A DNA stretch of 64,000 bases, from positions 712,726 to 776,725 of the forward strand of contig UCHD01000004.1 in NCBI GenBank assembly GCA_900472175.1, in the 5' to 3' direction. The notes under the pieces are model-generated. The model did not search any database and was not told where the DNA came from. It was given only the letters and a program-made list of their open reading frames with translations. Positions 1 to 64,000 of the stretch are shown one piece after another. The first letter of the stretch is position 1; every line of letters starts with the position of its first letter. This stretch comes from Hyphomicrobiales bacterium. GTDB lineage: Bacteria > Pseudomonadota > Alphaproteobacteria > Rhizobiales > Rhizobiaceae. The position numbers were made by a program, and so were the translations under genes.

Positions 1-87
1 GCGCTTGCCCTCCCGCTGAAGAGCCCCTTCCCGAACGGTCATTTCCGCCTATCTATCCCTCGGCATAATTGCCGTTGATGGAAGGAC

Positions 88-240
88 ATGAAATTGAATC
101 GGAATACACTCTACATGCTTATCGGGGGGCTCGTCGTCTTGGTCGTTGGATTGGGAATTTATATCTACGACAAGGAATCCAAGCCCGACGGCGTGGAGGT
201 GAAAATCGGCGAAGGCGGTATTTCGATCCAGGAAAACTGA
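88..240 (+). CDS. Small single-pass membrane protein, 50 aa
   Basis: Short ORF with a GAAGGA ribosome site just upstream of its ATG. The product has a basic N-terminus (MKLNRN), one hydrophobic segment at about residues 7-25 (rich in Leu, Val and Gly, ending in GIYIY), and a polar tail with Lys, Asp and Glu. I infer an inner-membrane peptide with a short soluble tail. No function is recognised. It reads toward the bidirectional terminator at 366-391. Similar tiny membrane proteins are common in Rhizobiaceae, but I cannot name the family. Confidence 0.6.
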   Translation: MKLNRNTLYMLIGGLVVLVVGLGIYIYDKESKPDGVEVKIGEGGISIQEN

Positions 241-365
241 ATTGACGGCGCCATCATACGGGTCGCCACCGCATTAACCATTTATTAACCAAAGCAACGG
301 AATATTGGACGCAGTTGACCTGACTACGGATGTACTAGCAGGCCAAACACCAGACGATTTGAAAA

Positions 366-391
366 AAAGGCCGGAAAATCCCGGCCTTTTT
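366..391. terminator. Bidirectional Rho-independent terminator
   Basis: A 9-bp stem AAAGGCCGG / CCGGCCTTT encloses the loop AAAATC, with an A-run on the left and a T-run on the right, so it can act on both strands. It lies between the converging small membrane gene and the CBS-domain gene. The 125 bp between the small gene's stop and this hairpin hold no ORF that I trust; an sRNA cannot be excluded. Confidence 0.8.
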
Positions 392-414
392 CTCGTTTTG
401 ATGGTCATCAAGCG

Positions 415-1692
415 TCAATGCGCAGCACGCGAAACAAGGATCTTGTCGATGCGGCGGCCATCCATGTCGATGACCTCGAAGCGGTATCCGTAGGCTTCCG
501 TAACGTCACCCTCCTCCGGATTCTTGCGCAACTGCTGCACCAGAAAACCCGAAATGGTTTCGTAGCTGCCATCCGAATCAATTTCGTCGATACCGATCGT
601 CAGGTGGATCTCGTCGATCGGCGTACGGCCGTCCACCAGATAGGACCCGTCTTCGCGCTGGCGAATCAACGCATGTTCGATGTCGTCATAATTCGACGGC
701 AGAACGCCAACGATCGCTTCAAGAATGTCAGCAATGGTGATGATGCCTTCGATGCTGCCATACTCGTCGACAATCATCGCCATGTTGATATGCGATGCCT
801 TGAAGGCTTCGAGGGCTTTCAGGCAGGATGCTGTTTCCGGCAAGGTATGAATATCCTTGATGAAATTGCGGACCTGAAAGCCAGCCTTCACCGGCGCGTT
901 CAAGATTTCCTTGACCTGTACGGCGCCGAGCACTTCACCCGCCGCATCCATGACCGGATAGCGGGAATGGGCGGTTTGCTCGACCTTGGCGCGGATGGTC
1001 TCCAGCGTATCGTTGACGTCGATGAAGCTGACTTCAGTGCGATGCGTCATGATCGATTTGACGTTACGATCGCCAAGCCGGATGATTCGCCGCAGCATTT
1101 CATGCTCGGACTTCTCGATCGCGCCGCTTTCGACGCCCTCGGCCATGATCGCCTGGACTTCTTCTTCCGTTACATGGTCGCTATCGCTGGAAACACCGAA
1201 AATGCGCATGAACAGCGATGCCGACATCTCGAACAGATAGACGACGGGAGCAGCCAGGCGCGACAGAAACGACATCGGGCCGGCGACGAACATCGCCACG
1301 CCTTCGGAGTTCTTCAGCGCCAGCTGCTTGGGAATAAGCTCGCCAATAACGACCGAGAGATAGGTGATGAGCGTTACCACCAACGCCACGGCAACAGTGC
1401 TGCCATAGGGATTGATCCAGCTGACCGTGTCGAGCGTCGGCGCCAGCTTGTCGGCGATGGTCGCGCCGCCATAGGCACCGGCAAGCGTTCCAACGAGTGT
1501 GATGCCGACCTGAACAGTGGACAGGAATTTACCCGGATCTTCAGCCAGCCGCAGCGCCAGTTCGGCGCGGCTGTTGCCCTGTTTTGCCATCTGCCGCAGC
1601 AGTGGCCGGCTTGCCGATACAATTGCCATTTCTGAAAGCGCAAAAAACGCATTGATCAAAAGAAGAACGAAAATAACAATTAGTTCGGACAT
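415..1692 (-). CDS. CNNM/CorC-type membrane protein (hemolysin family) with CBS domains
   Basis: The 425-aa product has the layout DUF21/CNNM transmembrane domain (about residues 1-190, with several hydrophobic helices and a GELIPKQLAL motif), paired CBS domains (about 205-330, starting VKSIMTHRTEVSFIDV) and a C-terminal CorC_HlyC domain (about 345-425). Family members are linked to Mg2+/Co2+ transport or efflux, although many are annotated hemolysins; the ion here is not known. I chose the internal ATG (MSELIVIF) over the longer ORF at 1761 because a GAGGG site precedes it and the protein then begins directly with a membrane helix, as in the family. It ends at the shared terminator at 366-391. 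Confidence 0.85.
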   Translation of the reverse strand: MSELIVIFVLLLINAFFALSEMAIVSASRPLLRQMAKQGNSRAELALRLAEDPGKFLSTVQVGITLVGTLAGAYGGATIADKLAPTLDTVSWINPYGSTVAVALVVTLITYLSVVIGELIPKQLALKNSEGVAMFVAGPMSFLSRLAAPVVYLFEMSASLFMRIFGVSSDSDHVTEEEVQAIMAEGVESGAIEKSEHEMLRRIIRLGDRNVKSIMTHRTEVSFIDVNDTLETIRAKVEQTAHSRYPVMDAAGEVLGAVQVKEILNAPVKAGFQVRNFIKDIHTLPETASCLKALEAFKASHINMAMIVDEYGSIEGIITIADILEAIVGVLPSNYDDIEHALIRQREDGSYLVDGRTPIDEIHLTIGIDEIDSDGSYETISGFLVQQLRKNPEEGDVTEAYGYRFEVIDMDGRRIDKILVSRAAH

Positions 1693-1889
1693 AACCCTCG
1701 GACACCGTTGATGGGAGATACGCGCATCAGAAGCGACGCACGTCAGTTGCAGCCCTATCAAATAGGCGGAAGACGCAGTTGCAGCAAGGCGGCAACTGCA
1801 GATTTACGGTTCTTTTGGCTGTGGCATGGCTTTAGCGAAGACCAAATCTGCCGGGAATTTCCGTCCTGCCACCAGCCACGCGGCAAAAA

Positions 1890-2654
1890 TTAGCGGGCCG
1901 GGACCTTGGCTTCGTCGAGGCCCTTGAGCGCCACTTGGACGCGCTCGCGCCCTACACGGATAACACTTTCCATGGCCCCCCTCGCCCCCGCCTCGTCGCG
2001 CCGGCTGATCTGCTCGACGATCCTGATATGCGAGCGCGACACCTCGTCAATGCCTTCACGGCCCGATGCCGGCGAACTCAATTTGAAAATGCCGACAAGC
2101 GCTGCCTCGATCAGACTGCCGACGGTGCGCATGAACGGGTTCCCCGAGGCCTCGACGACGGCGAGATGAAACCGCAGATCGGCCATGGCCAGTGTTTCGG
2201 CCGTATGGTCGGGATCTCCCATCGCAACAGCAAGCCGCATCATGCCGCTGATTTCGGCTTCCGTCGCGTTGACGGCGGCAAGGGCTGCGGCGTGGGGCTC
2301 GAATGCCAGGCGTATCTCGCTGAGATGATATAGGAATTCCTCATCCACACCCCGATGGAAATGCCAGGTCAGAACATCACTGTCGAACAGGTTCCATTGG
2401 TTTTTTGCCGTTACGCGGGTTCCGATACGGGCACGCGGTACGATCAGCCCCTTGGCCGCCAGCGTCTTCATCGCCTCGCGCAAAACCGTGCGCGATACCT
2501 TGAAGCGCATCGCCAAATCCGGATCACCGGGCAAAATCGAGCCTACAGGAAATTCGCCCGACACAATGGCCTTGCCGAGTTCATCCACCACCTGTGCGTG
2601 GCTCGTGCGCGTTCGCGCACCGGTCAGAACGGTTTCAAGCAGACCCTTACGCAA
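1890..2654 (-). CDS. GntR/FadR-family transcriptional regulator (FCD domain)
   Basis: The 254-aa protein has an N-terminal winged helix-turn-helix (about residues 18-88, with VSRTVLREAMKTLAAKGLI, the GntR recognition helix) and a C-terminal all-helical FCD ligand domain (about 98-245). Potential metal and ligand residues lie in ADLRFHLAVVEASGNP and SHIRIVEQI. FCD regulators are usually repressors released by a sugar acid or related metabolite. The gene lies 12 bp downstream of yjfF on the same strand, at the end of the ytfQRT-yjfF cluster, so I infer that it controls that operon. A candidate operator is the GTAAA-N5-TTTAC repeat upstream of ytfQ. Confidence 0.85.
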   Translation of the reverse strand: MRKGLLETVLTGARTRTSHAQVVDELGKAIVSGEFPVGSILPGDPDLAMRFKVSRTVLREAMKTLAAKGLIVPRARIGTRVTAKNQWNLFDSDVLTWHFHRGVDEEFLYHLSEIRLAFEPHAAALAAVNATEAEISGMMRLAVAMGDPDHTAETLAMADLRFHLAVVEASGNPFMRTVGSLIEAALVGIFKLSSPASGREGIDEVSRSHIRIVEQISRRDEAGARGAMESVIRVGRERVQVALKGLDEAKVPAR

Positions 2655-2666
2655 GCAACTCCCCCC

Positions 2667-3635
2667 TCAGGAATACCTTTTGTTCTGGCGCGACAAAAAC
2701 AGGATGGCCTTTTGCATCAGAATGAATGCAAACAGCAAAGCACCGATCAGAATTTTCGTCCACCAACTCGACAGTGAACCATCGAAGGTGATGTAGGTCT
2801 GGATCAGTCCCTGGATCAAGACGCCGACGAGTGTTCCTCCAACAAACCCGGCGCCCCCTGTCAGAAGCGTTCCTCCGATCACCACTGCGGCAATCGCATC
2901 CAGCTCGACCCCCACTGTCGCGAGCGAATAACCCGCTGATGTGTATAGGGAATAAACGATTCCCGAAAGCCCGGCGAGAAAGCCGGACAGCGCGTAGATC
3001 ATAATGGTCGTGCGGCCGACGGGAACGCCCATCAGGGCCGAGGTCTGGGCACCGCCACCGAGCGCATAGACATTGGTACCGAAGCGGGTGCGCTGGGCGA
3101 TGAGAATGCCTGCAGCGAAGACCACGAGCATCAATCCGCCGATCAGCGTGATGCGGCCACCGCCCGGCAGCTTGTAGTAAAACGTCTTCATGGTCGCATA
3201 GAACGGATGCTTGATCGGGATCGAATCGATCGACAGAACGAAGGCCATGCCGCGGGCAAGGAACATGCCGGCCAGCGTCACGATGAAGGCCGGCATTTCG
3301 AGATAGTGGATGATTGCGCCCATGATGGCGCCGAACACGGTGGTGATCGCAAGCACCAGCACGAAGGCCGCCAGCGGATGGATGCCGGTATCCTGCATCA
3401 GCACCGCAAGAAAAATGCCGGTGAAGGCAATGACTGAACCGATCGACAGATCTATGCCGCCCGACAGGATGACGAAGGTCATGCCGACAGCGGCGATGCC
3501 GAGAAAGGCGTTGTCCGTCAGAAGATTGCCGATCACGCGGGTCGACAGGATGTTCGGATATTGCGCGGCACAGGCAGCGTAGGACACGACGAAGATGACA
3601 ATGGTGGCTATCAGCGGGAGATATTTCTGATTCAT
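2667..3635 (-). CDS. yjfF: Galactofuranose-type sugar ABC transporter permease YjfF
   Basis: The 322-aa hydrophobic protein of the BPD_transp_2 (RbsC-like) family carries the characteristic segment GMTFVILSGGIDLSIGSVIAF near residue 55 and GGTLLTGGAGFVGGTLVG toward the C-terminus. It should form the inner-membrane channel together with YtfT. Its start overlaps the ytfT stop by 4 bp (ATGA), typical of translational coupling. The whole set (binding protein, double ATPase, two different permeases) matches E. coli YtfQ-YtfR-YtfT-YjfF, which imports galactofuranose. The real substrate in this organism may differ. Confidence 0.85.
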   Translation of the reverse strand: MNQKYLPLIATIVIFVVSYAACAAQYPNILSTRVIGNLLTDNAFLGIAAVGMTFVILSGGIDLSIGSVIAFTGIFLAVLMQDTGIHPLAAFVLVLAITTVFGAIMGAIIHYLEMPAFIVTLAGMFLARGMAFVLSIDSIPIKHPFYATMKTFYYKLPGGGRITLIGGLMLVVFAAGILIAQRTRFGTNVYALGGGAQTSALMGVPVGRTTIMIYALSGFLAGLSGIVYSLYTSAGYSLATVGVELDAIAAVVIGGTLLTGGAGFVGGTLVGVLIQGLIQTYITFDGSLSSWWTKILIGALLFAFILMQKAILFLSRQNKRYS

Positions 3636-4657
3636 CGGACGGACTGCTCCACGGTCTCTCTGCGGACGGATTTCCGGCCAAGGAACGTCAATCCGGCCTG
3701 CACGCGCGGCGACTGGATGACCAGGATGATGACGATGATCGCCGCCTTGATGATCAGGTTGAATTCCGGCGGAAAGCCCGATGACAGGATACCGGTATTG
3801 ACCGCCTGAATGATCAGGGCGCCAATCAGCGAGGCGACGATGCTAAACCGGCCGCCGAGCAGTGACGTACCGCCGACGACGACAGCGAGAATGGCATCGA
3901 GTTCAAGCCACAGACCGGCATTGTTAGCATCGGCGCCCCTGATGTCGGCGGTGACGATCAATCCGGCAATGGCGGCGCACAGTCCCGACAGCATATAGGC
4001 CGCCATCAACAACAAAGGCGTCTGGATGCCGGACAGCGTGCTGGCACGGCGATTGATGCCGACGGCTTCGATCAGCATGCCGAGTGCCGTTCGCCGCACC
4101 AGAAGCGCCACCGCGACGCCAAACACCAGCCAGATGACCACCGGCATAGGCAGGCCCAGAAAAGAGCCGCTACCGATGAAGATCAAGCCGGGATCGTTGA
4201 AGGTCAGGATCGCGCCTTCCGTCACCAGCTGGGCGATGCCGCGCCCGGCAACCATCAGCACGAGCGTGGCGATGATCGGCTGGATATTGAGAACGGACAC
4301 GAGGAAACCGTTCCAGACACCGCAGATCAGGCCGGTGCCGACGGCCAACAACAGGGTGACGGCCAATGGATCGCCGCGCACGCTGGATGCGGCAGCAACC
4401 GCGCCACAAATCGCCATCACCGCGCCAACGGAGAGATCGATCCCCTTGGTGGCGATCACCACCGTCATGCCGACGGCAAGAAGAGCGACCGGAGCGCCGC
4501 GATTGAGAATATCGATCAGGCTGCCATAGAGGCGTCCATTCTGGATTTCGATCGAGAAGAAATCCGGAAAGACCAGCCGAATCAACACCAGGATCATCGC
4601 CAATGCGATAAACTGTGGCAAAAGCCGTCGGCCGAGGCGTTTGGCGTTGTCGATCAT
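3632..4657 (-). CDS. ytfT: Galactofuranose-type sugar ABC transporter permease YtfT
   Basis: The 341-aa integral membrane permease of the RbsC-like family shows GMTVVIATKGIDLSVGAVMAI near residue 65 and VVGGTSLLGGRFSIVASLIGA near residue 260, the two conserved blocks of the family. It overlaps the ytfR stop by 4 bp and the yjfF start by 4 bp. It is paired with YjfF as the second, non-identical permease subunit, the diagnostic feature of the YtfQRT-YjfF type against single-permease ribose systems. Confidence 0.85.
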   Translation of the reverse strand: MIDNAKRLGRRLLPQFIALAMILVLIRLVFPDFFSIEIQNGRLYGSLIDILNRGAPVALLAVGMTVVIATKGIDLSVGAVMAICGAVAAASSVRGDPLAVTLLLAVGTGLICGVWNGFLVSVLNIQPIIATLVLMVAGRGIAQLVTEGAILTFNDPGLIFIGSGSFLGLPMPVVIWLVFGVAVALLVRRTALGMLIEAVGINRRASTLSGIQTPLLLMAAYMLSGLCAAIAGLIVTADIRGADANNAGLWLELDAILAVVVGGTSLLGGRFSIVASLIGALIIQAVNTGILSSGFPPEFNLIIKAAIIVIILVIQSPRVQAGLTFLGRKSVRRETVEQSVR

Positions 4658-6177
4658 TGGGTGCCTCCTGCAGCCGTTGCCGCCGCAATGGCATTGACGA
4701 TATGCCCGGTGGTGATTTCGCTGCCTGTCAGTTCGGCGACATGGGCGCGGTCCCGCAGAACGATGACCCTCGAGCTGTAAGCAACGAGTTCCTCAAGCTC
4801 GGAGGAAATGACAATCAGCGACATTCCCTGCGCGCAGAGTTCGCCGATCAGGCGGATGATTTCGGCATGTGCACCGACATCGATGCCGCGCGTCGGTTCG
4901 TCGAGAATGAGAAACTGCGGGTTGGTGGCCAGCCAGCGCGCCAGAATGGCCTTCTGCTGGTTGCCGCCGGACAGCAGCCGGATCGGCTTTTCCCGGTCGC
5001 TGGTGCGGATGTCCAGTGCCTTGATGTAGCGGTCGGCCAGCGCATTCTGTTCAGATGCCGATAGTGGCTTTGCCCAGCCACGGCGCGCCTGCAAGGCGAG
5101 AGCGATGTTTTCGCGCACGGACAATTCGCCAATGATGCCGTCAAGCTTCCGATCCTCGGGGCAAAACCCGAACCCTTCGGCAATGGCGGCGCGCGGCGAC
5201 GACAGATTGGCGGTCCTGCCGCCGATATCGGCGCTACCGCTATCGGCCTTGTGAACGCCGAACATCAGTTCTGCGGTTTCGGTGCGGCCGGAACCGAGAA
5301 GGCCGGCGATGCCGACGACCTCGCCCTTGCGCACATCCAGATCGAACGGCTTGATCTTGCCTGTCTTGCCAAATTTCGAAAACCGGAAATGAACAGGCCC
5401 CTCTGCCGTTTCTGCCGCGCCTGCTGCTTTTTCGGCCGACTGAAGCTCATGGCCGAGCATCATCGTCACGAGTTCGCGGCGCGCCAACGACGCGGTGTCA
5501 CGAGTTCCGACCAACTGGCCATTGCGCAGCACGGTGATACGATCGGAGAGGTCGTAGACCTGTTCGAGAAAATGGGTGATGAAGACGATGCCAAGTCCCC
5601 TCGCCCGCAAGTCGCGGACGATGCGGAACAGCATCTCCACTTCCTGGGCATCAAGACTGGCGGTCGGCTCGTCGAGGATCAGCACCTTGCCGGAGAGATC
5701 GACGGCACGAGCAATTGCCACCACCTGCTGGATGGCGACGGAGTAACTTTCGAGTGCTGCAGAAACATTGATGTCGACGCCATATTGCGCCAGCAATGCG
5801 TTTGCCCGCTTTTTCATCTCGCCGGTCTGGATGAGGCCGAAACGGCGGGGCTGGCGCCCGAGAAACAGGTTTTCGGCGACACTCAGATTTCCAAGCAGAT
5901 TGACTTCCTGGTAGACGGTGCCGATCCCGAGTTTCTGGGCATCGAGCGTGTCGCGCGGGTCGATCTCTTCGCCATCCAGCGTCAGCAGACCGGCATCACG
6001 GCGGTAGGCGCCGGTCATGCATTTGATCAATGTCGATTTTCCGGCGCCGTTTTCGCCCAGCAGCGCATGCACCTCGCCGCGCCGCAGCGAGAAATCGACC
6101 TTGTTGAGGGCAATGGCACCCGGAAAAATCTTCACGATCCCGGCAGCGACAAGAATATTGGTTGAGCTGTTCTGCAT
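4654..6177 (-). CDS. ytfR: Galactofuranose-type sugar ABC transporter double ATPase YtfR
   Basis: The 507-aa protein has two ABC cassettes. The first has an intact Walker A (GENGAGKST, about residue 40) and Walker B (ILDEPTASLD). The second has a degenerate P-loop (GLLGSGRTE), a good signature (LSGGNQQKAILARWLA) and a LDEPTRGIDVGA Walker B. This asymmetry is normal for sugar importers of the RbsA/MglA type. It energises the YtfT/YjfF channel at the inner membrane. It is separated from ytfQ by about 208 bp holding a stem-loop, so it may be expressed at a lower level than the binding protein. Confidence 0.88.
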   Translation of the reverse strand: MQNSSTNILVAAGIVKIFPGAIALNKVDFSLRRGEVHALLGENGAGKSTLIKCMTGAYRRDAGLLTLDGEEIDPRDTLDAQKLGIGTVYQEVNLLGNLSVAENLFLGRQPRRFGLIQTGEMKKRANALLAQYGVDINVSAALESYSVAIQQVVAIARAVDLSGKVLILDEPTASLDAQEVEMLFRIVRDLRARGLGIVFITHFLEQVYDLSDRITVLRNGQLVGTRDTASLARRELVTMMLGHELQSAEKAAGAAETAEGPVHFRFSKFGKTGKIKPFDLDVRKGEVVGIAGLLGSGRTETAELMFGVHKADSGSADIGGRTANLSSPRAAIAEGFGFCPEDRKLDGIIGELSVRENIALALQARRGWAKPLSASEQNALADRYIKALDIRTSDREKPIRLLSGGNQQKAILARWLATNPQFLILDEPTRGIDVGAHAEIIRLIGELCAQGMSLIVISSELEELVAYSSRVIVLRDRAHVAELTGSEITTGHIVNAIAAATAAGGTQ

Positions 6178-6251
6178 GAAACCGGATTCTTCAAGGAAAG
6201 AGGTCAGCCATAGCTTACGGATTTGCGCTGGTCATGCCAGCCTCTTGCAGA

Positions 6252-6269
6252 GCACGGCTATAACCGTGC
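6252..6269 (-). other. Stem-loop between ytfQ and ytfR
   Basis: A perfect 6-bp stem GCACGG / CCGTGC with a 6-nt loop lies in the 208-bp gap after the ytfQ stop. A second weak hairpin (GGCAA...TTGCC) is near 6299-6315. Neither has a T-run, so they are not clear terminators. I infer an mRNA-stabilising or partial attenuation element that keeps the binding protein message in excess; this is only a suggestion. Confidence 0.35.
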
Positions 6270-6385
6270 CGGACGGTGGACGCCCAGGCAAACCGTTGGC
6301 AAGAAAATTTTGCCGGCATCGGCCTTTGTCAGCATCTGCGATCCAACGACCGCAGATGTGACTGTGACGCGATACCGGCAATCGA

Positions 6386-7348
6386 TCAGTAGCCGAGGCC
6401 CTTCTTTTCTTCGTAGACCTTCTGCGGATCGTCAGCCTGCGTATAGAGCTTCGATTCGGTCTGGATCCACTTGGCAGGCTTTGTGCCGTTCTTCAGGAAC
6501 GCATCGAGAGCGTCGAGTGCCGGACCAGCCATGTTCGGCGTCAGTTCGACAGTGGCATTGGCTTCACCGGCAGCCATGGCCTGGAAGATATCCGGAACGG
6601 CGTCGATGGAGACGACGAGAATATCCGTGCCCGGCTTCAGGCCGGCTTCCTTGATCGCCTGGATGGCGCCGACGGCCATGTCGTCATTGTGGGCGTAAAG
6701 AGCGCAGATATTCTTGCCGCCGTCTTCCGCCTTCAGGAAGCTTTCCATGACTTCCTTGCCCTTGGTGCGGGTAAAGTCGCCGGTCTGGCTGCGGACGATC
6801 TTAAGGTTGTCGTGGCCTTTCAGCGCCTCCTCAAAACCCTTCTTGCGGTCGATAGCCGGCGAAGAACCTGTCGTGCCCTGCAGCTCGACGACGTTGCACT
6901 GCTTGCCGGCGACCTTGTCGACCAGGAACTTGCCGGCAACATTGCCTTCGTGCACGAGGTCGGAGGTGACGGCCGTCAGATAGAGATCGTCGGATGAGTC
7001 GACCGTACGGTCGAGAAGAATGACCGGAATTTCGGCGTCCTTGGCTTCCGTCAGGACCTCATCCCAGCCGGTCGCGACAACCGGTGCGATCAGGATCGCG
7101 TCTACGCCCTGGGCGATAAACGAACGCAGCGCCTTGATCTGGTTTTCCTGTTTCTGCTGGGCATCGGCAAATTTCAAGTCGATGCCGCGCTTTTCTGCCT
7201 GTTGCTTGGTCAACGTGGTTTCGGCCGCGCGCCAGCCGGATTCGGAGCCGATCTGCGAAAAGCCGATCGTCAGGTCGGCGGCAGAGGCCGAACCGAACAT
7301 GCAGGCAGCCAGAACCGTGGCACAGCTAAGTGCAGTCTTGATTTTCAT
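6386..7348 (-). CDS. ytfQ: Galactofuranose-type sugar-binding periplasmic protein YtfQ
   Basis: The 320-aa protein has a Sec signal peptide (MKIKTALSCATVLAACMF..., cleavage after ASA at about residue 23) and then a periplasmic-binding fold of the ribose/galactose type (LTIGFSQIGSESGWRAAETT). It would capture the sugar in the periplasm and deliver it to YtfT/YjfF. A strong GGGAGG site precedes the ATG. It is the first gene of the operon ytfQ-ytfR-ytfT-yjfF-gntR, with promoter and candidate operator upstream (7411-7425). SBP homology to YtfQ is from motif reading, not from a search. Confidence 0.88.
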   Translation of the reverse strand: MKIKTALSCATVLAACMFGSASAADLTIGFSQIGSESGWRAAETTLTKQQAEKRGIDLKFADAQQKQENQIKALRSFIAQGVDAILIAPVVATGWDEVLTEAKDAEIPVILLDRTVDSSDDLYLTAVTSDLVHEGNVAGKFLVDKVAGKQCNVVELQGTTGSSPAIDRKKGFEEALKGHDNLKIVRSQTGDFTRTKGKEVMESFLKAEDGGKNICALYAHNDDMAVGAIQAIKEAGLKPGTDILVVSIDAVPDIFQAMAAGEANATVELTPNMAGPALDALDAFLKNGTKPAKWIQTESKLYTQADDPQKVYEEKKGLGY

Positions 7349-7410
7349 GATTTCCTCCCAAAAAGCTGCTCCTCAGCAGCCCGATCAAAAAATCATACTA
7401 TATTATTTAT

Positions 7411-7425
7411 GTAAACAGCATTTAC
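7411..7425 (-). promoter_or_regulatory. Candidate GntR operator upstream of ytfQ
   Basis: The inverted repeat GTAAA-CAGCA-TTTAC is followed, in the direction of ytfQ, by an AT-rich stretch (TAAATAATATAGTATGAT) that looks like a promoter region. It lies about 63 bp upstream of the ytfQ start. Half-site arrangement and position fit an operator for the FCD-type GntR protein encoded at the operon's end. There is no direct evidence for binding. Confidence 0.4.
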
Positions 7426-7462
7426 GCCTGCTTGCGCAAATTTTCCCACATCTCGAATCGAA

Positions 7463-7488
7463 AAGGGGCGGCCCTGCGGCCACCCCTT
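7463..7488 (-). terminator. Terminator of the BMP nucleoside ABC operon
   Basis: Read on the minus strand, the stem AAGGGGTGGCC / GGCCGCCCCTT (one mismatch) with a 4-nt loop is followed by TTTTCG. It lies 24 bp after the stop of the BMP binding-protein gene and before the ytfQ promoter, separating the two ABC operons. Confidence 0.7.
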
Positions 7489-7511
7489 CTGATTGCAACA
7501 TTGAATGCTAA

Positions 7512-8582
7512 TTATTGCGGCAACTTGTCGTCGACGCCTTCAACATAGAAGTTCATGCCGAGCAGCGTGCCGTCGTCCGATGATGCACCGGCGGCCAGCC
7601 ATTCAGAGCCGTCCTGCTTCTTCAGCGGGCCGGTGAAAGGCTTCAGTTCACCGGATTCGATCTTCTTCTGGGTCTCTTCAGCCATCGCCTTCACGTCATC
7701 CGGCATGTTGGTGTACGGCGCCATGCTCAGGATGCCGTCCTTCAGGCCGTCCCAGCTCGAAGACGTTTCCCACTTGCCGTCAAGGAACAGCTGGGTGCGC
7801 TTGATGTAATAAGCGCCCCAGGTATCGACGATGGCAGTCAGCTGTGTTTCCGGACCGGCCTTGATCATGTCGGATGCCTGACCGAAGGCCTTGATACCAC
7901 GCTCGGCAGCAACCTGCATCGGCGCAGTCGTATCAGTATGCTGCGTCAACACGTCGACGCCCTGGTCGATCAGAGCCTTGGCAGCATCGGCTTCCTTGCC
8001 GGGGTCGAACCAGGTGTTTGCCCATACGACCTTGATCTTGAAATCAGGATTGATCGAACGCGCGCCGGTGACGAAGGCGTTGATGCCCATCACGACTTCG
8101 GGGATCGGGAAGGAGGCGATGTAACCGGCAACACCCTTCTGGGAGATCTTTGCAGCGATCTGGCCCTGGATATAACGGCCTTCGTAGAAACGGCTGTTAT
8201 AGGTCGCAAGGTTCGGCGCAGTCTTGTAGCCGGTGGCGTGTTCGAACTTAACGTCCGGGAATTTTGCGGCAACCTTGACGGTCGCGTCCATGAAGCCGAA
8301 CGACGTCGTGTAGATCAGGCCGCAGCCGGAGCGTGCCAGGCGCTCGATGGCGCGCTCGGCGTCCGGACCTTCCGGAACGCTTTCGAGGAACTGGGTTTCG
8401 ATCTTGTCACCCAGTGCCTTTTCAAGCTCCAAACGGCCAATGTCATGGGCCTGTGTCCAGCCGCCGTCGGTCTTTGAGCCGACATAGACGAAGCAGACCT
8501 TTGCCTTGTCGGCAGCGTAGGCGCCGGCGGAAAAGCCGATGACCGCTGCTGTCGTGGCGAGTGCGAAAAGTAGTTTTTTCAT
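7512..8582 (-). CDS. BMP-family ABC transporter substrate-binding protein
   Basis: The 356-aa protein starts with a signal peptide (MKKLLFALATTAAVIGFSAGAYA) and continues with the BMP/PnrA fold: KVCFVYVGSKTDGGWTQAHDIGR at the N-terminus and the domain-linking region LIYTTSFGFMDATVKVAAKFPDV. Family members bind purine or pyrimidine nucleosides (PnrA, BmpA, NupN-like). It is the last gene of a four-gene operon with an ATPase and two permeases, 39 bp after the second permease, and is closed by the terminator at 7463-7488. The exact nucleoside, or a related base, is not known. Confidence 0.85.
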   Translation of the reverse strand: MKKLLFALATTAAVIGFSAGAYAADKAKVCFVYVGSKTDGGWTQAHDIGRLELEKALGDKIETQFLESVPEGPDAERAIERLARSGCGLIYTTSFGFMDATVKVAAKFPDVKFEHATGYKTAPNLATYNSRFYEGRYIQGQIAAKISQKGVAGYIASFPIPEVVMGINAFVTGARSINPDFKIKVVWANTWFDPGKEADAAKALIDQGVDVLTQHTDTTAPMQVAAERGIKAFGQASDMIKAGPETQLTAIVDTWGAYYIKRTQLFLDGKWETSSSWDGLKDGILSMAPYTNMPDDVKAMAEETQKKIESGELKPFTGPLKKQDGSEWLAAGASSDDGTLLGMNFYVEGVDDKLPQ

Positions 8583-8621
8583 TTTGACCCCTGTAGGTTT
8601 GGTTTGCGTTGTTGTTCTTGT

Positions 8622-9542
8622 TTATCTGTCCGGCACAAAGGACTTGCCGAGCGACGCCGGCGTATTGATCAATGTCATGCGTCGATTGTGCGAGATGAGA
8701 ATGAGTACGATAATTGTCGCCAGATAGGGAAGAGCAGAAAGAAGCTGCGAGGGAATGCCGATGCCGAAGGCCTGGGCATAAAGCTGGCTGATCGATACGG
8801 CGCCGAACAGATAGCCGCCGGCAACGATCCGCCATGGCCGCCAGGAGGCAAACACCACCAGTGCCAGCGCGATCCAGCCACGCCCGGCCGACATGTTTTC
8901 CGCCCATTGCGGCGTATAGACCAGCGACAACTGGGCACCCGCCAGACCAGCGCAAGCACCACCAAACATCACGGCAAGATAGCGCGTGCGGATGACATTG
9001 ATGCCGAGTGCATGCGCCGAAGCGTGGCTATCGCCGACCGAACGAAGTTTCAGGCCAGCACGGCTTTTGAACAGGAACCAGTTGACGCCGGCAACCAGCG
9101 CGATCGACAGATAGAAGATCAGATCCTGCTTGAACAGGACAGGCCCCAGAAACGGGATATCCGACAGGACCGGAAAGACGATCTGCGGCAGTTTGATCCC
9201 GGATTGCCCGAGATAGGGTTCGGCGATCATGCTGGAAACGCCGAGCCCCAGGATGGTCAAGGCCAGTCCTGTCGCCACCTGATTGGCAACCAGCGTCAAG
9301 GTGAGGAAACCGAACAGCAGCGAAAACAGCGCGCCCGCCGCAATACCGGCGAGAATGCCGATATAGGGAGATCCGGTGACCTGCGTGGCGATGAAGCCGC
9401 AGGCCGCCCCCATGACCATCATGCCCTCGACGCCAAGATTGAGGACGCCAGACCGCTCGGTGACCAGTTCGCCGATCGCCGCGAGGACCAGTGGAGTTGC
9501 TGCCGTGATAATGGTCAGCAGCATCGCTTCGAAAATTCCCAT
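8622..9542 (-). CDS. Nucleoside-type ABC transporter permease (NupQ/YufQ-like)
   Basis: The 306-aa polytopic membrane protein of the BPD_transp_2 family has GELVTERSGVLNLGVEGMMVMGA near residue 25, the hallmark of the second permease in BMP/nucleoside importers. It overlaps the preceding permease stop by one base (shared position 9542), showing tight operon coupling. It should form the channel heterodimer with the product of 9542-10636. Confidence 0.85.
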   Translation of the reverse strand: MGIFEAMLLTIITAATPLVLAAIGELVTERSGVLNLGVEGMMVMGAACGFIATQVTGSPYIGILAGIAAGALFSLLFGFLTLTLVANQVATGLALTILGLGVSSMIAEPYLGQSGIKLPQIVFPVLSDIPFLGPVLFKQDLIFYLSIALVAGVNWFLFKSRAGLKLRSVGDSHASAHALGINVIRTRYLAVMFGGACAGLAGAQLSLVYTPQWAENMSAGRGWIALALVVFASWRPWRIVAGGYLFGAVSISQLYAQAFGIGIPSQLLSALPYLATIIVLILISHNRRMTLINTPASLGKSFVPDR

Positions 9543-10636
9543 CAGCGTGTCCCCTTACCGGCCGTCTCGCTCAGGTCGTACCACATCATTCTGATCTTGT
9601 AGTGGATGAGCGTGTCGCAGGAGAGCACGAAGAACAGCAGGAGCCCCTGGAACACCCGGATCGGCTTGTCGGAAATCTGCAGCGAAACCTGCACCGCCTC
9701 GCCGCCGAGATAGGTGAGCGCCAGCACAAGCCCGGCAACGACAATCCCGAGTGGATTGAGCCGTCCGAGGAAGGCGACGATGATGGCGGTAAAGCCGTAG
9801 CCGGGTGAAATCACCGGGCGCAGCTGCTGGATCGCGCCGCTAACCTCGGCAATTCCAGCAAGACCGGCAAGCGCGCCAGAGAGCAGCATGGAAAACCAGA
9901 TCATCTTGCGCGACGAAAAACCGGCGAAACGCCCTGCCCGCTGCGATTGGCCAAGCACGGTGATCTCGAAACCCTTCAGCGTGTAGCGCATCATGAACCA
10001 GACCAGGATCGCGGCGATGATCGCGAAGCCAAAGCCCCAATGCGCCCGCCCAGACGCGATCATTTCCGGCAGGATGGCCGTTGCGTCGAAAGTACGTGTT
10101 TCCGGAAAATTCATGCCGCCCGGATTGCGCCAGGGGCCGCGCACCAGCCAGTCAAGGAACAGCTGCGCGACGTAGACCAGCATCAAGCTGGTGAGGATTT
10201 CATTGGTATTCAAATGCGCCTTGAGGAAAGCCGGAATACCGGCAAACAGGGCACCGCCCAGCATGCCGAGCAGCATCATCAGCGGCAGGACCAGCGGCGA
10301 TTGCCACTCATAAAACACAACAGGCAGGATCGATCCAGCGATCGCCCCCATGATGAACTGGCCTTCCGCGCCGATATTCCAGTTATTCGAGCGATAGCAG
10401 ACCGAAAGGCCGACAGCGATGAGAATGAGCGGCGCTGCCTTGATCGCCAGTTCGTGCAGCGACCAGACTTCCGTCAACGGCTCGATAAAGAAGCTGTAAA
10501 GCGCCGCTATAGGGTCCTTGCCGAGCATCATGAACATGATGCCACCGAAAATGAGAGTCAGCCCGAGCGCGATGAACGGCGACAGGATGGAAAACAGCTT
10601 GGAGACGCCAGCGCGCCGTTCCAGTTCAATGCGCAT
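9542..10636 (-). CDS. Nucleoside-type ABC transporter permease (NupP/YufP-like)
   Basis: With the start at the ATG at 10636 (MRIELERRAGVSK) the product is 364 aa, polytopic, with GLSVCYRSNNWNIGAEGQFIMGA, the first-permease signature of the family. A longer reading from 10666 lies inside the ATPase gene and is less likely. The chosen start overlaps the ATPase stop by 11 bp. Confidence 0.85.
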   Translation of the reverse strand: MRIELERRAGVSKLFSILSPFIALGLTLIFGGIMFMMLGKDPIAALYSFFIEPLTEVWSLHELAIKAAPLILIAVGLSVCYRSNNWNIGAEGQFIMGAIAGSILPVVFYEWQSPLVLPLMMLLGMLGGALFAGIPAFLKAHLNTNEILTSLMLVYVAQLFLDWLVRGPWRNPGGMNFPETRTFDATAILPEMIASGRAHWGFGFAIIAAILVWFMMRYTLKGFEITVLGQSQRAGRFAGFSSRKMIWFSMLLSGALAGLAGIAEVSGAIQQLRPVISPGYGFTAIIVAFLGRLNPLGIVVAGLVLALTYLGGEAVQVSLQISDKPIRVFQGLLLFFVLSCDTLIHYKIRMMWYDLSETAGKGTR

Positions 10637-12200
10637 GCGCGGTCTCCGCAGTCTCGGTCTTGCCATACATGCCGCCCATCAACAGTCCGATTTTTTCACG
10701 CGACAGGTCCGATGCCGGATAGATATCGGAGAGCTTGCCTTCGCTGATCACCGCGATTTCCGTCGCCACTTCGAAGATTTCATCGAGGTCCTGGCTAATA
10801 ACGAGGACAGCGGAGCCGGATTTGGCCAGATCGACAAGCGCCTGCCGGATACGGCTGGCCGCACCGGCATCCACCCCCCAGGTCGGCTGGTTGACGATCA
10901 GCACCGTCGGCTGACGGTCGAGCTCGCGGCCGACGATGAATTTCTGCAGGTTTCCACCCGACAGGGAACCGGCCGGCGGGTTTTCGCCGCTCTTGCGCAC
11001 GTCCATTGTCGCAGAAATGCGCTTTGCCGCCTTCTTCACCGCATCCTGGCGGATCAGCCCGAGGGGACCGCCGCCGAGAAAGGCGCGCCGGTCGGACTGG
11101 CTGCGGGCAAGGATGAGATTGTCGGAGAGCGACAGCGCCGAAACGGCTGCATGCCCATGGCGTTCCTCCGGCACGAATCCCGCGCCCATCAGCCGCCGGG
11201 CATTGATGCCGCGCGTGCCGACCGGTTTGTCCGAGATCAGAATGACATCATCGCTGGCGACCGGATATTCGCCGGACAAGGCGTCGAAAAGCTCTCCCTG
11301 CCCATTGCCCGCAACACCGGCAATCGCCAGCACCTCACCGGCATGCACCTTCAGACAGATGTTCTTCAACGCAACGGCAAACGGAGTTCTGGCAACGGCG
11401 GACAGATGGCGGGCCTCAAGCTTGACGGCGCCTTTTGAACTCGTGCCTTCGGCGCTAACATGCGCGACGTCGCTGCCAACCATCATTCGGGCCAGCGACG
11501 ACGGGGTTTCCTGGCGTGGATCGCAAGCGCCGGTCACCTTGCCGTGACGCAGAACGGTGGCGCGGTCGCAGATGCGCTGCACCTCTTCCAGCCTGTGACT
11601 GATGTAAAGAACTGACCGTCCCTCGGCTTTCAGCTTGTTCAATGTTTCGAACAACCGGTCGGCTTCCTGCGGCGTCAGCACCGAAGTCGGCTCGTCAAGG
11701 ATGATCAGCTTCGGATTCTGCAGCAATGCCCGGACGATTTCGATGCGCTGGCGCTCGCCGACGGACAGGTCAGCAACATGCGCATGAGGATCGAGCGGCA
11801 GGCCATAGGCATGCGACAGGTCGGACGCTTCCTTGGCGATCCTTGCCAGCGACACGCCGGGATCCATCGACAGGGCAATGTTTTCAGCGACGGTTAGTGC
11901 CTCAAACAGCGAAAAATGCTGGAACACCATGCCGATGCCGAGCTTGCGGGCGGCACTGGGGCTGGTGATGCGCACCGGCTGCCCCTGCCAGACGATTTGG
12001 CCGCTGCTGGGAGCAAGCACGCCAAACAGCATCTTGACCAGCGTCGATTTTCCAGCGCCGTTTTCACCGAGCAGCGCATGGATTTCGCCCGGCCTGATAT
12101 CGAGATTGATTCCGTCGCAGGCAGCGAATGTGCCGAACAGTTTTGTCAGTTGGCCAACAGCCAGCAATAGACTGTTGGCGGGTTGTCCCTCAGCCGCCAC
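10626..12200 (-). CDS. Nucleoside-type ABC transporter double ATPase (NupO/YufO-like)
   Basis: The 524-aa protein has two ABC cassettes. The first has GENGAGKSTL, LSVGERQRIEIVRAL and ILDEPTSVLTPQE. The second has a degenerate P-loop (GVAGNGQGEL), LSGGNLQKFIVGREL and a Walker B read as LIVNQPTWGVDAGA, with Gln in place of the catalytic Glu, a feature usual in this family. It powers the two permeases downstream. It lies 52 bp after the quinone reductase gene, so cotranscription with pcs and that gene is possible. Confidence 0.87.
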   Translation of the reverse strand: MAAEGQPANSLLLAVGQLTKLFGTFAACDGINLDIRPGEIHALLGENGAGKSTLVKMLFGVLAPSSGQIVWQGQPVRITSPSAARKLGIGMVFQHFSLFEALTVAENIALSMDPGVSLARIAKEASDLSHAYGLPLDPHAHVADLSVGERQRIEIVRALLQNPKLIILDEPTSVLTPQEADRLFETLNKLKAEGRSVLYISHRLEEVQRICDRATVLRHGKVTGACDPRQETPSSLARMMVGSDVAHVSAEGTSSKGAVKLEARHLSAVARTPFAVALKNICLKVHAGEVLAIAGVAGNGQGELFDALSGEYPVASDDVILISDKPVGTRGINARRLMGAGFVPEERHGHAAVSALSLSDNLILARSQSDRRAFLGGGPLGLIRQDAVKKAAKRISATMDVRKSGENPPAGSLSGGNLQKFIVGRELDRQPTVLIVNQPTWGVDAGAASRIRQALVDLAKSGSAVLVISQDLDEIFEVATEIAVISEGKLSDIYPASDLSREKIGLLMGGMYGKTETAETAHAH

Positions 12201-12252
12201 GCCGCCCCTCTTTTCTCATTCTCTGCTGCCCTGGCTGCCTCTCCGGCTTGTC

Positions 12253-13230
12253 TCAGGGAATCAGCAGTGTTGTTCCGCTCGTTTTTCTTGCTTCCAAATC
12301 CGCATGCGCCTGGCTTGCGTCAGCAAGCGCATACGTCTGGTTGATATTGATACGCACTTTGCTGCTTTGCACAACATCAAACAGGGAGTTTGCGCATGCC
12401 TCCAGCGCTGCCCGTGTGGAAACATAGGCGAACAAGGTCGGCCGTGTTGCAAACAGCGAGCCCTTTTGCGCCAGAATGCCGATATTGACGCCTTCGACCG
12501 GGCCTGAGGAATTGCCAAAACTCACCCAGAGGCCGCGCGGCTTGATGCAGTCGAGCGAGGCCGGATACGTGTCCTTTCCGACCGAATCATAAACCACATC
12601 GACGCCCTTGCCGCCGGTGATCTCCTTGACTGCACTGACAAAATTGTCGGTACGATAGTTGATGACATGGTCGTAGCCGTGGGCCAGCGCCAGATCGATC
12701 TTGTCCTGCGAGCCCGCAGTTCCGATAACGGTCGCGCCGAGCGCCTTGGCCCATTGGCCAGCGATTAGGCCGACACCGCCCGCGGCCGCGTGAAACAGAA
12801 GGGTGGTTTCCGGCCCGACCTTGAAGGTCTGATTGAGCAGGTACTGCGCCGTCATGCCCTTCAGCATCATTGCCGCAGCCGTTTCGAGCGTGATGCCATC
12901 AGGCACCTTTACCAGCTGCGAAATTTCGATATTGCGCTCGCTCGCATAGGCTCCATCGGAGGATGCGTAGGCCACCCGGTCACCGACGGCGAACGTGCTG
13001 ACATTATCGCCGACTGCCGTAATGATGCCGGCGCCCTCCTTGCCCGGAATGAACGGCAACCCCTCGGCCGACTTGTAGAGGCCTGTGCGGAAATAGACGT
13101 CGATGAAATTCACGCCGACCGCGACCTGCCGGATCTGCACTTCACCAGGCCCCGGGGCAGAAAGCGTTACACCTTCAATTTTGAGAACTTCCGGTCCGCC
13201 AAGGGTGCGCACCATGATGGCCTGTGCCAT
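12253..13230 (-). CDS. NADPH:quinone reductase (zeta-crystallin-like MDR)
   Basis: The 325-aa medium-chain dehydrogenase/reductase lacks the structural zinc site. Its GroES-like N-terminus includes VGVNFIDVYFRTGLY, and its Rossmann motif is AAAGGVGLIAGQWAKALGA. Members reduce quinones by single-electron transfer using NADPH. The start lies only 9 bp from the pcs stop, so the two genes are probably cotranscribed; no functional link is obvious. Confidence 0.85.
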   Translation of the reverse strand: MAQAIMVRTLGGPEVLKIEGVTLSAPGPGEVQIRQVAVGVNFIDVYFRTGLYKSAEGLPFIPGKEGAGIITAVGDNVSTFAVGDRVAYASSDGAYASERNIEISQLVKVPDGITLETAAAMMLKGMTAQYLLNQTFKVGPETTLLFHAAAGGVGLIAGQWAKALGATVIGTAGSQDKIDLALAHGYDHVINYRTDNFVSAVKEITGGKGVDVVYDSVGKDTYPASLDCIKPRGLWVSFGNSSGPVEGVNIGILAQKGSLFATRPTLFAYVSTRAALEACANSLFDVVQSSKVRININQTYALADASQAHADLEARKTSGTTLLIP

Positions 13231-13239
13231 GAAACCTCC

Positions 13240-13965
13240 TCACCCCCGTCCAAGCCGGGGAAATATCTGCAAGACGAAACCGATGACATAGAGATAGATG
13301 CCGGTGCCGACGACGCCGGCCACGACCCAGGCAGGCGTGTCGAAATGCAAGAGCAGCGCATAGCCGCTCAGCACCGACCAGATGGCAAAGACGGCGAGAT
13401 TGAGCGGCCGCAGGCGCTTGACGCGCACCGGGTGCAGGAAACTGATCGGCATGAAGGTCAGGACAACTGATACGGCCACGACGATCGAGGCCGCCAGTTC
13501 GCTGGCATCGATGACGAACAGCGTGAACACCACCATGTTCCAGACGACCGGGAAGCCGGAGAAGAAATACTCGTCCGTCTTCATACCCATGTCGGCATAA
13601 TAAATCGCACTCGACATGACGATGGCACCGGCGGCAAAGAACGACCATGGTTCACCGATCATGCCACTCTGATAGAGCGCAAAGGCAGGAAGAAGCACAT
13701 AGGTGACATAGTCGATGACATTGTCGAGCGTATCGCCGGACCAGTTGGGCAGCACCTCCTTGACGCGAACCTTGCGGGCGATCGGCCCGTCGATGCCATC
13801 GACAGCAAGAGCCAGGCCCAGCCACCAGAACATATCGACGAATCGGTGCTCGGCTGCAGCAACCACGCCCAAAAAGGCGAGGAATGATCCGGATGCGGTG
13901 AGAATATGAACGGAAAATGCGCGAATTTCCGCGTAGGGCACGCGCTTGTAGTTGAAAAACTTCAT
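13240..13965 (-). CDS. pcs: Phosphatidylcholine synthase (CDP-alcohol phosphotransferase)
   Basis: The 241-aa integral membrane enzyme condenses CDP-diacylglycerol with choline to give phosphatidylcholine. The active-site motif is visible as D-G-x2-A-R-x12-G-x3-D-x3-D in DGPIARKVRVKEV...SGDTLDNVID, with the 12-residue spacing that marks bacterial Pcs rather than ordinary CDP-alcohol transferases. The length matches Sinorhizobium Pcs. I chose the ATG giving MKFFNYKRVPYAEIRAF over the ORF start at 14010 because the family begins there. Its presence supports a plant- or animal-associated alphaproteobacterium. Confidence 0.92.
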   Translation of the reverse strand: MKFFNYKRVPYAEIRAFSVHILTASGSFLAFLGVVAAAEHRFVDMFWWLGLALAVDGIDGPIARKVRVKEVLPNWSGDTLDNVIDYVTYVLLPAFALYQSGMIGEPWSFFAAGAIVMSSAIYYADMGMKTDEYFFSGFPVVWNMVVFTLFVIDASELAASIVVAVSVVLTFMPISFLHPVRVKRLRPLNLAVFAIWSVLSGYALLLHFDTPAWVVAGVVGTGIYLYVIGFVLQIFPRLGRG

Positions 13966-14244
13966 CGGCAGACGCACCCTGTCCTTACTCTGCGCTTTCC
14001 TTGGAAGCATGCTGAACCGGCTGTTTCACTAGCCCACACTCCCGTACCCGCACTGTTGCGCGGGTGTTGGCGGTAATATGCACCGTTTGCGTTTGGCTGC
14101 CAGCAAAAATCACCGGACGCCGCAAAAGCACAAGAATCAGCTGTGGATGCGACGCACATCTGCGCCATTTCACCCCATTTCATTCGTAACCGCCGACAGT
14201 TAAGATCGAACCCTCAACAGATACATGCACGGGAAGCGGACGCC

Positions 14245-15450
14245 ATGGAGCACTTTGAAATCGCAGTCGTTGGTGCGGGGCTCGCCGGATCTCTGGCGGC
14301 GCTTGCGTTTGCCGATACAGGCCGCAGCGTTGCGCTGATCGCACCGGCGGCCGGCAGAGCCGACGGACGGACCACGGCGCTGATGGATCAATCGCTTCAG
14401 CTTGTCCGGAACCTTGGTATCTGGCAGGCGATTGCCCCGGTGGCTGCTCCCCTATCCAGCATGCGGATCATCGATGGCACCAACCGGCTGCTCCGCGCGC
14501 CAACGGTGACGTTTCATGCTGCGGAAGTCGGACTGGAGGCATTCGGATACAATATTCCCAACGCCCCGTTCCTTGCCCTTCTGGAACAGGAATCAGCCAA
14601 ACGGCCATCGCTGACCCGCATCGTCGCCAGCCTGACGCAGGTTGAATTCGAAACCGAACGCACGATCCTGACGCTGGACGACGGCAGAAGTGTCACAGCC
14701 AGCCTTGTGGTCGGCGCTGATGGGCGGAAATCCGGGGTGCGCGAGGCGGCCGGGATCGAGGTGCGCAACTGGGCCTATCCGCAAAGCGCACTTGTGCTCA
14801 ATTTCGCCCATCAGGTGGCCCACCAGAGTATCTCGACGGAATTTCACACACCGCACGGCCCGTTTACGCAGGTTCCATTGCCCGGCGGTTTGCGCTCGAG
14901 CCTTGTCTGGGTACAAAAGCCGGATGACACCGAAACGATGCGGTCGCTTCCGCTCGATCAATTGTCGCTTTGCGTCGAGCAGCGCATGCAATCCATGCTC
15001 GGGAAAGTCACCGTCGAAGCAGCTCCCCAGTCCTTTCCGTTATCCGGCATGGCCGCCAAATCCTTCGGCAAGGGCCGGACGATCCTGATCGGCGAGGCTG
15101 CCCACGCCTTCCCGCCAATCGGTGCACAGGGGCTCAACCTCAGCCTGCGCGACATCATGGCCGCCCTGTCCCTGCTTGGATCCTCATCCGTAGCTGATGA
15201 TTTTGGCGCCCGTTATGACCGCAAACGGCGCGCGGACATTCTCAGCCGCACCGTCAGCGTCGATCTGCTCAACCGTTCGCTGCTGTCGGATTTCCTGCCG
15301 GTGCAGATGCTGCGCGCTGCAGGCCTGCAGGCTTTGGCAAGTGTAGCGCCGTTGCGCAATCTGATGATGCGCGAGGGAATCAATCCCGGCAGCGCGCTGC
15401 AATCCCTGCGTGGAACCTTACGGGAAAAGATCACCCGGAAGAGCGCCTGA
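14245..15450 (+). CDS. UbiH/UbiF/VisC-family FAD-dependent hydroxylase
   Basis: The 401-aa flavoprotein monooxygenase has an FAD-binding GxGxxG (VVGAGLAGSLAALAFADTG), the DG motif (VVGADGRKSGVREAAG) and the second FAD contact (ILIGEAAHAFPPIGAQGLNLSLRD, with GE instead of the usual GD). Enzymes of this group hydroxylate the ring of ubiquinone precursors. It starts at MEHFEIAVVGAG with GGAAG upstream. It is transcribed divergently from pcs, and its 3' end overlaps the AEC carrier gene by 33 bp on the opposite strand. Confidence 0.85.
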   Translation: MEHFEIAVVGAGLAGSLAALAFADTGRSVALIAPAAGRADGRTTALMDQSLQLVRNLGIWQAIAPVAAPLSSMRIIDGTNRLLRAPTVTFHAAEVGLEAFGYNIPNAPFLALLEQESAKRPSLTRIVASLTQVEFETERTILTLDDGRSVTASLVVGADGRKSGVREAAGIEVRNWAYPQSALVLNFAHQVAHQSISTEFHTPHGPFTQVPLPGGLRSSLVWVQKPDDTETMRSLPLDQLSLCVEQRMQSMLGKVTVEAAPQSFPLSGMAAKSFGKGRTILIGEAAHAFPPIGAQGLNLSLRDIMAALSLLGSSSVADDFGARYDRKRRADILSRTVSVDLLNRSLLSDFLPVQMLRAAGLQALASVAPLRNLMMREGINPGSALQSLRGTLREKITRKSA

Positions 15451-16395
15451 GCTGATCAGATAGAGCAGCATCGTCACCGTCGCCACCGAAAGGACGGTGG
15501 TGATCAGGATGGTCGCCGACGCCCGCTCCTGCCAGACGCCATATTGCTGGCCGATGACAAAGACGTTGGTCGCCGTCGGAAGCGCGGCCAGAAGCACGGC
15601 CGTCTGCACCCAGACCGGATCAAAATTACCGGCAAAGCTCATGACCAGATACATCAGCACTGGGTGGACGATGAGTTTTGCCGGTACGATATAGGCGATT
15701 TCGGCGGGAATACGCTTCAACGGCCGCAATGCGAGCGTCACGCCCATGGCAAACAGCGCACAAGGCGCCGCAGCCTGCGCAAGGTAATCGATCAGACGCT
15801 GCACAGGGACAGGCGGCTGGAAATGCAGGAAAGCTGCGATCACTCCGGCAATCGTCGACAGAATGAATGGGTGCAGCAATATCTTCTTAGCAATTCCGGC
15901 AACCAACGTGCCCGGTGAGCGTTTTTCGTCGCCTGCCATCGCCATCATGGCGGGCGCGACCATGAAATGCAGCACGTTTTCGAAACAGAAGATCAGTGCC
16001 ACGGGCACGGCCGCAGGCTCGCCAAGCGCCAGCAAAGCCAGTCCCGGCCCCATGTAACCGATATTACCATAGGCACCGGCCAGACCCTGCACGGTCGACT
16101 CAGCAAACGAATTGCGACGGATCACGTAGCCTGCGCCAAAGACGAACGCAAAAATGGTGTAGGTCACGCCCATCGAGGCAAAGACAAAGTCGAAGCGCGT
16201 CAATTGCTCGATCGGCGTCTTTGAGACCAGCTTGAAAAACAATGCCGGCAGCGACACGTAGATAATGAAGATATTGAGCCAGCCCATGGCATCGCCAGCA
16301 TTCGCGCCGGCCGTATTGCGGGCAAACTTCGCCGTCAGGTAGCCGACGAAGATCAGGCCGAAGAACGGCAGTACCAAACCTGCTATGTCGGCCAT
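15418..16395 (-). CDS. AEC (auxin efflux carrier) family transporter
   Basis: The 325-aa protein has about ten hydrophobic segments. The family pattern is present: an N-terminal VLPFFGLIFVGYLTAK helix and a central GAYGNIGYMGPGLALLALGE loop. Members move small organic anions or amino acids across the inner membrane; the substrate cannot be read from sequence. It converges on the ubiH-like gene with a 33-bp 3' overlap. Confidence 0.8.
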   Translation of the reverse strand: MADIAGLVLPFFGLIFVGYLTAKFARNTAGANAGDAMGWLNIFIIYVSLPALFFKLVSKTPIEQLTRFDFVFASMGVTYTIFAFVFGAGYVIRRNSFAESTVQGLAGAYGNIGYMGPGLALLALGEPAAVPVALIFCFENVLHFMVAPAMMAMAGDEKRSPGTLVAGIAKKILLHPFILSTIAGVIAAFLHFQPPVPVQRLIDYLAQAAAPCALFAMGVTLALRPLKRIPAEIAYIVPAKLIVHPVLMYLVMSFAGNFDPVWVQTAVLLAALPTATNVFVIGQQYGVWQERASATILITTVLSVATVTMLLYLISSGALPGDLFP

Positions 16396-16426
16396 TGCTT
16401 TCGAGACCTCCGGTTGAGGTTCGTGC

Positions 16427-17176
16427 TTAGCCGATTTGCATCAGGACTGGAAAGGTCTCCTGAAACCAGATCGCCATCGAGCTGATAAAGCCGAAGACGA
16501 AGGCAAGGCCGGCGAGAATCAGCAACACGCCCATCAGCTTTTCCACCAGACCCAGATGGCGGCGGAAGCGCGACAGGAATTTCATGAAGGCGCCGGAAAA
16601 CCCGGCGGCGATCCAGAACGGAATGGCCAGCCCCAGCGAATAGACCGCCAAAAGCATGGCGCCGTCAGTTACGGTGTCGCGGGCAGCCGCAACACCAAGA
16701 ATGGTGCCGAGCACCGGGCCAATGCAGGGCGTCCAGCCGAATGCGAAGGCAAGGCCCATGATATAGGCGCCCGACAGCGTGGCCGGCTTGCCGTTCCCTT
16801 GAAAACGCGCCTCGCGCCCGAGAAGGCCGATCCGGAACACACCAAGGAAATGCAGGCCCATGATGATGATGACGATCCCGCCGATGCGCGAGAGGATGTC
16901 GATATGCTGGCGCAGCACCAGGCCGATGCTGGATGCCCCTGCCCCGAGCGCCACGAAAACGGTGGCAAACCCAAGCGTAAACAGAAATGCCGCGCCAAAC
17001 ACCGCGCGCCGCGTCCCCGTGGAGGCAACCTGGGTTTCGCCACCGCGGAACTGATCGACCGATATGCCGGCCATGTAACACAGATAGGGCGGTACCAGCG
17101 GCAGAACGCACGGCGAAAGAAAAGACAACGCGCCCGCCAGAACGGCGGTCCAGATGGAAATATCAGCGATGGACAC
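16427..17176 (-). CDS. ccdA: CcdA-type cytochrome c biogenesis / thiol-redox membrane protein
   Basis: The 249-aa protein has six predicted membrane helices. The conserved redox cysteines sit in ALSFLSPCVLPLVPPYLCYMAG and FGWTPCIGPVLG. CcdA carries reducing power from cytoplasmic thioredoxin across the membrane to periplasmic thiol proteins used in cytochrome c maturation. I chose the GTG start (VSIADISIW) because a GGAG site lies about 9 bp upstream; the longer ORF to 17395 has no membrane character and runs into the tRNA-Lys gene. Confidence 0.87.
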   Translation of the reverse strand: MSIADISIWTAVLAGALSFLSPCVLPLVPPYLCYMAGISVDQFRGGETQVASTGTRRAVFGAAFLFTLGFATVFVALGAGASSIGLVLRQHIDILSRIGGIVIIIMGLHFLGVFRIGLLGREARFQGNGKPATLSGAYIMGLAFAFGWTPCIGPVLGTILGVAAARDTVTDGAMLLAVYSLGLAIPFWIAAGFSGAFMKFLSRFRRHLGLVEKLMGVLLILAGLAFVFGFISSMAIWFQETFPVLMQIG

Positions 17177-17301
17177 TCGGTCAAAACTCCAACCAGCAAC
17201 AAGCTCGCGCCGTCTTAGCGCCGAAGCCTGTGCCAAACCAATCACCTTTTGGCGATCTCCTTGGAAAACATCGTTTTTGCACTTTTGCCCATTTTTTTGG
17301 G

Positions 17302-17330
17302 TTGACCAAAAGAAGCGCGCTGTGCATATG
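17302..17330 (+). promoter_or_regulatory. Promoter of tRNA-Lys
   Basis: TTGACC (-35) and CATATG (-10) are separated by exactly 17 bp, and the tRNA-Lys gene begins 39 bp downstream. This is a good sigma-70-type match for a rhizobial promoter. Confidence 0.6.
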
Positions 17331-17368
17331 TCCGCCCACTTCCGCCGGGTAGAACAGCCTGGTCCTGG

Positions 17369-17444
17369 GAGAGCGTAGCTCAGCCGGTAGAGCAACTGAC
17401 TTTTAATCAGTAGGTCCAGGGTTCGAATCCCTGCGCTCTCACCA
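17369..17444 (+). tRNA. tRNA-Lys (anticodon TTT)
   Basis: The 76-nt gene folds into a standard cloverleaf: acceptor GAGAGCG pairs with CGCTCTC, D-arm AGCTCAGCCGGTAGAGC, anticodon stem ACTGA/TCAGT with loop CTTTTAA (anticodon TTT), and T-arm with the GTTCGAATCC loop. The 3' CCA is encoded. No att-like duplication is seen next to it. Confidence 0.95.
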
Positions 17445-17902
17445 CCCTATCTTCATGAATTCAAAGCCTAAGCATTGAAATGCCGATAATGTGTTGTCGC
17501 ATTTCCACGGATTTGTGCTCCGTAACCTGCTTTCGCGGTACTGCGAAGACAACCTGCCCAGGCCCCTACTGGCGATCGCCGAAAACTCGGTGCGTTGTCA
17601 CCTGGAAACTCTGCTGGTTTCACAAGGCAAACGGATTACTCCTGCCGTAAAGATTACGCGCGTCAATGTTCGCCGCCGGTGTCTTCCGCGGACGGATTTC
17701 ACTGCGGGATTCAAAGCGTCAAGCCGCGACACTTAAGCGGGTGACCGCCGCTATTGCCCTCTTGGACCGATGTTTCAATTTTGCCCCGGCAAAACTGCGA
17801 ATCGAGGTTCGCCGGGTTGCACCTGCACTGGACAATTGCACGCATTGCATGGATGCTGAGACCGTCTGGTGAAACTGACAGTTTGGAGCAAAGGGAATTG
17901 CC
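17445..17902. other. Intergenic region without a supported gene
   Basis: The 458 bp between tRNA-Lys and the glycine-zipper gene hold only short ORFs with unconvincing composition (the longest about 81 codons). The far right part, before a GGAGCAAAGGG ribosome site, must contain the promoter of the downstream lipoprotein gene. I see no RNA gene. Confidence 0.5.
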
Positions 17903-18154
17903 ATGAAGAAACTTGTCGCTGCGCTTGGAATTATTGTTGCCTTGTCGTCCTGCACGGCGACGGAGCGAGGAACTGCGATCGGTGCAGGCTCCGGTGCCAT
18001 CATCGGCGGTGTTGTCAGCAACAGCTGGGGCGGCGCGGCTATCGGCGCTGTGGCGGGTGGTGTTGTGGGCAACCTCATTGGCCGTTCCCAGGAACGTAAA
18101 GGCTATTGCATCTATCGTGACCGCAATGGCCGGCGCTACGAGGCGCGCTGCTGA
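17903..18154 (+). CDS. Small glycine-zipper lipoprotein, 83 aa
   Basis: The N-terminus is a lipoprotein signal (MKKLVAALGIIVALSSC) with a lipobox ending LSSC at residue 17. It is followed by a glycine-zipper stretch (GTAIGAGSGAIIGGVVSNSWGG, then AAIGAVAGGVVGNLIG), which can form a membrane-embedded helix pair. The tail KGYCIYRDRNGRRYEARC has two Cys. Proteins of this kind (YMGG/17 kDa surface-antigen-like) sit in the outer membrane, and their role is mostly unknown. The ribosome site AAAGGGAATTGCC precedes the ATG. Confidence 0.75.
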   Translation: MKKLVAALGIIVALSSCTATERGTAIGAGSGAIIGGVVSNSWGGAAIGAVAGGVVGNLIGRSQERKGYCIYRDRNGRRYEARC

Positions 18155-18186
18155 TAGAGACGGCCTTTTTCTTGAGGCTGGCCGTA

Positions 18187-18210
18187 AGCGGCGCCCTGCA
18201 GGGCGCCGCT
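18187..18210. repeat. Strong GC-rich palindrome after the lipoprotein gene
   Basis: AGCGGCGCCC-TGCA-GGGCGCCGCT is a perfect inverted repeat with 10-bp arms, 33 bp after the lipoprotein stop. It lacks a T-run, so it may be a Rho-assisted terminator or a dispersed palindrome. An ACGGCC...GGCCGT pair just upstream overlaps it. The rest of 18211-18488 has no ATG-started ORF that I believe. Confidence 0.5.
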
Positions 18211-18488
18211 CATTGCTTGGATATCAGTATAACACGGATAAGGCCCGGACCAATGCGTGTCCGCGGATGAAAGAAATCCGGTCTTTGGCTCACCGGTTAT
18301 TTTCGGCGAGAATTCGGTTGCGACGAGCCTCGATCCCTCCGAGGCAGATTTGGCGTGCCTTCATCATCCTTTGAAAGTAAAATGGCGTCACCGCGTTCTG
18401 CATGCACCCCCCAAAATTGGCGCAGGTGCCTGAGGCACCGGCAAAGGCAGTAACGAAGGCCGTGGCGTACCCCAATCAATAACGGCCT

Positions 18489-19457
18489 TCAGTGGCGACC
18501 TTGGCGCAGCTTCATGGGGCTGCCGCCATATTGTCGTTTGAAGGCGCGGGAAAAGGATGACAGGCTGTCGAAACCGCACCGCAGAGCCACCTCGCGAATG
18601 CTCAATTGCGTATCGCCGACCAGCCGCTGGGCCATCTGCAGCCGCAGCCGCAGATAATAGCTTGCGGGGCTGATGCCCAGCGCCCTGGCAAACCGCATTT
18701 CCAGGTTGCGCTGCGACTGTCCGGCCCGCAGCGCAAGGGCAGCCATCGACAAGGGCCTGTCGAGTGTCCGCTCCATCAGGCGGATCGCCCGGGCCAGATC
18801 CGGATCGAGCGCTTCCATGCGGCCAAGCGACACCAGCGGCTGCGCATCCGTCGCCGCATGCGTCTCGTCATAGACAAAGATGCTGGCAACATCGAGCGCC
18901 ACCGATGAGCCGAACCGTTGCCGGATCATGTGCAGCATCATGTCGAAGGTCGGCGATGCGCCCCCCGAGGTCCAGAACTTTCCATCGGTCACAAACCGGT
19001 CGGCCTTGACCGACACATCCGGGAAAGCCAGGGCAAAGTCCTCCAGCTCTTCCCAATGCGCCGTGGCAGCCCGCCCATTGACGAGACCGCAGCGCGCAAG
19101 CAGCCAGCAGCCGGATTCGATGCCGGCGACGACGGAAAAATTCCGGGCGCCCGCCTGCAGGCTGGCAATGAACGGTTTTGGCGCATGACGGTCCAGGTTG
19201 AAACCACCGATGATCAGCAGGCAGTCGCCCTGTGCCCGCACGGAAAACGCCCCATCGACGGCAATCACCACACCGCAGGTCAAGAGAACCGCCGCGCCAT
19301 CCGGCGACAGGATTTTCCAGTCAAACAACGTTTTGCCGGCCACCCGGTTGGCAGCACGCATCGGGTCCAACACCGAAGCCAGCGACATGATCGATGATTC
19401 CGGTAGGACGACGACGACGACCTTCACATCGCGATCGGAATTCTTGAGCGACGACAT
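18489..19457 (-). CDS. GlxA-family AraC-type regulator with DJ-1/PfpI domain
   Basis: The 322-aa protein has an N-terminal DJ-1/PfpI-like amidotransferase fold (about residues 9-180, with GIESGCWLLARCGLV at the nucleophile elbow) and a C-terminal AraC double helix-turn-helix (about 215-320, with SIREVALRCGFDSLSSFSRAFKRQYGGSP). Such regulators respond to amines such as carnitine, choline or arginine in other bacteria; the ligand here is unknown. I use the ATG at 19457 because the longer reading starts with TTG two codons earlier. Paired ATGTCAAAT repeats lie immediately upstream. Confidence 0.85.
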   Translation of the reverse strand: MSSLKNSDRDVKVVVVVLPESSIMSLASVLDPMRAANRVAGKTLFDWKILSPDGAAVLLTCGVVIAVDGAFSVRAQGDCLLIIGGFNLDRHAPKPFIASLQAGARNFSVVAGIESGCWLLARCGLVNGRAATAHWEELEDFALAFPDVSVKADRFVTDGKFWTSGGASPTFDMMLHMIRQRFGSSVALDVASIFVYDETHAATDAQPLVSLGRMEALDPDLARAIRLMERTLDRPLSMAALALRAGQSQRNLEMRFARALGISPASYYLRLRLQMAQRLVGDTQLSIREVALRCGFDSLSSFSRAFKRQYGGSPMKLRQGRH

Positions 19458-19464
19458 CCGCAAA

Positions 19465-19494
19465 ATGTCAAATTTTCTGCGTCTTATGTCAAAT
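19465..19494 (-). promoter_or_regulatory. Paired ATGTCAAAT direct repeats upstream of the GlxA-type gene
   Basis: ATGTCAAAT occurs at 19465-19473 and 19486-19494, i.e. 21 bp apart (two helical turns) on the same face, ending only 8 bp before the regulator's start codon. AraC-type proteins bind tandem direct repeats at such spacing, so autoregulation is a reasonable inference. Confidence 0.45.
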
Positions 19495-19643
19495 GGATTG
19501 GCATCACTCGGGCATGATGCTGCTGTAAGACCTCCCGTCCGCAGCGTTTTTACCTACGGATGCCTGGAAATTCCCCCTACCGACTTTACCGGACGGGTCG
19601 AATGGTAGAGATGCCTTCGGCCCGTTTTTTTGCCCGCACGCCT

Positions 19644-20168
19644 TCACGAACCCGGACGCTCCTGCGCCGCATCCGCACGTTCCGGAGCGCGCAACTTGGG
19701 CTTGACTACGGCCTGTAGCTTGCCGATGGCAAAAAGCACGGTCAGTCCGGCGGTCAGCGCAAAGGCGGCAATCAACCAGTGGCCGAAGCCGAGAGCCAGG
19801 CCAATCGCACCGGCAAGCCACATACCGGCTCCCGTCGTCAGCCCGCGGACTTCTCCGCGCGACAGAACGATCGTGCCTGCGGCAAGGAAAGCCACCCCTG
19901 CGGTCACGGCCTCGACCACCCGCAGCGGATCGATACGCACCTGTTCGTCGGAAAGGCCCGGCATATGCACGCTCTCGATCGAGATGATCGCAAAGACGGC
20001 GGCGGCCAGGCTGATGAGAATATGTGTTCGCAATCCTGCAGCCTTGTCCTGCGCCTCGCGCTCGAAGCCGATCAGGCCACCGAAGAAGATCGCCCCGCAG
20101 AAACGGGCGACGATCACCGGATAGGGAATTTGCGTGGCGGGAAACATGTCTGCGAAAATCTGATCCAT
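19644..20168 (-). CDS. MgtC/SapB-family membrane protein
   Basis: The 174-aa protein contains the MgtC core: RFCGAIFFGGLIGFEREAQDKAAGLRTHILISLAAAVFAI and later GVAFLAAGTIVLSRGEVRGLTTGAGMWLAGAIGLALGFG. It has four to five membrane helices. MgtC proteins are linked to survival in low Mg2+ and to control of the F-ATPase in pathogens. The C-terminal soluble domain of long MgtC proteins is absent. The start MDQIFADMF is chosen over an ORF start at 20240 because the protein then begins before the first helix, as in the family. Confidence 0.82.
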   Translation of the reverse strand: MDQIFADMFPATQIPYPVIVARFCGAIFFGGLIGFEREAQDKAAGLRTHILISLAAAVFAIISIESVHMPGLSDEQVRIDPLRVVEAVTAGVAFLAAGTIVLSRGEVRGLTTGAGMWLAGAIGLALGFGHWLIAAFALTAGLTVLFAIGKLQAVVKPKLRAPERADAAQERPGS

Positions 20169-20333
20169 GCGGCCTGAACGCGCGGCGCAAAACATGGTTC
20201 CGGGGGATTTTCGCAAGAATTTCGCATCGCGCAACAACACATCATCCCGGTGTTTAGGTTGGCAAGAACAGGTGGAAGGGAACGAAACCGCACAACCGCG
20301 CGTTCCTGCACCGGTTCAACGGAGAACATTCAC

Positions 20334-20411
20334 ATGCTGCGCGCCGGTCTTTTATGGTTCATGGGGGTTCCCCTCGTCGTCGTCATCCTGATCTGGATGC
20401 TGTATTTCTAG
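20334..20411 (+). CDS. Tiny membrane peptide, 25 aa
   Basis: The ORF MLRAGLLWFMGVPLVVVILIWMLYF is one hydrophobic helix. A GGAG site lies 10 bp upstream of the ATG. A very similar layout (W-x2-GVP followed by a hydrophobic C-terminus) is seen in the next gene. Peptides of this type are widespread in Rhizobiales genomes; function unknown. Confidence 0.6.
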   Translation: MLRAGLLWFMGVPLVVVILIWMLYF

Positions 20412-20424
20412 GCCGGGGGCGACG

Positions 20425-20568
20425 ATGACCATTCCACCTGTCCAGACACCCATCCCGGCACGCCGGGACATCTCGGATTACCGCGATTTCATGGTGCGGG
20501 AACTTTTGGTCTGGCTCGTCGGCGTCCCCGTGCCGATTGCTGCGGTCATCGGCTTTTTCGTTCTCTAG
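20425..20568 (+). CDS. Tiny membrane protein, 47 aa, sharing the GVP motif
   Basis: The start is 13 bp after the previous gene. A soluble N-terminus (MTIPPVQTPIPARRDISDYRD) leads to one hydrophobic helix (LLVWLVGVPVPIAAVIGFFVL) that ends at the stop codon. The W-x2-GVP-x2 element aligns with the 25-aa peptide just upstream, so the two may be duplicates or partners. A weak GGGGGCGACG site is present. No function is recognised. Confidence 0.6.
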   Translation: MTIPPVQTPIPARRDISDYRDFMVRELLVWLVGVPVPIAAVIGFFVL

Positions 20569-20668
20569 CGCTTTGGTTTGCGCGTTGCTTCTCTGTCTTG
20601 GCAGGGATGGCAGCGGCTTGACCCGAGATCAGCCTTCGATCATCCTTGCTGACAAAAGGACGCTGATC

Positions 20669-20974
20669 ATGATCACAGGCTCACAATGCCGTGCCGCACG
20701 CGCGCTTGCCGAAATCTCACGCCAACTCCTGGTAACGCTGTCCGGCATCGACGAAGACACGATTGCCCGGTTTGAAAGAAAACTGGAAACCCCGGCGCAA
20801 GAGGTTATTTCGACCCTTCAATCAAGCTTGGAAGCAGCCGGCGCGCTGTTCCTCGATGAAGGCGAGCGGGGCCTGGGCGTCCAGCTCAAATTTACCCGCT
20901 CGGAAGCGCGCCGTCTGTCTGTTCTCGAAAGCGAAGGCGGCCTCGTCGCCAATGACGAAGTCCCGGGCGTTTGA
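20669..20974 (+). CDS. Small helix-turn-helix-like protein, 101 aa
   Basis: The N-terminus (MITGSQCRAARALAEISRQLLVTLSGIDEDTIARFER) resembles the XRE-type DNA-binding module found in short rhizobial regulators, in which 'RAARALL..SQ..LA...G' is the usual start. The expected second helix is weakly conserved. The C-terminus (ALFLDEGERGLGVQLKF) also fits that group. The start at ATG 20669 is supported by AAAAGGA eight bases upstream; a longer ORF begins inside the tiny membrane gene. The target is unknown. Confidence 0.6.
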   Translation: MITGSQCRAARALAEISRQLLVTLSGIDEDTIARFERKLETPAQEVISTLQSSLEAAGALFLDEGERGLGVQLKFTRSEARRLSVLESEGGLVANDEVPGV

Positions 20975-21011
20975 GGCCAGGATGATAAAAGACAACCTGC
21001 CAAGGCTGCCT

Positions 21012-21386
21012 TCAGCGCGGCTTTTCCGCCTTGTCCCGTGTCATGCCTTTTTCCGCCAGGTCCTGTTCATAGGCTGCAAACCGCGTCTCACCCTCGGCGC
21101 CCAGTTCACGCAGATAGTTCCAGGTGAAAATGCCAGTCTCGTGACCGTCGTCAAAGCCGATGCGCACGGCGTAATTGCCGGTCGGCGTCATTGCGATGAT
21201 CGAGACATTGCGCTTGCCGGGCACGGTCAATCCCTGCCCCGGTCCATGCCCCTGAACCTCGGCCGAAGGCGAGAGAACCCGCAGCATTTCCGCCGAAAGA
21301 TCGAAGGACGTACCATCGTTGAACGCCACCGTCAGCCGGTGGCGGTCTTTTGACACGCGCAGTTCGGTCGGCCAGATATCGCTCAT
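21012..21386 (-). CDS. DUF971 domain protein
   Basis: The 124-aa protein has the GBBH-like N-terminal (DUF971) fold: WPTELRVSKDRHRLTVAFNDGTSFDLSAEMLRV and YAVRIGFDDGHETGIFTWNYLREL. Relatives occur as stand-alone proteins next to Mrp-type P-loop ATPases and as the N-terminal part of gamma-butyrobetaine hydroxylase; the stand-alone role is unsettled. I chose MSDIWPTEL with GGAG upstream over the ORF start at 21500, which lies in the repeat region. It is divergent from moaA. Confidence 0.8.
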   Translation of the reverse strand: MSDIWPTELRVSKDRHRLTVAFNDGTSFDLSAEMLRVLSPSAEVQGHGPGQGLTVPGKRNVSIIAMTPTGNYAVRIGFDDGHETGIFTWNYLRELGAEGETRFAAYEQDLAEKGMTRDKAEKPR

Positions 21387-21465
21387 GTCCTGCAGTCTCC
21401 ATTGGTGCGCGGCAGCATTAGCGCAGTTTCCGTCGGGATGGAATTGTTTGCCCGCCTTCCCTGGC

Positions 21466-21532
21466 CTATCCCGATCATAAACCGTGCTTCCCTTGATCAT
21501 AAGCCTGCACTTCCCCTGATCATAAGAAAGTG
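21466..21532. repeat. Three tandem GATCATAA boxes between the DUF971 gene and moaA
   Basis: Three copies of an approximately 22-23 bp unit, consensus CTTCCCxTGATCATAAG, start at 21466, 21487 and 21510. The GATCATAA cores are at 21473, 21495 and 21518, about two helical turns apart. They lie in the divergent promoter region and are followed by moaA 87 bp later. I infer a regulator-binding array; it is not a known Moco riboswitch shape. Confidence 0.5.
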
Positions 21533-21618
21533 TTTCGCGCCTGTTTTCTCATGGGTTCGACCGCTTTCGCCTTGACGCGAGCCGTTTTGGTCACGACATT
21601 GAAGCGACAGGGAGAATT

Positions 21619-22671
21619 GTGTTGAATACCGTCACCATCGACAGGATCGGCGCCCACGGGCTGGTAGACGCCAAAACACCGATGATCGACCCGTTTGGGC
21701 GGGCCGTGACCTATCTCAGGGTCTCGGTGACGGATCGCTGCGACTTCCGCTGCACCTATTGCATGGCTGAGAACATGACCTTCCTGCCGAAGAAGGACCT
21801 TTTGACGCTTGAGGAACTGAACCGGCTCTGTTCCGCCTTCATCGCCAAGGGGGTCCGCAAGCTCAGGCTGACCGGCGGCGAACCCTTGGTGCGCAAGAAC
21901 GTCATGTTCCTAGTGCGCGAACTCGGCAAGCATGTGCATGCAGGGACGCTCGACGAGCTGACATTGACCACCAACGGCTCGCAGCTTTCGAAATTCGCAG
22001 CCGAGCTTGCCGATTGCGGTGTGCGCCGCATCAACGTCTCGCTCGACACGCTCGATCCGGAAAGATTCAAGCAGATCACCCGCTGGGGCGAGTTCTCCAA
22101 GGTTATGGAAGGCATCGATGCCGCGCAGGCTGCAGGGATCCACGTCAAGATCAACGCGGTGGCGCTGAAGGGTTTCAACGACACGGAAATCCCCGCCATG
22201 ATGCGGTGGGCGCATGGCCGCGGCATGGACCTGACGCTGATCGAAACCATGCCGATGGGAGAAATCGACGAGGACCGCACCGATCACTACATGCCGTTGT
22301 CGGAGCTGCGCGATACGCTTGCCGAACAGTTCACGCTCTCGGACATCCCCTACAAGACCGGTGGCCCGGCGCGTTATCTGCAGGTCGCGGAAACCGGCGG
22401 TCGGCTTGGCCTGATCACCCCGATGACCCATAATTTCTGCGAGAGCTGCAACCGCGTCCGCCTCACCTGCACCGGCACGCTCTACATGTGCCTCGGCCAG
22501 AACGACGCCGCCGACCTGCGCGCGGCGCTCCGCGCCTCCGATGATGACGCCTATCTATCGAGTGTCATCGACGAAGCCATTACCCGCAAGCCCAAGGGCC
22601 ACGACTTCATCATCGACCGCACCCGCAACAAGCCCGCCGTGGCAAGACATATGAGCGTCACCGGCGGGTAA
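21619..22671 (+). CDS. moaA: GTP 3',8-cyclase MoaA (molybdenum cofactor biosynthesis)
   Basis: The 350-aa radical-SAM enzyme performs the first step of molybdopterin synthesis on GTP. The N-terminal cluster motif C41-x3-C45-x2-C48 (CDFRCTYC) binds the SAM cluster. The C-terminal cluster motif C-x2-C-x13-C is in [13 protein letters not shown]. The protein ends in GG, the conserved double glycine. The start is GTG with GGGAG upstream. mobA and mobB lie about 5 kb downstream in the same window, so Moco genes are loosely clustered. Confidence 0.95.
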
Positions 22672-22703
22672 AACACGGCGTTGCGAACAATCCCGGGATC
22701 TCG

Positions 22704-23609
22704 ATGCCAGCCATACAGATGAACGCGGACGAGCTTGAGATCGGCAAGCCGCTGGCAAAACGCCTGATCGCCGAACAGTTTCCGGACTGGGCCGGCCTGC
22801 CGCTGGAACCCGTCCTTTCGGCCGGGACCGACAACACCATCTACCGCCTGGGAAACAGCATGGCCATGCGCCTGCCGCGTCGCGCGGGTGCAGCTCTGCA
22901 GGTGGAAAAGGAAAGTTTTTGGCTGCCGCGCCTTGCTCCGCATTTGCCGCTTGCCGTTCCCCTTCCCTTGGCACTCGGCATTCCGGCTGCCGGCTATCCC
23001 TTCTATTGGTCGGTCTGCCGCTGGCTATCGGGCCAGGATGCCGTTGCTGACCCCATCGCCGATCAGCATGATGCTGCGATCATTCTTTCTCAGTTTATCT
23101 GCGCCTTGCAAAAACTGGACGCTACGGGTGGCCCGCCGCCCGGCGAGCACAATTTCTTCCGGGGCGCCTCGCTGCAAAGCCGCGACATACAGACTAGGGC
23201 TGCCATCGAAAGCCTGGACGGTGTCGTTGAAACGGCCCCGTTGATACGCGCCTGGAATGCTGCCTTGGCAATCGCGCCATGGGACAAACCGCCCGTCTGG
23301 CTGCACGGCGATATTCATGCCGGCAACCTGCTGACCGAACACGGCCGCCTCAGCGCCATCATCGATTTCGGCGGCCTTGGCACTGGTGATCCTGCCTGCG
23401 ACCTGATGGTTGGCTGGAACCTGCTCTCGGCCGAGGCCCGTGCGACGTTCCGCCTGGGGCTCACCGTTGACGACGCGACATGGGCGAGAGCCAGAGGCTG
23501 GGCACTGTCCGTCGCCGTCGTCGCCCTGCCTTACTATCTCCACACCAACCCGGTTCTCGTGGCGATATCGCGCCACGCCATCGAACAGGTGCTTTCCGAA
23601 ACGGAATGA
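22704..23609 (+). CDS. Aminoglycoside phosphotransferase (APH)-family kinase
   Basis: The 301-aa protein has the APH-type kinase core: nucleotide loop (LSAGTDNTIYRLG), catalytic HGDIHAGNLL (Brenner motif) at about residue 200, and the metal-binding IIDFGGLGTGDPACDL. Members phosphorylate small molecules such as antibiotics, choline, homoserine or sugars; the substrate here is not known, and the genomic location (after moaA) gives no clue. It begins 32 bp after moaA, so it may be cotranscribed. Confidence 0.8.
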   Translation: MPAIQMNADELEIGKPLAKRLIAEQFPDWAGLPLEPVLSAGTDNTIYRLGNSMAMRLPRRAGAALQVEKESFWLPRLAPHLPLAVPLPLALGIPAAGYPFYWSVCRWLSGQDAVADPIADQHDAAIILSQFICALQKLDATGGPPPGEHNFFRGASLQSRDIQTRAAIESLDGVVETAPLIRAWNAALAIAPWDKPPVWLHGDIHAGNLLTEHGRLSAIIDFGGLGTGDPACDLMVGWNLLSAEARATFRLGLTVDDATWARARGWALSVAVVALPYYLHTNPVLVAISRHAIEQVLSETE

Positions 23610-23627
23610 AGGCATCCCTGCCAACAA

Positions 23628-23659
23628 AAAAGCCGCCCGATTTTCTGTCGGACGGCCCT
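23628..23659 (-). terminator. Terminator of the chemoreceptor gene
   Basis: On the minus strand the stem GCCGTCCGA / TCGGGCGGC (one mismatch) is followed by TTTTTT. It lies about 24 bp after the chemoreceptor stop. On the plus strand the same hairpin has no T-run. Confidence 0.65.
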
Positions 23660-23681
23660 GAACTCGCACGTTCTATTCGCC

Positions 23682-26234
23682 TCACGCCGCGTAGCTTTTC
23701 CCATACCCCTGCATCCGGCCGCCGGAGACCGAACGGCTGGTGCCGGTCTTGAAGCGTTCGATCTTCTCGTTGAGAATATCCACCTGATGGCGAAGGCCGT
23801 GGATTTCGGCGGTGTTTTCCTCGACCATGGCGGCGTTCTGCTGGGTGATCAGCTCGACCTCGCGCACCGCCTCGTTGACCTCGTTCAGTCCGCGATACTG
23901 GTCGGCGGCGGCCGATTCGATATTGCTGACCAGCTGGTGGATGGTCGAGATATGGTCGTTGATGACGGTCAGCGCGTTGCCGGTTTCCTGCACCAGTTCC
24001 ACGCCACCGCGCACCTGCACGGAGCTTTCCGAAATCAGCCCCTTGATCTCGCGGGCAGCCCCCGCACAGCGCTGGGCAAGCTCGCGCACTTCCTGCGCGA
24101 CGACGGCAAAGCCACGGCCGGCATCACCGGCGCGGGCCGCCTCGACACCGGCGTTCAGCGCCAGAAGGTTGGTCTGGAAGGCGATTTCGTCAATGACGCC
24201 GATGATCGTCGAAATCTTGTCGGATGACTTGTTGATCGCCGCCATCGCATCGATCGCCTTGGCAACCACTTCGCCGGAATGCCTGGCATAGCTATGAGTT
24301 TGATCGACAGAGACGGTGGTCTTGCGTGCGCTTTCAGCCGTTGAGCGGACGATTTCCGTCAACTGGCCAAGGGCGCGCGAGCTTTCCTCCAGGGCGGCGG
24401 CCTGCTGTTCGGTCCGGCGGGCGAGATCGTCGGCCGAGGTCGAGAGATTGCCGGTACCGCTGGTGATTTCATCAGTTACTGAGCGGACGTCGATCAGTGT
24501 GGCGCGCAATGCCTCGACGGCATTGTTATAGGTGCGGGCCATGACGATGTAGTCTTCGGAGAGATCTTCCGCCATTCCCTCCTCCAGATTGCCGTCGGCA
24601 AGCTTGGCGAGCACATCAGACAGCGCAGACAAGGCTTCCATCTGCTCGGCCTCGATACGGGCACGCTCCTGGCGGCGGCGGGCCTCTTCCGCGGCAGACG
24701 ACGTGCGCGCGGCCTCGGCCTCCTGTCCCAACCGGACATTCTCGACGGCATTGTCACGAAAGACGGCAACCGAGCGTACCATGTCGCCGATCTCGTCACC
24801 GCGGTTGCGGCCTTCGATAGAGACCTCAAGGTCGCCATTGGCAAGCCGCGTCATCGTCTCGGTGACGCGTTTCAACGGACCACGCAGGGTCTCGATCAGC
24901 ATCAGACCGCCGACGATGGCCAGCAACGTACCCGCCACCATGGCGATGATCGACACATCGGCGGACCGCTGACTGTCCTTCTTGCCGGCCTCCTGGGCGC
25001 TGCTGACGAAATTTTCCAGCGTCTGGCTGGCATCGGCCACCAGGGCTGCGGCTTCGGTCTTGGCCGACTGCCAGCGCGTGCCGACATCGATCAGCTGGGC
25101 CGTGCCGGTAGCAATCTGCTCGAGTGACGGTGTGAGCTTGCCGGCGAGATCACGAAGGGCGGCGTTCTTGCTGCCCAGCGCCGAAAGTTTCGTCACGCTC
25201 TCGCGCACCGCGGCGATATCGGCCATGACATGGTCACGGCTCGCCGTGTCCAGCTTGCGGTGCAGTTCGCTGATGTGCAGGCGTGTATCATCCAGCCCCT
25301 TGAAAGTTTCGTTCATCAGCCCGATCAGCGTCTTCAGGGTGGAAATTTCGCTGTCCATGCCGACGAAACGCTTGGCTGCCGTGTCCGAGTTGGCCACGGC
25401 TTCCTTGGCGAAATCCGCCTCGTATTTCGAAAACTTGATCATCGCCGAACCGAGCTGCGTCTTCTTGACGTCATTGGTATCGCCGCTGGCGAGAATTTCC
25501 TGGATGACCATGGTATCGGACTTCACCTCGGCGATCCGCTTCAAGACCTTGTCGGACGCGATCTTTTCGGCGTCGGCAATCTGCTTGCGCAGGTGCGGCA
25601 TCAGCGTGGCGGCCTGTTGCACTTTCGCATCCGGCGCCATTGCCATGGTGACAGGCAGGCGGAATTTCTTGATGCGCTCGGCAAGGCCCTGATACGCGGC
25701 GGCATCAAACAGCAGCGCCTTGGCGAAGGATTCCTTTTCGCCGGACTCCTTGCGCAGGATATCGATCTGCTTGAAGGCGGTGTTTCCCTGCGCCGTCATA
25801 TCGGCAAGCGCCGCATCCAGCGATGCCGTGACAGTATCGCGCTCGGTCTTGATCGACCAGAGCTTGTCCTGCTGGCCGCGCATGGCTTGCCCGAGCGACA
25901 CGACGGAAGCGATCTTGGCCTTGTCTTCATTGGCCGTCAGCAGGCCATCAAGCGTCCGGATGCCGCTTTCCTGTTCGTCGATCCGGCCAGCCAGCACCGC
26001 GCGCGCCTCTTCGGTAGGGTTGTCGGCAAAACTCTGCAACCCGCTGCGCAGCGACTGGAAATCGGAGAGGTTGTTGATCGTTTCGCGCGTCACGGTCATA
26101 TGCCCGTTCAGCGTGCTTGCAGTGAAATAGCCGACAAGGCCGATGCCGGCAATCAGCGCCACCAGCGGCACGACGAACAGCAAAACCTTGGTGACAATGC
26201 GCAGACGCTGCAAAGAACGATCGATCAGGGACAT
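23682..26234 (-). CDS. Methyl-accepting chemotaxis protein, 850 aa
   Basis: Order of parts: TM1 at about residues 13-35, a long helical periplasmic sensor region (about 36-415), TM2 at about 416-438, HAMP (about 440-492), a second HAMP-like segment near 530-590, and an MCP signalling domain with the hairpin tip DEIAFQTNLLALNAGVEAARAGDAGRGFAVVAQEVREL. The C-terminus (GYGKSYAA) has no CheR/CheB pentapeptide (NWETF type). The tip has RCAGAAREIKGL where RSA is usual. The ligand is unknown. A possible ribosome site is weak, and the ATG at 26234 is the natural family start before TM1. Confidence 0.9.
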   Translation of the reverse strand: MSLIDRSLQRLRIVTKVLLFVVPLVALIAGIGLVGYFTASTLNGHMTVTRETINNLSDFQSLRSGLQSFADNPTEEARAVLAGRIDEQESGIRTLDGLLTANEDKAKIASVVSLGQAMRGQQDKLWSIKTERDTVTASLDAALADMTAQGNTAFKQIDILRKESGEKESFAKALLFDAAAYQGLAERIKKFRLPVTMAMAPDAKVQQAATLMPHLRKQIADAEKIASDKVLKRIAEVKSDTMVIQEILASGDTNDVKKTQLGSAMIKFSKYEADFAKEAVANSDTAAKRFVGMDSEISTLKTLIGLMNETFKGLDDTRLHISELHRKLDTASRDHVMADIAAVRESVTKLSALGSKNAALRDLAGKLTPSLEQIATGTAQLIDVGTRWQSAKTEAAALVADASQTLENFVSSAQEAGKKDSQRSADVSIIAMVAGTLLAIVGGLMLIETLRGPLKRVTETMTRLANGDLEVSIEGRNRGDEIGDMVRSVAVFRDNAVENVRLGQEAEAARTSSAAEEARRRQERARIEAEQMEALSALSDVLAKLADGNLEEGMAEDLSEDYIVMARTYNNAVEALRATLIDVRSVTDEITSGTGNLSTSADDLARRTEQQAAALEESSRALGQLTEIVRSTAESARKTTVSVDQTHSYARHSGEVVAKAIDAMAAINKSSDKISTIIGVIDEIAFQTNLLALNAGVEAARAGDAGRGFAVVAQEVRELAQRCAGAAREIKGLISESSVQVRGGVELVQETGNALTVINDHISTIHQLVSNIESAAADQYRGLNEVNEAVREVELITQQNAAMVEENTAEIHGLRHQVDILNEKIERFKTGTSRSVSGGRMQGYGKSYAA

Positions 26235-26690
26235 TCCGAACTCCAGATGTTGAGCAAATCGGACATTCCCGCCAGACTGCTCTCACAGAAGAGAACGGAC
26301 GTACCGGTGTGCAACCACGGCACATATCCGGAATGTCATCCGGTTGACCTGAACGGAAATACTTGCCGTTACGTCAACCTTATTCGCATCATGCGAAGGG
26401 CAGCGGAATTCCGGCACGATAGGCAGCGAAACTTAATATTTCGCCAAACATTTCCGGAGCTATTCTTTCGCCTAAAAATTCGGCACGGCCATATTTCACG
26501 GTTCTACAACGGCGAAAGAAATGTCTATTCTTGCATTTCTGCCATGAATTCAAACAGACCAAGGATGGCAGTTGCACAATAGAAATGCCGATGCTTTAGA
26601 GATAGGCATGACCAGCAGCGCAGACTTTCCGCCCGCCGCATCGCTGATTTTTAAAACCCGGGCAGCGATGAGAACGGACCGAAAAAAATA
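26235..26690. other. Intergenic region between chemoreceptor and DMT transporter
   Basis: The 456 bp hold no ORF that I support. The right part is AT-rich and should carry the promoters of both divergent genes. No tRNA or clear repeat was seen. Confidence 0.5.
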
Positions 26691-27596
26691 ATGCAACCCA
26701 CCGCCAATTTCCGCGGCGCCATCTTCATGTGTCTGGCCATGGCAGGCTTCACCTGCAACGACGCATTGATCAAATCCGTCACCGGAGTGATGAACGCCGG
26801 CCAGATCATGCTGGTGCGCGGTTTTTTCACATCAGTTCTGGTTCTGCTGGTCGCCCGCCATTTCAGAGCCTTGCGCTCGTTCCGGCTGGTTCGCTCGCCG
26901 GTCATCGCGCTCAGGATCGCCGCCGAAGTGGGAGCTTCGATCTCCTATATCTATGCGCTTGGCCAGATCCCGCTCGCCAATGCCTCGGCGATACTCCAGG
27001 CGCTGCCGCTTGCGGTGACGCTCGGCGCAGCTCTTTTCCTCGGCGAGCCAGTCGGCTGGCGGCGCTGGCTGGCAATCCTGATTGGCTTTGCCGGCGTGCT
27101 GATCGTTCTCAGGCCGGGACCCGACGGCTTCACCGGTGCAGCCCTCAGTGTCGTCGCATCCGTCGTCTTTGCGGCGATCCGCGACCTGTGCACCCGGCGG
27201 ATCGACCCGGCCATCCCGTCCCTCTTTATTTCGGTCATTACCGCGACCGTGATCACGTTGACGGGGGCAGTCCTGATCGTACCCCTTGGTGGCTGGCAAC
27301 CGATGTCGATGACCTCGATCGGCATTCTGGCTGGCGCCAGCCTGCTGCTGCTCGTCGGTTACCAGTGTATCGTGCTGGCCATGCGCAATGGCGAGATCGC
27401 CATCGTCGCGCCCTTCCGCTATACCAGCCTCATGTGGTCGATCAGCATCGGCATCCTGTTCTTTTCCGAAGAGCCGGATGCCTGGATGGTCACGGGCGTG
27501 GCGATCATCATCGCGTCGGGACTTTACACATTCGCCCGTGAAAACAAGCGGCGGATGGCCCTGGCACAAAAATCGGAACCGGGATCGCCGAAATGA
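26691..27596 (+). CDS. DMT-superfamily (EamA) membrane transporter
   Basis: The 301-aa protein has ten predicted helices and two EamA repeats, each ending in a proline-containing helix (YALGQIPLANASAILQALPLAVTLGAALFLGEPVGWRRW and FRYTSLMWSISIGILFFSEEPDAW). EamA carriers export amino acids or other metabolites. It lies just upstream of mobA on the same strand, though it has no link to molybdenum that I can see. Confidence 0.85.
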   Translation: MQPTANFRGAIFMCLAMAGFTCNDALIKSVTGVMNAGQIMLVRGFFTSVLVLLVARHFRALRSFRLVRSPVIALRIAAEVGASISYIYALGQIPLANASAILQALPLAVTLGAALFLGEPVGWRRWLAILIGFAGVLIVLRPGPDGFTGAALSVVASVVFAAIRDLCTRRIDPAIPSLFISVITATVITLTGAVLIVPLGGWQPMSMTSIGILAGASLLLLVGYQCIVLAMRNGEIAIVAPFRYTSLMWSISIGILFFSEEPDAWMVTGVAIIIASGLYTFARENKRRMALAQKSEPGSPK

Positions 27597-27621
27597 CAGG
27601 ATGGAAAGACAGGTCACTGCA

Positions 27622-28281
27622 ATGAGCGTAGCGGCAAGACCACCGGCCAACCTCCCCCGCGGCGTTGTCCTTGCAGGCGGCCTGTCGTCGCGCATGGGCG
27701 AGGACAAGGCCACCGTGATGCTCCGTGGCAAACCGCTGATTCATCAGGTGATCGAGCGCCTCGCCCCGCAAACGGCCGGGCTCAGCGTCAACAGTAACAC
27801 GAGCACCGGCTTGAGCCTTGCCCCCACCATTGCCGTCATCGGCGATACCGTTCCGGGATATGTGGGGCCGATGGCAGGCGTTCTCTCGGGCATGCGCCAT
27901 GCGGCACGGCATCTGCCTGCGGCCAGTCACATCGCCACCGTTCCGATCGACACGCCGTTCTTTCCACTCAACCTCGTGGCGCGCCTGCAGGCAGCACTCA
28001 CGGAACCCAGCCAGATCGCTGTCGCCTATTCGGCCGGTGTCATGCATCCCGTCTTCGCCCTCTGGCCGGTAGCGCTCGCCGATGAACTCGAACGGTGGCT
28101 GCTGACCGACGACAAGCGCCGGGTGCGCGGCTTCATCGAACATCATCCCGTCGCAAGGGTCGAATTTCCCATGCTCGAAACCGTAGAGGGGCCGATCGAT
28201 CTGTTCTTCAACATCAATACGCCGGCCGACCTGGAAACCGCCGAACGCTGGCTGCCACTTGTCGAGGGAATTGCAAGATGA
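27622..28281 (+). CDS. mobA: Molybdenum cofactor guanylyltransferase MobA
   Basis: The 219-aa nucleotidyltransferase transfers GMP to molybdopterin. The signature LAGGLSSRMGEDKATVML is at the N-terminus; the metal site lies in VPIDTPFF. Two starts are possible: ATG 27601 and ATG 27622. I prefer 27622 because ACAGG lies nine bases upstream, but the seven extra residues cannot be excluded. The stop overlaps mobB by 4 bp. Confidence 0.9.
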   Translation: MSVAARPPANLPRGVVLAGGLSSRMGEDKATVMLRGKPLIHQVIERLAPQTAGLSVNSNTSTGLSLAPTIAVIGDTVPGYVGPMAGVLSGMRHAARHLPAASHIATVPIDTPFFPLNLVARLQAALTEPSQIAVAYSAGVMHPVFALWPVALADELERWLLTDDKRRVRGFIEHHPVARVEFPMLETVEGPIDLFFNINTPADLETAERWLPLVEGIAR

Positions 28282-28811
28282 CATCGCCAGAAACGCTCGG
28301 CCCAAAGGTCTTCGGAATTGCCGGCTGGAAGAATTCCGGCAAGACCGGCCTTGCCGTCCGCCTCGTCACCGAACTGACGCGGCGCGGCTACCGCGTCTCG
28401 ACGGTCAAGCACGCCCATCATGATTTCGATATCGACAAGGTTGGCGCCGACAGCTTTCGCCACCGCGAGGCGGGCGCCCATGAAGTCACCATCGTCTCGG
28501 GCACCCGTTACGCCATCATGCACGAATTGCGCGGCGCTCCTGAGCCGAGCTTTCCCGAAATCCTGGCGCGCTTGGCGCCGTGCGACCTCGTGCTGATCGA
28601 AGGATACAAACGCGAACCGATCCCGAAGATCGAAGCGCGGCGGCTGGAGGCGCAGAACCGCGAGCCCCTTGCTCCGACGGACCCGCACATCGTGGCGATT
28701 GCTGCCGATCATCCGGTCGAGGACAGCAGTCTCGTCATCTTCGACCTCAACGACACGCTGGCCATCGCCGATTTCATAGAACGCACAACCGGATTGAAAA
28801 AACAGAACTGA
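28278..28811 (+). CDS. mobB: Molybdopterin-guanine dinucleotide biosynthesis adapter MobB
   Basis: The 177-aa GTP-binding protein has a P-loop in GIAGWKNSGKTGLAVRL and the DLVLIEGYKREPIPKIEARR motif typical of MobB. It assists MobA; its role is auxiliary in E. coli. The ATGA overlap with mobA indicates translational coupling. It converges with the polysaccharide deacetylase gene. Confidence 0.9.
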   Translation: MTSPETLGPKVFGIAGWKNSGKTGLAVRLVTELTRRGYRVSTVKHAHHDFDIDKVGADSFRHREAGAHEVTIVSGTRYAIMHELRGAPEPSFPEILARLAPCDLVLIEGYKREPIPKIEARRLEAQNREPLAPTDPHIVAIAADHPVEDSSLVIFDLNDTLAIADFIERTTGLKKQN

Positions 28812-28820
28812 CGAACAGAC

Positions 28821-29555
28821 TCAGTTGGTGGTTTCGTCGCTGCCATCTTCCGTCGCGTCATTCAGACGAACGAACGTGTAGCCCTTGGCCTTGAGGTCGA
28901 GGATACCCTTGACGACACCGGAACCGGCTGCGTGCGCGGGCTGGTTGATATGGGCGATGAGGACGTCCCCATCCCGGGCAGACGCAAACCGCTTTTGCGC
29001 AGCCCCTGCCCCCAGCAGCGACCCGCCATCGCCATTCACCGAATAGCCGGCAACACGAAATCCCATCTGCCGGATCTGCCCGATCGACGACAGGCTGTAT
29101 TTCGCGGTAGCGCCCCGAAACCAATGCGGCTGCAATCCCTGCGCCACGATTGCCGCTGCGCCGCCCGCAACCTCCGTCTCGACGGCCTGCGGACTGCCGG
29201 CAGCCGCAATCCCGTAGATCGACGCGGGCCGGTCGACGGCGGGAACATGCATCGCGCCGTGATTCTCGATCTCGAACAGGTCCGGATGGGCCTTGAAGAC
29301 GGCCATCGCTGCCGCATTGCGCTTCACCCACCGGGCGGTCACGAAAATGGTTGCGGGGATACGGTTGTCGACCAGCGTTGACAAAATACGATCGTCCGTC
29401 TTGCCGCTGCAGGCATCGAAGGTCAGCGCGACACGCGGCGGCGCGCTCTTCTCCTGACGCTCAAGCCGCAGCTGCGGCTCCACCAGCCGGGTTGCGGCGA
29501 AAGCGGCATTGCCGGCCGGAACGGCGATCAAAAGGGCGGTGAGAAGAATTTTCAT
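28821..29555 (-). CDS. Secreted polysaccharide deacetylase family protein
   Basis: The 244-aa product starts with a signal peptide (MKILLTALLIAVPAGNAAFA). The NodB-type fold shows motif 1 (LTFDACSGKTD, with the catalytic and metal Asp), motif 2 HGAMH in ENHGAMHVPA (metal histidines) and a C-terminal VLIAHINQPA, typical of the atypical TFDAC subgroup. It should act on an extracytoplasmic polysaccharide or peptidoglycan-like substrate. The ATG at 29555 is chosen over 29651 because only it gives a signal peptide. Confidence 0.82.
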   Translation of the reverse strand: MKILLTALLIAVPAGNAAFAATRLVEPQLRLERQEKSAPPRVALTFDACSGKTDDRILSTLVDNRIPATIFVTARWVKRNAAAMAVFKAHPDLFEIENHGAMHVPAVDRPASIYGIAAAGSPQAVETEVAGGAAAIVAQGLQPHWFRGATAKYSLSSIGQIRQMGFRVAGYSVNGDGGSLLGAGAAQKRFASARDGDVLIAHINQPAHAAGSGVVKGILDLKAKGYTFVRLNDATEDGSDETTN

Positions 29556-29613
29556 CGGACACTCGCAAGACAATCCGGCAGTTGTACCGGAGAAACGTAA
29601 AGACCATGCAAAA

Positions 29614-29639
29614 CGGCCCGGCGCTTGCGCACCGGGCCG
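29614..29639 (-). terminator. Terminator of the OmpA-family gene
   Basis: The stem CGGCCCGG / CCGGGCCG with a 10-nt loop is followed on the minus strand by TTTT. It lies about 37 bp after the OmpA-family stop codon (29676) and before the deacetylase start. Confidence 0.7.
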
Positions 29640-29675
29640 CCTCGACGGCATCTCATTTGAGAGACCGGACTATGG

Positions 29676-31937
29676 CTATTTCTGGGCCACCGGACGGACC
29701 AGCGGCGTTACGCGACGGATTGTCACGCGACGGTTCTGCTGTTCTGCCACCTGCGTCTTCACCTTCAGAAAGCGCTCACCATAGCCCTGCGTCACGAGGT
29801 TTTCGGGCGGAATACCATAGACGTCGGTCAGCAGTTCCGCGACCGCCTCGGCACGCTGGTCGGACAGAACCAGATTGGGCTGATCCTTGCCGACGGCATC
29901 GGTATGCCCCTCGATCAGGAACGTTTCGCCCTGGTCCTTTTCAAGCACCTCACTGATGGCGTTGGCCACCTTGCGCAGCGTCTTGGCCTGGGCAAGCGGC
30001 ACTTCCGAACTGCCGGTGGCAAAGGTGATCGTGTCCAGATCGATACGGCGAACCTTATCGCGGAGGCGGGCTGAATACTTCACTTCGTCGATCGAGTAGA
30101 CGCGCTCCACCTGTTCGACCGGCGGCTCGGCCAGAAAATCATAGTAGTCCCGGTCAGGTTCGCTGGATGTATCGATGATGTAGTCGCGAACCGGGATACG
30201 CAGGCGCATCGGCGGCAGTTCGTAACCGATATCGCGGATGCGTGGCGGACGGTCCGCCTCGGGTTCCGGAGCATAGACCATCAAATATTCCTCGCCGTCG
30301 CGATCGATGCGCGAGCGCTGGATGATATCGCCATAGCGGTCATAGACCGTCACCAGCCGTGAGCCATTCGGGCGCACGATCGTTTCGCGAACGCGGCCAC
30401 GAGACAGTTCCTCGTAGAAGCTTTCTTCGGAGTCGCGGCGCAGCCGTGGGCGATCGTCATTGCGAATGATGATCTGGTTGTCGACGCTGAGAACCGTGCG
30501 ATTATCAATCTGCTGCTGCACCACGACATTGGTGATGTTGTTGGTCACGTTGTTCGTGACATTGTTGTTTATGATGGTGTTGTTGACCGTGTTGTTCTCG
30601 ACATTGGTTACGCCCGGCGTGACGAATACAGGTACGGCGTCAAGCTTCTGACCCTGTTCGGTGATGGCAGCCTGAATGGCTTCCGATTCGACCTTGGTGA
30701 TCTCCGCCTGAGCGTCGGCGTCGTTGGCCGGAGGCGCGACGGCTGTTTCTTCGGCTCGCTGGTTTTCACGCAGCTTCTTGCGCTCCTCACGCGCCGTCTG
30801 GCCACCGGCATTGTCGGCGTCTTTGTCGCTATCGAGAACCGCGGCACCGTCTTCGATAGGCAGCACGATCGTTTCGTCGGTCTTGGCCGGATCAGCAGCG
30901 ATTTCCTGCTTCTGTTCGGGGGTCGTCGTGTCGACGATCTCTGGCACGACGGCAGGCTGGACCGGCGTCTCGCTCGTTTGCTGCGGTTGCTCGACGGCTG
31001 GATCGGTCTGCGGTTGCTCTGCGGTTGCCGGCTGGCCTTCGGTCGCAGGCGGCTGTCCTTCAACGACAGGCTGCTGATTCGTTGCAGGCTGTTCCGCTGT
31101 CGCAGGCGGCTCGACGGCTGGGGCAGGCTGCTGTTCCTGCGCCTTTTGCGCGTCCTCGGCGGCCTTCTGTTCGGCAGCCTTCTGTTCATCAGCCAGGCGC
31201 TGCTGTTCTGTTGCAGCAGCAGCAGCAGCGTCGTCAGCCGCTTTCTGGTCGGTGGCCTGCTTCTCGGCAGTGGCGGCATCCTCGGCGGCTTTCTGCTCGG
31301 CAGCCTGCTTCTCAGCGGCAGCCGTAGCGGCGGCATCGTCCGCGGCCTTTTGTTCCGTAGCCTGCTGTTCGGCGGCGGCAGCGTCGGCGGCGGCCTTCTG
31401 CTCCGCGGCCTGCTTCTCGGCCGCCGCAGCGTCCTCAGCAGCTTTTTGCTCTGCTGCCTGCTGTTCGGCCGCCGCTGCAGCGGCGGCATCCTCAGCCGCC
31501 TTCTGATCGGCAGCCTGTTGTGCGGCAGCGGCAGCATCTTCAGCTGCCTTTTGTTCCGCGGCCTGCTGTGCCGCTGCGGCCGCAGCCGCGGCGTCTTCAG
31601 CGGCCTTCTGCTCGGCAGCCTGCTGTTCTTGCAACTGCCGCTGCTGCTCAGCTTCCTGCTCGGCCTGCTGCTGAGCGGCAGCCGCGGCGGCTTCCTCCGC
31701 AGCGCGTTGTTCAGCTGCCTGTTGCTCTGCGGCTTGCTGTTCGGCAGCCCTTGCTGCTTCTTCGGCCTGCTGCTGCTGTTGGCGCAACAGCTCCTCTTCG
31801 TTCGACTGTGAAGGGTCTTCGGCCTGCGCCACCTCGAATGATGCGGCAAGGTTTGCCGCCAGCGCCGGATGCACGACCATCGACGCCGCCAGCACGGGCA
31901 TGGCGACCGTCGCGAAAAGTTTGGATCGAATAGTCAT
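29676..31937 (-). CDS. OmpA-family protein with long Ala/Glu/Gln-rich repeat
   Basis: The 753-aa protein starts with a signal peptide (MTIRSKLFATVAMPVLAASMVVHPALA). Next is a repeat region (about residues 40-260) built of AAEQKAAEDAAAA-type units, then a Pro/Gln-rich part, an Asn-rich stretch (NNTVNNTIINNNVTNNVTNN, near 460) and a C-terminal OmpA/MotB domain (about 625-745) with LIEGHTDAVGKDQPNLVLSDQRA, which binds peptidoglycan. A very good ribosome site, AAGGAGGATATTT, precedes the ATG. It is probably a periplasm-spanning envelope protein; the repeat number may vary between strains. Confidence 0.8.
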   Translation of the reverse strand: MTIRSKLFATVAMPVLAASMVVHPALAANLAASFEVAQAEDPSQSNEEELLRQQQQQAEEAARAAEQQAAEQQAAEQRAAEEAAAAAAQQQAEQEAEQQRQLQEQQAAEQKAAEDAAAAAAAAQQAAEQKAAEDAAAAAQQAADQKAAEDAAAAAAAEQQAAEQKAAEDAAAAEKQAAEQKAAADAAAAEQQATEQKAADDAAATAAAEKQAAEQKAAEDAATAEKQATDQKAADDAAAAAATEQQRLADEQKAAEQKAAEDAQKAQEQQPAPAVEPPATAEQPATNQQPVVEGQPPATEGQPATAEQPQTDPAVEQPQQTSETPVQPAVVPEIVDTTTPEQKQEIAADPAKTDETIVLPIEDGAAVLDSDKDADNAGGQTAREERKKLRENQRAEETAVAPPANDADAQAEITKVESEAIQAAITEQGQKLDAVPVFVTPGVTNVENNTVNNTIINNNVTNNVTNNITNVVVQQQIDNRTVLSVDNQIIIRNDDRPRLRRDSEESFYEELSRGRVRETIVRPNGSRLVTVYDRYGDIIQRSRIDRDGEEYLMVYAPEPEADRPPRIRDIGYELPPMRLRIPVRDYIIDTSSEPDRDYYDFLAEPPVEQVERVYSIDEVKYSARLRDKVRRIDLDTITFATGSSEVPLAQAKTLRKVANAISEVLEKDQGETFLIEGHTDAVGKDQPNLVLSDQRAEAVAELLTDVYGIPPENLVTQGYGERFLKVKTQVAEQQNRRVTIRRVTPLVRPVAQK

Positions 31938-32313
31938 AAATATCCTCCTTCAGAGGTCCCGTTTTGTCATCTCAACCGGAATCACGCCTGGCCTTCCGAT
32001 TTTTTCATCTTTGGGCAGACCCAAGCGGTAAAAAGAAGGCATGCCGGTCCAATCAGTGATCAACGATTACCGAAGCCTGGATTAACTCACGATGAATGCT
32101 CCGTTCATCCGCCGCAGACATGGGCCTCTTTGGCAATCCAGCCAGTATCGAGACATAACTATGTGCAGACTTTTCATCAAACCCCTCTGCTTTCCTGTTG
32201 ATTTTTCCATTTAAAGCGTAGGAATATCCGCGCAACCCGGCCACAACGATGGCCGGTACAGGGGTGGCCGCGAAGAAGAAGAAATCGGCTGCCCGCCAAC
32301 AGAGAGGATCACA
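31938..32313. other. Divergent promoter region of the OmpA-family and amino-acid ABC genes
   Basis: The 376 bp contain no ORF that I support. The two genes diverge from it, with strong ribosome sites at both ends (AAGGAGG on the minus side and AGAGAGGATCACA on the plus side). No RNA element was recognised. Confidence 0.5.
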
Positions 32314-33096
32314 ATGCGTATTTCCAGACGTCTCGCCATGGCCGCTTCGGCAGCCGTTTTCGCGCTGATGGCAGGCACTGCAATGGCCGACGGCGAAAAA
32401 ATCGTCATCGGTACGGAAGGCGCCTACCCGCCCTTCAACAATCTCGAAGCAGACGGCACGCTGACCGGCTTCGACGTCGACATTGCCAAGGCGCTCTGCG
32501 TCGAGATGAAGGCAGAATGCACCTTCGTTACCCAGGATTGGGACGGCATGATTCCGGCTCTCGTGGCCAAGAAGTTCGATGCCATCATCGCATCGATGTC
32601 GATCACGCCGGAGCGGCTCGAAAAGGTCGATTTCACCAACAAATATTACAACACCGGTCCCGCTATCGTCGTTCCGAAGGATTCGCCGATCACCGAAGCG
32701 ACCGAAGCAGGCCTCGCCGGCAAATCGCTTGGCGCGCAGTCGGCAACGACTCACTCCAACTATGCCGAAGCCTTCTTCAAGGAATCGGAACTGAAGCTCT
32801 ATCCGACCCCGGACGAGTACAAGCTTGACGTCGCCAACGGCCGCGTCGATGCCGTCATCGACGACGTCGTCGTTCTCACATCCTGGCTGAAGACCGCCGA
32901 CGGCGCCTGCTGCAAGCTTCTGAAGGCCCTGAAGCCGGATCCGGAAATCAACGGCATCGGTGCCGGCATTGCTGTGCGCAAGGGCGACACCGCATTGAAG
33001 GAAAAGTTCAATACTGCCATCGCGGCGATCCGCGCCAACGGCAAGTACAAGGAAGTTGCCGACAAGTATTTTGACTTCGACGTTTACGGCGATTAA
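32314..33096 (+). CDS. Polar amino-acid ABC transporter substrate-binding protein
   Basis: The 260-aa product has a signal peptide (MRISRRLAMAASAAVFALMAGTAMA) and the SBP family-3 fold: IVIGTEGAYPPFNNLEADGTLTGFDVDIAKALCVEM at the start, then WDGMIPALVAKKFDAIIASMSITPERLEKVDFT. This is closest in style to lysine/arginine/ornithine or opine-type binding proteins (HisJ/OccT-like). It is followed by two permease genes; no ATPase gene is found next to the set. Confidence 0.85.
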   Translation: MRISRRLAMAASAAVFALMAGTAMADGEKIVIGTEGAYPPFNNLEADGTLTGFDVDIAKALCVEMKAECTFVTQDWDGMIPALVAKKFDAIIASMSITPERLEKVDFTNKYYNTGPAIVVPKDSPITEATEAGLAGKSLGAQSATTHSNYAEAFFKESELKLYPTPDEYKLDVANGRVDAVIDDVVVLTSWLKTADGACCKLLKALKPDPEINGIGAGIAVRKGDTALKEKFNTAIAAIRANGKYKEVADKYFDFDVYGD

Positions 33097-33210
33097 TCTT
33101 TACCCGTTGCTGAAATACGATGGCGGAAGGCTAGCCCTTCCGCCATTCTTGCCTGACACAGCCCAATAACAATAAGCGCGTCAAAACGCCGTACAGGGGA
33201 AATCAGACTT

Positions 33211-34014
33211 ATGCAGGCTGCTTTTGCTGCCCTCTCTTCCATTGTCTCGTGGTTTGCCAGCATGATCGATCCGATCTGCGGCCCGATCGGCATCTTCCGG
33301 CTTTTCGCACAAGATACGCTTTTGTCCTGCGGTGACACCGGCTGGGGTGACGAGATCGCCCAGGGCTTCATGATCACGGTCAGCCTGGCGATCTGCACCT
33401 TGCCGATAGGGCTACTTTTAGGATTCTTCATCGCTGTGGCTAAGCAGTCCGAGGAAAAATCGCTACGGCTTGCGGTCAATATCTATACGACCCTTTTCCG
33501 CGGACTTCCGGAGCTTTTGACACTCTTCATCGTCTATTACGGCCTGCAGATCCTTGCTCAACAGGCGATGGCGGCGATCGGATTCGAGGGCCCGGTCGAG
33601 ATCAATGCCTTCGTTGCCGGCATGATTGCCCTGAGCTTCGTCTTTTCCGCCTATTGTTCGGAAGTTCTACTGTCCGCCTTCAAGGCCATTCCACAAGGCC
33701 AGTATGAAGCCGGTGACGCCTTGGGCTTACACCGTGGCAAGACCATGCGCTTGATCATCCTGCCGCAGCTCGTGCGCATCGCCTTGCCGGGCCTCGGCAA
33801 TCTCTGGATGGCGCTATTGAAGGATACGGCGCTCGTCTCGATCATCGGCCTTTCGGATATCTTGCGCCAGACGGGTATTGCCGCACGCGTCACCAAGAAT
33901 GCCTTCGAATTTTTCTCGATCGCCTGCCTGCTCTTCCTCATTCTGGCAATGCTTTCCTCACTGGTGTTCTCTGCACTTGAGCGCTGGACCAAACGTTCGG
34001 AGGCCGCCCGATGA
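33211..34014 (+). CDS. Polar amino-acid ABC transporter permease (HisQ/OccQ-like)
   Basis: The 267-aa membrane protein of the His/Glu/Gln/Arg permease family shows IYTTLFRGLPELLTLFIVYYG and the EAA loop EAGDALGLHRGKTMRLIILPQLVRIALPGLGN, which contacts the ATPase. The N-terminal about 60 residues carry an unusual insert with Cys before the first core helix. The stop overlaps the next permease by 4 bp. Confidence 0.85.
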   Translation: MQAAFAALSSIVSWFASMIDPICGPIGIFRLFAQDTLLSCGDTGWGDEIAQGFMITVSLAICTLPIGLLLGFFIAVAKQSEEKSLRLAVNIYTTLFRGLPELLTLFIVYYGLQILAQQAMAAIGFEGPVEINAFVAGMIALSFVFSAYCSEVLLSAFKAIPQGQYEAGDALGLHRGKTMRLIILPQLVRIALPGLGNLWMALLKDTALVSIIGLSDILRQTGIAARVTKNAFEFFSIACLLFLILAMLSSLVFSALERWTKRSEAAR

Positions 34015-34841
34015 GCCACGCCGAAACCATGCTCCCGGCGCTGCCTCCACCGCCAGAGGCGCAGAAACGCTACACGCTTTCCCGCCTGCTTGGCCGCGCC
34101 CTGCTCGGCGTCTGGTTGGCTGCGTCCGTCGGCATTTTCCTGTTCGCCGTCGATTCCTGGAGCCCGGAAAAATTCGCCAAATACGGCCCGAGTTTCCTGT
34201 CAGGTCTGCGCGTCACGCTGACGCTGGTTGCTATCTCGGTTGTGCTCGGCGGCGTTCTTTCCCTGCCGATCGCCTACGGCCGGATGACCAAGAACAAGGT
34301 GCTGTCCTGGATCGCCTACGGCTACGTCTATTTCTTCCGTGGCACGCCGCTGATCGCACAGCTCTTCCTCGTCTATTACGGCCTCGGCAGCTTCCGCCCG
34401 TATCTCGAGGCAATCGGCCTGTGGTCGCTGTTCAAGGATGCGTGGTTCTGCGCGCTCTTCACCTTCACGCTCAACACCGCCGCCTACCAGGCTGAAATCC
34501 TGCGCGGCGCCATCGAGAGTGTGCCACGTGGCCAGCATGAAGGGGCGGCTGCCCTTGGCCTGCCCAAGCGCGTCGCCTTCTTCAAGATCATCCTGCCACA
34601 GGCGATGATCGTGGCGCTGCGGCCCTATGGCAACGAAATCATCCTGATGATCAAGGGCTCCGCCGTCGTCGCCATCGTTACCGTCTTCGACCTGATGGGC
34701 GAAACACGCCGCGCCTTCTCGCGCACCTATGATTTCCAGATGTATCTTTGGGCGGCCGTGCTCTACCTGATCATGGTCGAGATCCTGCGCAATCTTTGGG
34801 CCTGGATCGAAACACGCCTCACCCGCCACCTGAAGCGGTAA
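34011..34841 (+). CDS. Polar amino-acid ABC transporter permease (HisM/OccM-like)
   Basis: The 276-aa permease has YVYFFRGTPLIAQLFLVYYG and the EAA loop EGAAALGLPKRVAFFKIILPQAMIVALRPYGNEI. It pairs with the previous gene product as the membrane heterodimer. It is the last gene of the unit and is followed by a strong terminator at 34854. The cognate ATPase must be supplied from elsewhere in the genome. Confidence 0.85.
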   Translation: MSHAETMLPALPPPPEAQKRYTLSRLLGRALLGVWLAASVGIFLFAVDSWSPEKFAKYGPSFLSGLRVTLTLVAISVVLGGVLSLPIAYGRMTKNKVLSWIAYGYVYFFRGTPLIAQLFLVYYGLGSFRPYLEAIGLWSLFKDAWFCALFTFTLNTAAYQAEILRGAIESVPRGQHEGAAALGLPKRVAFFKIILPQAMIVALRPYGNEIILMIKGSAVVAIVTVFDLMGETRRAFSRTYDFQMYLWAAVLYLIMVEILRNLWAWIETRLTRHLKR

Positions 34842-34853
34842 GTCTCCTGGAAT

Positions 34854-34897
34854 GATTGGCAGCACTCTTCACAACATGCTGCCAATCACTTGTTTTT
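34854..34897 (+). terminator. Rho-independent terminator of the amino-acid ABC operon
   Basis: A perfect 11-bp stem GATTGGCAGCA / TGCTGCCAATC with a 12-nt loop is followed by ACTTGTTTTT. It lies 13 bp after the HisM-like permease stop. Confidence 0.85.
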
Positions 34898-34994
34898 GAA
34901 CGCTATTTTCGCCATCAACGCCATCGTTAATAGCCAGTTAAGCATTCGCATGCTTCACTAGCAGGGACCATCATTGAGCAAAATGAGGTCCGGC

Positions 34995-35261
34995 ATGACA
35001 AACGAAATGGAACTGCAGCTCAAGGGTTACGGCCTGACCACGGCCCAAATCCTCTACCGGATGCCCGATCATCCGGCTTTCTTGCAGACCTACATCTGGC
35101 AGCACTACGATCTGGCGCCGGAATTTCCGGAAATGAAGAGTTTTCTCAGATTCTGGCAGGAAACGCTGGAAGGCCCGCTGCATTCGGTACGCTATGTCCA
35201 CCGCAAGCTGATCTCGGCTTCGGACTGGCGGGCACTCAAGGGCGAGTTCATCATCAACTGA
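34995..35261 (+). CDS. usg: Usg family protein (conserved alphaproteobacterial small protein)
   Basis: The 88-aa protein matches the Usg family first seen downstream of Caulobacter trp genes: ELQLKGYGLTTAQILYRMPDHPAFLQTYIWQHYDLAPEFP, then FWQETLEGPLHSVRYVHRKLI. Its function is unknown. I use the ATG at 34995 because GAGG lies seven bases upstream; ATG 34983 and TTG 34974 are in frame. No trp genes are near it. Confidence 0.8.
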   Translation: MTNEMELQLKGYGLTTAQILYRMPDHPAFLQTYIWQHYDLAPEFPEMKSFLRFWQETLEGPLHSVRYVHRKLISASDWRALKGEFIIN

Positions 35262-35286
35262 TGCCTCGCCCATAAGCTGAAGGAAA

Positions 35287-35991
35287 TCAGACCGACCGGG
35301 TAATGCCGCCGTCGATGCGGATATTCTGGCCGGTAATGTAACCGCCGCGGTCGGTCGCCAGAAGCGCCACCAGCTCGGCCACCTCCTCGGATGTGCCATA
35401 GCGGCCCATCGGAATGCGCAGGCGCCTCTCCTCGGTCTCCGGCAGGCTGTCGATGAAGCCCGGCAGGACGTTGTTCATCCGGATATTGTCGGCGGCATAC
35501 TTGTCGGCAAAGAGCTTGGTGAAGGCTGCCAGCCCCGAACGGAAAACGCCGGATGTCGGGAACAACGGATCAGGCTCAAAGGTCGCGTAGGTCGAAATAT
35601 TGACGATGCTGCCGGACTTCTGCTCCAGCATGATCGGCGTCACCAGCCGGGTCGGGCGCACGACATTGAGGAAATAGACGTCCATTCCCTTGTGCCAGTC
35701 ATCGTCGCTCAGATCGAGAACGGCAGCACGTGGCCCGTGTCCGGCGGAATTGACCAGCGCATCGACCCGGCCCCATTTGCCGTAAGCCGTATCCACCAGC
35801 CGCTTCAGGTCGTCATTCGACTGGTTCGATCCTGTGACACCGATGCCGCCGAGTTCCTGCGCCAAGGCCTCTCCCTTGCCGGACGAAGACAGGATTGCGA
35901 CGCGATATCCCTCCGCCGCCAGCCGCCGCGCCGAAACGGCACCCATGCCGGACCCGCCCGCCGTGATGATTGCTACCTTCTGATCCGTCAT
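35287..35991 (-). CDS. Atypical SDR-family protein lacking the YxxxK dyad
   Basis: The 234-aa Rossmann protein has a variant cofactor motif (AIITAGGSGMGAVSARRLA, TAGGSG in place of TGGxxG), LVNSAGHGPRAAVLDL (NAG equivalent) and C-terminal GGYITGQNIRIDGGITRSV. The catalytic Ser is plausible in IVNIST, but the usual Tyr-x3-Lys is replaced by Ser-x3-Arg in PTSGVFRSGLAAF. It may therefore not be an ordinary oxidoreductase. Substrate unknown. Good coding and an isolated position; last core-type gene before the island boundary. Confidence 0.8.
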   Translation of the reverse strand: MTDQKVAIITAGGSGMGAVSARRLAAEGYRVAILSSSGKGEALAQELGGIGVTGSNQSNDDLKRLVDTAYGKWGRVDALVNSAGHGPRAAVLDLSDDDWHKGMDVYFLNVVRPTRLVTPIMLEQKSGSIVNISTYATFEPDPLFPTSGVFRSGLAAFTKLFADKYAADNIRMNNVLPGFIDSLPETEERRLRIPMGRYGTSEEVAELVALLATDRGGYITGQNIRIDGGITRSV

Positions 35992-36321
35992 TACCGTCTC
36001 CCTTCATGTCAATGAAGGCACGATCAAATCAGCCACGGCGGCAGATCACAATCAAGAAATCCTGCATCTGCCATCAGCTCTTCTGTTTTAAGCCCTTAAG
36101 GATGATGCCACGCAAAAGCCGCACCCGACACTACTTTTGGCAGTTTGATTTTACGAAACCCAACCTGGCGATGACTGGAAAATGCCGGATGGAGATGCGC
36201 AGAGACATGTGCGCGGGTTCTTGCACTGGCGCACGGCCGGGCTTGATTCGGACAGCAGTTTCGCAAGCACGAGAGGTTCTTCCTCATCATAACCCAAGAA
36301 CGAAGCTGTCATTGAAAAAAT

Positions 36322-36367
36322 TGGCGACCCCTGCAGGGCTCGAACCTGCGACAACCTGCTTAGAAGG
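36322..36367 (-). other. 3' fragment of tRNA-Arg (TCT): predicted attachment site
   Basis: Read on the minus strand this holds the anticodon loop CTTCTAA, the 3' stem strand GCAGG, a perfect T-arm (GCAGG-TTCGAGC-CCTGC), the acceptor 3' strand, a discriminator base and an encoded CCA. The sequence to the right (the 5' half) does not fold as tRNA: the 5' anticodon-stem strand does not match. So this is a truncated 3'-end copy, as left by an integrase that uses the 3' end of a tRNA. An integrase gene starts 171 bp to the right. The intact tRNA is predicted at the other end of the element, outside the window. Confidence 0.75.
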
Positions 36368-36420
36368 CTGCTGGCAGGACTCATCGATGTTTCATCAGGT
36401 TTCACGACGTTTCTAAGTTG

Positions 36421-36447
36421 TTGTTATCATTGACATATATTTATAAT
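36421..36447 (+). promoter_or_regulatory. Probable integrase promoter
   Basis: The AT-rich segment has TTGTTA (-35-like) at 36421-36426 and a perfect TATAAT at 36442-36447 (spacing 15 bp). It lies 92 bp upstream of the integrase ATG, between the att-like tRNA fragment and the gene. Confidence 0.45.
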
Positions 36448-36538
36448 CGAACTTATGGTTTCTCCCGCCGGCCAACGGTACGGCGCTTCGGAGCGGTCTT
36501 GCTGACCAGTCCGCTGCCCACATTCAAGGGAGGAACCC

Positions 36539-37867
36539 ATGACGAAAAGACGCGCCCTGACGGACGACTACGTCAACAACCTGCAACGACCGCCCAAGGG
36601 CGGGCGCTACGAAATCCCCGACCCAGGCGCCCCCCGGCTGTGGCTGCGAGTCGGCCGAACGAACATCGTGTTCGTGGTCATCGCGCGCCTGGGAGGGGCG
36701 AGCAACGCCACCCGCCTGCAGCTCGGCACCTATGATGAGATGAGCCTGGACGAGGCCAGAGCCGAGGCCAAAAGGCTCAACGCCATCATCGACCTCGGCC
36801 TCGACCCAAGGGAGGAGGACCGGCGGAACGCGTTGGAGGAGGAGCGGGCCGCGGTGGAAAGCGCGATGCTGGCGCAGGCGACGTTCGAGGAGGCGTTCGA
36901 GAAGTATCTCGCCTACATGCCGGGGCGTGAACACAACCGCAGCGCCATGAAGCAGATTCCGGGGTTGCGCAGAGAGCTTCTCGACCCGGAGCGGAACCCG
37001 TGGATGAAGACGCCGCTGTCGAAGGTCAAGGCCAAGGAGGTGGCGAAGCTGATCGCCGCGGTGAGGGATCGTCCCGCCCCGACGTCGGCATATAATCTCT
37101 ACCGCGACGTGAAGACCTTCTTCAATTGGGCGTTCGCAGCCGAGCGCCGTGACGACTACGATCTCGAGACCAACATCATGGACGGTCTTCCCGCGAAGGA
37201 CCTGAGGCTCCGGCCAAGGAAACGGAAGCGCTTTCTGACCGAAGACGAGGTGGGGGCCTACGTCAGAGCGGCTGCGGCGACGCCCTACCCCTACGGCCCT
37301 TTCTTCACTCTAATGATCCTGACCGGCCAAAGAGAGAACGAGGTCGCCGGCATGCGCCGGTCCGAAATCGATATCGGCGGGCGGTTGTGGACCATCCCCG
37401 AATGGCGGTACAAAACGGGCCGAATACACCTCGTGCCGCTCACCGACCTAATAGCGGAGGTGCTCGCAGCGTTGCTGCGGGCTCTTCCGCACGGACACGG
37501 CGACTGCCTGTTCAGCATCGACCACGGCCAGACGCCGATCAAGGATTTCAGCAAGCCGGTCCTGACGTTCCGAAAGAAGGTGGTTTCGGAACTGCGCGAG
37601 GCGAACCCCGGCGCCGTGATGGCCTCCTGGGAGCTGGAAGACACCCGCCGTACGGTGCGCACGCACCTCGCGCGGTTGAAGGTGGCACGCGAGGTCGGAC
37701 GGGCCCTCCTCGGCCACGCGAAGGAAAACCTGGACGCCGTCTACGATCAGTACGAGTATCTGGAAGAGCGCCATGATGCTTTGACACTCTGGGGGAGTGC
37801 GATCCTGCCCGCCGCGGCCGCCAAAAAGCAACACGGGAACGACCGAAGCCGGGCACGCGGCCGATGA
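36539..37867 (+). CDS. int: Tyrosine-type site-specific recombinase/integrase
   Basis: The 442-aa integrase has an N-terminal arm-binding domain (residues 1-95, GRYEIPDPGAPRLWLRVG), a core-binding domain (about 110-215) and a catalytic domain. Catalytic residues visible: R265 in LTGQRENEVAG, R370 in LEDTRRTVRT, H393 in LLGHAKEN and Y402 in DAVYDQYEY. The first His of the usual H-x2-R box is Glu (E367). GGAGGAACCC precedes the ATG. It lies next to the tRNA-Arg fragment and should excise or integrate the island. The stop overlaps the next gene by 4 bp. Confidence 0.9.
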   Translation: MTKRRALTDDYVNNLQRPPKGGRYEIPDPGAPRLWLRVGRTNIVFVVIARLGGASNATRLQLGTYDEMSLDEARAEAKRLNAIIDLGLDPREEDRRNALEEERAAVESAMLAQATFEEAFEKYLAYMPGREHNRSAMKQIPGLRRELLDPERNPWMKTPLSKVKAKEVAKLIAAVRDRPAPTSAYNLYRDVKTFFNWAFAAERRDDYDLETNIMDGLPAKDLRLRPRKRKRFLTEDEVGAYVRAAAATPYPYGPFFTLMILTGQRENEVAGMRRSEIDIGGRLWTIPEWRYKTGRIHLVPLTDLIAEVLAALLRALPHGHGDCLFSIDHGQTPIKDFSKPVLTFRKKVVSELREANPGAVMASWELEDTRRTVRTHLARLKVAREVGRALLGHAKENLDAVYDQYEYLEERHDALTLWGSAILPAAAAKKQHGNDRSRARGR

Positions 37868-38799
37868 CCCGCGAGGAGCTGCACCGGCTGGTGTGGTCGG
37901 CGCCCGCTACGAAGATCGCGAAACGACTGTCCGTTTCAGATTCCTACCTGAACCGGGTGTGCGACATTCTTGCGGTGCCCCGACCGCCCCGCGGCTACTG
38001 GAGGAAGCGAGAGGTGGGTCTCGCCCCACCTGTCGTCCCGCTTCCGGACGCGCCTTCCGGCACGCCGCGCGAATGGATCAAGGGACCGCGACATCCGGCC
38101 GCGCGCGCGGTGTTCCGGTCGAGAGCTTCGGATATCGACATTCCGGCTCTGCTAGACCGCGCGGCGAGGCGTTTCGCCGCCGCCGGTCCCGACGGCGGCG
38201 GGCGTTATCTGCGTCCGCGCTGCCGGGACCTGCTCGACCTGTCAACGACCCGCCCCTGCCTCGACAAGTGCCTGAGCTTCGCTCGCGACCTTTTCGCGAC
38301 GCTGTCGGAGCGCGGGCACCAGGTCAGAATCGCGCCGCCGTTCGAAGTGTTCCTACGGGCGCAGATCGATCCACGGGAGAACGACGCCGCGCCTTTCTTC
38401 GCGCCGGCCTTCGGGGCCGCCTGGCGGCCGATGCGACCGACCGTGACCTATGTCGGCCAGACGCCGATCGGCCTGGCGGTCGTCGAGACCTGCGAGCATC
38501 TTTCTATGCACTATGTCGGGTCCGGGCGGTTCGTGAGCGAGACGGAGTATGCCCGCCTGTCTCCGGAGGAGCGCGCCGGCCACACATGGAGGCGCAAGAT
38601 GCATGTTCCGTCGGGGCGCCTCAGGCTCATCGCCTACTCGCCGGTCTTCGGCATCGGATGGTCGAGGAACTGGACTGAAACGGTCGGCCGGCCGCTGGAG
38701 CTTCGCGTCCCCGGCATCGTCGCGGAACTGGAAGCGGCCGCGCAGCAGCTTGATCGAGAGCCGGCCACGCCCCCGCTCGACGCGGACGGCGGCGGCTAG
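37864..38799 (+). CDS. Hypothetical mobile-element protein with N-terminal HTH
   Basis: The 311-aa protein starts MTREELHRLVWSAPATKIAKRLSVSDSYLNRVCDILAVP and PPRGYWRKR, a pattern I know from uncharacterised proteins on mobile elements. It reads as an HTH (KIAKRLSVSDSYLNRVC) followed by a conserved P-x-P-x2-GYW-x-K. The remaining about 250 residues have no motif I recognise. It is translationally coupled to the integrase (ATGA overlap), so an accessory role in recombination or its control is a reasonable guess only. Confidence 0.65.
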   Translation: MTREELHRLVWSAPATKIAKRLSVSDSYLNRVCDILAVPRPPRGYWRKREVGLAPPVVPLPDAPSGTPREWIKGPRHPAARAVFRSRASDIDIPALLDRAARRFAAAGPDGGGRYLRPRCRDLLDLSTTRPCLDKCLSFARDLFATLSERGHQVRIAPPFEVFLRAQIDPRENDAAPFFAPAFGAAWRPMRPTVTYVGQTPIGLAVVETCEHLSMHYVGSGRFVSETEYARLSPEERAGHTWRRKMHVPSGRLRLIAYSPVFGIGWSRNWTETVGRPLELRVPGIVAELEAAAQQLDREPATPPLDADGGG

Positions 38800-39172
38800 C
38801 GAGCGGCCCTCGCGCCGCCCTCCGGCGTCTCGCCTTCCATGCGCTTGCGGGCGCCGTGCGGATCGGGGGATCGGACGCCACTGCGGAGTTTGACTTGCGG
38901 CAGTGAAAGGATTCGCGCGACCATCCAGGCGTGGGATGCGCCGGGCCGGCAGGAGCGGCCCCGTCGCCATTCCTCGCGGCAGCGACAGCCTCCCGGCGTC
39001 ACAGTCTCGATTTCCCGTCGTAGCTATTTGAAGGCAGGGACTGCGTTCACGCGACCGCGTGCAAGGTCTCGCGCCGCAGTAAAAAATGTTGACAACGTCG
39101 CATGCCTTAGACATTTTGCTCACATGGTGATCATTTTGATCGCGAGTCGAAACAAGCAAGAGGCTTTGCACC
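38800..39172. promoter_or_regulatory. Leader region of the DUF6634/protease module with XRE-like operator
   Basis: The 373 bp have no supported ORF. At 39087-39095 is TGTTGACAA, within ATGTTGACAACGT, which contains the inverted repeat GTTG-A-CAAC and shares its 9-bp core with the XRE operators at 43243-43270. It includes TTGACA (39089-39094), which may serve as -35. It lies 78-86 bp before the start of the first DUF6634-like gene. I infer joint control by the XRE protein. Confidence 0.4.
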
Positions 39173-39558
39173 ATGCTCCGATATGGCGAGATCGATTTCA
39201 ATTCGTCCCTGCGAGCGATCGTCAGACGCGCCGACGCGTCGCACCGGCTTGCGCGTGACCTTCGCCAGGTCGCGGACCTGCGCTCTCATCCCCGCCTCGA
39301 CCAGCGGACCTTGCCATCGTCGACATGTGGTTCGTCGACAAGTGCATGCTTCCGACTCTCGTCGGCAACATCCGCCAGCCCGACGGCTGCCGCGACGACC
39401 AACCAAAGCCGGGCCGCCTGGAATTCACGGCGCCGCTTCACCTTCTTTCCGTCCAGGGCAGCCTGGCCCGCTCGGCGGACCGCTGGTACTGGCTCGGCAC
39501 TCCGTCCCCCGTCGCAGAGGATTCGCTCGCGCGCTGGGATACGGCGGGCGGGCGTTGA
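39173..39558 (+). pseudogene. Frameshifted DUF6634-like gene
   Basis: The first part (MLRYGEIDFNSSLRAIVRRADAS..., from ATG 39173) continues in another frame after about 39304. One missing base in CAG-CGGACC would restore ...RLDQADLAIVDMWFVDKCMLPTLVGNIRQPDG..., which ends PLHLLSVQGSLARSADRWYWLGTPS and stops at 39558. The joined product (about 128 aa) aligns with the intact neighbour at 39833: both have a Leu/Asp-rich helical start, an LDQ segment, P-x-L-x-G and a terminal RWY-x-LG-x-P. It is either a true pseudogene or a base-call error. Confidence 0.6.
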
Positions 39559-39832
39559 AATGACCGCTTCTGCACCGAGAGGTCGCGGTGCGGCCAACCT
39601 TGCAAGGATTCAACGGGATCCGGAAGGTCTTGGTACAGTCGCCCGGTCCGGGCAAACCCGGCACCGTGCCACGCGCGAGGTCGTCCGAGCGAACAATGAA
39701 GAGCGCCGCGTCTTCACCAAAGCCAAAGCCGTAGCGACGATGTGTTCAAGAAACGCAGGCGCCGGCCGGCGCTATCTGCCGCCAATTCGAATCCTTTGCC
39801 AACCGATCCGACCCTTTAAGGAAATACGGACC

Positions 39833-40141
39833 ATGCAAACCCGCATCACCGAGGAAATCAGGCGTCTGAAGAAGTTGGTCGCCGACCTCGAACGGCTGGA
39901 GGCCGGTACCATCGAGTCGCCAGCGCTGATGGCAGCGCCCTGCCTGGATCAATGGATACACTCTTCGCGAAAAGTGCCGTGTCTGGAAGGCGTCGTCGAA
40001 GGGCATCCATCGCTACCCGACGGGCACCAGATTGCCACCAGCGAGGTCTACGCGCACCTCTACGCCGATGACGAACACTTCGTCCGCACGCTCAGCCGCT
40101 GGTATCGACTCGGCAATCCCAGACAGAGGGCGACGTCATGA
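39833..40141 (+). CDS. DUF6634-like small protein, 102 aa
   Basis: The protein has a helical N-terminus (MQTRITEEIRRLKKLVADLERLEAG), a middle LMAAPCLDQWIHSSRKVPCLEGVVEGHPSL and a C-terminal end VRTLSRWYRLGNPR, which match what I remember of DUF6634 proteins of Rhizobiales plasmids and islands. Function is unknown. AAGGAA lies 10 bases upstream of the ATG. The stop codon overlaps the AAA+/M41 protease start (ATGA), so the two proteins are made together and may interact. Confidence 0.65.
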   Translation: MQTRITEEIRRLKKLVADLERLEAGTIESPALMAAPCLDQWIHSSRKVPCLEGVVEGHPSLPDGHQIATSEVYAHLYADDEHFVRTLSRWYRLGNPRQRATS

Positions 40142-41982
40142 AACATCGAATGACCTCGGGAGCTTTCAAACAGGTGAGAAGGCGGCCCGGTTCCATGCTT
40201 GCGTATTTCCTCCTTCGGCGGGCACTGAAGCCGACCCGTCAGTTCCGAGGAGACGTCGGCGGGCTGTTGATCGTCATTGTTGACAAGCTTTGGTTCCCCC
40301 GTTTCGAACGCGCAGCCGAACTCCTGTTCTCCGGGCAGGCACGCGCGTTTTTCAACGCGGACACATCGATGCATCGGGTGGTGTCGAAGGCGTACGGTTC
40401 GAAGACGAAACTAGACCTCGATGTATTGTCTTATAATGCGCAGACGATCTTGCTGACCGACAACATCGAGGCGATCCCGCGCTCCATCCGGATGGCGGCC
40501 GACGCCACGGCGACCGCCGAGAAGCCCACCGTCCGGCTGTTGAATGCAGTCAGGAAGCTGGCGGGCAGACCTTGCCTTGACGATAGGACGGCAGCGGCCG
40601 TGGCCAGTCAAGACTGGGACGTTATCGAGGCGCTGCTCTGCCGGCACTCGCTTGCTGACATAACCTTCGACACCCGTCGTTCGACAGAGGATTCGGAGGC
40701 TTCCGAAGGACCTCGTCTCAGCCAGTTGCCCGGTTTCGAGCCAGCTCGGGAATGGGCGTCCAAACTTGCGACTGACCTGTCGTCATGGAGAGACAAGACG
40801 CTCGCGTGGTCGGCTTTGGACAGGGGCGCCCTTATCGTTGGTCCGCCCGGCGTCGGAAAGACCATGTTCGCCAAAGCGCTGGCCGCGGAGCTCGGCGTCA
40901 CGTTGATCGCGACGTCTGCCGGACGGTGGCAATCCGCCGGGGACGGATACCTTGGGAGCATGCTTCGCGCAATGCGTGAATCCTTTGACGAGGCACGGTC
41001 GAAATCTGCCGCGTTGCTGTTTATCGACGAGCTGGACTCGATCGGAAACCGCGAGCACCGGAGCAGCCGATACGCCTACTATGAGAGTCAGGTCGTCAAT
41101 TCGTTTCTCGAACTTACCGGCACAGCGGCCGACTGGCCCGGTGTAATTTTGCTCGCGGCCACCAACCGACCAGAGGACATAGAGCCGGCGATCCTAAGAT
41201 CAGGACGTTTCGAAGAGCACATCCAACTCGGTCTTCCTGCGCCAGAAGAGCGAGCCGCCATCCTTTCCTACCACCTCGGCGGACTGATGCCGGATTTGCT
41301 GTCGCCGCTGACGGATCAGCTCGAAGACGCCTCGCCGGCCGATCTCGAAAGGTTGGCGCGGGCAGCGAAACGGCGGGCGCGCGCGAACGGCCGGGACATC
41401 GAAATCGCCGACGTTGAATCCAGCATGCCGCCTTTACACAAACTCGATTACCCGTCGCTCCAGCGCATCGCGACGCATGAATGTGGGCACGCGATGATCG
41501 CGCTGACATCGGAGTTTGTGGACGTGGTGACCGTCAAAATCAACGACACTATCCTCGAAGGAAGTTTTCAGTCGGGTGGCCGCATGACGGGCGATATGAA
41601 GGACCATGTTCTGCCGACCGAGAAGTTTCTCCGGGCAAGGATTCGGACAGCGCTGGCGGGCATGGCGGCCGAAGACGTCGTTCTGGGGAATCGGTCGGTC
41701 GGGGGCTCGGCAACCCTTGGCTCGGACCTTGATGAGGCGACGCGGATCGCGACATGCATGATCGTGAGCTACGGGATGGGAGACAGTCCGCGCTTCGAAA
41801 TCGACTACCGTCGTGTAACCGAATCCTATCGGCCTCCGCCTCATCTCCGTTCTGAGATCGATCGCATCCTTCGGGAAGAGTGGGACAGTGCGAAGGACAT
41901 TCTGAGCAAACACAAGGACCGGCTGATTTTTCTGGCAGAGAAGCTGGTCTCCGAGCGGATGATGCGGATCTCTGCGACTTGA
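40138..41982 (+). CDS. Soluble FtsH-like AAA+ ATPase with M41 zinc-protease domain
   Basis: The 614-aa protein has: a unique N-terminal region (1-195) without the two membrane helices of FtsH; an AAA+ domain (about 196-380) with Walker A GPPGVGKT (235-242), Walker B LLFIDELD (293-300), sensor-1 AATNRPEDIEP and arginine-finger region RSGRFE; and an M41 protease domain with HECGH (447-451) and a third zinc ligand in LGSDLDEATR (D530 or D532). All ATPase and protease residues seem intact. The usual FtsH pore loop (FVG) is replaced by GDGYLG. It is coupled to a DUF6634-like protein. I infer a specialised protease of the island. Confidence 0.85.
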   Translation: MKHRMTSGAFKQVRRRPGSMLAYFLLRRALKPTRQFRGDVGGLLIVIVDKLWFPRFERAAELLFSGQARAFFNADTSMHRVVSKAYGSKTKLDLDVLSYNAQTILLTDNIEAIPRSIRMAADATATAEKPTVRLLNAVRKLAGRPCLDDRTAAAVASQDWDVIEALLCRHSLADITFDTRRSTEDSEASEGPRLSQLPGFEPAREWASKLATDLSSWRDKTLAWSALDRGALIVGPPGVGKTMFAKALAAELGVTLIATSAGRWQSAGDGYLGSMLRAMRESFDEARSKSAALLFIDELDSIGNREHRSSRYAYYESQVVNSFLELTGTAADWPGVILLAATNRPEDIEPAILRSGRFEEHIQLGLPAPEERAAILSYHLGGLMPDLLSPLTDQLEDASPADLERLARAAKRRARANGRDIEIADVESSMPPLHKLDYPSLQRIATHECGHAMIALTSEFVDVVTVKINDTILEGSFQSGGRMTGDMKDHVLPTEKFLRARIRTALAGMAAEDVVLGNRSVGGSATLGSDLDEATRIATCMIVSYGMGDSPRFEIDYRRVTESYRPPPHLRSEIDRILREEWDSAKDILSKHKDRLIFLAEKLVSERMMRISAT

Positions 41983-42200
41983 AAGGGTGGGACACAGGTG
42001 GTCGCGTGCTCAGCCTGCACATGCTTCTGACATCGTCCGGCAATGGCGCTCCTGCTGGTCCAGCCGCGGTTGCTTCGACCGGATCGACCCCGGACGCTTG
42101 GTCGGTGGATCGGCCTGAAATGGCTGGCGCGCCCGTTCGAACGACAAGGACTCGACAGGCTTCAATCCTCTTGCAAATCGATGACAGGGAGAAGGCGGAG

Positions 42201-42674
42201 ATGGACAGGATTGCCGAACTGGCGGACAGATATCCGCACCTCGCATTCGGGAACCTAAGGTTCGGCATCGAGTGCGGATACGGCTGGGCCGACATCATCG
42301 ACACCTTTCTCGCCACTGCCGAAGTGGTGACCGCCGCCGCAGGCGGGGCCCTTCAGTTGCTCCAGATCAAGGAAAAGATGGGAGGCCTGAGGATCTACTA
42401 CCGACTGGCCGATAGCCCGCAAAGAAACTGGATAGGCATTGACAAGGCATATTACCTGGCCGAGGCACGTTCATTCCACATCTGCGAGCGTTGTGGGAGC
42501 CGCGGCCTCCTGACGTACAATGGCATGCTGTATGCTACCCTTTGTGCCGAGCACGCCGCCGAGCTTGAATCGAAGCCGATCTTTCCAGGAGCAAGTATGA
42601 ACATCGTCGTCGGCAGTGCCTTGGTTCCTTACGATCCCTACGTTGATCCATTCATGGCGACGAGATTGGAATGA
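42201..42674 (+). CDS. Small protein with C-terminal CxxC...CxxH zinc finger, 157 aa
   Basis: The product begins MDRIAELADRYPHLAFGNLRFGIECGYGWADIIDTF, continues LQIKEKMGGLRIYYRLAD and then has C95-x2-C98 and C115-x2-H118 in HICERCGSRG...YATLCAEH. The order 'ECG-GW', 'QIKEK-GGLRxY', 'CExCG', 'TLCxxH' is one I know from phage and mobile-element hypothetical proteins. ATG 42201 is chosen with GGGAGAAGGCGGAG upstream; an in-frame start near 42021 would add a low-complexity stretch. It lies 218 bp after the protease gene, probably in the same transcript. Confidence 0.65.
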   Translation: MDRIAELADRYPHLAFGNLRFGIECGYGWADIIDTFLATAEVVTAAAGGALQLLQIKEKMGGLRIYYRLADSPQRNWIGIDKAYYLAEARSFHICERCGSRGLLTYNGMLYATLCAEHAAELESKPIFPGASMNIVVGSALVPYDPYVDPFMATRLE

Positions 42675-42911
42675 CGGCGTCGCGCAAGGACGGCAGGCGA
42701 CGACATCGCTGACCGACTGAAGCGCGGCGACCACAGAACGAGATCCGTCGTCTGGAATCGCATCACTTCGCGCATTGTGAGGGACGCCGTGTTTCAATAG
42801 GCAGGTTCCCGGCCAAATCCGCCAGGTAGACGCGGCAGGAGATGTCGGTTGTCTCAATCGTCACTGGAAATTCCGCCCATCACTAAGGACTCGAAGCCGC
42901 CCTGACGCCAG

Positions 42912-43214
42912 CTAGGCCGGCAAACCCTGCTTTTTCGACGATAACGAAGATTGACCGACAGGGCGCCGTCCCGAACGCCGCATGGCCACCCCTGGGCCAT
43001 GCTCGGGACCTCCGTCAAAGAAAACGACGCCGCCGGATTCAAGCGCGCCCCGAACCTTCTCAATGGCGTCGACAAGGACGTTCGGTTCACATTTCTCCAA
43101 CCGCACGACGATCTGCCTGCTGACGCCGGCTAACCCGGCCAACTCTTCTTGGCTCAGCCCCAGCAGGGCGCGGCCCGCCCGCAGCGAGATCATTATTTCT
43201 GTGGTCGAATCCAT
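42912..43214 (-). CDS. XRE-family helix-turn-helix repressor, 100 aa
   Basis: The HTH (about residues 8-62) is clear: SLRAGRALLGLSQEELAGLAGVSRQIVVRLEKCEPN. It then has AIEKVRGALESGGVVFFDGG, typical of short XRE regulators with a 'GVxF' end. It is convergent with the protease module. Two tandem operator-like repeats lie 29-56 bp upstream of its start, and a similar core lies before the DUF6634 genes. I infer autoregulation and repression of the module. Confidence 0.8.
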   Translation of the reverse strand: MDSTTEIMISLRAGRALLGLSQEELAGLAGVSRQIVVRLEKCEPNVLVDAIEKVRGALESGGVVFFDGGPEHGPGVAMRRSGRRPVGQSSLSSKKQGLPA

Positions 43215-43242
43215 GGTGTCGAGCAGGCTTTATCTGCGATGC

Positions 43243-43270
43243 ATTGTCAACAATTACTATTGTCAACAAT
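43243..43270 (-). promoter_or_regulatory. Tandem XRE operators
   Basis: The 12-bp inverted repeat ATTGT-CA-ACAAT occurs at 43243-43254 and 43259-43270 (period 16 bp), upstream of the XRE gene. On the minus strand each contains TTGACA, so they overlap the promoter of that gene. The pattern is what an autorepressing XRE protein needs. Confidence 0.65.
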
Positions 43271-43704
43271 TACGGCCAAAGGATTCGCGTGGGGTCTCAT
43301 GTGAGCCTCACACTATTTCGACCAGATCGCTCGCTCTCATGCCACCGCACTCTCCGCTGCCCTAGTCGCGATTGGGCTCGTACCCCCTCGCTGTGAAGCA
43401 CGTCTCATATAGCTGGTGATGTCCGGTTCGGGGCCGGTTGCAGACCGGCGGCTTAACGCGACCGACAAGGTTATAGCGGATATCGCGTGATACTTGATTG
43501 TCCTGCCGTTCTTGAAATAAAGTCCGACTCGGTCGTTCTCGCCAAGTCTCGATGGCGTTAGATCGAACGACAGCTTTCTAGGTTGGCGACGGAGGGATCA
43601 CCGCCGTGATGCAACCACACTTTCTCTGAACGCCGAACGAATTCCAGCCTGATCAATGCCAGCCGAAAGCGAACGCCGCTTACCGTCTGCGGGCCGCGTA
43701 TCCG
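43271..43704. other. Intergenic region between the XRE module and the DUF1254 cluster
   Basis: The 434 bp show no ORF with a good start and ribosome site and no hairpin that I trust. It separates two different cargo blocks and may hold remnants of a lost gene. Confidence 0.45.
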
Positions 43705-45165
43705 CTACGGATTGACCTTTTCCACATCTGGAAGCGCCCACGACTTATCGAAGAACGCTTCGGTCGGACCATAGAACCGGAAATACGCGAACCATCCCTT
43801 TTTGGGGTTCGTCTGCACCCAATTCGTTTCATGCCCCTCGGGAGCTGTTGGGCCGAAATAAACGTCAATTGATCCATCATCGTTTTTCACGATGTCCTCT
43901 TTCCGAGAAGAGATGTCAGGCCGCCCCTGCTCCGTGATGGGCATCTGGCGGGTGGCTTCGTCATAGGCCGTCACCGACCAGAAGCCCGTTGCTGGCGGAT
44001 TTGCAGGAACGTGCAGGCGGTAGTTGTTTTCGCCGGAAAGCCAGGCGTCGTTGGCATCCTTGTAGGAAGCGATATAGCGCTGACCCACTCCAGGCGTCTG
44101 CGTCAGCATCGCTTTGGAAATGACGACAGCCTCATAGAACCAGGCTGCTCGTTCATCGAGCTGATCGTAAGTGTTGGCTTTCTGATCGACGGAGACGACC
44201 AACGCGTGTTTCCAGTTGGTACCCTCCCAGAACGGAGGCTCGACCCGTTTGTCCGTGGTGTTCGCCTTCGCCATGGCCTGGCCGACGACCGCACCGTCCT
44301 CCAGCAATTTCTTCTGCCGCTCGTCGGGTTTGAAGGGTAGTCCCTTTTCGATGCCAAGGAACTTGAGCTGGGCCATAATGAAACGGTCGCGCTCCTCAAC
44401 GGGCTCCCGTTGGATGACTTCGTTCAGGCTGTCCCAATAGGGCATCCCCTCGGGTGGCATCTGGCTCCACTTGAGATCTCCGGCAGCCCGCACCGGCATC
44501 GGCTCGCCGGTGCCTTCCGTCGTCCAGGTGTACGTCTTGATAAGAGGGATCAACTCCGCGATAGCTTTTTCTTTATCGGCATCCAGCAACCGGAAGCCCG
44601 CAAGCACGTCGCGGCTCGTTGATTGCACGACAAAGTAGCCTTTCGCTTCAACCGGTCCGTATCCGGGTGGCAGGATCAGGTATTTGCCGCCCTTGCCCAT
44701 GTCCGGGCCGACGACGCCGAGATCAGCCATCACCCGCTGCCACTGGTCGAGCACCATACCGGCGATAAGGCCAGGTGGGACCACGACGACCATCGGTCCT
44801 GATTCCTTGAGGTCGATAAAGGTCGCAATGTAGGGCGTCGTGTAGTTTGGCGTCAGGATGCCAAGCTTCTCGGCGAAATCGAGATAAGAAAGCATCTCGC
44901 CGCTCTTCGCCTTGAAGACGTTGTAATGCGCCCTGCGCCACTCGTTGAGGCCGACGGCGGGCAGTCCCCAAAGATAAGCCTGGGATGCTCTCTGGAAATC
45001 CATCTCGTCATAGAGCTTGTTCACCGTTTCCTGCGACGGGTAGCCGCTTTGAAACGTGAGCTTTCCGATACGGGTGTCGAGCGTGGTCTCGGTCTCCTGC
45101 GATTGCGCTGGAAAGCCCATGAGAAGTGCGGTGGACAGGGCCAAACCAAAAGCTGTTTTGATCAT
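43705..45165 (-). CDS. Secreted DUF1254/DUF1214 protein, copy 1
   Basis: The 486-aa product has a signal peptide (MIKTAFGLALSTALLMGFPAQSQ), a DUF1254 region (LWGLPAVGLNEWRRAHYNV ... TPNYTTPYIATFIDLKESGPMVVVVPPG) and a C-terminal DUF1214 region (LHVPANPPATGFWSVTAYDEATRQ ... FGPTAPEGHETNWVQTNPKKGWFAYFRFYGP). These beta-rich proteins are periplasmic or exported; the biochemical role is not settled. The ATG at 45165 is chosen with GGAG upstream; ATG 45177 is in frame. It lies 107 bp after the gene at 45273. Confidence 0.85.
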   Translation of the reverse strand: MIKTAFGLALSTALLMGFPAQSQETETTLDTRIGKLTFQSGYPSQETVNKLYDEMDFQRASQAYLWGLPAVGLNEWRRAHYNVFKAKSGEMLSYLDFAEKLGILTPNYTTPYIATFIDLKESGPMVVVVPPGLIAGMVLDQWQRVMADLGVVGPDMGKGGKYLILPPGYGPVEAKGYFVVQSTSRDVLAGFRLLDADKEKAIAELIPLIKTYTWTTEGTGEPMPVRAAGDLKWSQMPPEGMPYWDSLNEVIQREPVEERDRFIMAQLKFLGIEKGLPFKPDERQKKLLEDGAVVGQAMAKANTTDKRVEPPFWEGTNWKHALVVSVDQKANTYDQLDERAAWFYEAVVISKAMLTQTPGVGQRYIASYKDANDAWLSGENNYRLHVPANPPATGFWSVTAYDEATRQMPITEQGRPDISSRKEDIVKNDDGSIDVYFGPTAPEGHETNWVQTNPKKGWFAYFRFYGPTEAFFDKSWALPDVEKVNP

Positions 45166-45272
45166 CACGTTCTCCATTGTTGTGAGGACGAAAGTTTTCC
45201 TCGTCCGAAGCGTCAATGAGTCTTGCTCGGGACTTTCCAAATTAGGCCCTAAACTCATAAACCAAGCGCATC

Positions 45273-45596
45273 TTAGACGGCCCGGATCTCGGAGACGACC
45301 TCATCGAACAGCCTAAAATACGCCCGTTCGAGTTCATCTGGGGATAATGAGAAAGCCGCTGCCGAACGAGGAAGGTTTAGTTCCTGTGCGGCCGACTTTC
45401 CGTCGTCGAGGCAGGCGGGATGGAGATCAGCAGCGGTCTCGAGGTCACCAGCGTTGCGCATGCCGTAGTCGGCAGCCCATAAGCAATAGATCAAGCGATC
45501 AAGGGGGGGCAGCGACGAATAATTCTCCGTCGCCATTTTTTCAATGACGCGCCCGCCTCTGTTCAAAAGCCATGACTCATTATCCTCGTCGAACAT
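45273..45596 (-). CDS. Hypothetical acidic protein, 107 aa, start possibly supplied by the IS end
   Basis: The product (MFDEDNESWLLNRGGRVIEKMATENYSSLPPLDRLIYCLWAADYGMRNAGDL...) seems a real protein of a family with 'YxSLxPxDRLIYCLWxADYGMRNAGDL'; I cannot name it. The predicted left inverted repeat of the neighbouring IS (GACTCAT, 45574-45580) lies inside its first eight codons, so the start codon and MFDEDNES may come from the IS and the original N-terminus may be lost. It is on the same strand as the DUF1254 genes. Confidence 0.6.
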   Translation of the reverse strand: MFDEDNESWLLNRGGRVIEKMATENYSSLPPLDRLIYCLWAADYGMRNAGDLETAADLHPACLDDGKSAAQELNLPRSAAAFSLSPDELERAYFRLFDEVVSEIRAV

Positions 45597-45661
45597 TGAT
45601 TATCCCCATTGGCCAACGATTTCTGTCTTTCGTCTTCCCGGAATCGTGATTCAGTATTGAA

Positions 45662-46027
45662 ATGAGCCGACACGATCTGACCGACTTGGAGTGGCGTATA
45701 ATTGAACCGCTCCTACCCAACAAACCGCGTGGCGTTCCGCGTGTTGACGACCGTCGAGTTATCAACGGTATTTTGTGGCGGTTCCGCACTGGCTCACCAT
45801 GGGCAGATGTTCCTGATCGATATGGTCCCTATACAACCTGCTACAATCGCTTTGTTCGATGGCGAAAGGCGGGTGTCTGGGATCACGTTCTACATGAGAT
45901 TTCCAAGGCTTTCGATGGCGATATCGTCATGATCGACAGTTCCTGTGTTCGCGTTCATCAACATGCGGCCACAGGAAAAAGGGGGATCAAAACGATGGCT
46001 GCATGGGACGTTCTCGTGGCGGCTTGA
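45662..46027 (+). CDS. IS5-family transposase, first ORF
   Basis: The 121-aa product has the DUF4096/IS5 N-terminal block (LTDLEWRIIEPLLPNKPRGVPRVDDRRVINGILWRFRTGSPWADVPDRYGPYTTCYNRFVRWRKAG) and the first catalytic Asp in VMIDSSCVRVHQHAA. It ends after TMAAWDVLVAA. The rest of the DDE domain is in the overlapping ORF at 46003; an A5/G5-rich stretch (GGAAAAAGGGGGATC, 45974-45988) is a candidate slip site. Confidence 0.85.
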   Translation: MSRHDLTDLEWRIIEPLLPNKPRGVPRVDDRRVINGILWRFRTGSPWADVPDRYGPYTTCYNRFVRWRKAGVWDHVLHEISKAFDGDIVMIDSSCVRVHQHAATGKRGIKTMAAWDVLVAA

Positions 46028-46419
46028 CCACGAAAATCCACGCGGTTGTCGATGCTGATGGCCGACCGATCCGTCTCGCTCTGACAGCCGGCCAAGCCCA
46101 TGATAGCCGCATGGCGGAGCCGATGTTGCAGACAATTGCCAAGGGCACGATCCTGTTGGCTGACAAGGCTTATGATACCAACGCTCTTCGAGAATTCACA
46201 AAGCAAAAGCAAGCATGGGCGAATATTCCGGTCAAAAGCAATCGCAACGAAAGCTTCCCTTTCAGCCCATGGGTTTATCGCCAGCGCAATCTCATCGAGC
46301 GTTTCTTCAGCAAACTCAAACAGTTCAGAGGTATCGCAACCCGCTACGACAAAGACCCGCTCAATTTTCTTGCTGCCGTCAAACTCGCAGCGGCGAGAAT
46401 TTGGATCAGATCGTTATGA
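46003..46419 (+). CDS. IS5-family transposase, second ORF (frameshift partner)
   Basis: The 138-aa reading has GRSRGGLTTKIHAVVDADGRPI, the second catalytic Asp in ILLADKAYDTNAL, and the C-terminal YRQRNLIERFFSKLKQFRGIATRYDK block with the catalytic Glu. Fusion with the first ORF by programmed frameshift gives the full transposase, usual for the IS427 group. Both parts look intact, so the IS may be active. Confidence 0.85.
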   Translation: MGRSRGGLTTKIHAVVDADGRPIRLALTAGQAHDSRMAEPMLQTIAKGTILLADKAYDTNALREFTKQKQAWANIPVKSNRNESFPFSPWVYRQRNLIERFFSKLKQFRGIATRYDKDPLNFLAAVKLAAARIWIRSL

Positions 46420-46428
46420 GTCTACGGC

Positions 46429-47925
46429 CTAAGGGAGCTTCACGACATCGTCCGGCTTCCAGGTCTGATCGAAGAATTCGACGCCTGTCCCGTAGAGGCG
46501 TAGCGCGGCCAGAAAGTTGCGGCCTTCGACGGTCTGAATCCAGTTGGATTCCGGCGCCTGCGCCGGTTTGGTCGGCCCGAAGAATAGGTCGACCGAGCCG
46601 TCATCGTTGGTCTTCACTTTGTTGAAACCATTGATCGACGGCATCAATTGCTCGGCTGATGTCATGGTGCCATCGGTGACATTGTAGGCCGTTACGGCCC
46701 AGAAGAGTGCTGCCGGGGGATGCGGCGGCAAGTGAAGCTTGTAGGACTTCGAGCCCTCAAGGAAATTGCCGTCAGCGTCACGTGCGGTAAACGGATATTT
46801 TGATCCGGCGTCCAGCGTGCGCATGACCATTGCCGGCGCCGATGAATAGGCGAACTGGAAATAGGAGGCGCGTTGAATGATGTCGAGATAACTCTCCTGC
46901 ATCCATTCTGCGGTAGCTCCGGCCCAGGTATTTTCGTACTGCCGGTCCTTGTAGTAGAGATTGCGCTTGTCCGGACGTCCGAGTTGCCGGCCTGCCAGGA
47001 TCATCTTGGGCGCAGTCTCGACGGCCTTTTGAAGAGCCGCACTTTGTTGGTCGCTGGGTTCAAACGGCTGTCCCTTGACGATACCGATGGAGGCGAGCAC
47101 GCCTCGCGTCACCGGGTCGATGGAAGCGACCGGCTCATAGTCGACGAACTCCTTGAGCTTCGTCCAGTATGAGCTTCCGGTTGGATACATCATGCTGATC
47201 GCCTTGCCGCTGCCATTTGGAAACTCCATAGGCCTGACGTCTTTTTCCGGAGCCCAGAGCGGATAGATGCGGGTCCGTTCGGCGTTCGCGACCGCAGGTG
47301 CCGGATCAGGGCCGCTGTCGCCTTTGCTCATGACTGTGCGGAAAAACAAGAATACGTTGTTCGTGGGGGACTTGAAGGCAAAATACCCTTTCGGGATTTC
47401 ACCATCGTAGTCCGGCGGCAGGAGGAGGTAGAGACCGCCCCGCGCCCTGTCCGGACCGTTCGCGCCCACGTCGGTTATGGTCCGCTGATAGAAGTCCGTG
47501 AACATGCCGATGACGTTCGCGGGCGCTGCAACGACAAGCGGGCCATCTTTTTTCAGATCGAGGTAGCTCATCGAGTAGATGACGTCGGCATTGGGGGTCG
47601 GCACCCAGGCCCGGCTGTCCATGCGATCCTTCCAGATCGGCAGCACGTTATATCCGCCGCCAAAGGTCGCTTCGGAGCCGTCGCGCATGCCGATGACGTT
47701 CAAGATCGGAATTGTCAGCACGTAGGCCTGAACAGCATTCTGATAAAAGAACTCGTTTCGAAGAGATTCCGCCTCCTCCTGTGGCAGCCAGTTTCCTTTA
47801 TTGATCTGCTCCATAAGGGGCGACGTTTTGGCACTCTGGTCCTGGGCCAGAACTGGTGTCATTGGGACTGTCAGGCCAACCAGAAGTGTTGCAACTGTCG
47901 TCAAGCATGCAGAGCGCATTTTCAT
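46429..47925 (-). CDS. Secreted DUF1254/DUF1214 protein, copy 2
   Basis: The 498-aa product has a signal peptide (MKMRSACLTTVATLLVGLTVPMTPVLA), a DUF1254 region (VLTIPILNVIGMRDGSEATFGGGYNVLPIWKDRMDSRAWVPTPNADVIYS) and a DUF1214 end (LHLPPHPPAALFWAVTAYNVTDG ... FGPTKPAQAPESNWIQTVEGRNFLAALRLYG). AAGGA precedes the ATG. The C-terminus is complete (DQTWKPDDVVKLP), so the IS adjacent to its stop did not damage it, but may separate it from copy 1. Confidence 0.85.
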   Translation of the reverse strand: MKMRSACLTTVATLLVGLTVPMTPVLAQDQSAKTSPLMEQINKGNWLPQEEAESLRNEFFYQNAVQAYVLTIPILNVIGMRDGSEATFGGGYNVLPIWKDRMDSRAWVPTPNADVIYSMSYLDLKKDGPLVVAAPANVIGMFTDFYQRTITDVGANGPDRARGGLYLLLPPDYDGEIPKGYFAFKSPTNNVFLFFRTVMSKGDSGPDPAPAVANAERTRIYPLWAPEKDVRPMEFPNGSGKAISMMYPTGSSYWTKLKEFVDYEPVASIDPVTRGVLASIGIVKGQPFEPSDQQSAALQKAVETAPKMILAGRQLGRPDKRNLYYKDRQYENTWAGATAEWMQESYLDIIQRASYFQFAYSSAPAMVMRTLDAGSKYPFTARDADGNFLEGSKSYKLHLPPHPPAALFWAVTAYNVTDGTMTSAEQLMPSINGFNKVKTNDDGSVDLFFGPTKPAQAPESNWIQTVEGRNFLAALRLYGTGVEFFDQTWKPDDVVKLP

Positions 47926-47997
47926 GGCGTGAATCCTTGGGCTGTTGAGTTGTCGCAGATCACCCTACGCAGTAGAGCGACATCCGTTTTTGACCGG

Positions 47998-49530
47998 TCA
48001 GTTGACCTTCTCGATATCACCTGGCTTCCAGCTTCCGTCCAGGGCGGCCTGTGCCGGAGCATAGAGCCGGAGAATGGCGAAGAAACCCCGTTCCGGGACC
48101 GTTGCAAGCCAGTTGCCTTCTTTCCCTTCAGGGGCCTTCGGGCCGATGTAGATGTCTGTACTGCCATCCGCGTTTTGTGCCGGTTTGTTCAGCTTGCCGA
48201 GAGATGGAAACGGCTGTCCGTTGTCCAGCCCAGAGGCATTCTCTGCCTCGTAGAGTGTAACGGACCAGAACAACTCGGCCGGGATATCTTTCGGCAAATT
48301 GACTTTGTAACTGCGTGCGCCGTCGAGCGCCTCGCCTTTAGAATCTTCGAACGCAATCATGTAGAACGCGCCTTTGCCCGGCGTCATCGAGACCATGCCA
48401 GGGCTGATCGAGTAATAATCAGTAAAGAACCAGGACCGAGCATCAAGCTCCCGGTACCCGCCATTCTCGACCAGGAAGCCGAGATCGATACCAGCATTCG
48501 GCCAGTGACCACTCAGATTGTTGATCGGGTTGAGCCAACGGCGGTCTTCGTAGACGCGAAAGTCGGCAGCACCGATGCCTTTTTCAAAGCCGGTGACACG
48601 GGTCATCTTATAGGCCGTCTTTGCAGCGGCATCGAGAATGGCGCGCATCTTTTCATCCGGAGCAAATGGCCGGTCCGTTGCGATTCCGATGCCTTCCAGC
48701 ATGCCGAGCCAGTCGGGATCGGCTAGGCCGGAACCTTCGACATCAAGAAGACTTTTAATCTGCTCGAAGGCGGCGATGTCCGAGCGCGGCAACATATTCA
48801 GCGACTTGCCGGAAGCGTCGGGGAACTCCATCGCCTTTGCGCTGTCTTCCTGTCCCAGAGGGTAGATCTTCGACTTTTTCATCAACTCAACGGCCGGCTC
48901 GATGTTGTCGAGAGACTGATAGAACGAGCGCAGGAAAATGAAGACGCTATTGGTTTGCGAGCGATAAACGTAATAGCCCTCCGGCACAGCGTCCTTGTAA
49001 CCTGGGGGCAAGATCAGGAATTTTCCGCCCTTGCCACCGTCAGGGCCCGGCAGGCCGACGTCACCGAAGAATTTTCCGCTGTCCTCGGGTATGGGGCGTT
49101 GCCAAAAATCAAGCAGGATGCCCTGCAATTTCTCCGGGGATTCGAACACCAGTGGCCCGGTTTGCTTCAAATCGACAAATGCCATGCCGTAGATGAGGTC
49201 CGAATTCGGCGTCGTGACATGGGTCTTTGGATCAAGACGCTTCGTCCAGATCGGCATGATGTTGTAGCCGGTGCCAAAAGCGTCCTCCGCTCCGAACTTC
49301 ATGCCAAGCGTATTGAGGAGCGGCAAAGCCCAGTAGTACGTCTGCGTCGCCCGCTGGAAAAGCAGTTCGTCCTTCAGTGTCTGTGCAGTCTCCGCCGTGG
49401 GGCGATTTTTCTCAAACGGGAGGTTGGCGAGGGCATCAAACCGCGACTGGTCAGCGCTTGCTGGGCTGAAGCCCCCCATTGTAAGGAAGGTGGCGGCGGC
49501 GAGGACTCTGAGGGAAAGGGCATATTTCAT
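47998..49530 (-). CDS. Secreted DUF1254/DUF1214 protein, copy 3
   Basis: The 510-aa product has a signal peptide (MKYALSLRVLAAATFLTMGGFSPASA), a DUF1254 region (WALPLLNTLGMKFGAEDAFGTGYNIMPIWTKRLDPKTHVTTPNSDLIYG) and a DUF1214 end (VNLPKDIPAELFWSVTLYEAENASG ... IGPKAPEGKEGNWLATVPERGFFAILRLYAP). AAGGAG nine bases before ATG 49530 decides this start over 49653. It lies 72 bp upstream of copy 2 and closely resembles it in layout, though not at sequence level in the middle. Confidence 0.85.
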   Translation of the reverse strand: MKYALSLRVLAAATFLTMGGFSPASADQSRFDALANLPFEKNRPTAETAQTLKDELLFQRATQTYYWALPLLNTLGMKFGAEDAFGTGYNIMPIWTKRLDPKTHVTTPNSDLIYGMAFVDLKQTGPLVFESPEKLQGILLDFWQRPIPEDSGKFFGDVGLPGPDGGKGGKFLILPPGYKDAVPEGYYVYRSQTNSVFIFLRSFYQSLDNIEPAVELMKKSKIYPLGQEDSAKAMEFPDASGKSLNMLPRSDIAAFEQIKSLLDVEGSGLADPDWLGMLEGIGIATDRPFAPDEKMRAILDAAAKTAYKMTRVTGFEKGIGAADFRVYEDRRWLNPINNLSGHWPNAGIDLGFLVENGGYRELDARSWFFTDYYSISPGMVSMTPGKGAFYMIAFEDSKGEALDGARSYKVNLPKDIPAELFWSVTLYEAENASGLDNGQPFPSLGKLNKPAQNADGSTDIYIGPKAPEGKEGNWLATVPERGFFAILRLYAPAQAALDGSWKPGDIEKVN

Positions 49531-49591
49531 GACATCGATCTCCTTGAACTCAGGCTTGGAGGTTTGGAACCTGTTGGCAGTGCCGCCGCCC

Positions 49592-49650
49592 GTGGAGAAC
49601 GTCCACTCTGGCGGTTGGGAACCGGAGAAAGGGTGAGCTTTCCGGTTCCC
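49592..49650 (-). other. Two stem-loops between DUF1254 copies 4 and 3
   Basis: GTGGA-GAACG-TCCAC (49592-49606) is followed by a perfect 10-bp stem GGGAACCGGA / TCCGGTTCCC (49617-49650, loop 14 nt). No T-run follows on either strand. They sit in the 145-bp gap of a same-strand gene pair, just before the copy 3 ribosome site, and may be attenuators or RNA-stability elements. Confidence 0.5.
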
Positions 49651-49675
49651 CACTCGACAGGGAAGTCACATATAG

Positions 49676-50722
49676 TCATTCAGGCTGGAGGGCTGGGGTC
49701 TTGTATGTGCCATCGACCACAGAGTTTCCAGGCATGTAGACGCGGAAGGCCGTCCAGAAGGGTGCGGTGGGAATGATCAATTCGTTGGCGTGACCATTCT
49801 TGCCAAACTCGCCCTCAGGCACGTAGTAAATGTCGAAGGTCTTGCCGTCGGAATTGAGCTTGAGTTCGGTGTTGCTGATCGTCGAGCCTTGATCGGTCTT
49901 GAGGTACTGATCATCCCCGTAGACCGTCACCGAATAGAATCCGAGTTTGGGATCGACCTGTTCCGGCACATTATAGGTGGCCTTGTAGGTCTTTCCCATC
50001 TGAACGTCGTGCTTGTCAGTTAGGTAGACGGCATCTTTGTCGGGGAGCAAACCGGTTGCGATGGCGACGCCACGGTTCCTTGCTTCCAGCGAAACAGGAT
50101 GCTCCACGGTTCCCATAGTCCCTTTCACCCCTTCCTTCTGGGCTTCGGCGACATAACCTTCACGCACTTTTCCAAAGGACGCCATATCCCAGTTCGTCAC
50201 CTTGAAACTTTTTGGCTGATACCCATTCAGGTACTCGATCTTCAGTGCGTCTTGATACTGATTGACCTTTTTGACGTCCTCCGGGTCTTTGTCGTTGATC
50301 TGCATGCGGACGTTTGCATAGAAGAAGTCCGTGGATTCTGACGCAGGGATCACGTAGCGACCGGGACCGTAGAACACCTTGTAGGTGACATGGTCGTGGT
50401 TCATCACGTGGAGTGACATGTATCGCCCATCGTTTTCCGGCAGCGTGATCGCAACGTCGCCACCGCCGTCGAGGACGGCGAAGGAATAGACCGTGTCGCG
50501 GTTCATGAGCGGCGCAGGCTGCTCGGACAGAGCCATCGTCTTACGGTGATGGTGCCAGGTGTTGGTGGCGCCTTGCTCGACTTCTTTTTCCATCGCAAGG
50601 TCCGTCATCGCGAGTGCAAAATTCTGTTCGGTTACGATGACCGGGCTTTCCTGCGCGACAGCCACACCGGAAACCAACGCATAGGATAGCAAGAAGACGC
50701 TCAGGTAGCGCTTGGACTTCAT
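49676..50722 (-). CDS. Secreted DUF1254/DUF1214 protein, copy 4 (short form)
   Basis: The 348-aa product has a signal peptide (MKSKRYLSVFLLSYALVSGVAVA), a reduced DUF1254 region (WHHHRKTMALSEQPAPLMNRDTVYSFAVLDGGGDVAITLPENDGRYMSLHVMNHDHVTYKVFYGPGRYVI) and a DUF1214 end (PKLGFYSVTVYGDDQYLKTDQGSTISN ... APFWTAFRVYMPG). It is shorter than the other three. AAAGGA precedes the ATG at 50722. It is the first gene of the minus-strand series. Confidence 0.82.
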   Translation of the reverse strand: MKSKRYLSVFLLSYALVSGVAVAQESPVIVTEQNFALAMTDLAMEKEVEQGATNTWHHHRKTMALSEQPAPLMNRDTVYSFAVLDGGGDVAITLPENDGRYMSLHVMNHDHVTYKVFYGPGRYVIPASESTDFFYANVRMQINDKDPEDVKKVNQYQDALKIEYLNGYQPKSFKVTNWDMASFGKVREGYVAEAQKEGVKGTMGTVEHPVSLEARNRGVAIATGLLPDKDAVYLTDKHDVQMGKTYKATYNVPEQVDPKLGFYSVTVYGDDQYLKTDQGSTISNTELKLNSDGKTFDIYYVPEGEFGKNGHANELIIPTAPFWTAFRVYMPGNSVVDGTYKTPALQPE

Positions 50723-51210
50723 GGGGTAATCCTTTTCCGTTCGCCTTGCCGCAATAGAAAGCGCAGCATTTGCGTTTCGTTGGTTCAGACAATAGAGCGC
50801 CATCGCCGTGGGTGAAGTACGTAACGGTAACAAGCGCGTAAATTTTACAACCAAACCACGACAGAATTGCTATTTGGGGAGAGCGGCACGATGCCGGAGA
50901 CAAGTTGTATGAAGCCTTGCCCGACCGTGGTCACATCCACGCGTCGAAGGATCGGACGCCCGCTCGTTCGCCAACAGATTGTATTTCGGACCGTACCATC
51001 GAACGAGTTCGGGCATGCCCCAACCGTTGACCGACCGCATCTACGAGCCAGAGCTGGCTGTGTGAACGACTAAAACGAAGGCGCTAAGCGGAAACGATTA
51101 CCGAACGCCATTGGCTGCCATCGAAACGGCGGATTCCATTTCCCACTCGTTGAAATCCGGCCTACCATTCCATCGACGGTTTCAGCCGTCTGTCGAAGGA
51201 GGTTACTCGC
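50723..51210. other. Divergent region between DUF1254 copy 4 and the sulfatase
   Basis: The 488 bp hold no trusted gene; an ORF of 68 codons (50867-51073) has no ribosome site or family character. A motif GGCGCTAAGCGGAAA is found at 51080-51094 and again at 60787. The right end has the sulfatase ribosome site AAGGAGG (near 51197). The promoters of both cargo blocks should be here. Confidence 0.45.
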
Positions 51211-52830
51211 ATGGCAGATAAGCAGACCAACCAGTTCCAAAAAGAAATTCAGCATGGTCTCAGCCGGCGCGATCTATTGATTGCAAGCACGGCGTTGGCC
51301 GCTACGGCTGCGACATTGTCGAGGCCAACGGCCGCTTTGGCGCAGCAATCGACAGCCTCCGGAGCAGCTTCGGGAAAGCCCAACATCCTCATGATTATGG
51401 CGGATGACATCGGCTGGTTCAACGCAAGCATCTACAATCGCGGCATGATGGGGTACCGGACACCGAACATCGACCGCATCGGTAACGAAGGCGGATTGTT
51501 TACCGACTGGTACGGGGAGCAGAGTTGCACGGCGGGACGCGCGGCCTTTATCACGGGCCAGTCTCCAATACGAACGGGCCTAACGAAGGTCGGACTGCCA
51601 GGCGCCGATATAGGCCTACGGGCCGAGGATCCGAGCGTCGCCGAATTCCTCAAGCCGCTTGGCTACGCGACGGGGCAGTTTGGCAAGAACCATCTGGGCG
51701 ACAAGGATGAGTTCCTTCCCACGAACCACGGCTTCGACGAGTTCTTCGGCAACCTCTACCACCTGAACGCCGAAGAAGAGCCAGAGAACCCTGACTATCC
51801 GAAGGACCCCGAGTTTGCCAAGCGGTTCGGCCCGCGTGGCGTGATCAAGGCGTCGGCGGACGGAAAGATCGAGGATACCGGCGCACTCAACACCAAGAGA
51901 ATGGAGACGGTGGACGAGGAGTTCCTGGGCGCGGCGCTCGATTTCATCGACCGGCAGCATAACGCCGACAAGCCTTGGTTCTGCTACTTCAACCCGAGCC
52001 GTATGCATGTATGGACCCATCTAAAGCCCGCTTCGAAAGGCAAGACAGGACTTGGCGTCTATGCCGACGGCATGGTGGAGCTCGACGGCTATGTCGGCCA
52101 ACTGCTTCAGAAGCTCGATGATCTGGGAGTTGCGGAGAACACCATTGTCGTCTTCACGACCGACAACGGCGCGGAAGTGATGTCGTGGCCGGATGGCGGC
52201 AACACGCCCTTCCGAGGCGAGAAGGCAACAAACTGGGAAGGCGGCTATCGTGTGCCGATGGTGATCCGCTGGCCCGGAACGATCAAACCTGGCACGACCT
52301 TCAACGAGACTTTCTCGCATTACGATCTTGTTCCAACTTTTGCAGCCGCAGGCGGCGATCCGGATGTCGTGGACAAGTGCCTGAAGGGCGGTCAGTTCGG
52401 AACCAAGACCTTCAAGGTCCACCTCGACGGCTACAATCTCATGCCGTTCTTCAAAGGCGAGGTGAAAGAGCCTCCTCGAAACGAGTTCGTCTACTGGAAT
52501 GACGACGGCCAGCTTGTCGCCATTCGCTACAACGAGTGGAAAGCAGTATTCCTGGAACAGAACCACGAGAGACTGGGTGTCTGGATGGGCCAGTTCGAAG
52601 AACTGCGACTGCCGAAGCTGTTCAACCTCCGCTCCGACCCTTTCGAGCGTGGGGACCAGTCCATCCTCTACGACAGGTGGGTCGCGGAACGAGCCTTCGT
52701 ACAGGTTCCGCTGCAGGCGTTTGCTGCCAAATGGCTAAGCAGCTTCAAGGAATTTCCGCCGAGGCAGAAACCTGCGAGCTTTAACCTGGATAAGGTTGTC
52801 GAGCAGTTGTCTTCGCCCGCGGCGAGATAG
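51211..52830 (+). CDS. Tat-exported arylsulfatase-type sulfatase
   Basis: The 539-aa protein has a Tat signal (LSRRDLLIASTALAATAATLS, twin Arg at 19-20) and the sulfatase fold. The metal-binding pair is in IMADDIGWFN (D65, D66). The formylglycine motif C-x-A-x-R is C106-TAG-R110 in QSCTAGRAAFITGQSPIRTG, so it needs a formylglycine-generating enzyme, which is not in this window. The second metal site is D318-N319 in FTTDNGAE. It hydrolyses sulfate esters in the periplasm; substrate unknown. AAGGAGG upstream of ATG. Divergent from the DUF1254 cluster. Confidence 0.88.
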   Translation: MADKQTNQFQKEIQHGLSRRDLLIASTALAATAATLSRPTAALAQQSTASGAASGKPNILMIMADDIGWFNASIYNRGMMGYRTPNIDRIGNEGGLFTDWYGEQSCTAGRAAFITGQSPIRTGLTKVGLPGADIGLRAEDPSVAEFLKPLGYATGQFGKNHLGDKDEFLPTNHGFDEFFGNLYHLNAEEEPENPDYPKDPEFAKRFGPRGVIKASADGKIEDTGALNTKRMETVDEEFLGAALDFIDRQHNADKPWFCYFNPSRMHVWTHLKPASKGKTGLGVYADGMVELDGYVGQLLQKLDDLGVAENTIVVFTTDNGAEVMSWPDGGNTPFRGEKATNWEGGYRVPMVIRWPGTIKPGTTFNETFSHYDLVPTFAAAGGDPDVVDKCLKGGQFGTKTFKVHLDGYNLMPFFKGEVKEPPRNEFVYWNDDGQLVAIRYNEWKAVFLEQNHERLGVWMGQFEELRLPKLFNLRSDPFERGDQSILYDRWVAERAFVQVPLQAFAAKWLSSFKEFPPRQKPASFNLDKVVEQLSSPAAR

Positions 52831-53093
52831 GACTGTTCGCCGTTGTCACCTTAGTTGAGATGACAGCGGCGTCGGTCTCACTACGAGCCGAGCAAGCAAG
52901 CGACCAATTGTAGCGCGTTTCGGTCGTGACCATTCGAAAAGCAGACTGACGGCTTCTGGAAACGAAAGCCTGTGGCGTGAACGTCCGTAGAGAAGGCGCA
53001 AACCTGATGGGCCGGTGCACGCTTGCATTTTGGATCTGGCTGACGAGGACAAAAGTGACAGCATGTCCCAGCCACGGCTTTCAAAGCGCTCAT

Positions 53094-53615
53094 TCACGCG
53101 CAGCACTTCGAGCCTGCCGCCGGTGTGCAACAAGCATCGGCCTTGGCCGTTTCGTCAGCGAGCCACCTGTCACGCGGCTTGCAACTCGCTGCACGCGGCG
53201 TCAGCGCGACCGTCAGCAGTCCGTCGAGCTGCAGGGGGGCATTGGCACAGAAGAGCTGCATAGGGCGCAGGCCGTCGCTGACTACGAACGTCAGTTTTGC
53301 GGAGCCGTCGAGACGGAGATGCTCGGAGACCTTGCGCACGATCTCAGAGAACTTTCCTGCCGTCATGTGGGTACATTCCTCTTCGTCGACATCCCATAGC
53401 TAGACGAAGATTTCCGACCAGGATTCAGGGTTTGCACCGCAATCCAGCGCCGAGAACTGCCCGGCTTTTACTTCCGTGACGTGATACCCAGACCTGATAC
53501 GCGCGCCCTCGTAGTTGAACACCAGCGGAAGTTCCGGGGACAACGCGATCCTTTCAAGCAGGTCCCCGAGCCTGATGTCGGACAATGCGGATATAGGCTT
53601 GTCGATGGGGTTCAT
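53094..53615 (-). pseudogene. DUF6428-family gene interrupted by an in-frame amber codon
   Basis: Start 53615 reads MNPIDKPISALSDIRLGDLLERIALSPELPLVFNYEGARIRSGYHVTEVKAGQFSALDCGANPESWSEIFV and then TAG at 53400-53402. The same frame continues LWDVDEEECTH-MTAGKFSEIVRKVSEHLRLDGSAKLTFVVSDGL to a Cys-rich end (ADACCTPAAGSKCCA) at 53094. CAG to TAG would explain the stop, since the family continues with Q here. The intact protein would be 173 aa. DUF6428 proteins lie next to arsR genes. The 263 bp to the left (52831-53093) hold no gene. A small re-start at 53366 is possible. Confidence 0.65.
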
Positions 53616-53640
53616 CTTTGATACTCCTTTATTTCAACAC

Positions 53641-53656
53641 TTCAAGGATTATTGAA
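53641..53656 (+). promoter_or_regulatory. Candidate ArsR operator, first ars unit
   Basis: The inverted repeat TTCAA-GGATTA-TTGAA lies between the divergent DUF6428 and arsR genes and overlaps the arsR ribosome site (AAGGATTATTGAATA-ATG). It is small and AT-rich, like ArsR/SmtB sites, but the arms are only 5 bp, so this is a weak call. Confidence 0.35.
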
Positions 53657-53658
53657 TA

Positions 53659-54024
53659 ATGGACGAGCGTCAAGCCCTGGCCAGTTTTTCAGCCCTCTCT
53701 CAAGAAACCCGACTCGGGATTGTCAGGACGCTGGTTGTAGCCGGGCCAGAGGGGCTAGCCGCCGGCTCGATCGCCGAACGCATGGGCGTCTCGCCGTCCA
53801 ACCTCAGTTTTCATCTCAAGGAACTGGATCACTCTGGTTTGATCAGCCAGCGACGTGAATCCCGCTCCATCGTCTATACGGCAAGCTACAACGCACTCGC
53901 CGAGCTGGTAAAATTCCTGATGGAGGATTGCTGCTCTGGTCACCCGGTCATCCGCGCATCGGTCGAGCGATCGGACGGATGCTGCGCGCCGCAAGAGGCC
54001 CTCGGGGACGCGACCTTTGCGTGA
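53659..54024 (+). CDS. arsR: ArsR-family arsenic-responsive repressor, unit 1
   Basis: The 121-aa winged-helix protein has the ArsR HTH (about residues 30-75: LAAGSIAERMGVSPSNLSFHLKELDHSGLISQRRESRSIVYTASY). The C-terminal cysteines in MEDCCSGHP and DGCCAPQ are likely As(III) ligands, as in the ArsR type with C-terminal Cys pairs. It is divergent from DUF6428 and overlaps the MFS gene start by 8 bp. It should repress this unit until arsenite binds. Confidence 0.88.
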   Translation: MDERQALASFSALSQETRLGIVRTLVVAGPEGLAAGSIAERMGVSPSNLSFHLKELDHSGLISQRRESRSIVYTASYNALAELVKFLMEDCCSGHPVIRASVERSDGCCAPQEALGDATFA

Positions 54025-55222
54025 AACAAGAATTCCTGCGGGCATCGTTTCCGCGTTGGGACTGACCCAGATCATCGGCTACGGCACGCTCTACTACTCG
54101 TTTTCGATCCTCGCTCCGGGGATGGCCGCTGATCTTGGCCTAAGCCTGGAATGGGTGTTCGGCATCTTCTCGATATCCCTCTTCGTCGGAGGCCTGTCGG
54201 CAACCTTCATCGGCCGCCATATGGACCGTGTCGGCGCGGCAAGCGTCATGACGGCCGGCTCTGCGCTTTCCGCCGCAACGCTTGTACTTTGTGCCTGGTC
54301 GCCGTCCGTGGCCGTCTTCGCTCTTGCCATCGTCTTTCTCGAAGTGGCGTCTGGGATGGTTCAGTACCAGGCCGCCTTCGCCGCTTTGGTGGAAAGCGAC
54401 CCCAAAACGGCGGCGCGGAGCATCACCTATCTTACGCTGATAGCAGGGTTCGCCTCGACGATCTTCTGGCCGATTTCCGCAGCTCTCACGGGCTATCTGT
54501 CGTGGCGGGAGATCTACCTCGTTTTTGCCGCGCTCAACCTTCTTGTCTGTATGCCGTTGCACGTTTGGATCATGCGCGTCGGGCGGCTTGCTTCGAAAGC
54601 GCAAGTTGTCAGACCGCGGGAGGTCGTCGCCGGTGCGCTCGAACCTGAGACGCGTCGCAGGGGTATGCTTCTCGTCTCCATGGCGTTTGCGCTTCTGGGC
54701 TTCACGCTGGCCGCCATCCTCGCTCACATGGTTCCGATGCTGACGGCGCTCGGCCTTGGCACCGCAGCGGTCGTGATCGGAGCGCTGTTCGGGCCTGCTC
54801 AGGTCCTGAGCCGCCTGATCAACATGATCTTCGGGACGAGCCTTTCGCCACCGGCCTTGGCCATCCTGTCGGCCGTGCTTATCGTCGCCGGAGTCACGAT
54901 CCTCGGGATCTCAGGAGGATCGTTGCCCGGCGCCGTCGCTTTCGTGGTCTGTCTCGGCCTTGGTTCCGGCATCAACAGCATCGCCCAGGGCAGCCTGCCC
55001 CTGTACCTGTTCGGAAGCGAAGGCTACGGGGCGATCACGGGGAGGATGGCGGCCGCTCGACTCGCCGTCGGCGCCGCGGCTCCGTTTGTCTTTTCCACCG
55101 CGATGGAGAACCTCGGTATCGGTGTCGCCCTGTTCGCCAACGCCTTGCTTGGCGTTCTCGGTATTCTGTTGTTCGTCGCCGTCGCGACATCGTCGAGACG
55201 GCCCGTGACGGCGACGAACTAA
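54017..55222 (+). CDS. arsK: MFS transporter of the arsenic unit (ArsK-like)
   Basis: The 401-aa protein has about twelve membrane helices and MFS features (GRHMDRVGAASVMTAGSALSA as the A-like loop). It starts with TTG inside the arsR 3' end. Position right after arsR and the 'TQIIGYGTLYYSF' N-terminus fit the MFS arsenite/antimonite efflux group called ArsK. The family is known to contain such carriers; the specificity is inferred from context. It ends 4 bp from the arsH stop on the opposite strand. Confidence 0.7.
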   Translation: MRETRIPAGIVSALGLTQIIGYGTLYYSFSILAPGMAADLGLSLEWVFGIFSISLFVGGLSATFIGRHMDRVGAASVMTAGSALSAATLVLCAWSPSVAVFALAIVFLEVASGMVQYQAAFAALVESDPKTAARSITYLTLIAGFASTIFWPISAALTGYLSWREIYLVFAALNLLVCMPLHVWIMRVGRLASKAQVVRPREVVAGALEPETRRRGMLLVSMAFALLGFTLAAILAHMVPMLTALGLGTAAVVIGALFGPAQVLSRLINMIFGTSLSPPALAILSAVLIVAGVTILGISGGSLPGAVAFVVCLGLGSGINSIAQGSLPLYLFGSEGYGAITGRMAAARLAVGAAAPFVFSTAMENLGIGVALFANALLGVLGILLFVAVATSSRRPVTATN

Positions 55223-55226
55223 AACC

Positions 55227-55937
55227 TCAAATAGATTTCAGCGAGACCCGCTGCTCGAGCTTGGCGGCATCCTCGACGCGCTCGCTGTAACGATCGGTCA
55301 GGTAGGAGGACGCGTCCCTTGTCAGGATGGTGAACTTCACCAGTTCCTCGCAGACATCCACGACACGGTCGTAATACGACGACGCCTTCATCCGACCGTC
55401 GGCGTCGAACTCCTGATAGGCTTTTGCGACGCTGCTCTGGTTCGGAATCGTGATCATCCGCATCCACCGGCCGAGGATACGCATCTGCCCAAGGGCGTTG
55501 AAGGACTGCGATCCTCCTGACACCTGCATCAAAGCGAGTGTCCGTCCTTGCGTGGGGCGCACCGAACCGACGGCGAGCGGTATCCAGTCGATCTGCGATT
55601 TCATCACGCCGGTCATCGCCCCGTGACGCTCCGGACTGACCCAGACCTGGCCCTCGGACCACTCGGACAGCGCGCGCAATTCCATCACCTTCGGATGCGT
55701 TGTGGCGGACTCGTCCGGTAGCGGTAGCCCCTTGGGATCAAAGACCCTGACATCGCAGCCGAGGCGTTCGAGCAGTCTTCGAGCCTCATGAGCAAGAAGC
55801 CGGCTGTAAGACACCTCCCGAAGCGAACCGTAGAGGATCAGGATGCGTGGCTTGTGCGTCGAGAAGGCTGGCCGCAATGCTTCGAGATCGGGCTGATGGA
55901 GGTGATCCTCTTTGAGTGCCGGGAATGTCTCAGACAA
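55227..55937 (-). CDS. arsH: ArsH NADPH-dependent FMN reductase / organoarsenical oxidase
   Basis: The 236-aa flavodoxin-like protein has [44 protein letters not shown] at the start and [22 protein letters not shown], both typical of ArsH, which oxidises trivalent organoarsenicals. It is the last gene of the large minus-strand ars operon and overlaps arsC by 8 bp. Confidence 0.9.
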
Positions 55938-56352
55938 TGCGCTTGCCTTCCCGATCTACAACCTGTTCGCCATCTTCCTTGGTGAAGGGACCCTTCAAGG
56001 TGTCGGGCAGGATATCGAGCACGGCTTCGGACGGCCGTGCGAGCCTCGTGCCGAGGGGCGTCGCGACGAACGGTCGATTGATGAGGATCGGCTCCTTCAG
56101 CATTGCGTCGAGCAGTTGGTCGTCTGTCAGGGTCGGATCGTCGAGGCCTAGGTCCGCGTACGGCGTTCCCTTTTCGCGGATCGCCTGCCTGACCGTCAGT
56201 CCGGCGTCCGAGATCATCTTGACGAGTTCCTCGCGCGTCGGCGGGGTCTTCAGATACTCGACGACGGTTGGCTCGATGCCCGCGTGTCGGATAATGGCCA
56301 GGGTGTTGCGCGAGGTCCCGCAATCGGGGTTGTGATAGATGGTGACGTCCAT
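55930..56352 (-). CDS. arsC: Glutaredoxin-type arsenate reductase ArsC
   Basis: The 140-aa protein begins [38 protein letters not shown], with the catalytic Cys in NPDCGTSRN, and has [27 protein letters not shown] with the conserved R-P. It reduces arsenate to arsenite using glutathione/glutaredoxin. ATG 56352 is the family start; the long ORF to 57117 is an artefact in the acr3 gene. It lies 2 bp after acr3. Confidence 0.92.
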
Positions 56353-56354
56353 GA

Positions 56355-57413
56355 TCAGGTCCTTGTCATAGCGGTGTTTCGGGAGACGGCGGGCGCAGCT
56401 TCGTACCAGCCCTTGGAGCGGTTCACGATCCAGACGACCGAGAGCATCACCGGGACCTCGATGAGGACGCCGACCACGGTCGCCAGCGCCGCCCCGGACT
56501 GGAAGCCGAAAAGGCTGATAGCGGCGGCGACAGCCAGTTCGAAGAAGTTGGATGCTCCGATCAGCGCCGAGGGGCCGGCAACGCAATGGCGTTCCCCGGC
56601 AATCCTGTTGAGGATATAGGCGAGTCCGGAATTGAAATAGACCTGGATCAGGATCGGAATAGCCAGGAGGGCGATGATCGTCGGCTGCGCGATGATCTGC
56701 TCCCCCTGGAAGCCGAACAACAGCACCAGCGTCGCCAGAAGCGCGACAAGCGACAGCGGCTGGAGCCTCGCAAGAACGGCGTCGAGCGCGCGCTCCGTGC
56801 CACCAGCCTTGAGGCGACCTCTGATGATCTGAGCGATCACCACCGGCACGACGATGTAGAGCGCGACCGAGATCGCCAGCGTGTCCCACGGCACGGTGAT
56901 CGCAGAAAGCCCAAGGAGCAGCCCGACGACGGGTGCAAATGCGACGATCATGATGGCGTCGTTCAGCGCGACCTGTGAAAGCGTGAACAGTGGTTCGCCC
57001 TTGGTGAGATTGCTCCAGACAAACACCATTGCCGTACAAGGCGCTGCCGCCAGGATGATCAGGCCCGCAATATAGGAGTCGATCTGGTCGGCGGGCAGAT
57101 ACGGCCGGAACAGCCATCCCACGAATAGCCAGCCGAGCAGGGCCATCGAGAACGGCTTGACCATCCAGTTGATGAAGAGCGTCACCCCGATGCCGCGCCA
57201 GTAGCTACCGACTTTGGAGAGCGAACGGAAGTCGATCTTCAGGAGCATCGGGATGATCATCAGCCAGATGAGGATCGCCACGGGAATGTTCACCTTGGCG
57301 ATCTCTGCCAAACCGATGGTCTGGAATACACCGGGCATCAGATGACCGAGAGCGATCCCGACGACGATGCACAGGCCGACCCATACGGTCAGATAGCGTT
57401 CGAACATGGACAT
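56355..57413 (-). CDS. acr3: ACR3-family arsenite efflux permease
   Basis: The 352-aa protein has about ten membrane helices with the Acr3 blocks GLIILAAAPCTAMVFVWSNLTKGEP (with the essential Cys) and NPLQTPILIQVY-like VALLAIPILIQVYFNSGLAY. It exports arsenite produced by the two ArsC enzymes. It shares its first base region with the end of the other arsC (1-bp overlap). Confidence 0.92.
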   Translation of the reverse strand: MSMFERYLTVWVGLCIVVGIALGHLMPGVFQTIGLAEIAKVNIPVAILIWLMIIPMLLKIDFRSLSKVGSYWRGIGVTLFINWMVKPFSMALLGWLFVGWLFRPYLPADQIDSYIAGLIILAAAPCTAMVFVWSNLTKGEPLFTLSQVALNDAIMIVAFAPVVGLLLGLSAITVPWDTLAISVALYIVVPVVIAQIIRGRLKAGGTERALDAVLARLQPLSLVALLATLVLLFGFQGEQIIAQPTIIALLAIPILIQVYFNSGLAYILNRIAGERHCVAGPSALIGASNFFELAVAAAISLFGFQSGAALATVVGVLIEVPVMLSVVWIVNRSKGWYEAAPAVSRNTAMTRT

Positions 57414-57940
57414 CAGACTGTCTTCCCCTGTGTTCCGGTCGAACCCTCCATCCGGCCGATCTGGCGGAGCTTCTGCTCAAGCGCCATTCTGTCGATCGAG
57501 GTCAGCGGCAGGCTGAGGAAGGCAGAGATGCGGTTCTTGAGGAATCTCGCGGCCTGCGCGAAGGCGCGCTGCACCTCGACTTCGGATCCTTCGACCGCCG
57601 CCGGGTCTTCAACACCCCAGTGGGCTGTCATCGGATGGCCGAGCCACACCGGGCAGGCCTCGCCCGCAGCGCTGTCGCAGACGGTAAAAATGAAATCCAT
57701 CCGGGGAGCGCCCGGTTCCGCGAAGACGTCCCAGCTCTTTGGCGAGAAGCCCTCGGAGGGATAACCGAGCGCCTCAAGCTCGCGGAGAGCATGTAGATTG
57801 ACTTCGCCCTTGGGATGGCTGCCAGCGGAGAACGCGCGGAAGCGGCCTTTGCCCTCATGATTGAGAATGGATTCGCCGAGTATAGAGCGAGCGGAATTGC
57901 CCGTGCAGAGGAACAGCACGTTGTAGGTCTTGTCGGTCAT
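57413..57940 (-). CDS. arsC: Low-molecular-weight phosphatase-type arsenate reductase
   Basis: The 175-aa protein has the P-loop NVLFLCTGNSARSILGE and the Cys in FIFTVCDSAAGEACPVWLG (CDSAAxExCP-type Cys pair), the triple-cysteine layout of thioredoxin-linked ArsC. It is a second, independent route for arsenate reduction in the same operon. It is 15 bp after arsN2. Confidence 0.9.
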   Translation of the reverse strand: MTDKTYNVLFLCTGNSARSILGESILNHEGKGRFRAFSAGSHPKGEVNLHALRELEALGYPSEGFSPKSWDVFAEPGAPRMDFIFTVCDSAAGEACPVWLGHPMTAHWGVEDPAAVEGSEVEVQRAFAQAARFLKNRISAFLSLPLTSIDRMALEQKLRQIGRMEGSTGTQGKTV

Positions 57941-57955
57941 GGTCGTGTTCCGTTG

Positions 57956-58396
57956 TTAGGTCGGTGGCCTGGTAAGCTTCATGATGGTCGCCGAGGCCGG
58001 GCAGATGCCCGAAAGCTGACGGGTGGAAAGAACGGCGGCGGGAACGTCAGGTCGCGCCACGACGGAAAAGCCCAGGATTTTGAAGAACCCGGAGGCTGTG
58101 GTGGTCGCGATATAGACAGTCGACGCCTCTCCCGTTTGATCAACCGTCCTTTCTGCAAGGATTCGACCCAAGCCACGGCCGCGGTATTCCGGCAGAATGA
58201 CCAGCGACCTGAGGAGGCAGGCGTCGCCGCAGTCCTCGATTCCGGAGTAACCGACGATCGCGCCATTCTCCGTTACGGCCCTGTAGAACGAGCGGCCATC
58301 GTCGCAGATATCATCGGTCGGCAGATGCGCCTCGATCAGAGCCGCCTTCAATCCGGGGTGGTCGCCTCCAACAGGCTCAAGCTTGATCAGTGTCAT
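57956..58396 (-). CDS. arsN2: ArsN2-type GNAT acetyltransferase
   Basis: The 146-aa GNAT protein shows the acetyl-CoA loop LLRSLVILPEYRGRGLGRILAERTV and the end GFFKILGFSVVARPDVPAAVLSTRQLSGICPASATIMKL, which matches ArsN2 of ars operons. ArsN-type enzymes acetylate arsenic-containing metabolites (ArsN1 acts on phosphinothricin/arsinothricin); the ArsN2 substrate is less clear. The start ATG 58396 overlaps the arsR stop (ATGA). Confidence 0.82.
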   Translation of the reverse strand: MTLIKLEPVGGDHPGLKAALIEAHLPTDDICDDGRSFYRAVTENGAIVGYSGIEDCGDACLLRSLVILPEYRGRGLGRILAERTVDQTGEASTVYIATTTASGFFKILGFSVVARPDVPAAVLSTRQLSGICPASATIMKLTRPPT

Positions 58397-58746
58397 GACG
58401 GCCTCGCAGCAGGCGCGCAACAGGGCGTGAGTTCAGCGATCAACGGTGCGCACAGTTCGGCCGATCCTCCGCAGCAGTCCTTCAGCAGGAACAGCGTCAG
58501 GTCACGGAACACGTCGAGATCCGCCCGGTAGATAATTGAACGGCTCTGGCGCTCGCTTTTGATGAGCCCTGCCCTCGCCAGCGTGGCAAGGTGGGCTGAC
58601 ATTGTGTTCTGTGGAACGTCGAGCATCCTCGCGAGCTCGCCGGCGGGCACACCTTCCGGTTCATGACGAACCAAAGTCCTGAAGGTTTCGAGCCGGGTCG
58701 CCTGGGCAAGCGCCGAGAGCGCGCTGATTGCACTGTTGTTTTCCAT
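58393..58746 (-). CDS. arsR: ArsR-family arsenic-responsive repressor, unit 2
   Basis: The 117-aa winged-helix repressor has the HTH in GELARMLDVPQNTMSAHLATLARAGLIKSERQSRSIIYRADLD and C-terminal Cys pairs in LKDCCGG and LTPCCAP. It is the first gene of arsR-arsN2-arsC-acr3-arsC-arsH. The clear operator and promoter at 58745-58780 overlap its start. It differs from the unit 1 repressor in the HTH and probably binds a different site. Confidence 0.9.
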   Translation of the reverse strand: MENNSAISALSALAQATRLETFRTLVRHEPEGVPAGELARMLDVPQNTMSAHLATLARAGLIKSERQSRSIIYRADLDVFRDLTLFLLKDCCGGSAELCAPLIAELTPCCAPAARPS

Positions 58747-58780
58747 ATATCCAGAATAACGGATATATAACGTGTGTCAA
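58745..58780 (-). promoter_or_regulatory. Promoter and ArsR operator of the large ars operon
   Basis: On the minus strand TTGACA (58775-58780) and TATTCT (58753-58758) are 16 bp apart. A perfect inverted repeat ATATATCC-N8-GGATATAT (58745-58752 and 58761-58768) covers the -10 box and the first codon. This is a textbook position for repression by ArsR. Confidence 0.75.
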
Positions 58781-59023
58781 CCCGCCGGAGGATGGTCGGA
58801 GTTGGGATAAGTGCCCTTCGGTGCACAATGCCTTTTACAGATTTACCGCAATGTCCGCTTTTGTTGCGCCGCTACTTTGGATGCTATGACAGAAATCGAG
58901 GCGCAAAGCGGAACGCACACACATAGAACGTGTAACTTGGGGTTTGCAATCCTTGCGATGCTGTAGCTACCGTCAATGTAATGGCTCATAGTCCTCGTTT
59001 GAATCTCATCGGAAGAGGTCTCA

Positions 59024-60700
59024 ATGTTCAAGGATCCGAAATCCTGCGCTGAGATACGTCAGACGATTGCAAGCGGCAAAAAGACTATTCGCGCCGTAGC
59101 ACGTGAGAGGGGAATTTCGCGCAACACGGTGAAAAAGATTGTGGCAAGCAGCGGCCCGCGCTCATACGCGATGTCTGAACGTCTGAGGCCAAAGTATACG
59201 GAGGCCTTATCGTATCTCCAGCGAACAAACGGTCTACAGCCCGACGGTTTACAGGCCACGGCAGCGCAAGTTCACCGCTTTCTCGTTCATGAACAAAATG
59301 CGGAATGCAGCTACGCTACTGTTTGTCGCGCAGTTCGCACTTTTCACTCCCACGTGAACGTCTGGGAGTTGGCGCTTGACCGAATTGCTTCAATGACCAG
59401 GAAACAAGCTGCTGCCTTCCTTCGCGAGATAGTAGACCCTTCAAAGCTTCTTACATGGAAACCGCGGGCATTTTTCTCCGAGGGAGCGAAACGCGACAAA
59501 AGCGAGCGTCGAGGCCACCGCGAGGCTATCGAATGGATGAGAAGACTGCAGAACGGCAATGCTACCTATGAATATTTTGGCGCTGCGATGGAGCCGGTAG
59601 AATTCGAAAAAATTCTCGACCGCATTCGGGGTGGAGGGCGTCAAAATAGAAACAAGGGCATCTCGGTCCTTGCGAAAATGAGAGGCTTCAGCGCGCGCGC
59701 GGTGTGCCAGTATCTCGACATAAGCAGGAATAGCTTTCGATCTTTCACACGGCGCTTTGAGCAGCATGGTGCCGATGCCCTATTTCAGAACCAGAGACCT
59801 CGCCGTCGAAAGGCCAGTGATGAAGCGTTAAAAGCCGCCGTGTTCAACTTGCTTCATGAGCCACCTTCGATCCATGGCTTCAATCGTACTACTTGGAAGA
59901 TGGATGATCTGACATCCGCATTGCAGAAGTCTGGGCGCTCCGCCTGTCCTGCCGTTGTTCGTGAGATTACGAAGGCTGCAGGTTACAGATGGAGAAAGGC
60001 AAAGATTGTCCTGACCTCGAACGATCCAGATTTTTCTTCGAAGCTGGCTAAGGTCCAGGACACGTTGCGCAACCTCCGTCCGGACGAAGCGTTTTTCTCC
60101 ATCGACGAATTTGGTCCTTTTTCCATCAAGTCGAAGGCTGGACGAGTCCTGGCCCCACCCGGAGTGTCGCCTGCCGTTGACCAATGGCAGAAATCGCGTG
60201 GCTGTTTAATCCTCACGGCCGCTCTGGAGTTGTCGGCGAACCAAGTCACCCACTTCTACAGTGCCAAGAAAAATACGGATGAAATGGTGAAAATGATGCG
60301 TGTCCTTATCGAAGAATACAGATGTAAGTCTCGTATCTTTATGTCTTGGGACGCCGCTTCTTGGCATGTATCGAAAAAATTGACGGAAGCTATAAACTCC
60401 CACAACCGGGATGCCGTTTTGCGTAAGTATCCGACGGTTGAACTTGTCCCGCTCCCAGCTTCTGCGCAGTTCCTCAATGTGATTGAATCTGTGTTTAGCG
60501 GAATGGCGAGAGCAATCATTCACAGCAGCAATTATGGTTCGTCCGATGAGGCGATCCAAGCCATTGACCGCTACTTCAACGACAGAAATAGCCATTTCCG
60601 AAGCAGTCCCAAAAAAGCCGGGAGGAAAATATGGGGCAAAGAGCGGGTACCAGCGTCGTTTTCGACCGCCAACAACTGCAAGGATCCAGCATTTCGATGA
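59024..60700 (+). CDS. IS630-like transposase with an extra N-terminal HTH region, 558 aa
   Basis: The C-terminal half is an IS630-type DDE domain: D361 in FSIDEFGPFSIK, D443 in MSWDAASWHVSK and E488 in LNVIESVFSGM. Before it is a normal IS630 HTH (about residues 215-262, SARAVCQYLDISRNSFRSFTRRF). The first 200 residues are additional and begin with a second HTH (KKTIRAVARERGISRNTVKKIV) in IstA style. Typical IS630 transposases are near 340 aa. GAAGAGG lies upstream of the ATG. I could not find terminal inverted repeats, so the element's limits are open. Confidence 0.8.
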   Translation: MFKDPKSCAEIRQTIASGKKTIRAVARERGISRNTVKKIVASSGPRSYAMSERLRPKYTEALSYLQRTNGLQPDGLQATAAQVHRFLVHEQNAECSYATVCRAVRTFHSHVNVWELALDRIASMTRKQAAAFLREIVDPSKLLTWKPRAFFSEGAKRDKSERRGHREAIEWMRRLQNGNATYEYFGAAMEPVEFEKILDRIRGGGRQNRNKGISVLAKMRGFSARAVCQYLDISRNSFRSFTRRFEQHGADALFQNQRPRRRKASDEALKAAVFNLLHEPPSIHGFNRTTWKMDDLTSALQKSGRSACPAVVREITKAAGYRWRKAKIVLTSNDPDFSSKLAKVQDTLRNLRPDEAFFSIDEFGPFSIKSKAGRVLAPPGVSPAVDQWQKSRGCLILTAALELSANQVTHFYSAKKNTDEMVKMMRVLIEEYRCKSRIFMSWDAASWHVSKKLTEAINSHNRDAVLRKYPTVELVPLPASAQFLNVIESVFSGMARAIIHSSNYGSSDEAIQAIDRYFNDRNSHFRSSPKKAGRKIWGKERVPASFSTANNCKDPAFR

Positions 60701-60786
60701 GAGTCGGACTTGGCGGCAACGGGGCTCCCATTAACTTATGTCGGCTTTCAGGCGCGCTCGAAGAAGACGTATATGACCGGCTTGAC

Positions 60787-60810
60787 GGCGCTAAGCGGAA
60801 ATCATTTCCG
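60787..60810. repeat. GGCGCTAAGCGGAAA palindrome, second copy
   Basis: GGCGCTAAGCGGAAATCATTTCCG shares its first 15 bases with 51080-51094 and contains the perfect inverted repeat GCGGAAAT-C-ATTTCCGC (last base 60811). It lies in the 298-bp non-coding stretch (60701-60998) between the IS630-like gene and the helicase. Looser relatives (GGCGC-AA-GCGGA) are at 58891-58907 and, reversed, near 58850-58870. It may be a small dispersed element or a trace of earlier insertions. Confidence 0.4.
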
Positions 60811-60998
60811 CAACGGGACGTGAGCCGTCCGTCCGCTTCCGGGCTGGAAAGCGTTAGCGGTGTCACCGCAAAGGCGGACGCGGATGACAGCTTCCGAGTG
60901 CGCATAGACACGCTATCGTACAACCAAGCCGTTGCCGGTAGGAGGCCGCAGAGAACCTACCCGTGATCCTGGGCGCACACAGTGCCCGCCACTCTGCT

Positions 60999-62822
60999 TT
61001 ATTCGACGCGGTTCAGCAGGACGCAGACATCGTCGTTGGGCGACATGATCGTCGTGCGGATCTTCGCGCGGGTCACGCTGACGCGGAAATTCTGGCGGGC
61101 CTGTATCATCGCACCTGAGTTCACATTGCTGCCGACGATACGATCCGGGTTGCCCACAATCTCCCCCTTCACCCGCTTCGGCCAGCCTTCGAAGATGATT
61201 ACTTCGTCGAACTGCTTCCCCTTAGCCTTGTGCATGTTCATCACGACGATGCCGGACTCGGGCTTGTGCGCCGTCGCGAAATGTTCCTGGACGAACGCCT
61301 GCCGCGTGACGGCGAGCGCGTTCTTGTAGCCACCGGTGTCGCGCCAATCCTGTGCAAGGCTCTGACGCATCTGCGTGCCGCGTTCGAGCAGGCGGACATT
61401 GCGGGCTTCCTGCGCCACCTCGGCGAGCCGCGTGCAGGCGCCGGCCTCAAGGACGGCTCGCACCGCGGTCCAATCGGCATCTGGCTGTCCGGTCAAGGCG
61501 AGGGCCGTCGCGGCCTGGTGGACTGAGAACGTGGCCTGGAGGACACTGTTACTCGGCGGCGCCTTGCCCTTGGCGAGGCATCCATTCCACTTTTCCAGCG
61601 CCGACCTGAAACGCGCGGCGTCGGCAAGATGACCCTTCGTCGGCGTCGCCCCGCCGCGTCCGCCGAAGAAGCTGCAGAGTACGTCGACAAATTCATCGAA
61701 GCCGCCGCTGTGACTTCCCTGTTGCAGGAGGAAGGCGATCACCTCGGCGGCAAGGATCGGGCCTTCCATATCCAACGCCGCCGTATGCATGATCGGCGGC
61801 ACATTGCCAAACGGCGCGCGCAGATTGTCGGACACCAGACGCGTCATACGCTTCGTCGGAACCAAGATCGCGAGCGACCAGTCACGGCGACCGAGCGCGA
61901 TAAGCCGTTGCCGCGCCTGCAAAACCTGCGCGACGAGCGACGCATAGGCCTGGTTAGGGTTCGACGCGAACCCTTGATATTCGACGCCTTGATAGGGCTC
62001 CTTGCGAAACTTGCCGGTGAGGAGGTGATTGCCGAAGATCGCGATGTCAGTGCCCTTGCTCCGGTGATTATCCCCCGCCAGGTCGTGTTCGGAGGGTTTG
62101 AAAGCCTCTTTGAAGTGGTTGAGGCGCTCGGGATCGGCGCCGATAAAGTCGAAGATCCGCTGCTCTGGGTCGGCCAGCGCGATCAGCGTGGTGCTCTTCC
62201 CGATTGCCTCGACCGCGCGCCATTGCTCGGCGCTCGTGTCCTGGAATTCGTCAAGGATGATGAACGGGTACATAGTCGACACAAGCGCGCGGACCTTAGC
62301 CGAGCCATGCAACAAGATCGCCACCCGCTCCGCGAACAGGTCGAAACAGACCTTGCCCTCGTCCGTCGCCAATCGCATGCGTTCGGCCACTTCCAGCGCG
62401 GCCTTCTTCGCTTTCTCCTCGTCCGACAGCTTGGAGGGCGCCTTGAAGCCGCTCCGGATCGCCGACAGCGCGATCGCCTCGTTCGGCGGCGTCAGGATCG
62501 TCATCCGCCGCGGAAACCCGACCAGATAGCCGTGCGCCTTGAGGATGCGCCAGAAGAAGGAGTGATAGGTGTCGACCTCGATCCGCTTCTTTTCCTCCTT
62601 CGTAACCGACTCCTCTTCGTCGATCGCCTCGAACACGCGCGAGACTGTCGCGCGTGCGAAGCTGAGAAAAAGGATGCGCTGCCCCGGCTTCAGTTTTTCG
62701 CACGCGATCTTCGCGGCCCTCAAGATCGACACAGTGGTCTTACCCGAGCCGGGACCACCCACAACGAGTTGGTGCCCCTCGACGGTTAGAACATCCTTTT
62801 GCGCGTGCGTCAGATTGACCAT
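60999..62822 (-). CDS. UvrD/PcrA-like helicase, Gabija GajB-like
   Basis: The 607-aa superfamily-1 helicase has motif I GGPGSGKT (22-29), motif II DEFQD (191-195), motif III ADPEQRIFDF (217-226), a motif V MHKAKGKQFDEVII and motif VI RVSVTRAK near the C-terminus. It starts 8 bp after the OLD-nuclease gene on the same strand. An OLD nuclease followed by a UvrD-like helicase is the gene order of the Gabija anti-phage system (GajA-GajB), in which the pair form one complex. It is longer than the first described GajB (about 500 aa), so a Gabija-like variant is possible. Confidence 0.8.
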   Translation of the reverse strand: MVNLTHAQKDVLTVEGHQLVVGGPGSGKTTVSILRAAKIACEKLKPGQRILFLSFARATVSRVFEAIDEEESVTKEEKKRIEVDTYHSFFWRILKAHGYLVGFPRRMTILTPPNEAIALSAIRSGFKAPSKLSDEEKAKKAALEVAERMRLATDEGKVCFDLFAERVAILLHGSAKVRALVSTMYPFIILDEFQDTSAEQWRAVEAIGKSTTLIALADPEQRIFDFIGADPERLNHFKEAFKPSEHDLAGDNHRSKGTDIAIFGNHLLTGKFRKEPYQGVEYQGFASNPNQAYASLVAQVLQARQRLIALGRRDWSLAILVPTKRMTRLVSDNLRAPFGNVPPIMHTAALDMEGPILAAEVIAFLLQQGSHSGGFDEFVDVLCSFFGGRGGATPTKGHLADAARFRSALEKWNGCLAKGKAPPSNSVLQATFSVHQAATALALTGQPDADWTAVRAVLEAGACTRLAEVAQEARNVRLLERGTQMRQSLAQDWRDTGGYKNALAVTRQAFVQEHFATAHKPESGIVVMNMHKAKGKQFDEVIIFEGWPKRVKGEIVGNPDRIVGSNVNSGAMIQARQNFRVSVTRAKIRTTIMSPNDDVCVLLNRVE

Positions 62823-62830
62823 CGCGTCCT

Positions 62831-64000
62831 CTAACCGGCGGGCGCGGCGGCGGCTTCCCCACCGTTGCTGAACGAAGGCACGGGCGGCGCGGCGGGAGCA
62901 GGCGGGGGATCACAGATCGCCTTCAGCGTTGTGCAGGCATCGCGGATCCAGGTCGGGATTTCGGCCTCGGAGCACTGGCCAAGGAAATCGGCGATGCCCC
63001 AATTGCCCTTTGCCCAGCCGAAATACTCTTTCAGCGCCGGGATCACATTGGCCTTCGGATCGGGATATTTCACGAGGATATGCGGCGGCCAGTCGAGCGC
63101 GTCTGAGAACCGCTCAAGCGCATCCTTCGTCGTATTCTTGAGGATGAGATCTTCGATCCCCTTCTCATCGTGCATGAATAGCCGCTCGACCTGGGCTTCG
63201 ATCGCGGCCTTCGCCGGATCGGTCTGCTTGTCGCAAAGCCCGAACGTTCGCTTACCGAGACCCTTATACAGCCCGGCGAGATCGGCGATCTGGGACTCGG
63301 TGCCCGCATCAATGATGCAGATGCCGAGCGCCTCAAGCGAGGCATAGGTGACGGGGTTTAGCTCCGACAGCCGGCGTGCGGCCACCGGAAAGGAGCTGGC
63401 CTCGGTGGCTCCTTCGGCGATCAGCACGCGACGGGACAGGAGGCCCTCGCAGAAGCGCGTGCGAAACTCCTGCCGATAGCGCTTGTGCTTTACGCTGTCG
63501 GGCAAAGCTATCTGCGCCTGGCTGAGCACACCGTCATTGGCCCGCGACAGGATCACGGTCTCGTCGAGCTTAAATTCCTCGAGGACGTATGGCGAATGCG
63601 ATGTGACGATTGACTGGGAGGCCAGCTTGCGCAGCTCATGCACGATCCGCTTCTGGGCATATGGCGGGATCGCGGTTTCGACCTCTTCCATGGCGAAGAT
63701 GACGTTCTGCTTGTCTTCGGCGATCTGCGACAGCATCGCCAGGACCAACATGTTGATCGTGCCGGTGCCTTGCCGGAAGAAGGGCGCGGCGTGATCGCCG
63801 TCGCCGGTTGCGATGAAGGCGGTCACTACCTTGCGCAGATGCTCACGCGTGAGGTTCGACACCTTAAGGTGCGGCTTCATACCCCATTCGCGCGGCACAT
63901 ATTTCTTCAGCGACTTGTCGATGCTGTCGAGCACGCCAGAAATCCCGATCGCGGGGTCGCTTGCCACATCGAAGGCGGCGAGCGTGCCGATCGTGCCTTC
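62831..64000 (-). CDS. OLD-family ATP-dependent nuclease, Gabija GajA-like (partial)
   Basis: The frame is open to the window edge (upstream codons read EGTIGTLAAFDVASDPAIG), so the N-terminus with Walker A is outside. Visible: ATPase signature region RQGTGTINMLVLAMLSQI, Walker B VIFAMEEVETAIPP, H-loop TSHSPYVLEE, then a TOPRIM domain with RRVLIAEGATEASSFPVAARR (Glu) and FGLCDKQTDPAK where the family has a D-x-D. The Pro/Ala-rich end (PPPAPAAPPVP) is unusual. In Gabija GajA senses nucleotide loss and nicks DNA. The gene is followed 8 bp later by the helicase. Confidence 0.8.
   Translation of the reverse strand, partial: EGTIGTLAAFDVASDPAIGISGVLDSIDKSLKKYVPREWGMKPHLKVSNLTREHLRKVVTAFIATGDGDHAAPFFRQGTGTINMLVLAMLSQIAEDKQNVIFAMEEVETAIPPYAQKRIVHELRKLASQSIVTSHSPYVLEEFKLDETVILSRANDGVLSQAQIALPDSVKHKRYRQEFRTRFCEGLLSRRVLIAEGATEASSFPVAARRLSELNPVTYASLEALGICIIDAGTESQIADLAGLYKGLGKRTFGLCDKQTDPAKAAIEAQVERLFMHDEKGIEDLILKNTTKDALERFSDALDWPPHILVKYPDPKANVIPALKEYFGWAKGNWGIADFLGQCSEAEIPTWIRDACTTLKAICDPPPAPAAPPVPSFSNGGEAAAAPAG

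Follow-up and report, generated by a model that had tools for sequence, protein, structure and literature searches.

Proteins carrying the DUF1254 and DUF1214 domains are common, often exported and structurally solved, and the literature searched yielded no experimentally tested function for them. Two solved members, VPA0735 (PDB 2p3y, 3vb9) and VPA0106 (PDB 3u07), come from Vibrio parahaemolyticus; they offer no clue to function because the entries are named "hypothetical" or "uncharacterized". One paper predicts from a homology model that a PF06742 (DUF1214) protein of Malassezia is a glycosyl hydrolase and states that the corresponding Chlamydomonas gene rises on sulfur depletion (PMC4634964, in the parts considered here). 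The statement of an earlier note on this DNA, that the family has no agreed function, is borne out by the literature searched. In Synechococcus, the COG5361 gene anL05 was reported to be down-regulated; this fall was not used as evidence because 28 of the 29 pANL genes that changed fell together (PMC13125312, in the parts considered). The sulfur-starvation accounts in the portions of PMC8049743 and PMC3235179 that were covered do not name a DUF1254 gene.

In the bacterial order concerned here, 103 of 199 genomes have a DUF1254 match. The second family of interest, the class I sulfatases, is defined by a sulfatase domain that bears the formylglycine motif C-x-[AP]-x-R together with conserved metal and substrate residues. 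Here we describe a locus in which members of both families lie side by side, and we consider what their association might mean.

Results

The window, by which we mean the whole 64,000-nucleotide stretch analysed, contains four minus-strand ORFs between 43705 and 50854 that all pass the Pfam cut-offs for both DUF1254 (PF06863) and DUF1214 (PF06742); the Pfam scan of these proteins gave nothing beyond the two domains (Table 1). Gene 4 is the weakest member (cut-offs 22.2 and 25, against the two scores in the table), passing that for DUF1214 narrowly. Start sites were judged from the signal peptide and the upstream sequence. The frames of genes 1, 3 and 4 reach 45258, 49653 and 50854, with likely starts at about 45165 (N-terminus MIKTAFGLALSTALLMGFPAQSQ), 49530 (MKYALS..) and 50722 (MKSKRYL..), and gene 2 starts at 47925. 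Once the starts are corrected, all four proteins have predicted signal-peptide-like N-termini, as judged by eye. Pairwise identities of 17-36% make them mutually divergent. The earlier note had seen four exported, divergent family members in a row; all of this holds except the row, since genes 2-4 alone are contiguous and are followed by the IS and a short ORF, and then by gene 1.

Table 1. Features of the locus, in window positions.
Feature	Position	Strand	Basis
Gene 1 (w1), exported DUF1254/DUF1214	43705..45165	-	DUF1214 118 bits, DUF1254 68.2 bits
107-aa ORF between gene 1 and IS	45273..45596	-	ORF; no Pfam match
IS5-family (IS869-like) element	45674..46431	+	NF033580 129.8 and 162.2 bits (cut-off 110)
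Gene 2 (w2), exported DUF1254/DUF1214, VPA0735-like by model	46429..47925	-	93.9 and 95.4 bits
Gene 3 (w3), exported DUF1254/DUF1214	47998..49530	-	101.9 and 105.2 bits
Gene 4 (w4), short exported DUF1254/DUF1214	49676..50722	-	33.7 and 27.8 bits
Divergent intergenic region, gene 4/sulfatase	50723..51210	.	coordinates
Tat-exported S1-type sulfatase	51211..52830	+	PF00884 180.1 bits; SRRDLL; CTAGR at C106

That a single IS splits the block was correctly noted before: a transposase of the IS5 family, encoded in two overlapping frames (45662-46027 and 46003-46419), stands between gene 1 and genes 2-4. The positions tabulated for this element are those of the stretch aligned to IS869-like copies, not mapped IS termini, and the alignment extends as far as the stop codon of gene 2. 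Among the matches listed, its DNA is 84-88% identical to copies from Agrobacterium and related plasmids; one full copy is present in the genome. The same stretch of the window carries an integrase, an AAA/M41 protein, an ArsR-type regulator, an arsenite exporter and a further transposase. Together with the IS, these neighbours speak for an explanation by hitch-hiking, in which the DUF1254 genes and the sulfatase, though both catabolic and exported, have nothing to do with each other and are found together as both travel on plasmids and islands. We consider this a serious possibility, if short of even odds, and return to it below.

The sulfatase was described earlier as a divergent, Tat-exported formylglycine enzyme, and its export signal, its motif and its orientation opposite to the block all agree with that description. 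Residues C106-R110, D65/D66, K159, H161, D318/N319 and K338 align with human arylsulfatase A; D65, D66, K159, H161, D318, N319 and K338 we take to be its metal and substrate residues. By domain, motif and residues the protein is a class I sulfatase, predicted to hydrolyse sulfate esters. Its scores lie far under the cut-offs of two narrower NCBIfam models, those for choline-sulfatase (TIGR03417, 85.4 bits against an equivalog cut-off of 433.45) and for arylsulfatase (81.3 bits against 481). The best solved match is PDB 7aj0 (E 1.1e-57). A single match to the formylglycine-generating enzyme (FGE; PF03781, 263.7 bits) was found in the genome, on contig C16, and none near the sulfatase in the window. 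The sulfatase is separated from gene 4 by 488 bp, a region in which no consensus promoter was found, the whole promoter scan doing no better than shuffles. Because the sulfatase and the block point away from each other, they do not form one operon here; gene 1, moreover, is cut off by the IS and another ORF.

A model of the gene 2 protein (pLDDT 85.6) matches the two-domain fold of VPA0735 over nearly its full length (Z 44.9, to 3vb9, and 42.7; 445 and 438 aligned residues; 27-28% identity) and has the same fold as VPA0106 (Z 26.0). Sequence profile comparison with VPA0735 and VPA0106 gave E values of 1e-117 and 8e-54. On the strength of this model a VPA0735-like fold is assigned to gene 2 only; the gene 4 model is too poor for use (pLDDT 47.4). 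Across 138 aligned proteins certain residues are conserved, for example an arginine in 136 and a tyrosine in 135; in gene 2 the conserved positions include N112, D114, Y117, R196, Y414, N461, R476 and Y478. The proteins might be glycoside hydrolases that degrade a sulfated polysaccharide or glycan together with the sulfatase, as the published homology-model prediction (PMC4634964, in the parts considered) would suggest. Carbohydrate-binding modules are among the structures that the C-terminal half of gene 2 matches at low rank, which points the same way. However, the matches in question (Z about 4.4 to 6.2) fall under the tool's meaningful level, and in the gene 2 fold search neither a glycoside hydrolase nor any other enzyme family reached a convincing Z, a result that is not evidence of a different fold. 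Nor was any glycoside hydrolase or SusD among the 25 most frequent of the 72 families in the 80 neighbour proteins scanned (see below). We regard this alternative as quite unlikely.

The association itself recurs. The genome has another mixed locus, on contig C8, with four DUF1254 genes and three sulfatases; copies 91% identical to gene 2 and to gene 4 lie there. Among the matches listed in related genomes, a sulfatase is present in 14 of 99 DUF1254 regions, against 2.48 expected; counted by genome, the pairing occurs in 12 of 54, against 2.39. None of 200,000 simulations reached 14 regions, the highest giving 12. The 99 regions were drawn from 124 listed DUF1254 match rows, leaving out those of the window genome and sixteen with short open frames; this second filter was not applied with full consistency, and a few short frames remain. 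Nine sulfatases of the window genome served to build the sulfatase profile, and the expected counts use the sulfatases listed for each genome (to about 11), multiplied by 1.5 where the count was 10 to 19, with one genome (G165) entered at its candidate count of 23. Included in the 14 are an incomplete match interrupted by a stop (L065), three sulfatases 2.1-2.4 kb from the DUF1254 gene, and two that are far from it and convergent (L043, 3.8 kb; L112, 7.7 kb). Viewed from the sulfatase side, a DUF1254 gene lies within 10 kb of 15 of the 79 homologues of the window protein, seven of them outside Alphaproteobacteria; the paired loci include Chryseolinea, Taibaiella, Steroidobacter, Lysobacter, Stenotrophomonas and a planctomycete bin. 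Recurrence, one half of the test that the earlier note had set in advance, is thus seen in C8, in DUF1254 regions, in sulfatase loci and in several phyla. Some pairings are compact sets with an FGE or a Phenol_MetA_deg-type outer-membrane channel, and annotated DUF1254-sulfatase sets sit on Agrobacterium and Rhizobium rhizogenes plasmids. Sinorhizobium meliloti 2011 carries a 75% homologue of the window sulfatase, and relatives of DUF1254 are listed for several S. meliloti plasmids. In L184 DUF1254 and sulfatase share a 1475-aa open frame that resembles a fusion. We rejected a fused protein because the sulfatase part is preceded by an internal stretch like a signal peptide and because the frame stems from a single metagenome bin; more likely these are two genes between which no stop is visible.

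How far do these observations weaken the hitch-hiking explanation? The excess over genome-wide sulfatase density argues against it, as does recurrence in Bacteroidota, the planctomycete bin and Gammaproteobacteria. The pairs are also close and mostly co-directional: of 17 lying within 600 bp of each other, the window pair included, 13 are co-directional, 3 divergent and 1 convergent. This orientation is weak support, since neighbouring genes are often co-directional anyway. In favour of hitch-hiking, both genes are commoner apart than together in the regions fetched, the sulfatase being absent from 85 of 99 DUF1254 regions and the DUF1254 gene from 64 of 79 sulfatase loci. A contig-matched control, covering 40 of 74 planned regions, gave 3/40 DUF1254 regions against 0/40 controls, a difference that is not significant, and contigs shorter than 70 kb hold 7 of the 14 positive regions as compared with 13 of the 85 others. 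The link seen by the earlier note recurs but is less tight than suggested there: the partnership is optional, the 20-kb region of a triad resembling genes 1-3 is free of sulfatases (L088), and 7 of the 9 closest sulfatase homologues (L120-L128) have no DUF1254 neighbour. A sulfatase-dedicated DUF1254 clade was not supported (18 changes against a shuffle mean of 19.97, with 6 of 100 shuffles as low). Short DUF1254 proteins are sulfatase-adjacent in 9 of 32 cases and long ones in 12 of 103 (p 0.047), a difference too weak to use.

Neighbour genes at other loci were scanned with Pfam in 80 proteins, namely 78 of 157 candidate ORFs chosen by nearness and two from locus L200. The 25 most frequent of the 72 families included none dedicated to the uptake of sulfate or sulfonates. 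The suggestion of a halogenated substrate found no backing, as no dehalogenase was named among the neighbours scanned and matches to the broad HAD superfamily were limited to 3 of the 80. In 17 of the 79 sulfatase loci a PF03781-type protein is encoded no more than 10 kb away, and five of these loci also have DUF1254 (L152, L154, L163, L165, L184); a MoxR/DUF58/VWA set surrounds this sulfatase type at 11 of 79. One could envision from these FGE-family genes and MoxR-type sets that the DUF1254 proteins, instead of handling a substrate, help the sulfatase to fold, to take up its metal or to become anchored. The many sulfatase loci lacking DUF1254, and the L088 set lacking a sulfatase, make this very improbable. 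A 225-aa family, DUF3604, PAP2 and AraC also recur as neighbours but carry no substrate clue.

Discussion

We propose, with a probability of roughly 40%, that the block and the sulfatase constitute an exported set for the utilisation or scavenging of sulfate esters, carried on island-like DNA. We count in its favour the C8 locus, the excess pairing, the pairs in distant phyla, the compact sets with FGE or channel, the annotated plasmid sets, the one genomic FGE, the conserved residues and, weakly, the mostly shared direction of close pairs; the statement on sulfur depletion in Chlamydomonas agrees with it (PMC4634964, in the parts considered). Counted against it are the unpaired majority, the weak matched control, the skew towards small contigs, the L088 triad and the want of a clear clade, as well as, in the window, the divergent orientation and the distance from any FGE and, among the commonest neighbour families, the absence of an uptake family. 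The earlier note had suggested a periplasmic pathway for one substrate. A shared process is favoured by the recurrence of the pairing within this genome, in DUF1254 regions and in sulfatase loci; a single substrate does not follow from it.

In such a scavenging set, a hydrophobic or sugar-linked sulfate ester would enter the periplasm, where the sulfatase, its cysteine having been converted to formylglycine by the FGE encoded on contig C16, would take off the sulfate. The DUF1254/DUF1214 proteins might act, by binding or by hydrolysis, on this compound or on its desulfated product, and the several paralogues could serve different members of a single class of substrates. The gain would likely be sulfur, and perhaps carbon. 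Which reaction these proteins would carry out we infer solely from the polar residues conserved in them (Asn, Asp, Tyr, Arg) and from their secretion.

It is tempting to extend the argument and to see in the family widespread, so far unrecognised secreted sulfur-scavenging enzymes, present from bacteria to green algae in multiple paralogues, often alongside a sulfatase and its activating enzyme, and processing sulfate esters or their desulfated products. This generalisation we consider rather unlikely as it stands. Because similar pairs occur in distant bacteria, there is a modest, testable hint of sulfur scavenging. The links to sulfatase, FGE-type proteins and outer-membrane channels, with the algal response to sulfur depletion reported in the parts of PMC4634964 considered, make the function of the family concretely and cheaply testable.

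The locus both resembles and departs from the systems described. With arylsulfatase A (1auk and others) the window sulfatase has in common the PF00884 domain, the CTAGR motif region and the metal and substrate residues; unlike such class I (S1) arylsulfatases, it is bacterial and Tat-exported. In sulfatase sets with an FGE, the activating enzyme is encoded nearby, whereas here it is on another contig and a multi-paralogue DUF1254 block is present. Finally, Malassezia MGL_833 and its Chlamydomonas orthologue are PF06742 proteins predicted to be secreted, like those of the window; they are eukaryotic, and in Malassezia the gene is mostly single, in contrast to the four found here (PMC4634964, in the parts considered).

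The DUF1254/DUF1214 block of the window and its partial duplicate

The four exported DUF1254/DUF1214 proteins of the window (genes 1-4; PF06863 and PF06742) share only 17-36% pairwise identity, which marks them as old paralogues and rules out recent amplification. Each has a signal-peptide-like N-terminus, judged by eye on corrected starts. Genes 4, 3 and 2 form an uninterrupted series, followed by an IS5-family element, a 107-aa open reading frame with no match in the Pfam scan, and gene 1. As DNA similarity between gene 2 and its copy on contig C8 of the same genome starts only at 46436, the IS appears from this alignment to have been placed at, or within, the end of gene 2. The window sulfatase, with a Tat motif, a CTAGR sequence and residues aligning with those of arylsulfatase A, is itself ordinary. 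The surrounding DNA is island-like.

Features of the window
Feature	Position	Strand	Remarks
Island-like DNA	36539-60700		holds the DUF1254/sulfatase block
Tyrosine integrase	36539-37867		
AAA and peptidase M41 protein	40138-41982		
Genes 1-4	43705-50854	-	DUF1254 and DUF1214 both above Pfam cut-offs in each
IS5-family element	45674-46431		from alignment
Sulfatase	start 51211	+	488 bp from gene 4 start
ArsR-type regulator	53659-54024		
ArsK exporter	54017-55222		588.8 bits
Further arsenic genes in appearance	55227-57413		by eye only
Transposase	59024-60700		

The window genome contains 12 DUF1254 matches across four loci and 17 sulfatase matches, some of them partial. The mixed arrangement is present twice, and some of the genes in the two places are copies of each other: the 34-kb contig C8 carries four DUF1254 genes and three sulfatases inside about 14 kb, along with an outer-membrane-type protein and two AraC regulators. 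Genes 2 and 4 each match their C8 counterparts at 91% identity in protein (86% and 83%, respectively, in DNA), and the first C8 sulfatase is 57% identical to that of the window. The remaining two loci are DUF1254 pairs, and no sulfatase was found in the 18-19 kb fetched around them. Contig C19 (15.6 kb) has two sulfatase matches at 10312-14439, with a partial third between them.

Recurrence of the DUF1254-sulfatase pairing

The earlier note, whose description of a DUF1254 block beside a sulfatase is borne out, had suggested a periplasmic pathway for one substrate, to be refuted by a lack of recurrence in other genomes together with independent expression of the two parts. The pairing does recur, seen from either side. 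Within the order, 103 of 199 genomes have a DUF1254 match and 161 a sulfatase match. Around DUF1254 matches, 99 regions (L021-L119; at most 20 kb each) were fetched. By profile, 14 of them held a sulfatase, where 2.48 would be expected given the number of sulfatases in each genome and its size; a count of 14 was never attained in 200,000 simulations. Counted per genome, the figures are 12 of 54 against 2.39 expected. Conversely, 79 loci were fetched around window-sulfatase homologues of 61-93% identity in a GTDB species set (best 80 of 152 kept), and DUF1254 lay within 10 kb on either side in 15: L121, L125, L136, L147, L152, L154, L160, L163, L165, L173, L176, L180, L183, L184 and L186, the match being a partial frame in L173 and L180. 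Seven of these (L147, L160, L176, L180, L183, L184, L186) we take from their titles to lie outside Alphaproteobacteria. Among the nine closest homologues of the best 80 of 152 (L120-L128), only L121 (91%) and L125 (86%) have DUF1254.

In 17 nearest DUF1254-sulfatase pairs no more than 600 bp apart, a count pooling both locus sets with the window and C8 included, 13 are co-directional, three divergent (the window, L032 and L183) and one convergent (L186). L032, from another family, reproduces the window's layout, with DUF1254 genes, long and short, pointing away from the sulfatase. In L184 a single open frame (2697-7121, planctomycete metagenome bin) joins a DUF1254/1214 protein to a sulfatase over 1475 aa, with an internal signal-peptide-like stretch; it probably represents two genes.

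Control regions 60 kb away contained a sulfatase in 0 of 40 cases (Fisher 0.006 against 14/99). On matched contigs the comparison is 3/40 against 0/40, which alone is not significant. Accessory-gene clustering may account for the pairing, since half of the positives (7/14, versus 13/85 of the other regions) lie on contigs below 70 kb, which are unable to supply a control 60 kb away.

DUF1254 sets without a sulfatase

At least two DUF1254 matches occur in 34 of 103 DUF1254 loci (local profile; a few are split frames). In L088, from another family's genome, an adjacent triad comprises relatives of genes 1, 2 and 3 (75%, 76% and 62% identity) near an apparent gyrA (by eye), and no sulfatase was found in the fetched region. 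That different paralogue classes stay together suggests that they act as a set, with the sulfatase as an optional partner. In the tree of 135 DUF1254 proteins, the 21 that adjoin a sulfatase are dispersed and require 18 changes; shuffles averaged 19.97, and 6 of 100 gave a count as low. Sulfatases were likewise not found in the annotated DUF1254 plasmid regions of Pukyongiella, R. leguminosarum Ta1k, Ruegeria THAF33, Pseudomonas putida and Bosea. A DUF1254-like protein of 28.6% identity is also encoded in OR847259.1 and OR848596.1, records of 4-5 kb that bear a Listeria phage label but may be misfiled host DNA.

With the link optional and the contig-matched control weak, the explanation that DUF1254 genes and sulfatase are independent cargo of islands is a serious contender and ranks close behind the reading we tentatively favor, at a probability of about 0.4: that of an exported set for sulfate-ester utilisation. 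Here the DUF1254/DUF1214 proteins would handle the sulfate-ester substrate, or its desulfated product, alongside the exported sulfatase.

Other members of the gene sets

Local profiles place among the recurring neighbours formylglycine-generating enzyme (FGE)-type proteins (PF03781, 253.7 bits for the seed), a Phenol_MetA_deg channel (172.6 bits), AraC regulators, DUF3604 and PAP2. FGE, sulfatase and DUF1254 follow one another on a single strand in L092 and L045, and L065 has FGE, sulfatase (frame broken), two DUF1254 genes and the channel on one strand. FGE occurs near DUF1254 in 6/99 regions against 0/40 controls, an enrichment that is not significant; the only FGE of the window genome is on contig C16. 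By annotation, an Agrobacterium tumefaciens AF1/95 plasmid carries an arylsulfatase, an alpha/beta hydrolase, a transporter and three DUF1254/1214 genes in 11 kb, and Rhizobium rhizogenes pColt5.8b carries, on one strand, two DUF1254 genes, an alpha/beta hydrolase, an arylsulfatase, MoxR, DUF58, DUF4381 and two VWA genes.

AraC regulators are enriched in DUF1254 regions (39/99 versus 3/40 controls; 19/40 on matched contigs), and in some loci one diverges from the first DUF1254 gene; it is likely a local regulator. The channel (10/99 versus 0/40; matched, 2/40) and a 225-aa family (15/99 versus 0/40; matched, 7/40) are also enriched. Proteins of the latter (L089:7767-8444 and homologues) look exported and have no Pfam match.

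A set of MoxR AAA+ ATPase, DUF58 and VWA genes shares the fetched region in 11 of 79 window-type sulfatase loci (L124, L126, L129, L134, L138, L144, L145, L149, L154, L157 and L167) and is found also in L091, L200 and L251; in L251 its members and DUF1254 genes run in one direction as a single row. The window genome has a MoxR relative, 77% identical to the L251 protein, at 3 kb from the C16 FGE. The set might assist the maturation of sulfatases or their loading with metal. MoxR was not found among the matches listed in a literature search.

Literature and structural comparison

Literature passages on DUF1254, DUF1214 or VPA0735, available as excerpts, gave neither a tested function nor a sulfatase link. 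In such excerpts, Caulobacter CC_2518 is labelled 'phosphatidylserine decarboxylase (DUF1254)' (PMC3751524) and putative HNH nucleases are given DUF1254 domains (PMC6299218), as labels untested there. Sulfur depletion is stated to raise a Chlamydomonas PF06742 gene (PMC4634964, excerpt), a statement that is separate from the neighbourhood data and points in the same direction. For the PF06742 protein of Malassezia, that paper predicts secretion and, from a homology model, a glycosyl-hydrolase role.

In 138 proteins, near-invariant polar residues include N (131), Y (135) and R (136), and Y, N, R and Y of the DUF1214 half are each kept in 129 to 132. Because they persist in exported proteins at about 20-37% identity to gene 2 (one, from Steroidobacter, has 75%), conservation suggests a candidate binding or catalytic site. 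The point of interest is a possible sulfur role for a large family without known function, rather than the sulfatase. The weaker matches of the gene 2 model (pLDDT 85.6) are confined to its C-terminal beta-sandwich and have Z scores no higher than about 6, as is typical of common arrangements. Its best matches, whose titles or molecule names state no function, are Vibrio parahaemolyticus VPA0735, matched along its length (3vb9 and 2p3y; Z 44.9 and 42.7), VPA0106 (Z 26.0) and the Burkholderia protein 6ans (Z 15.2).
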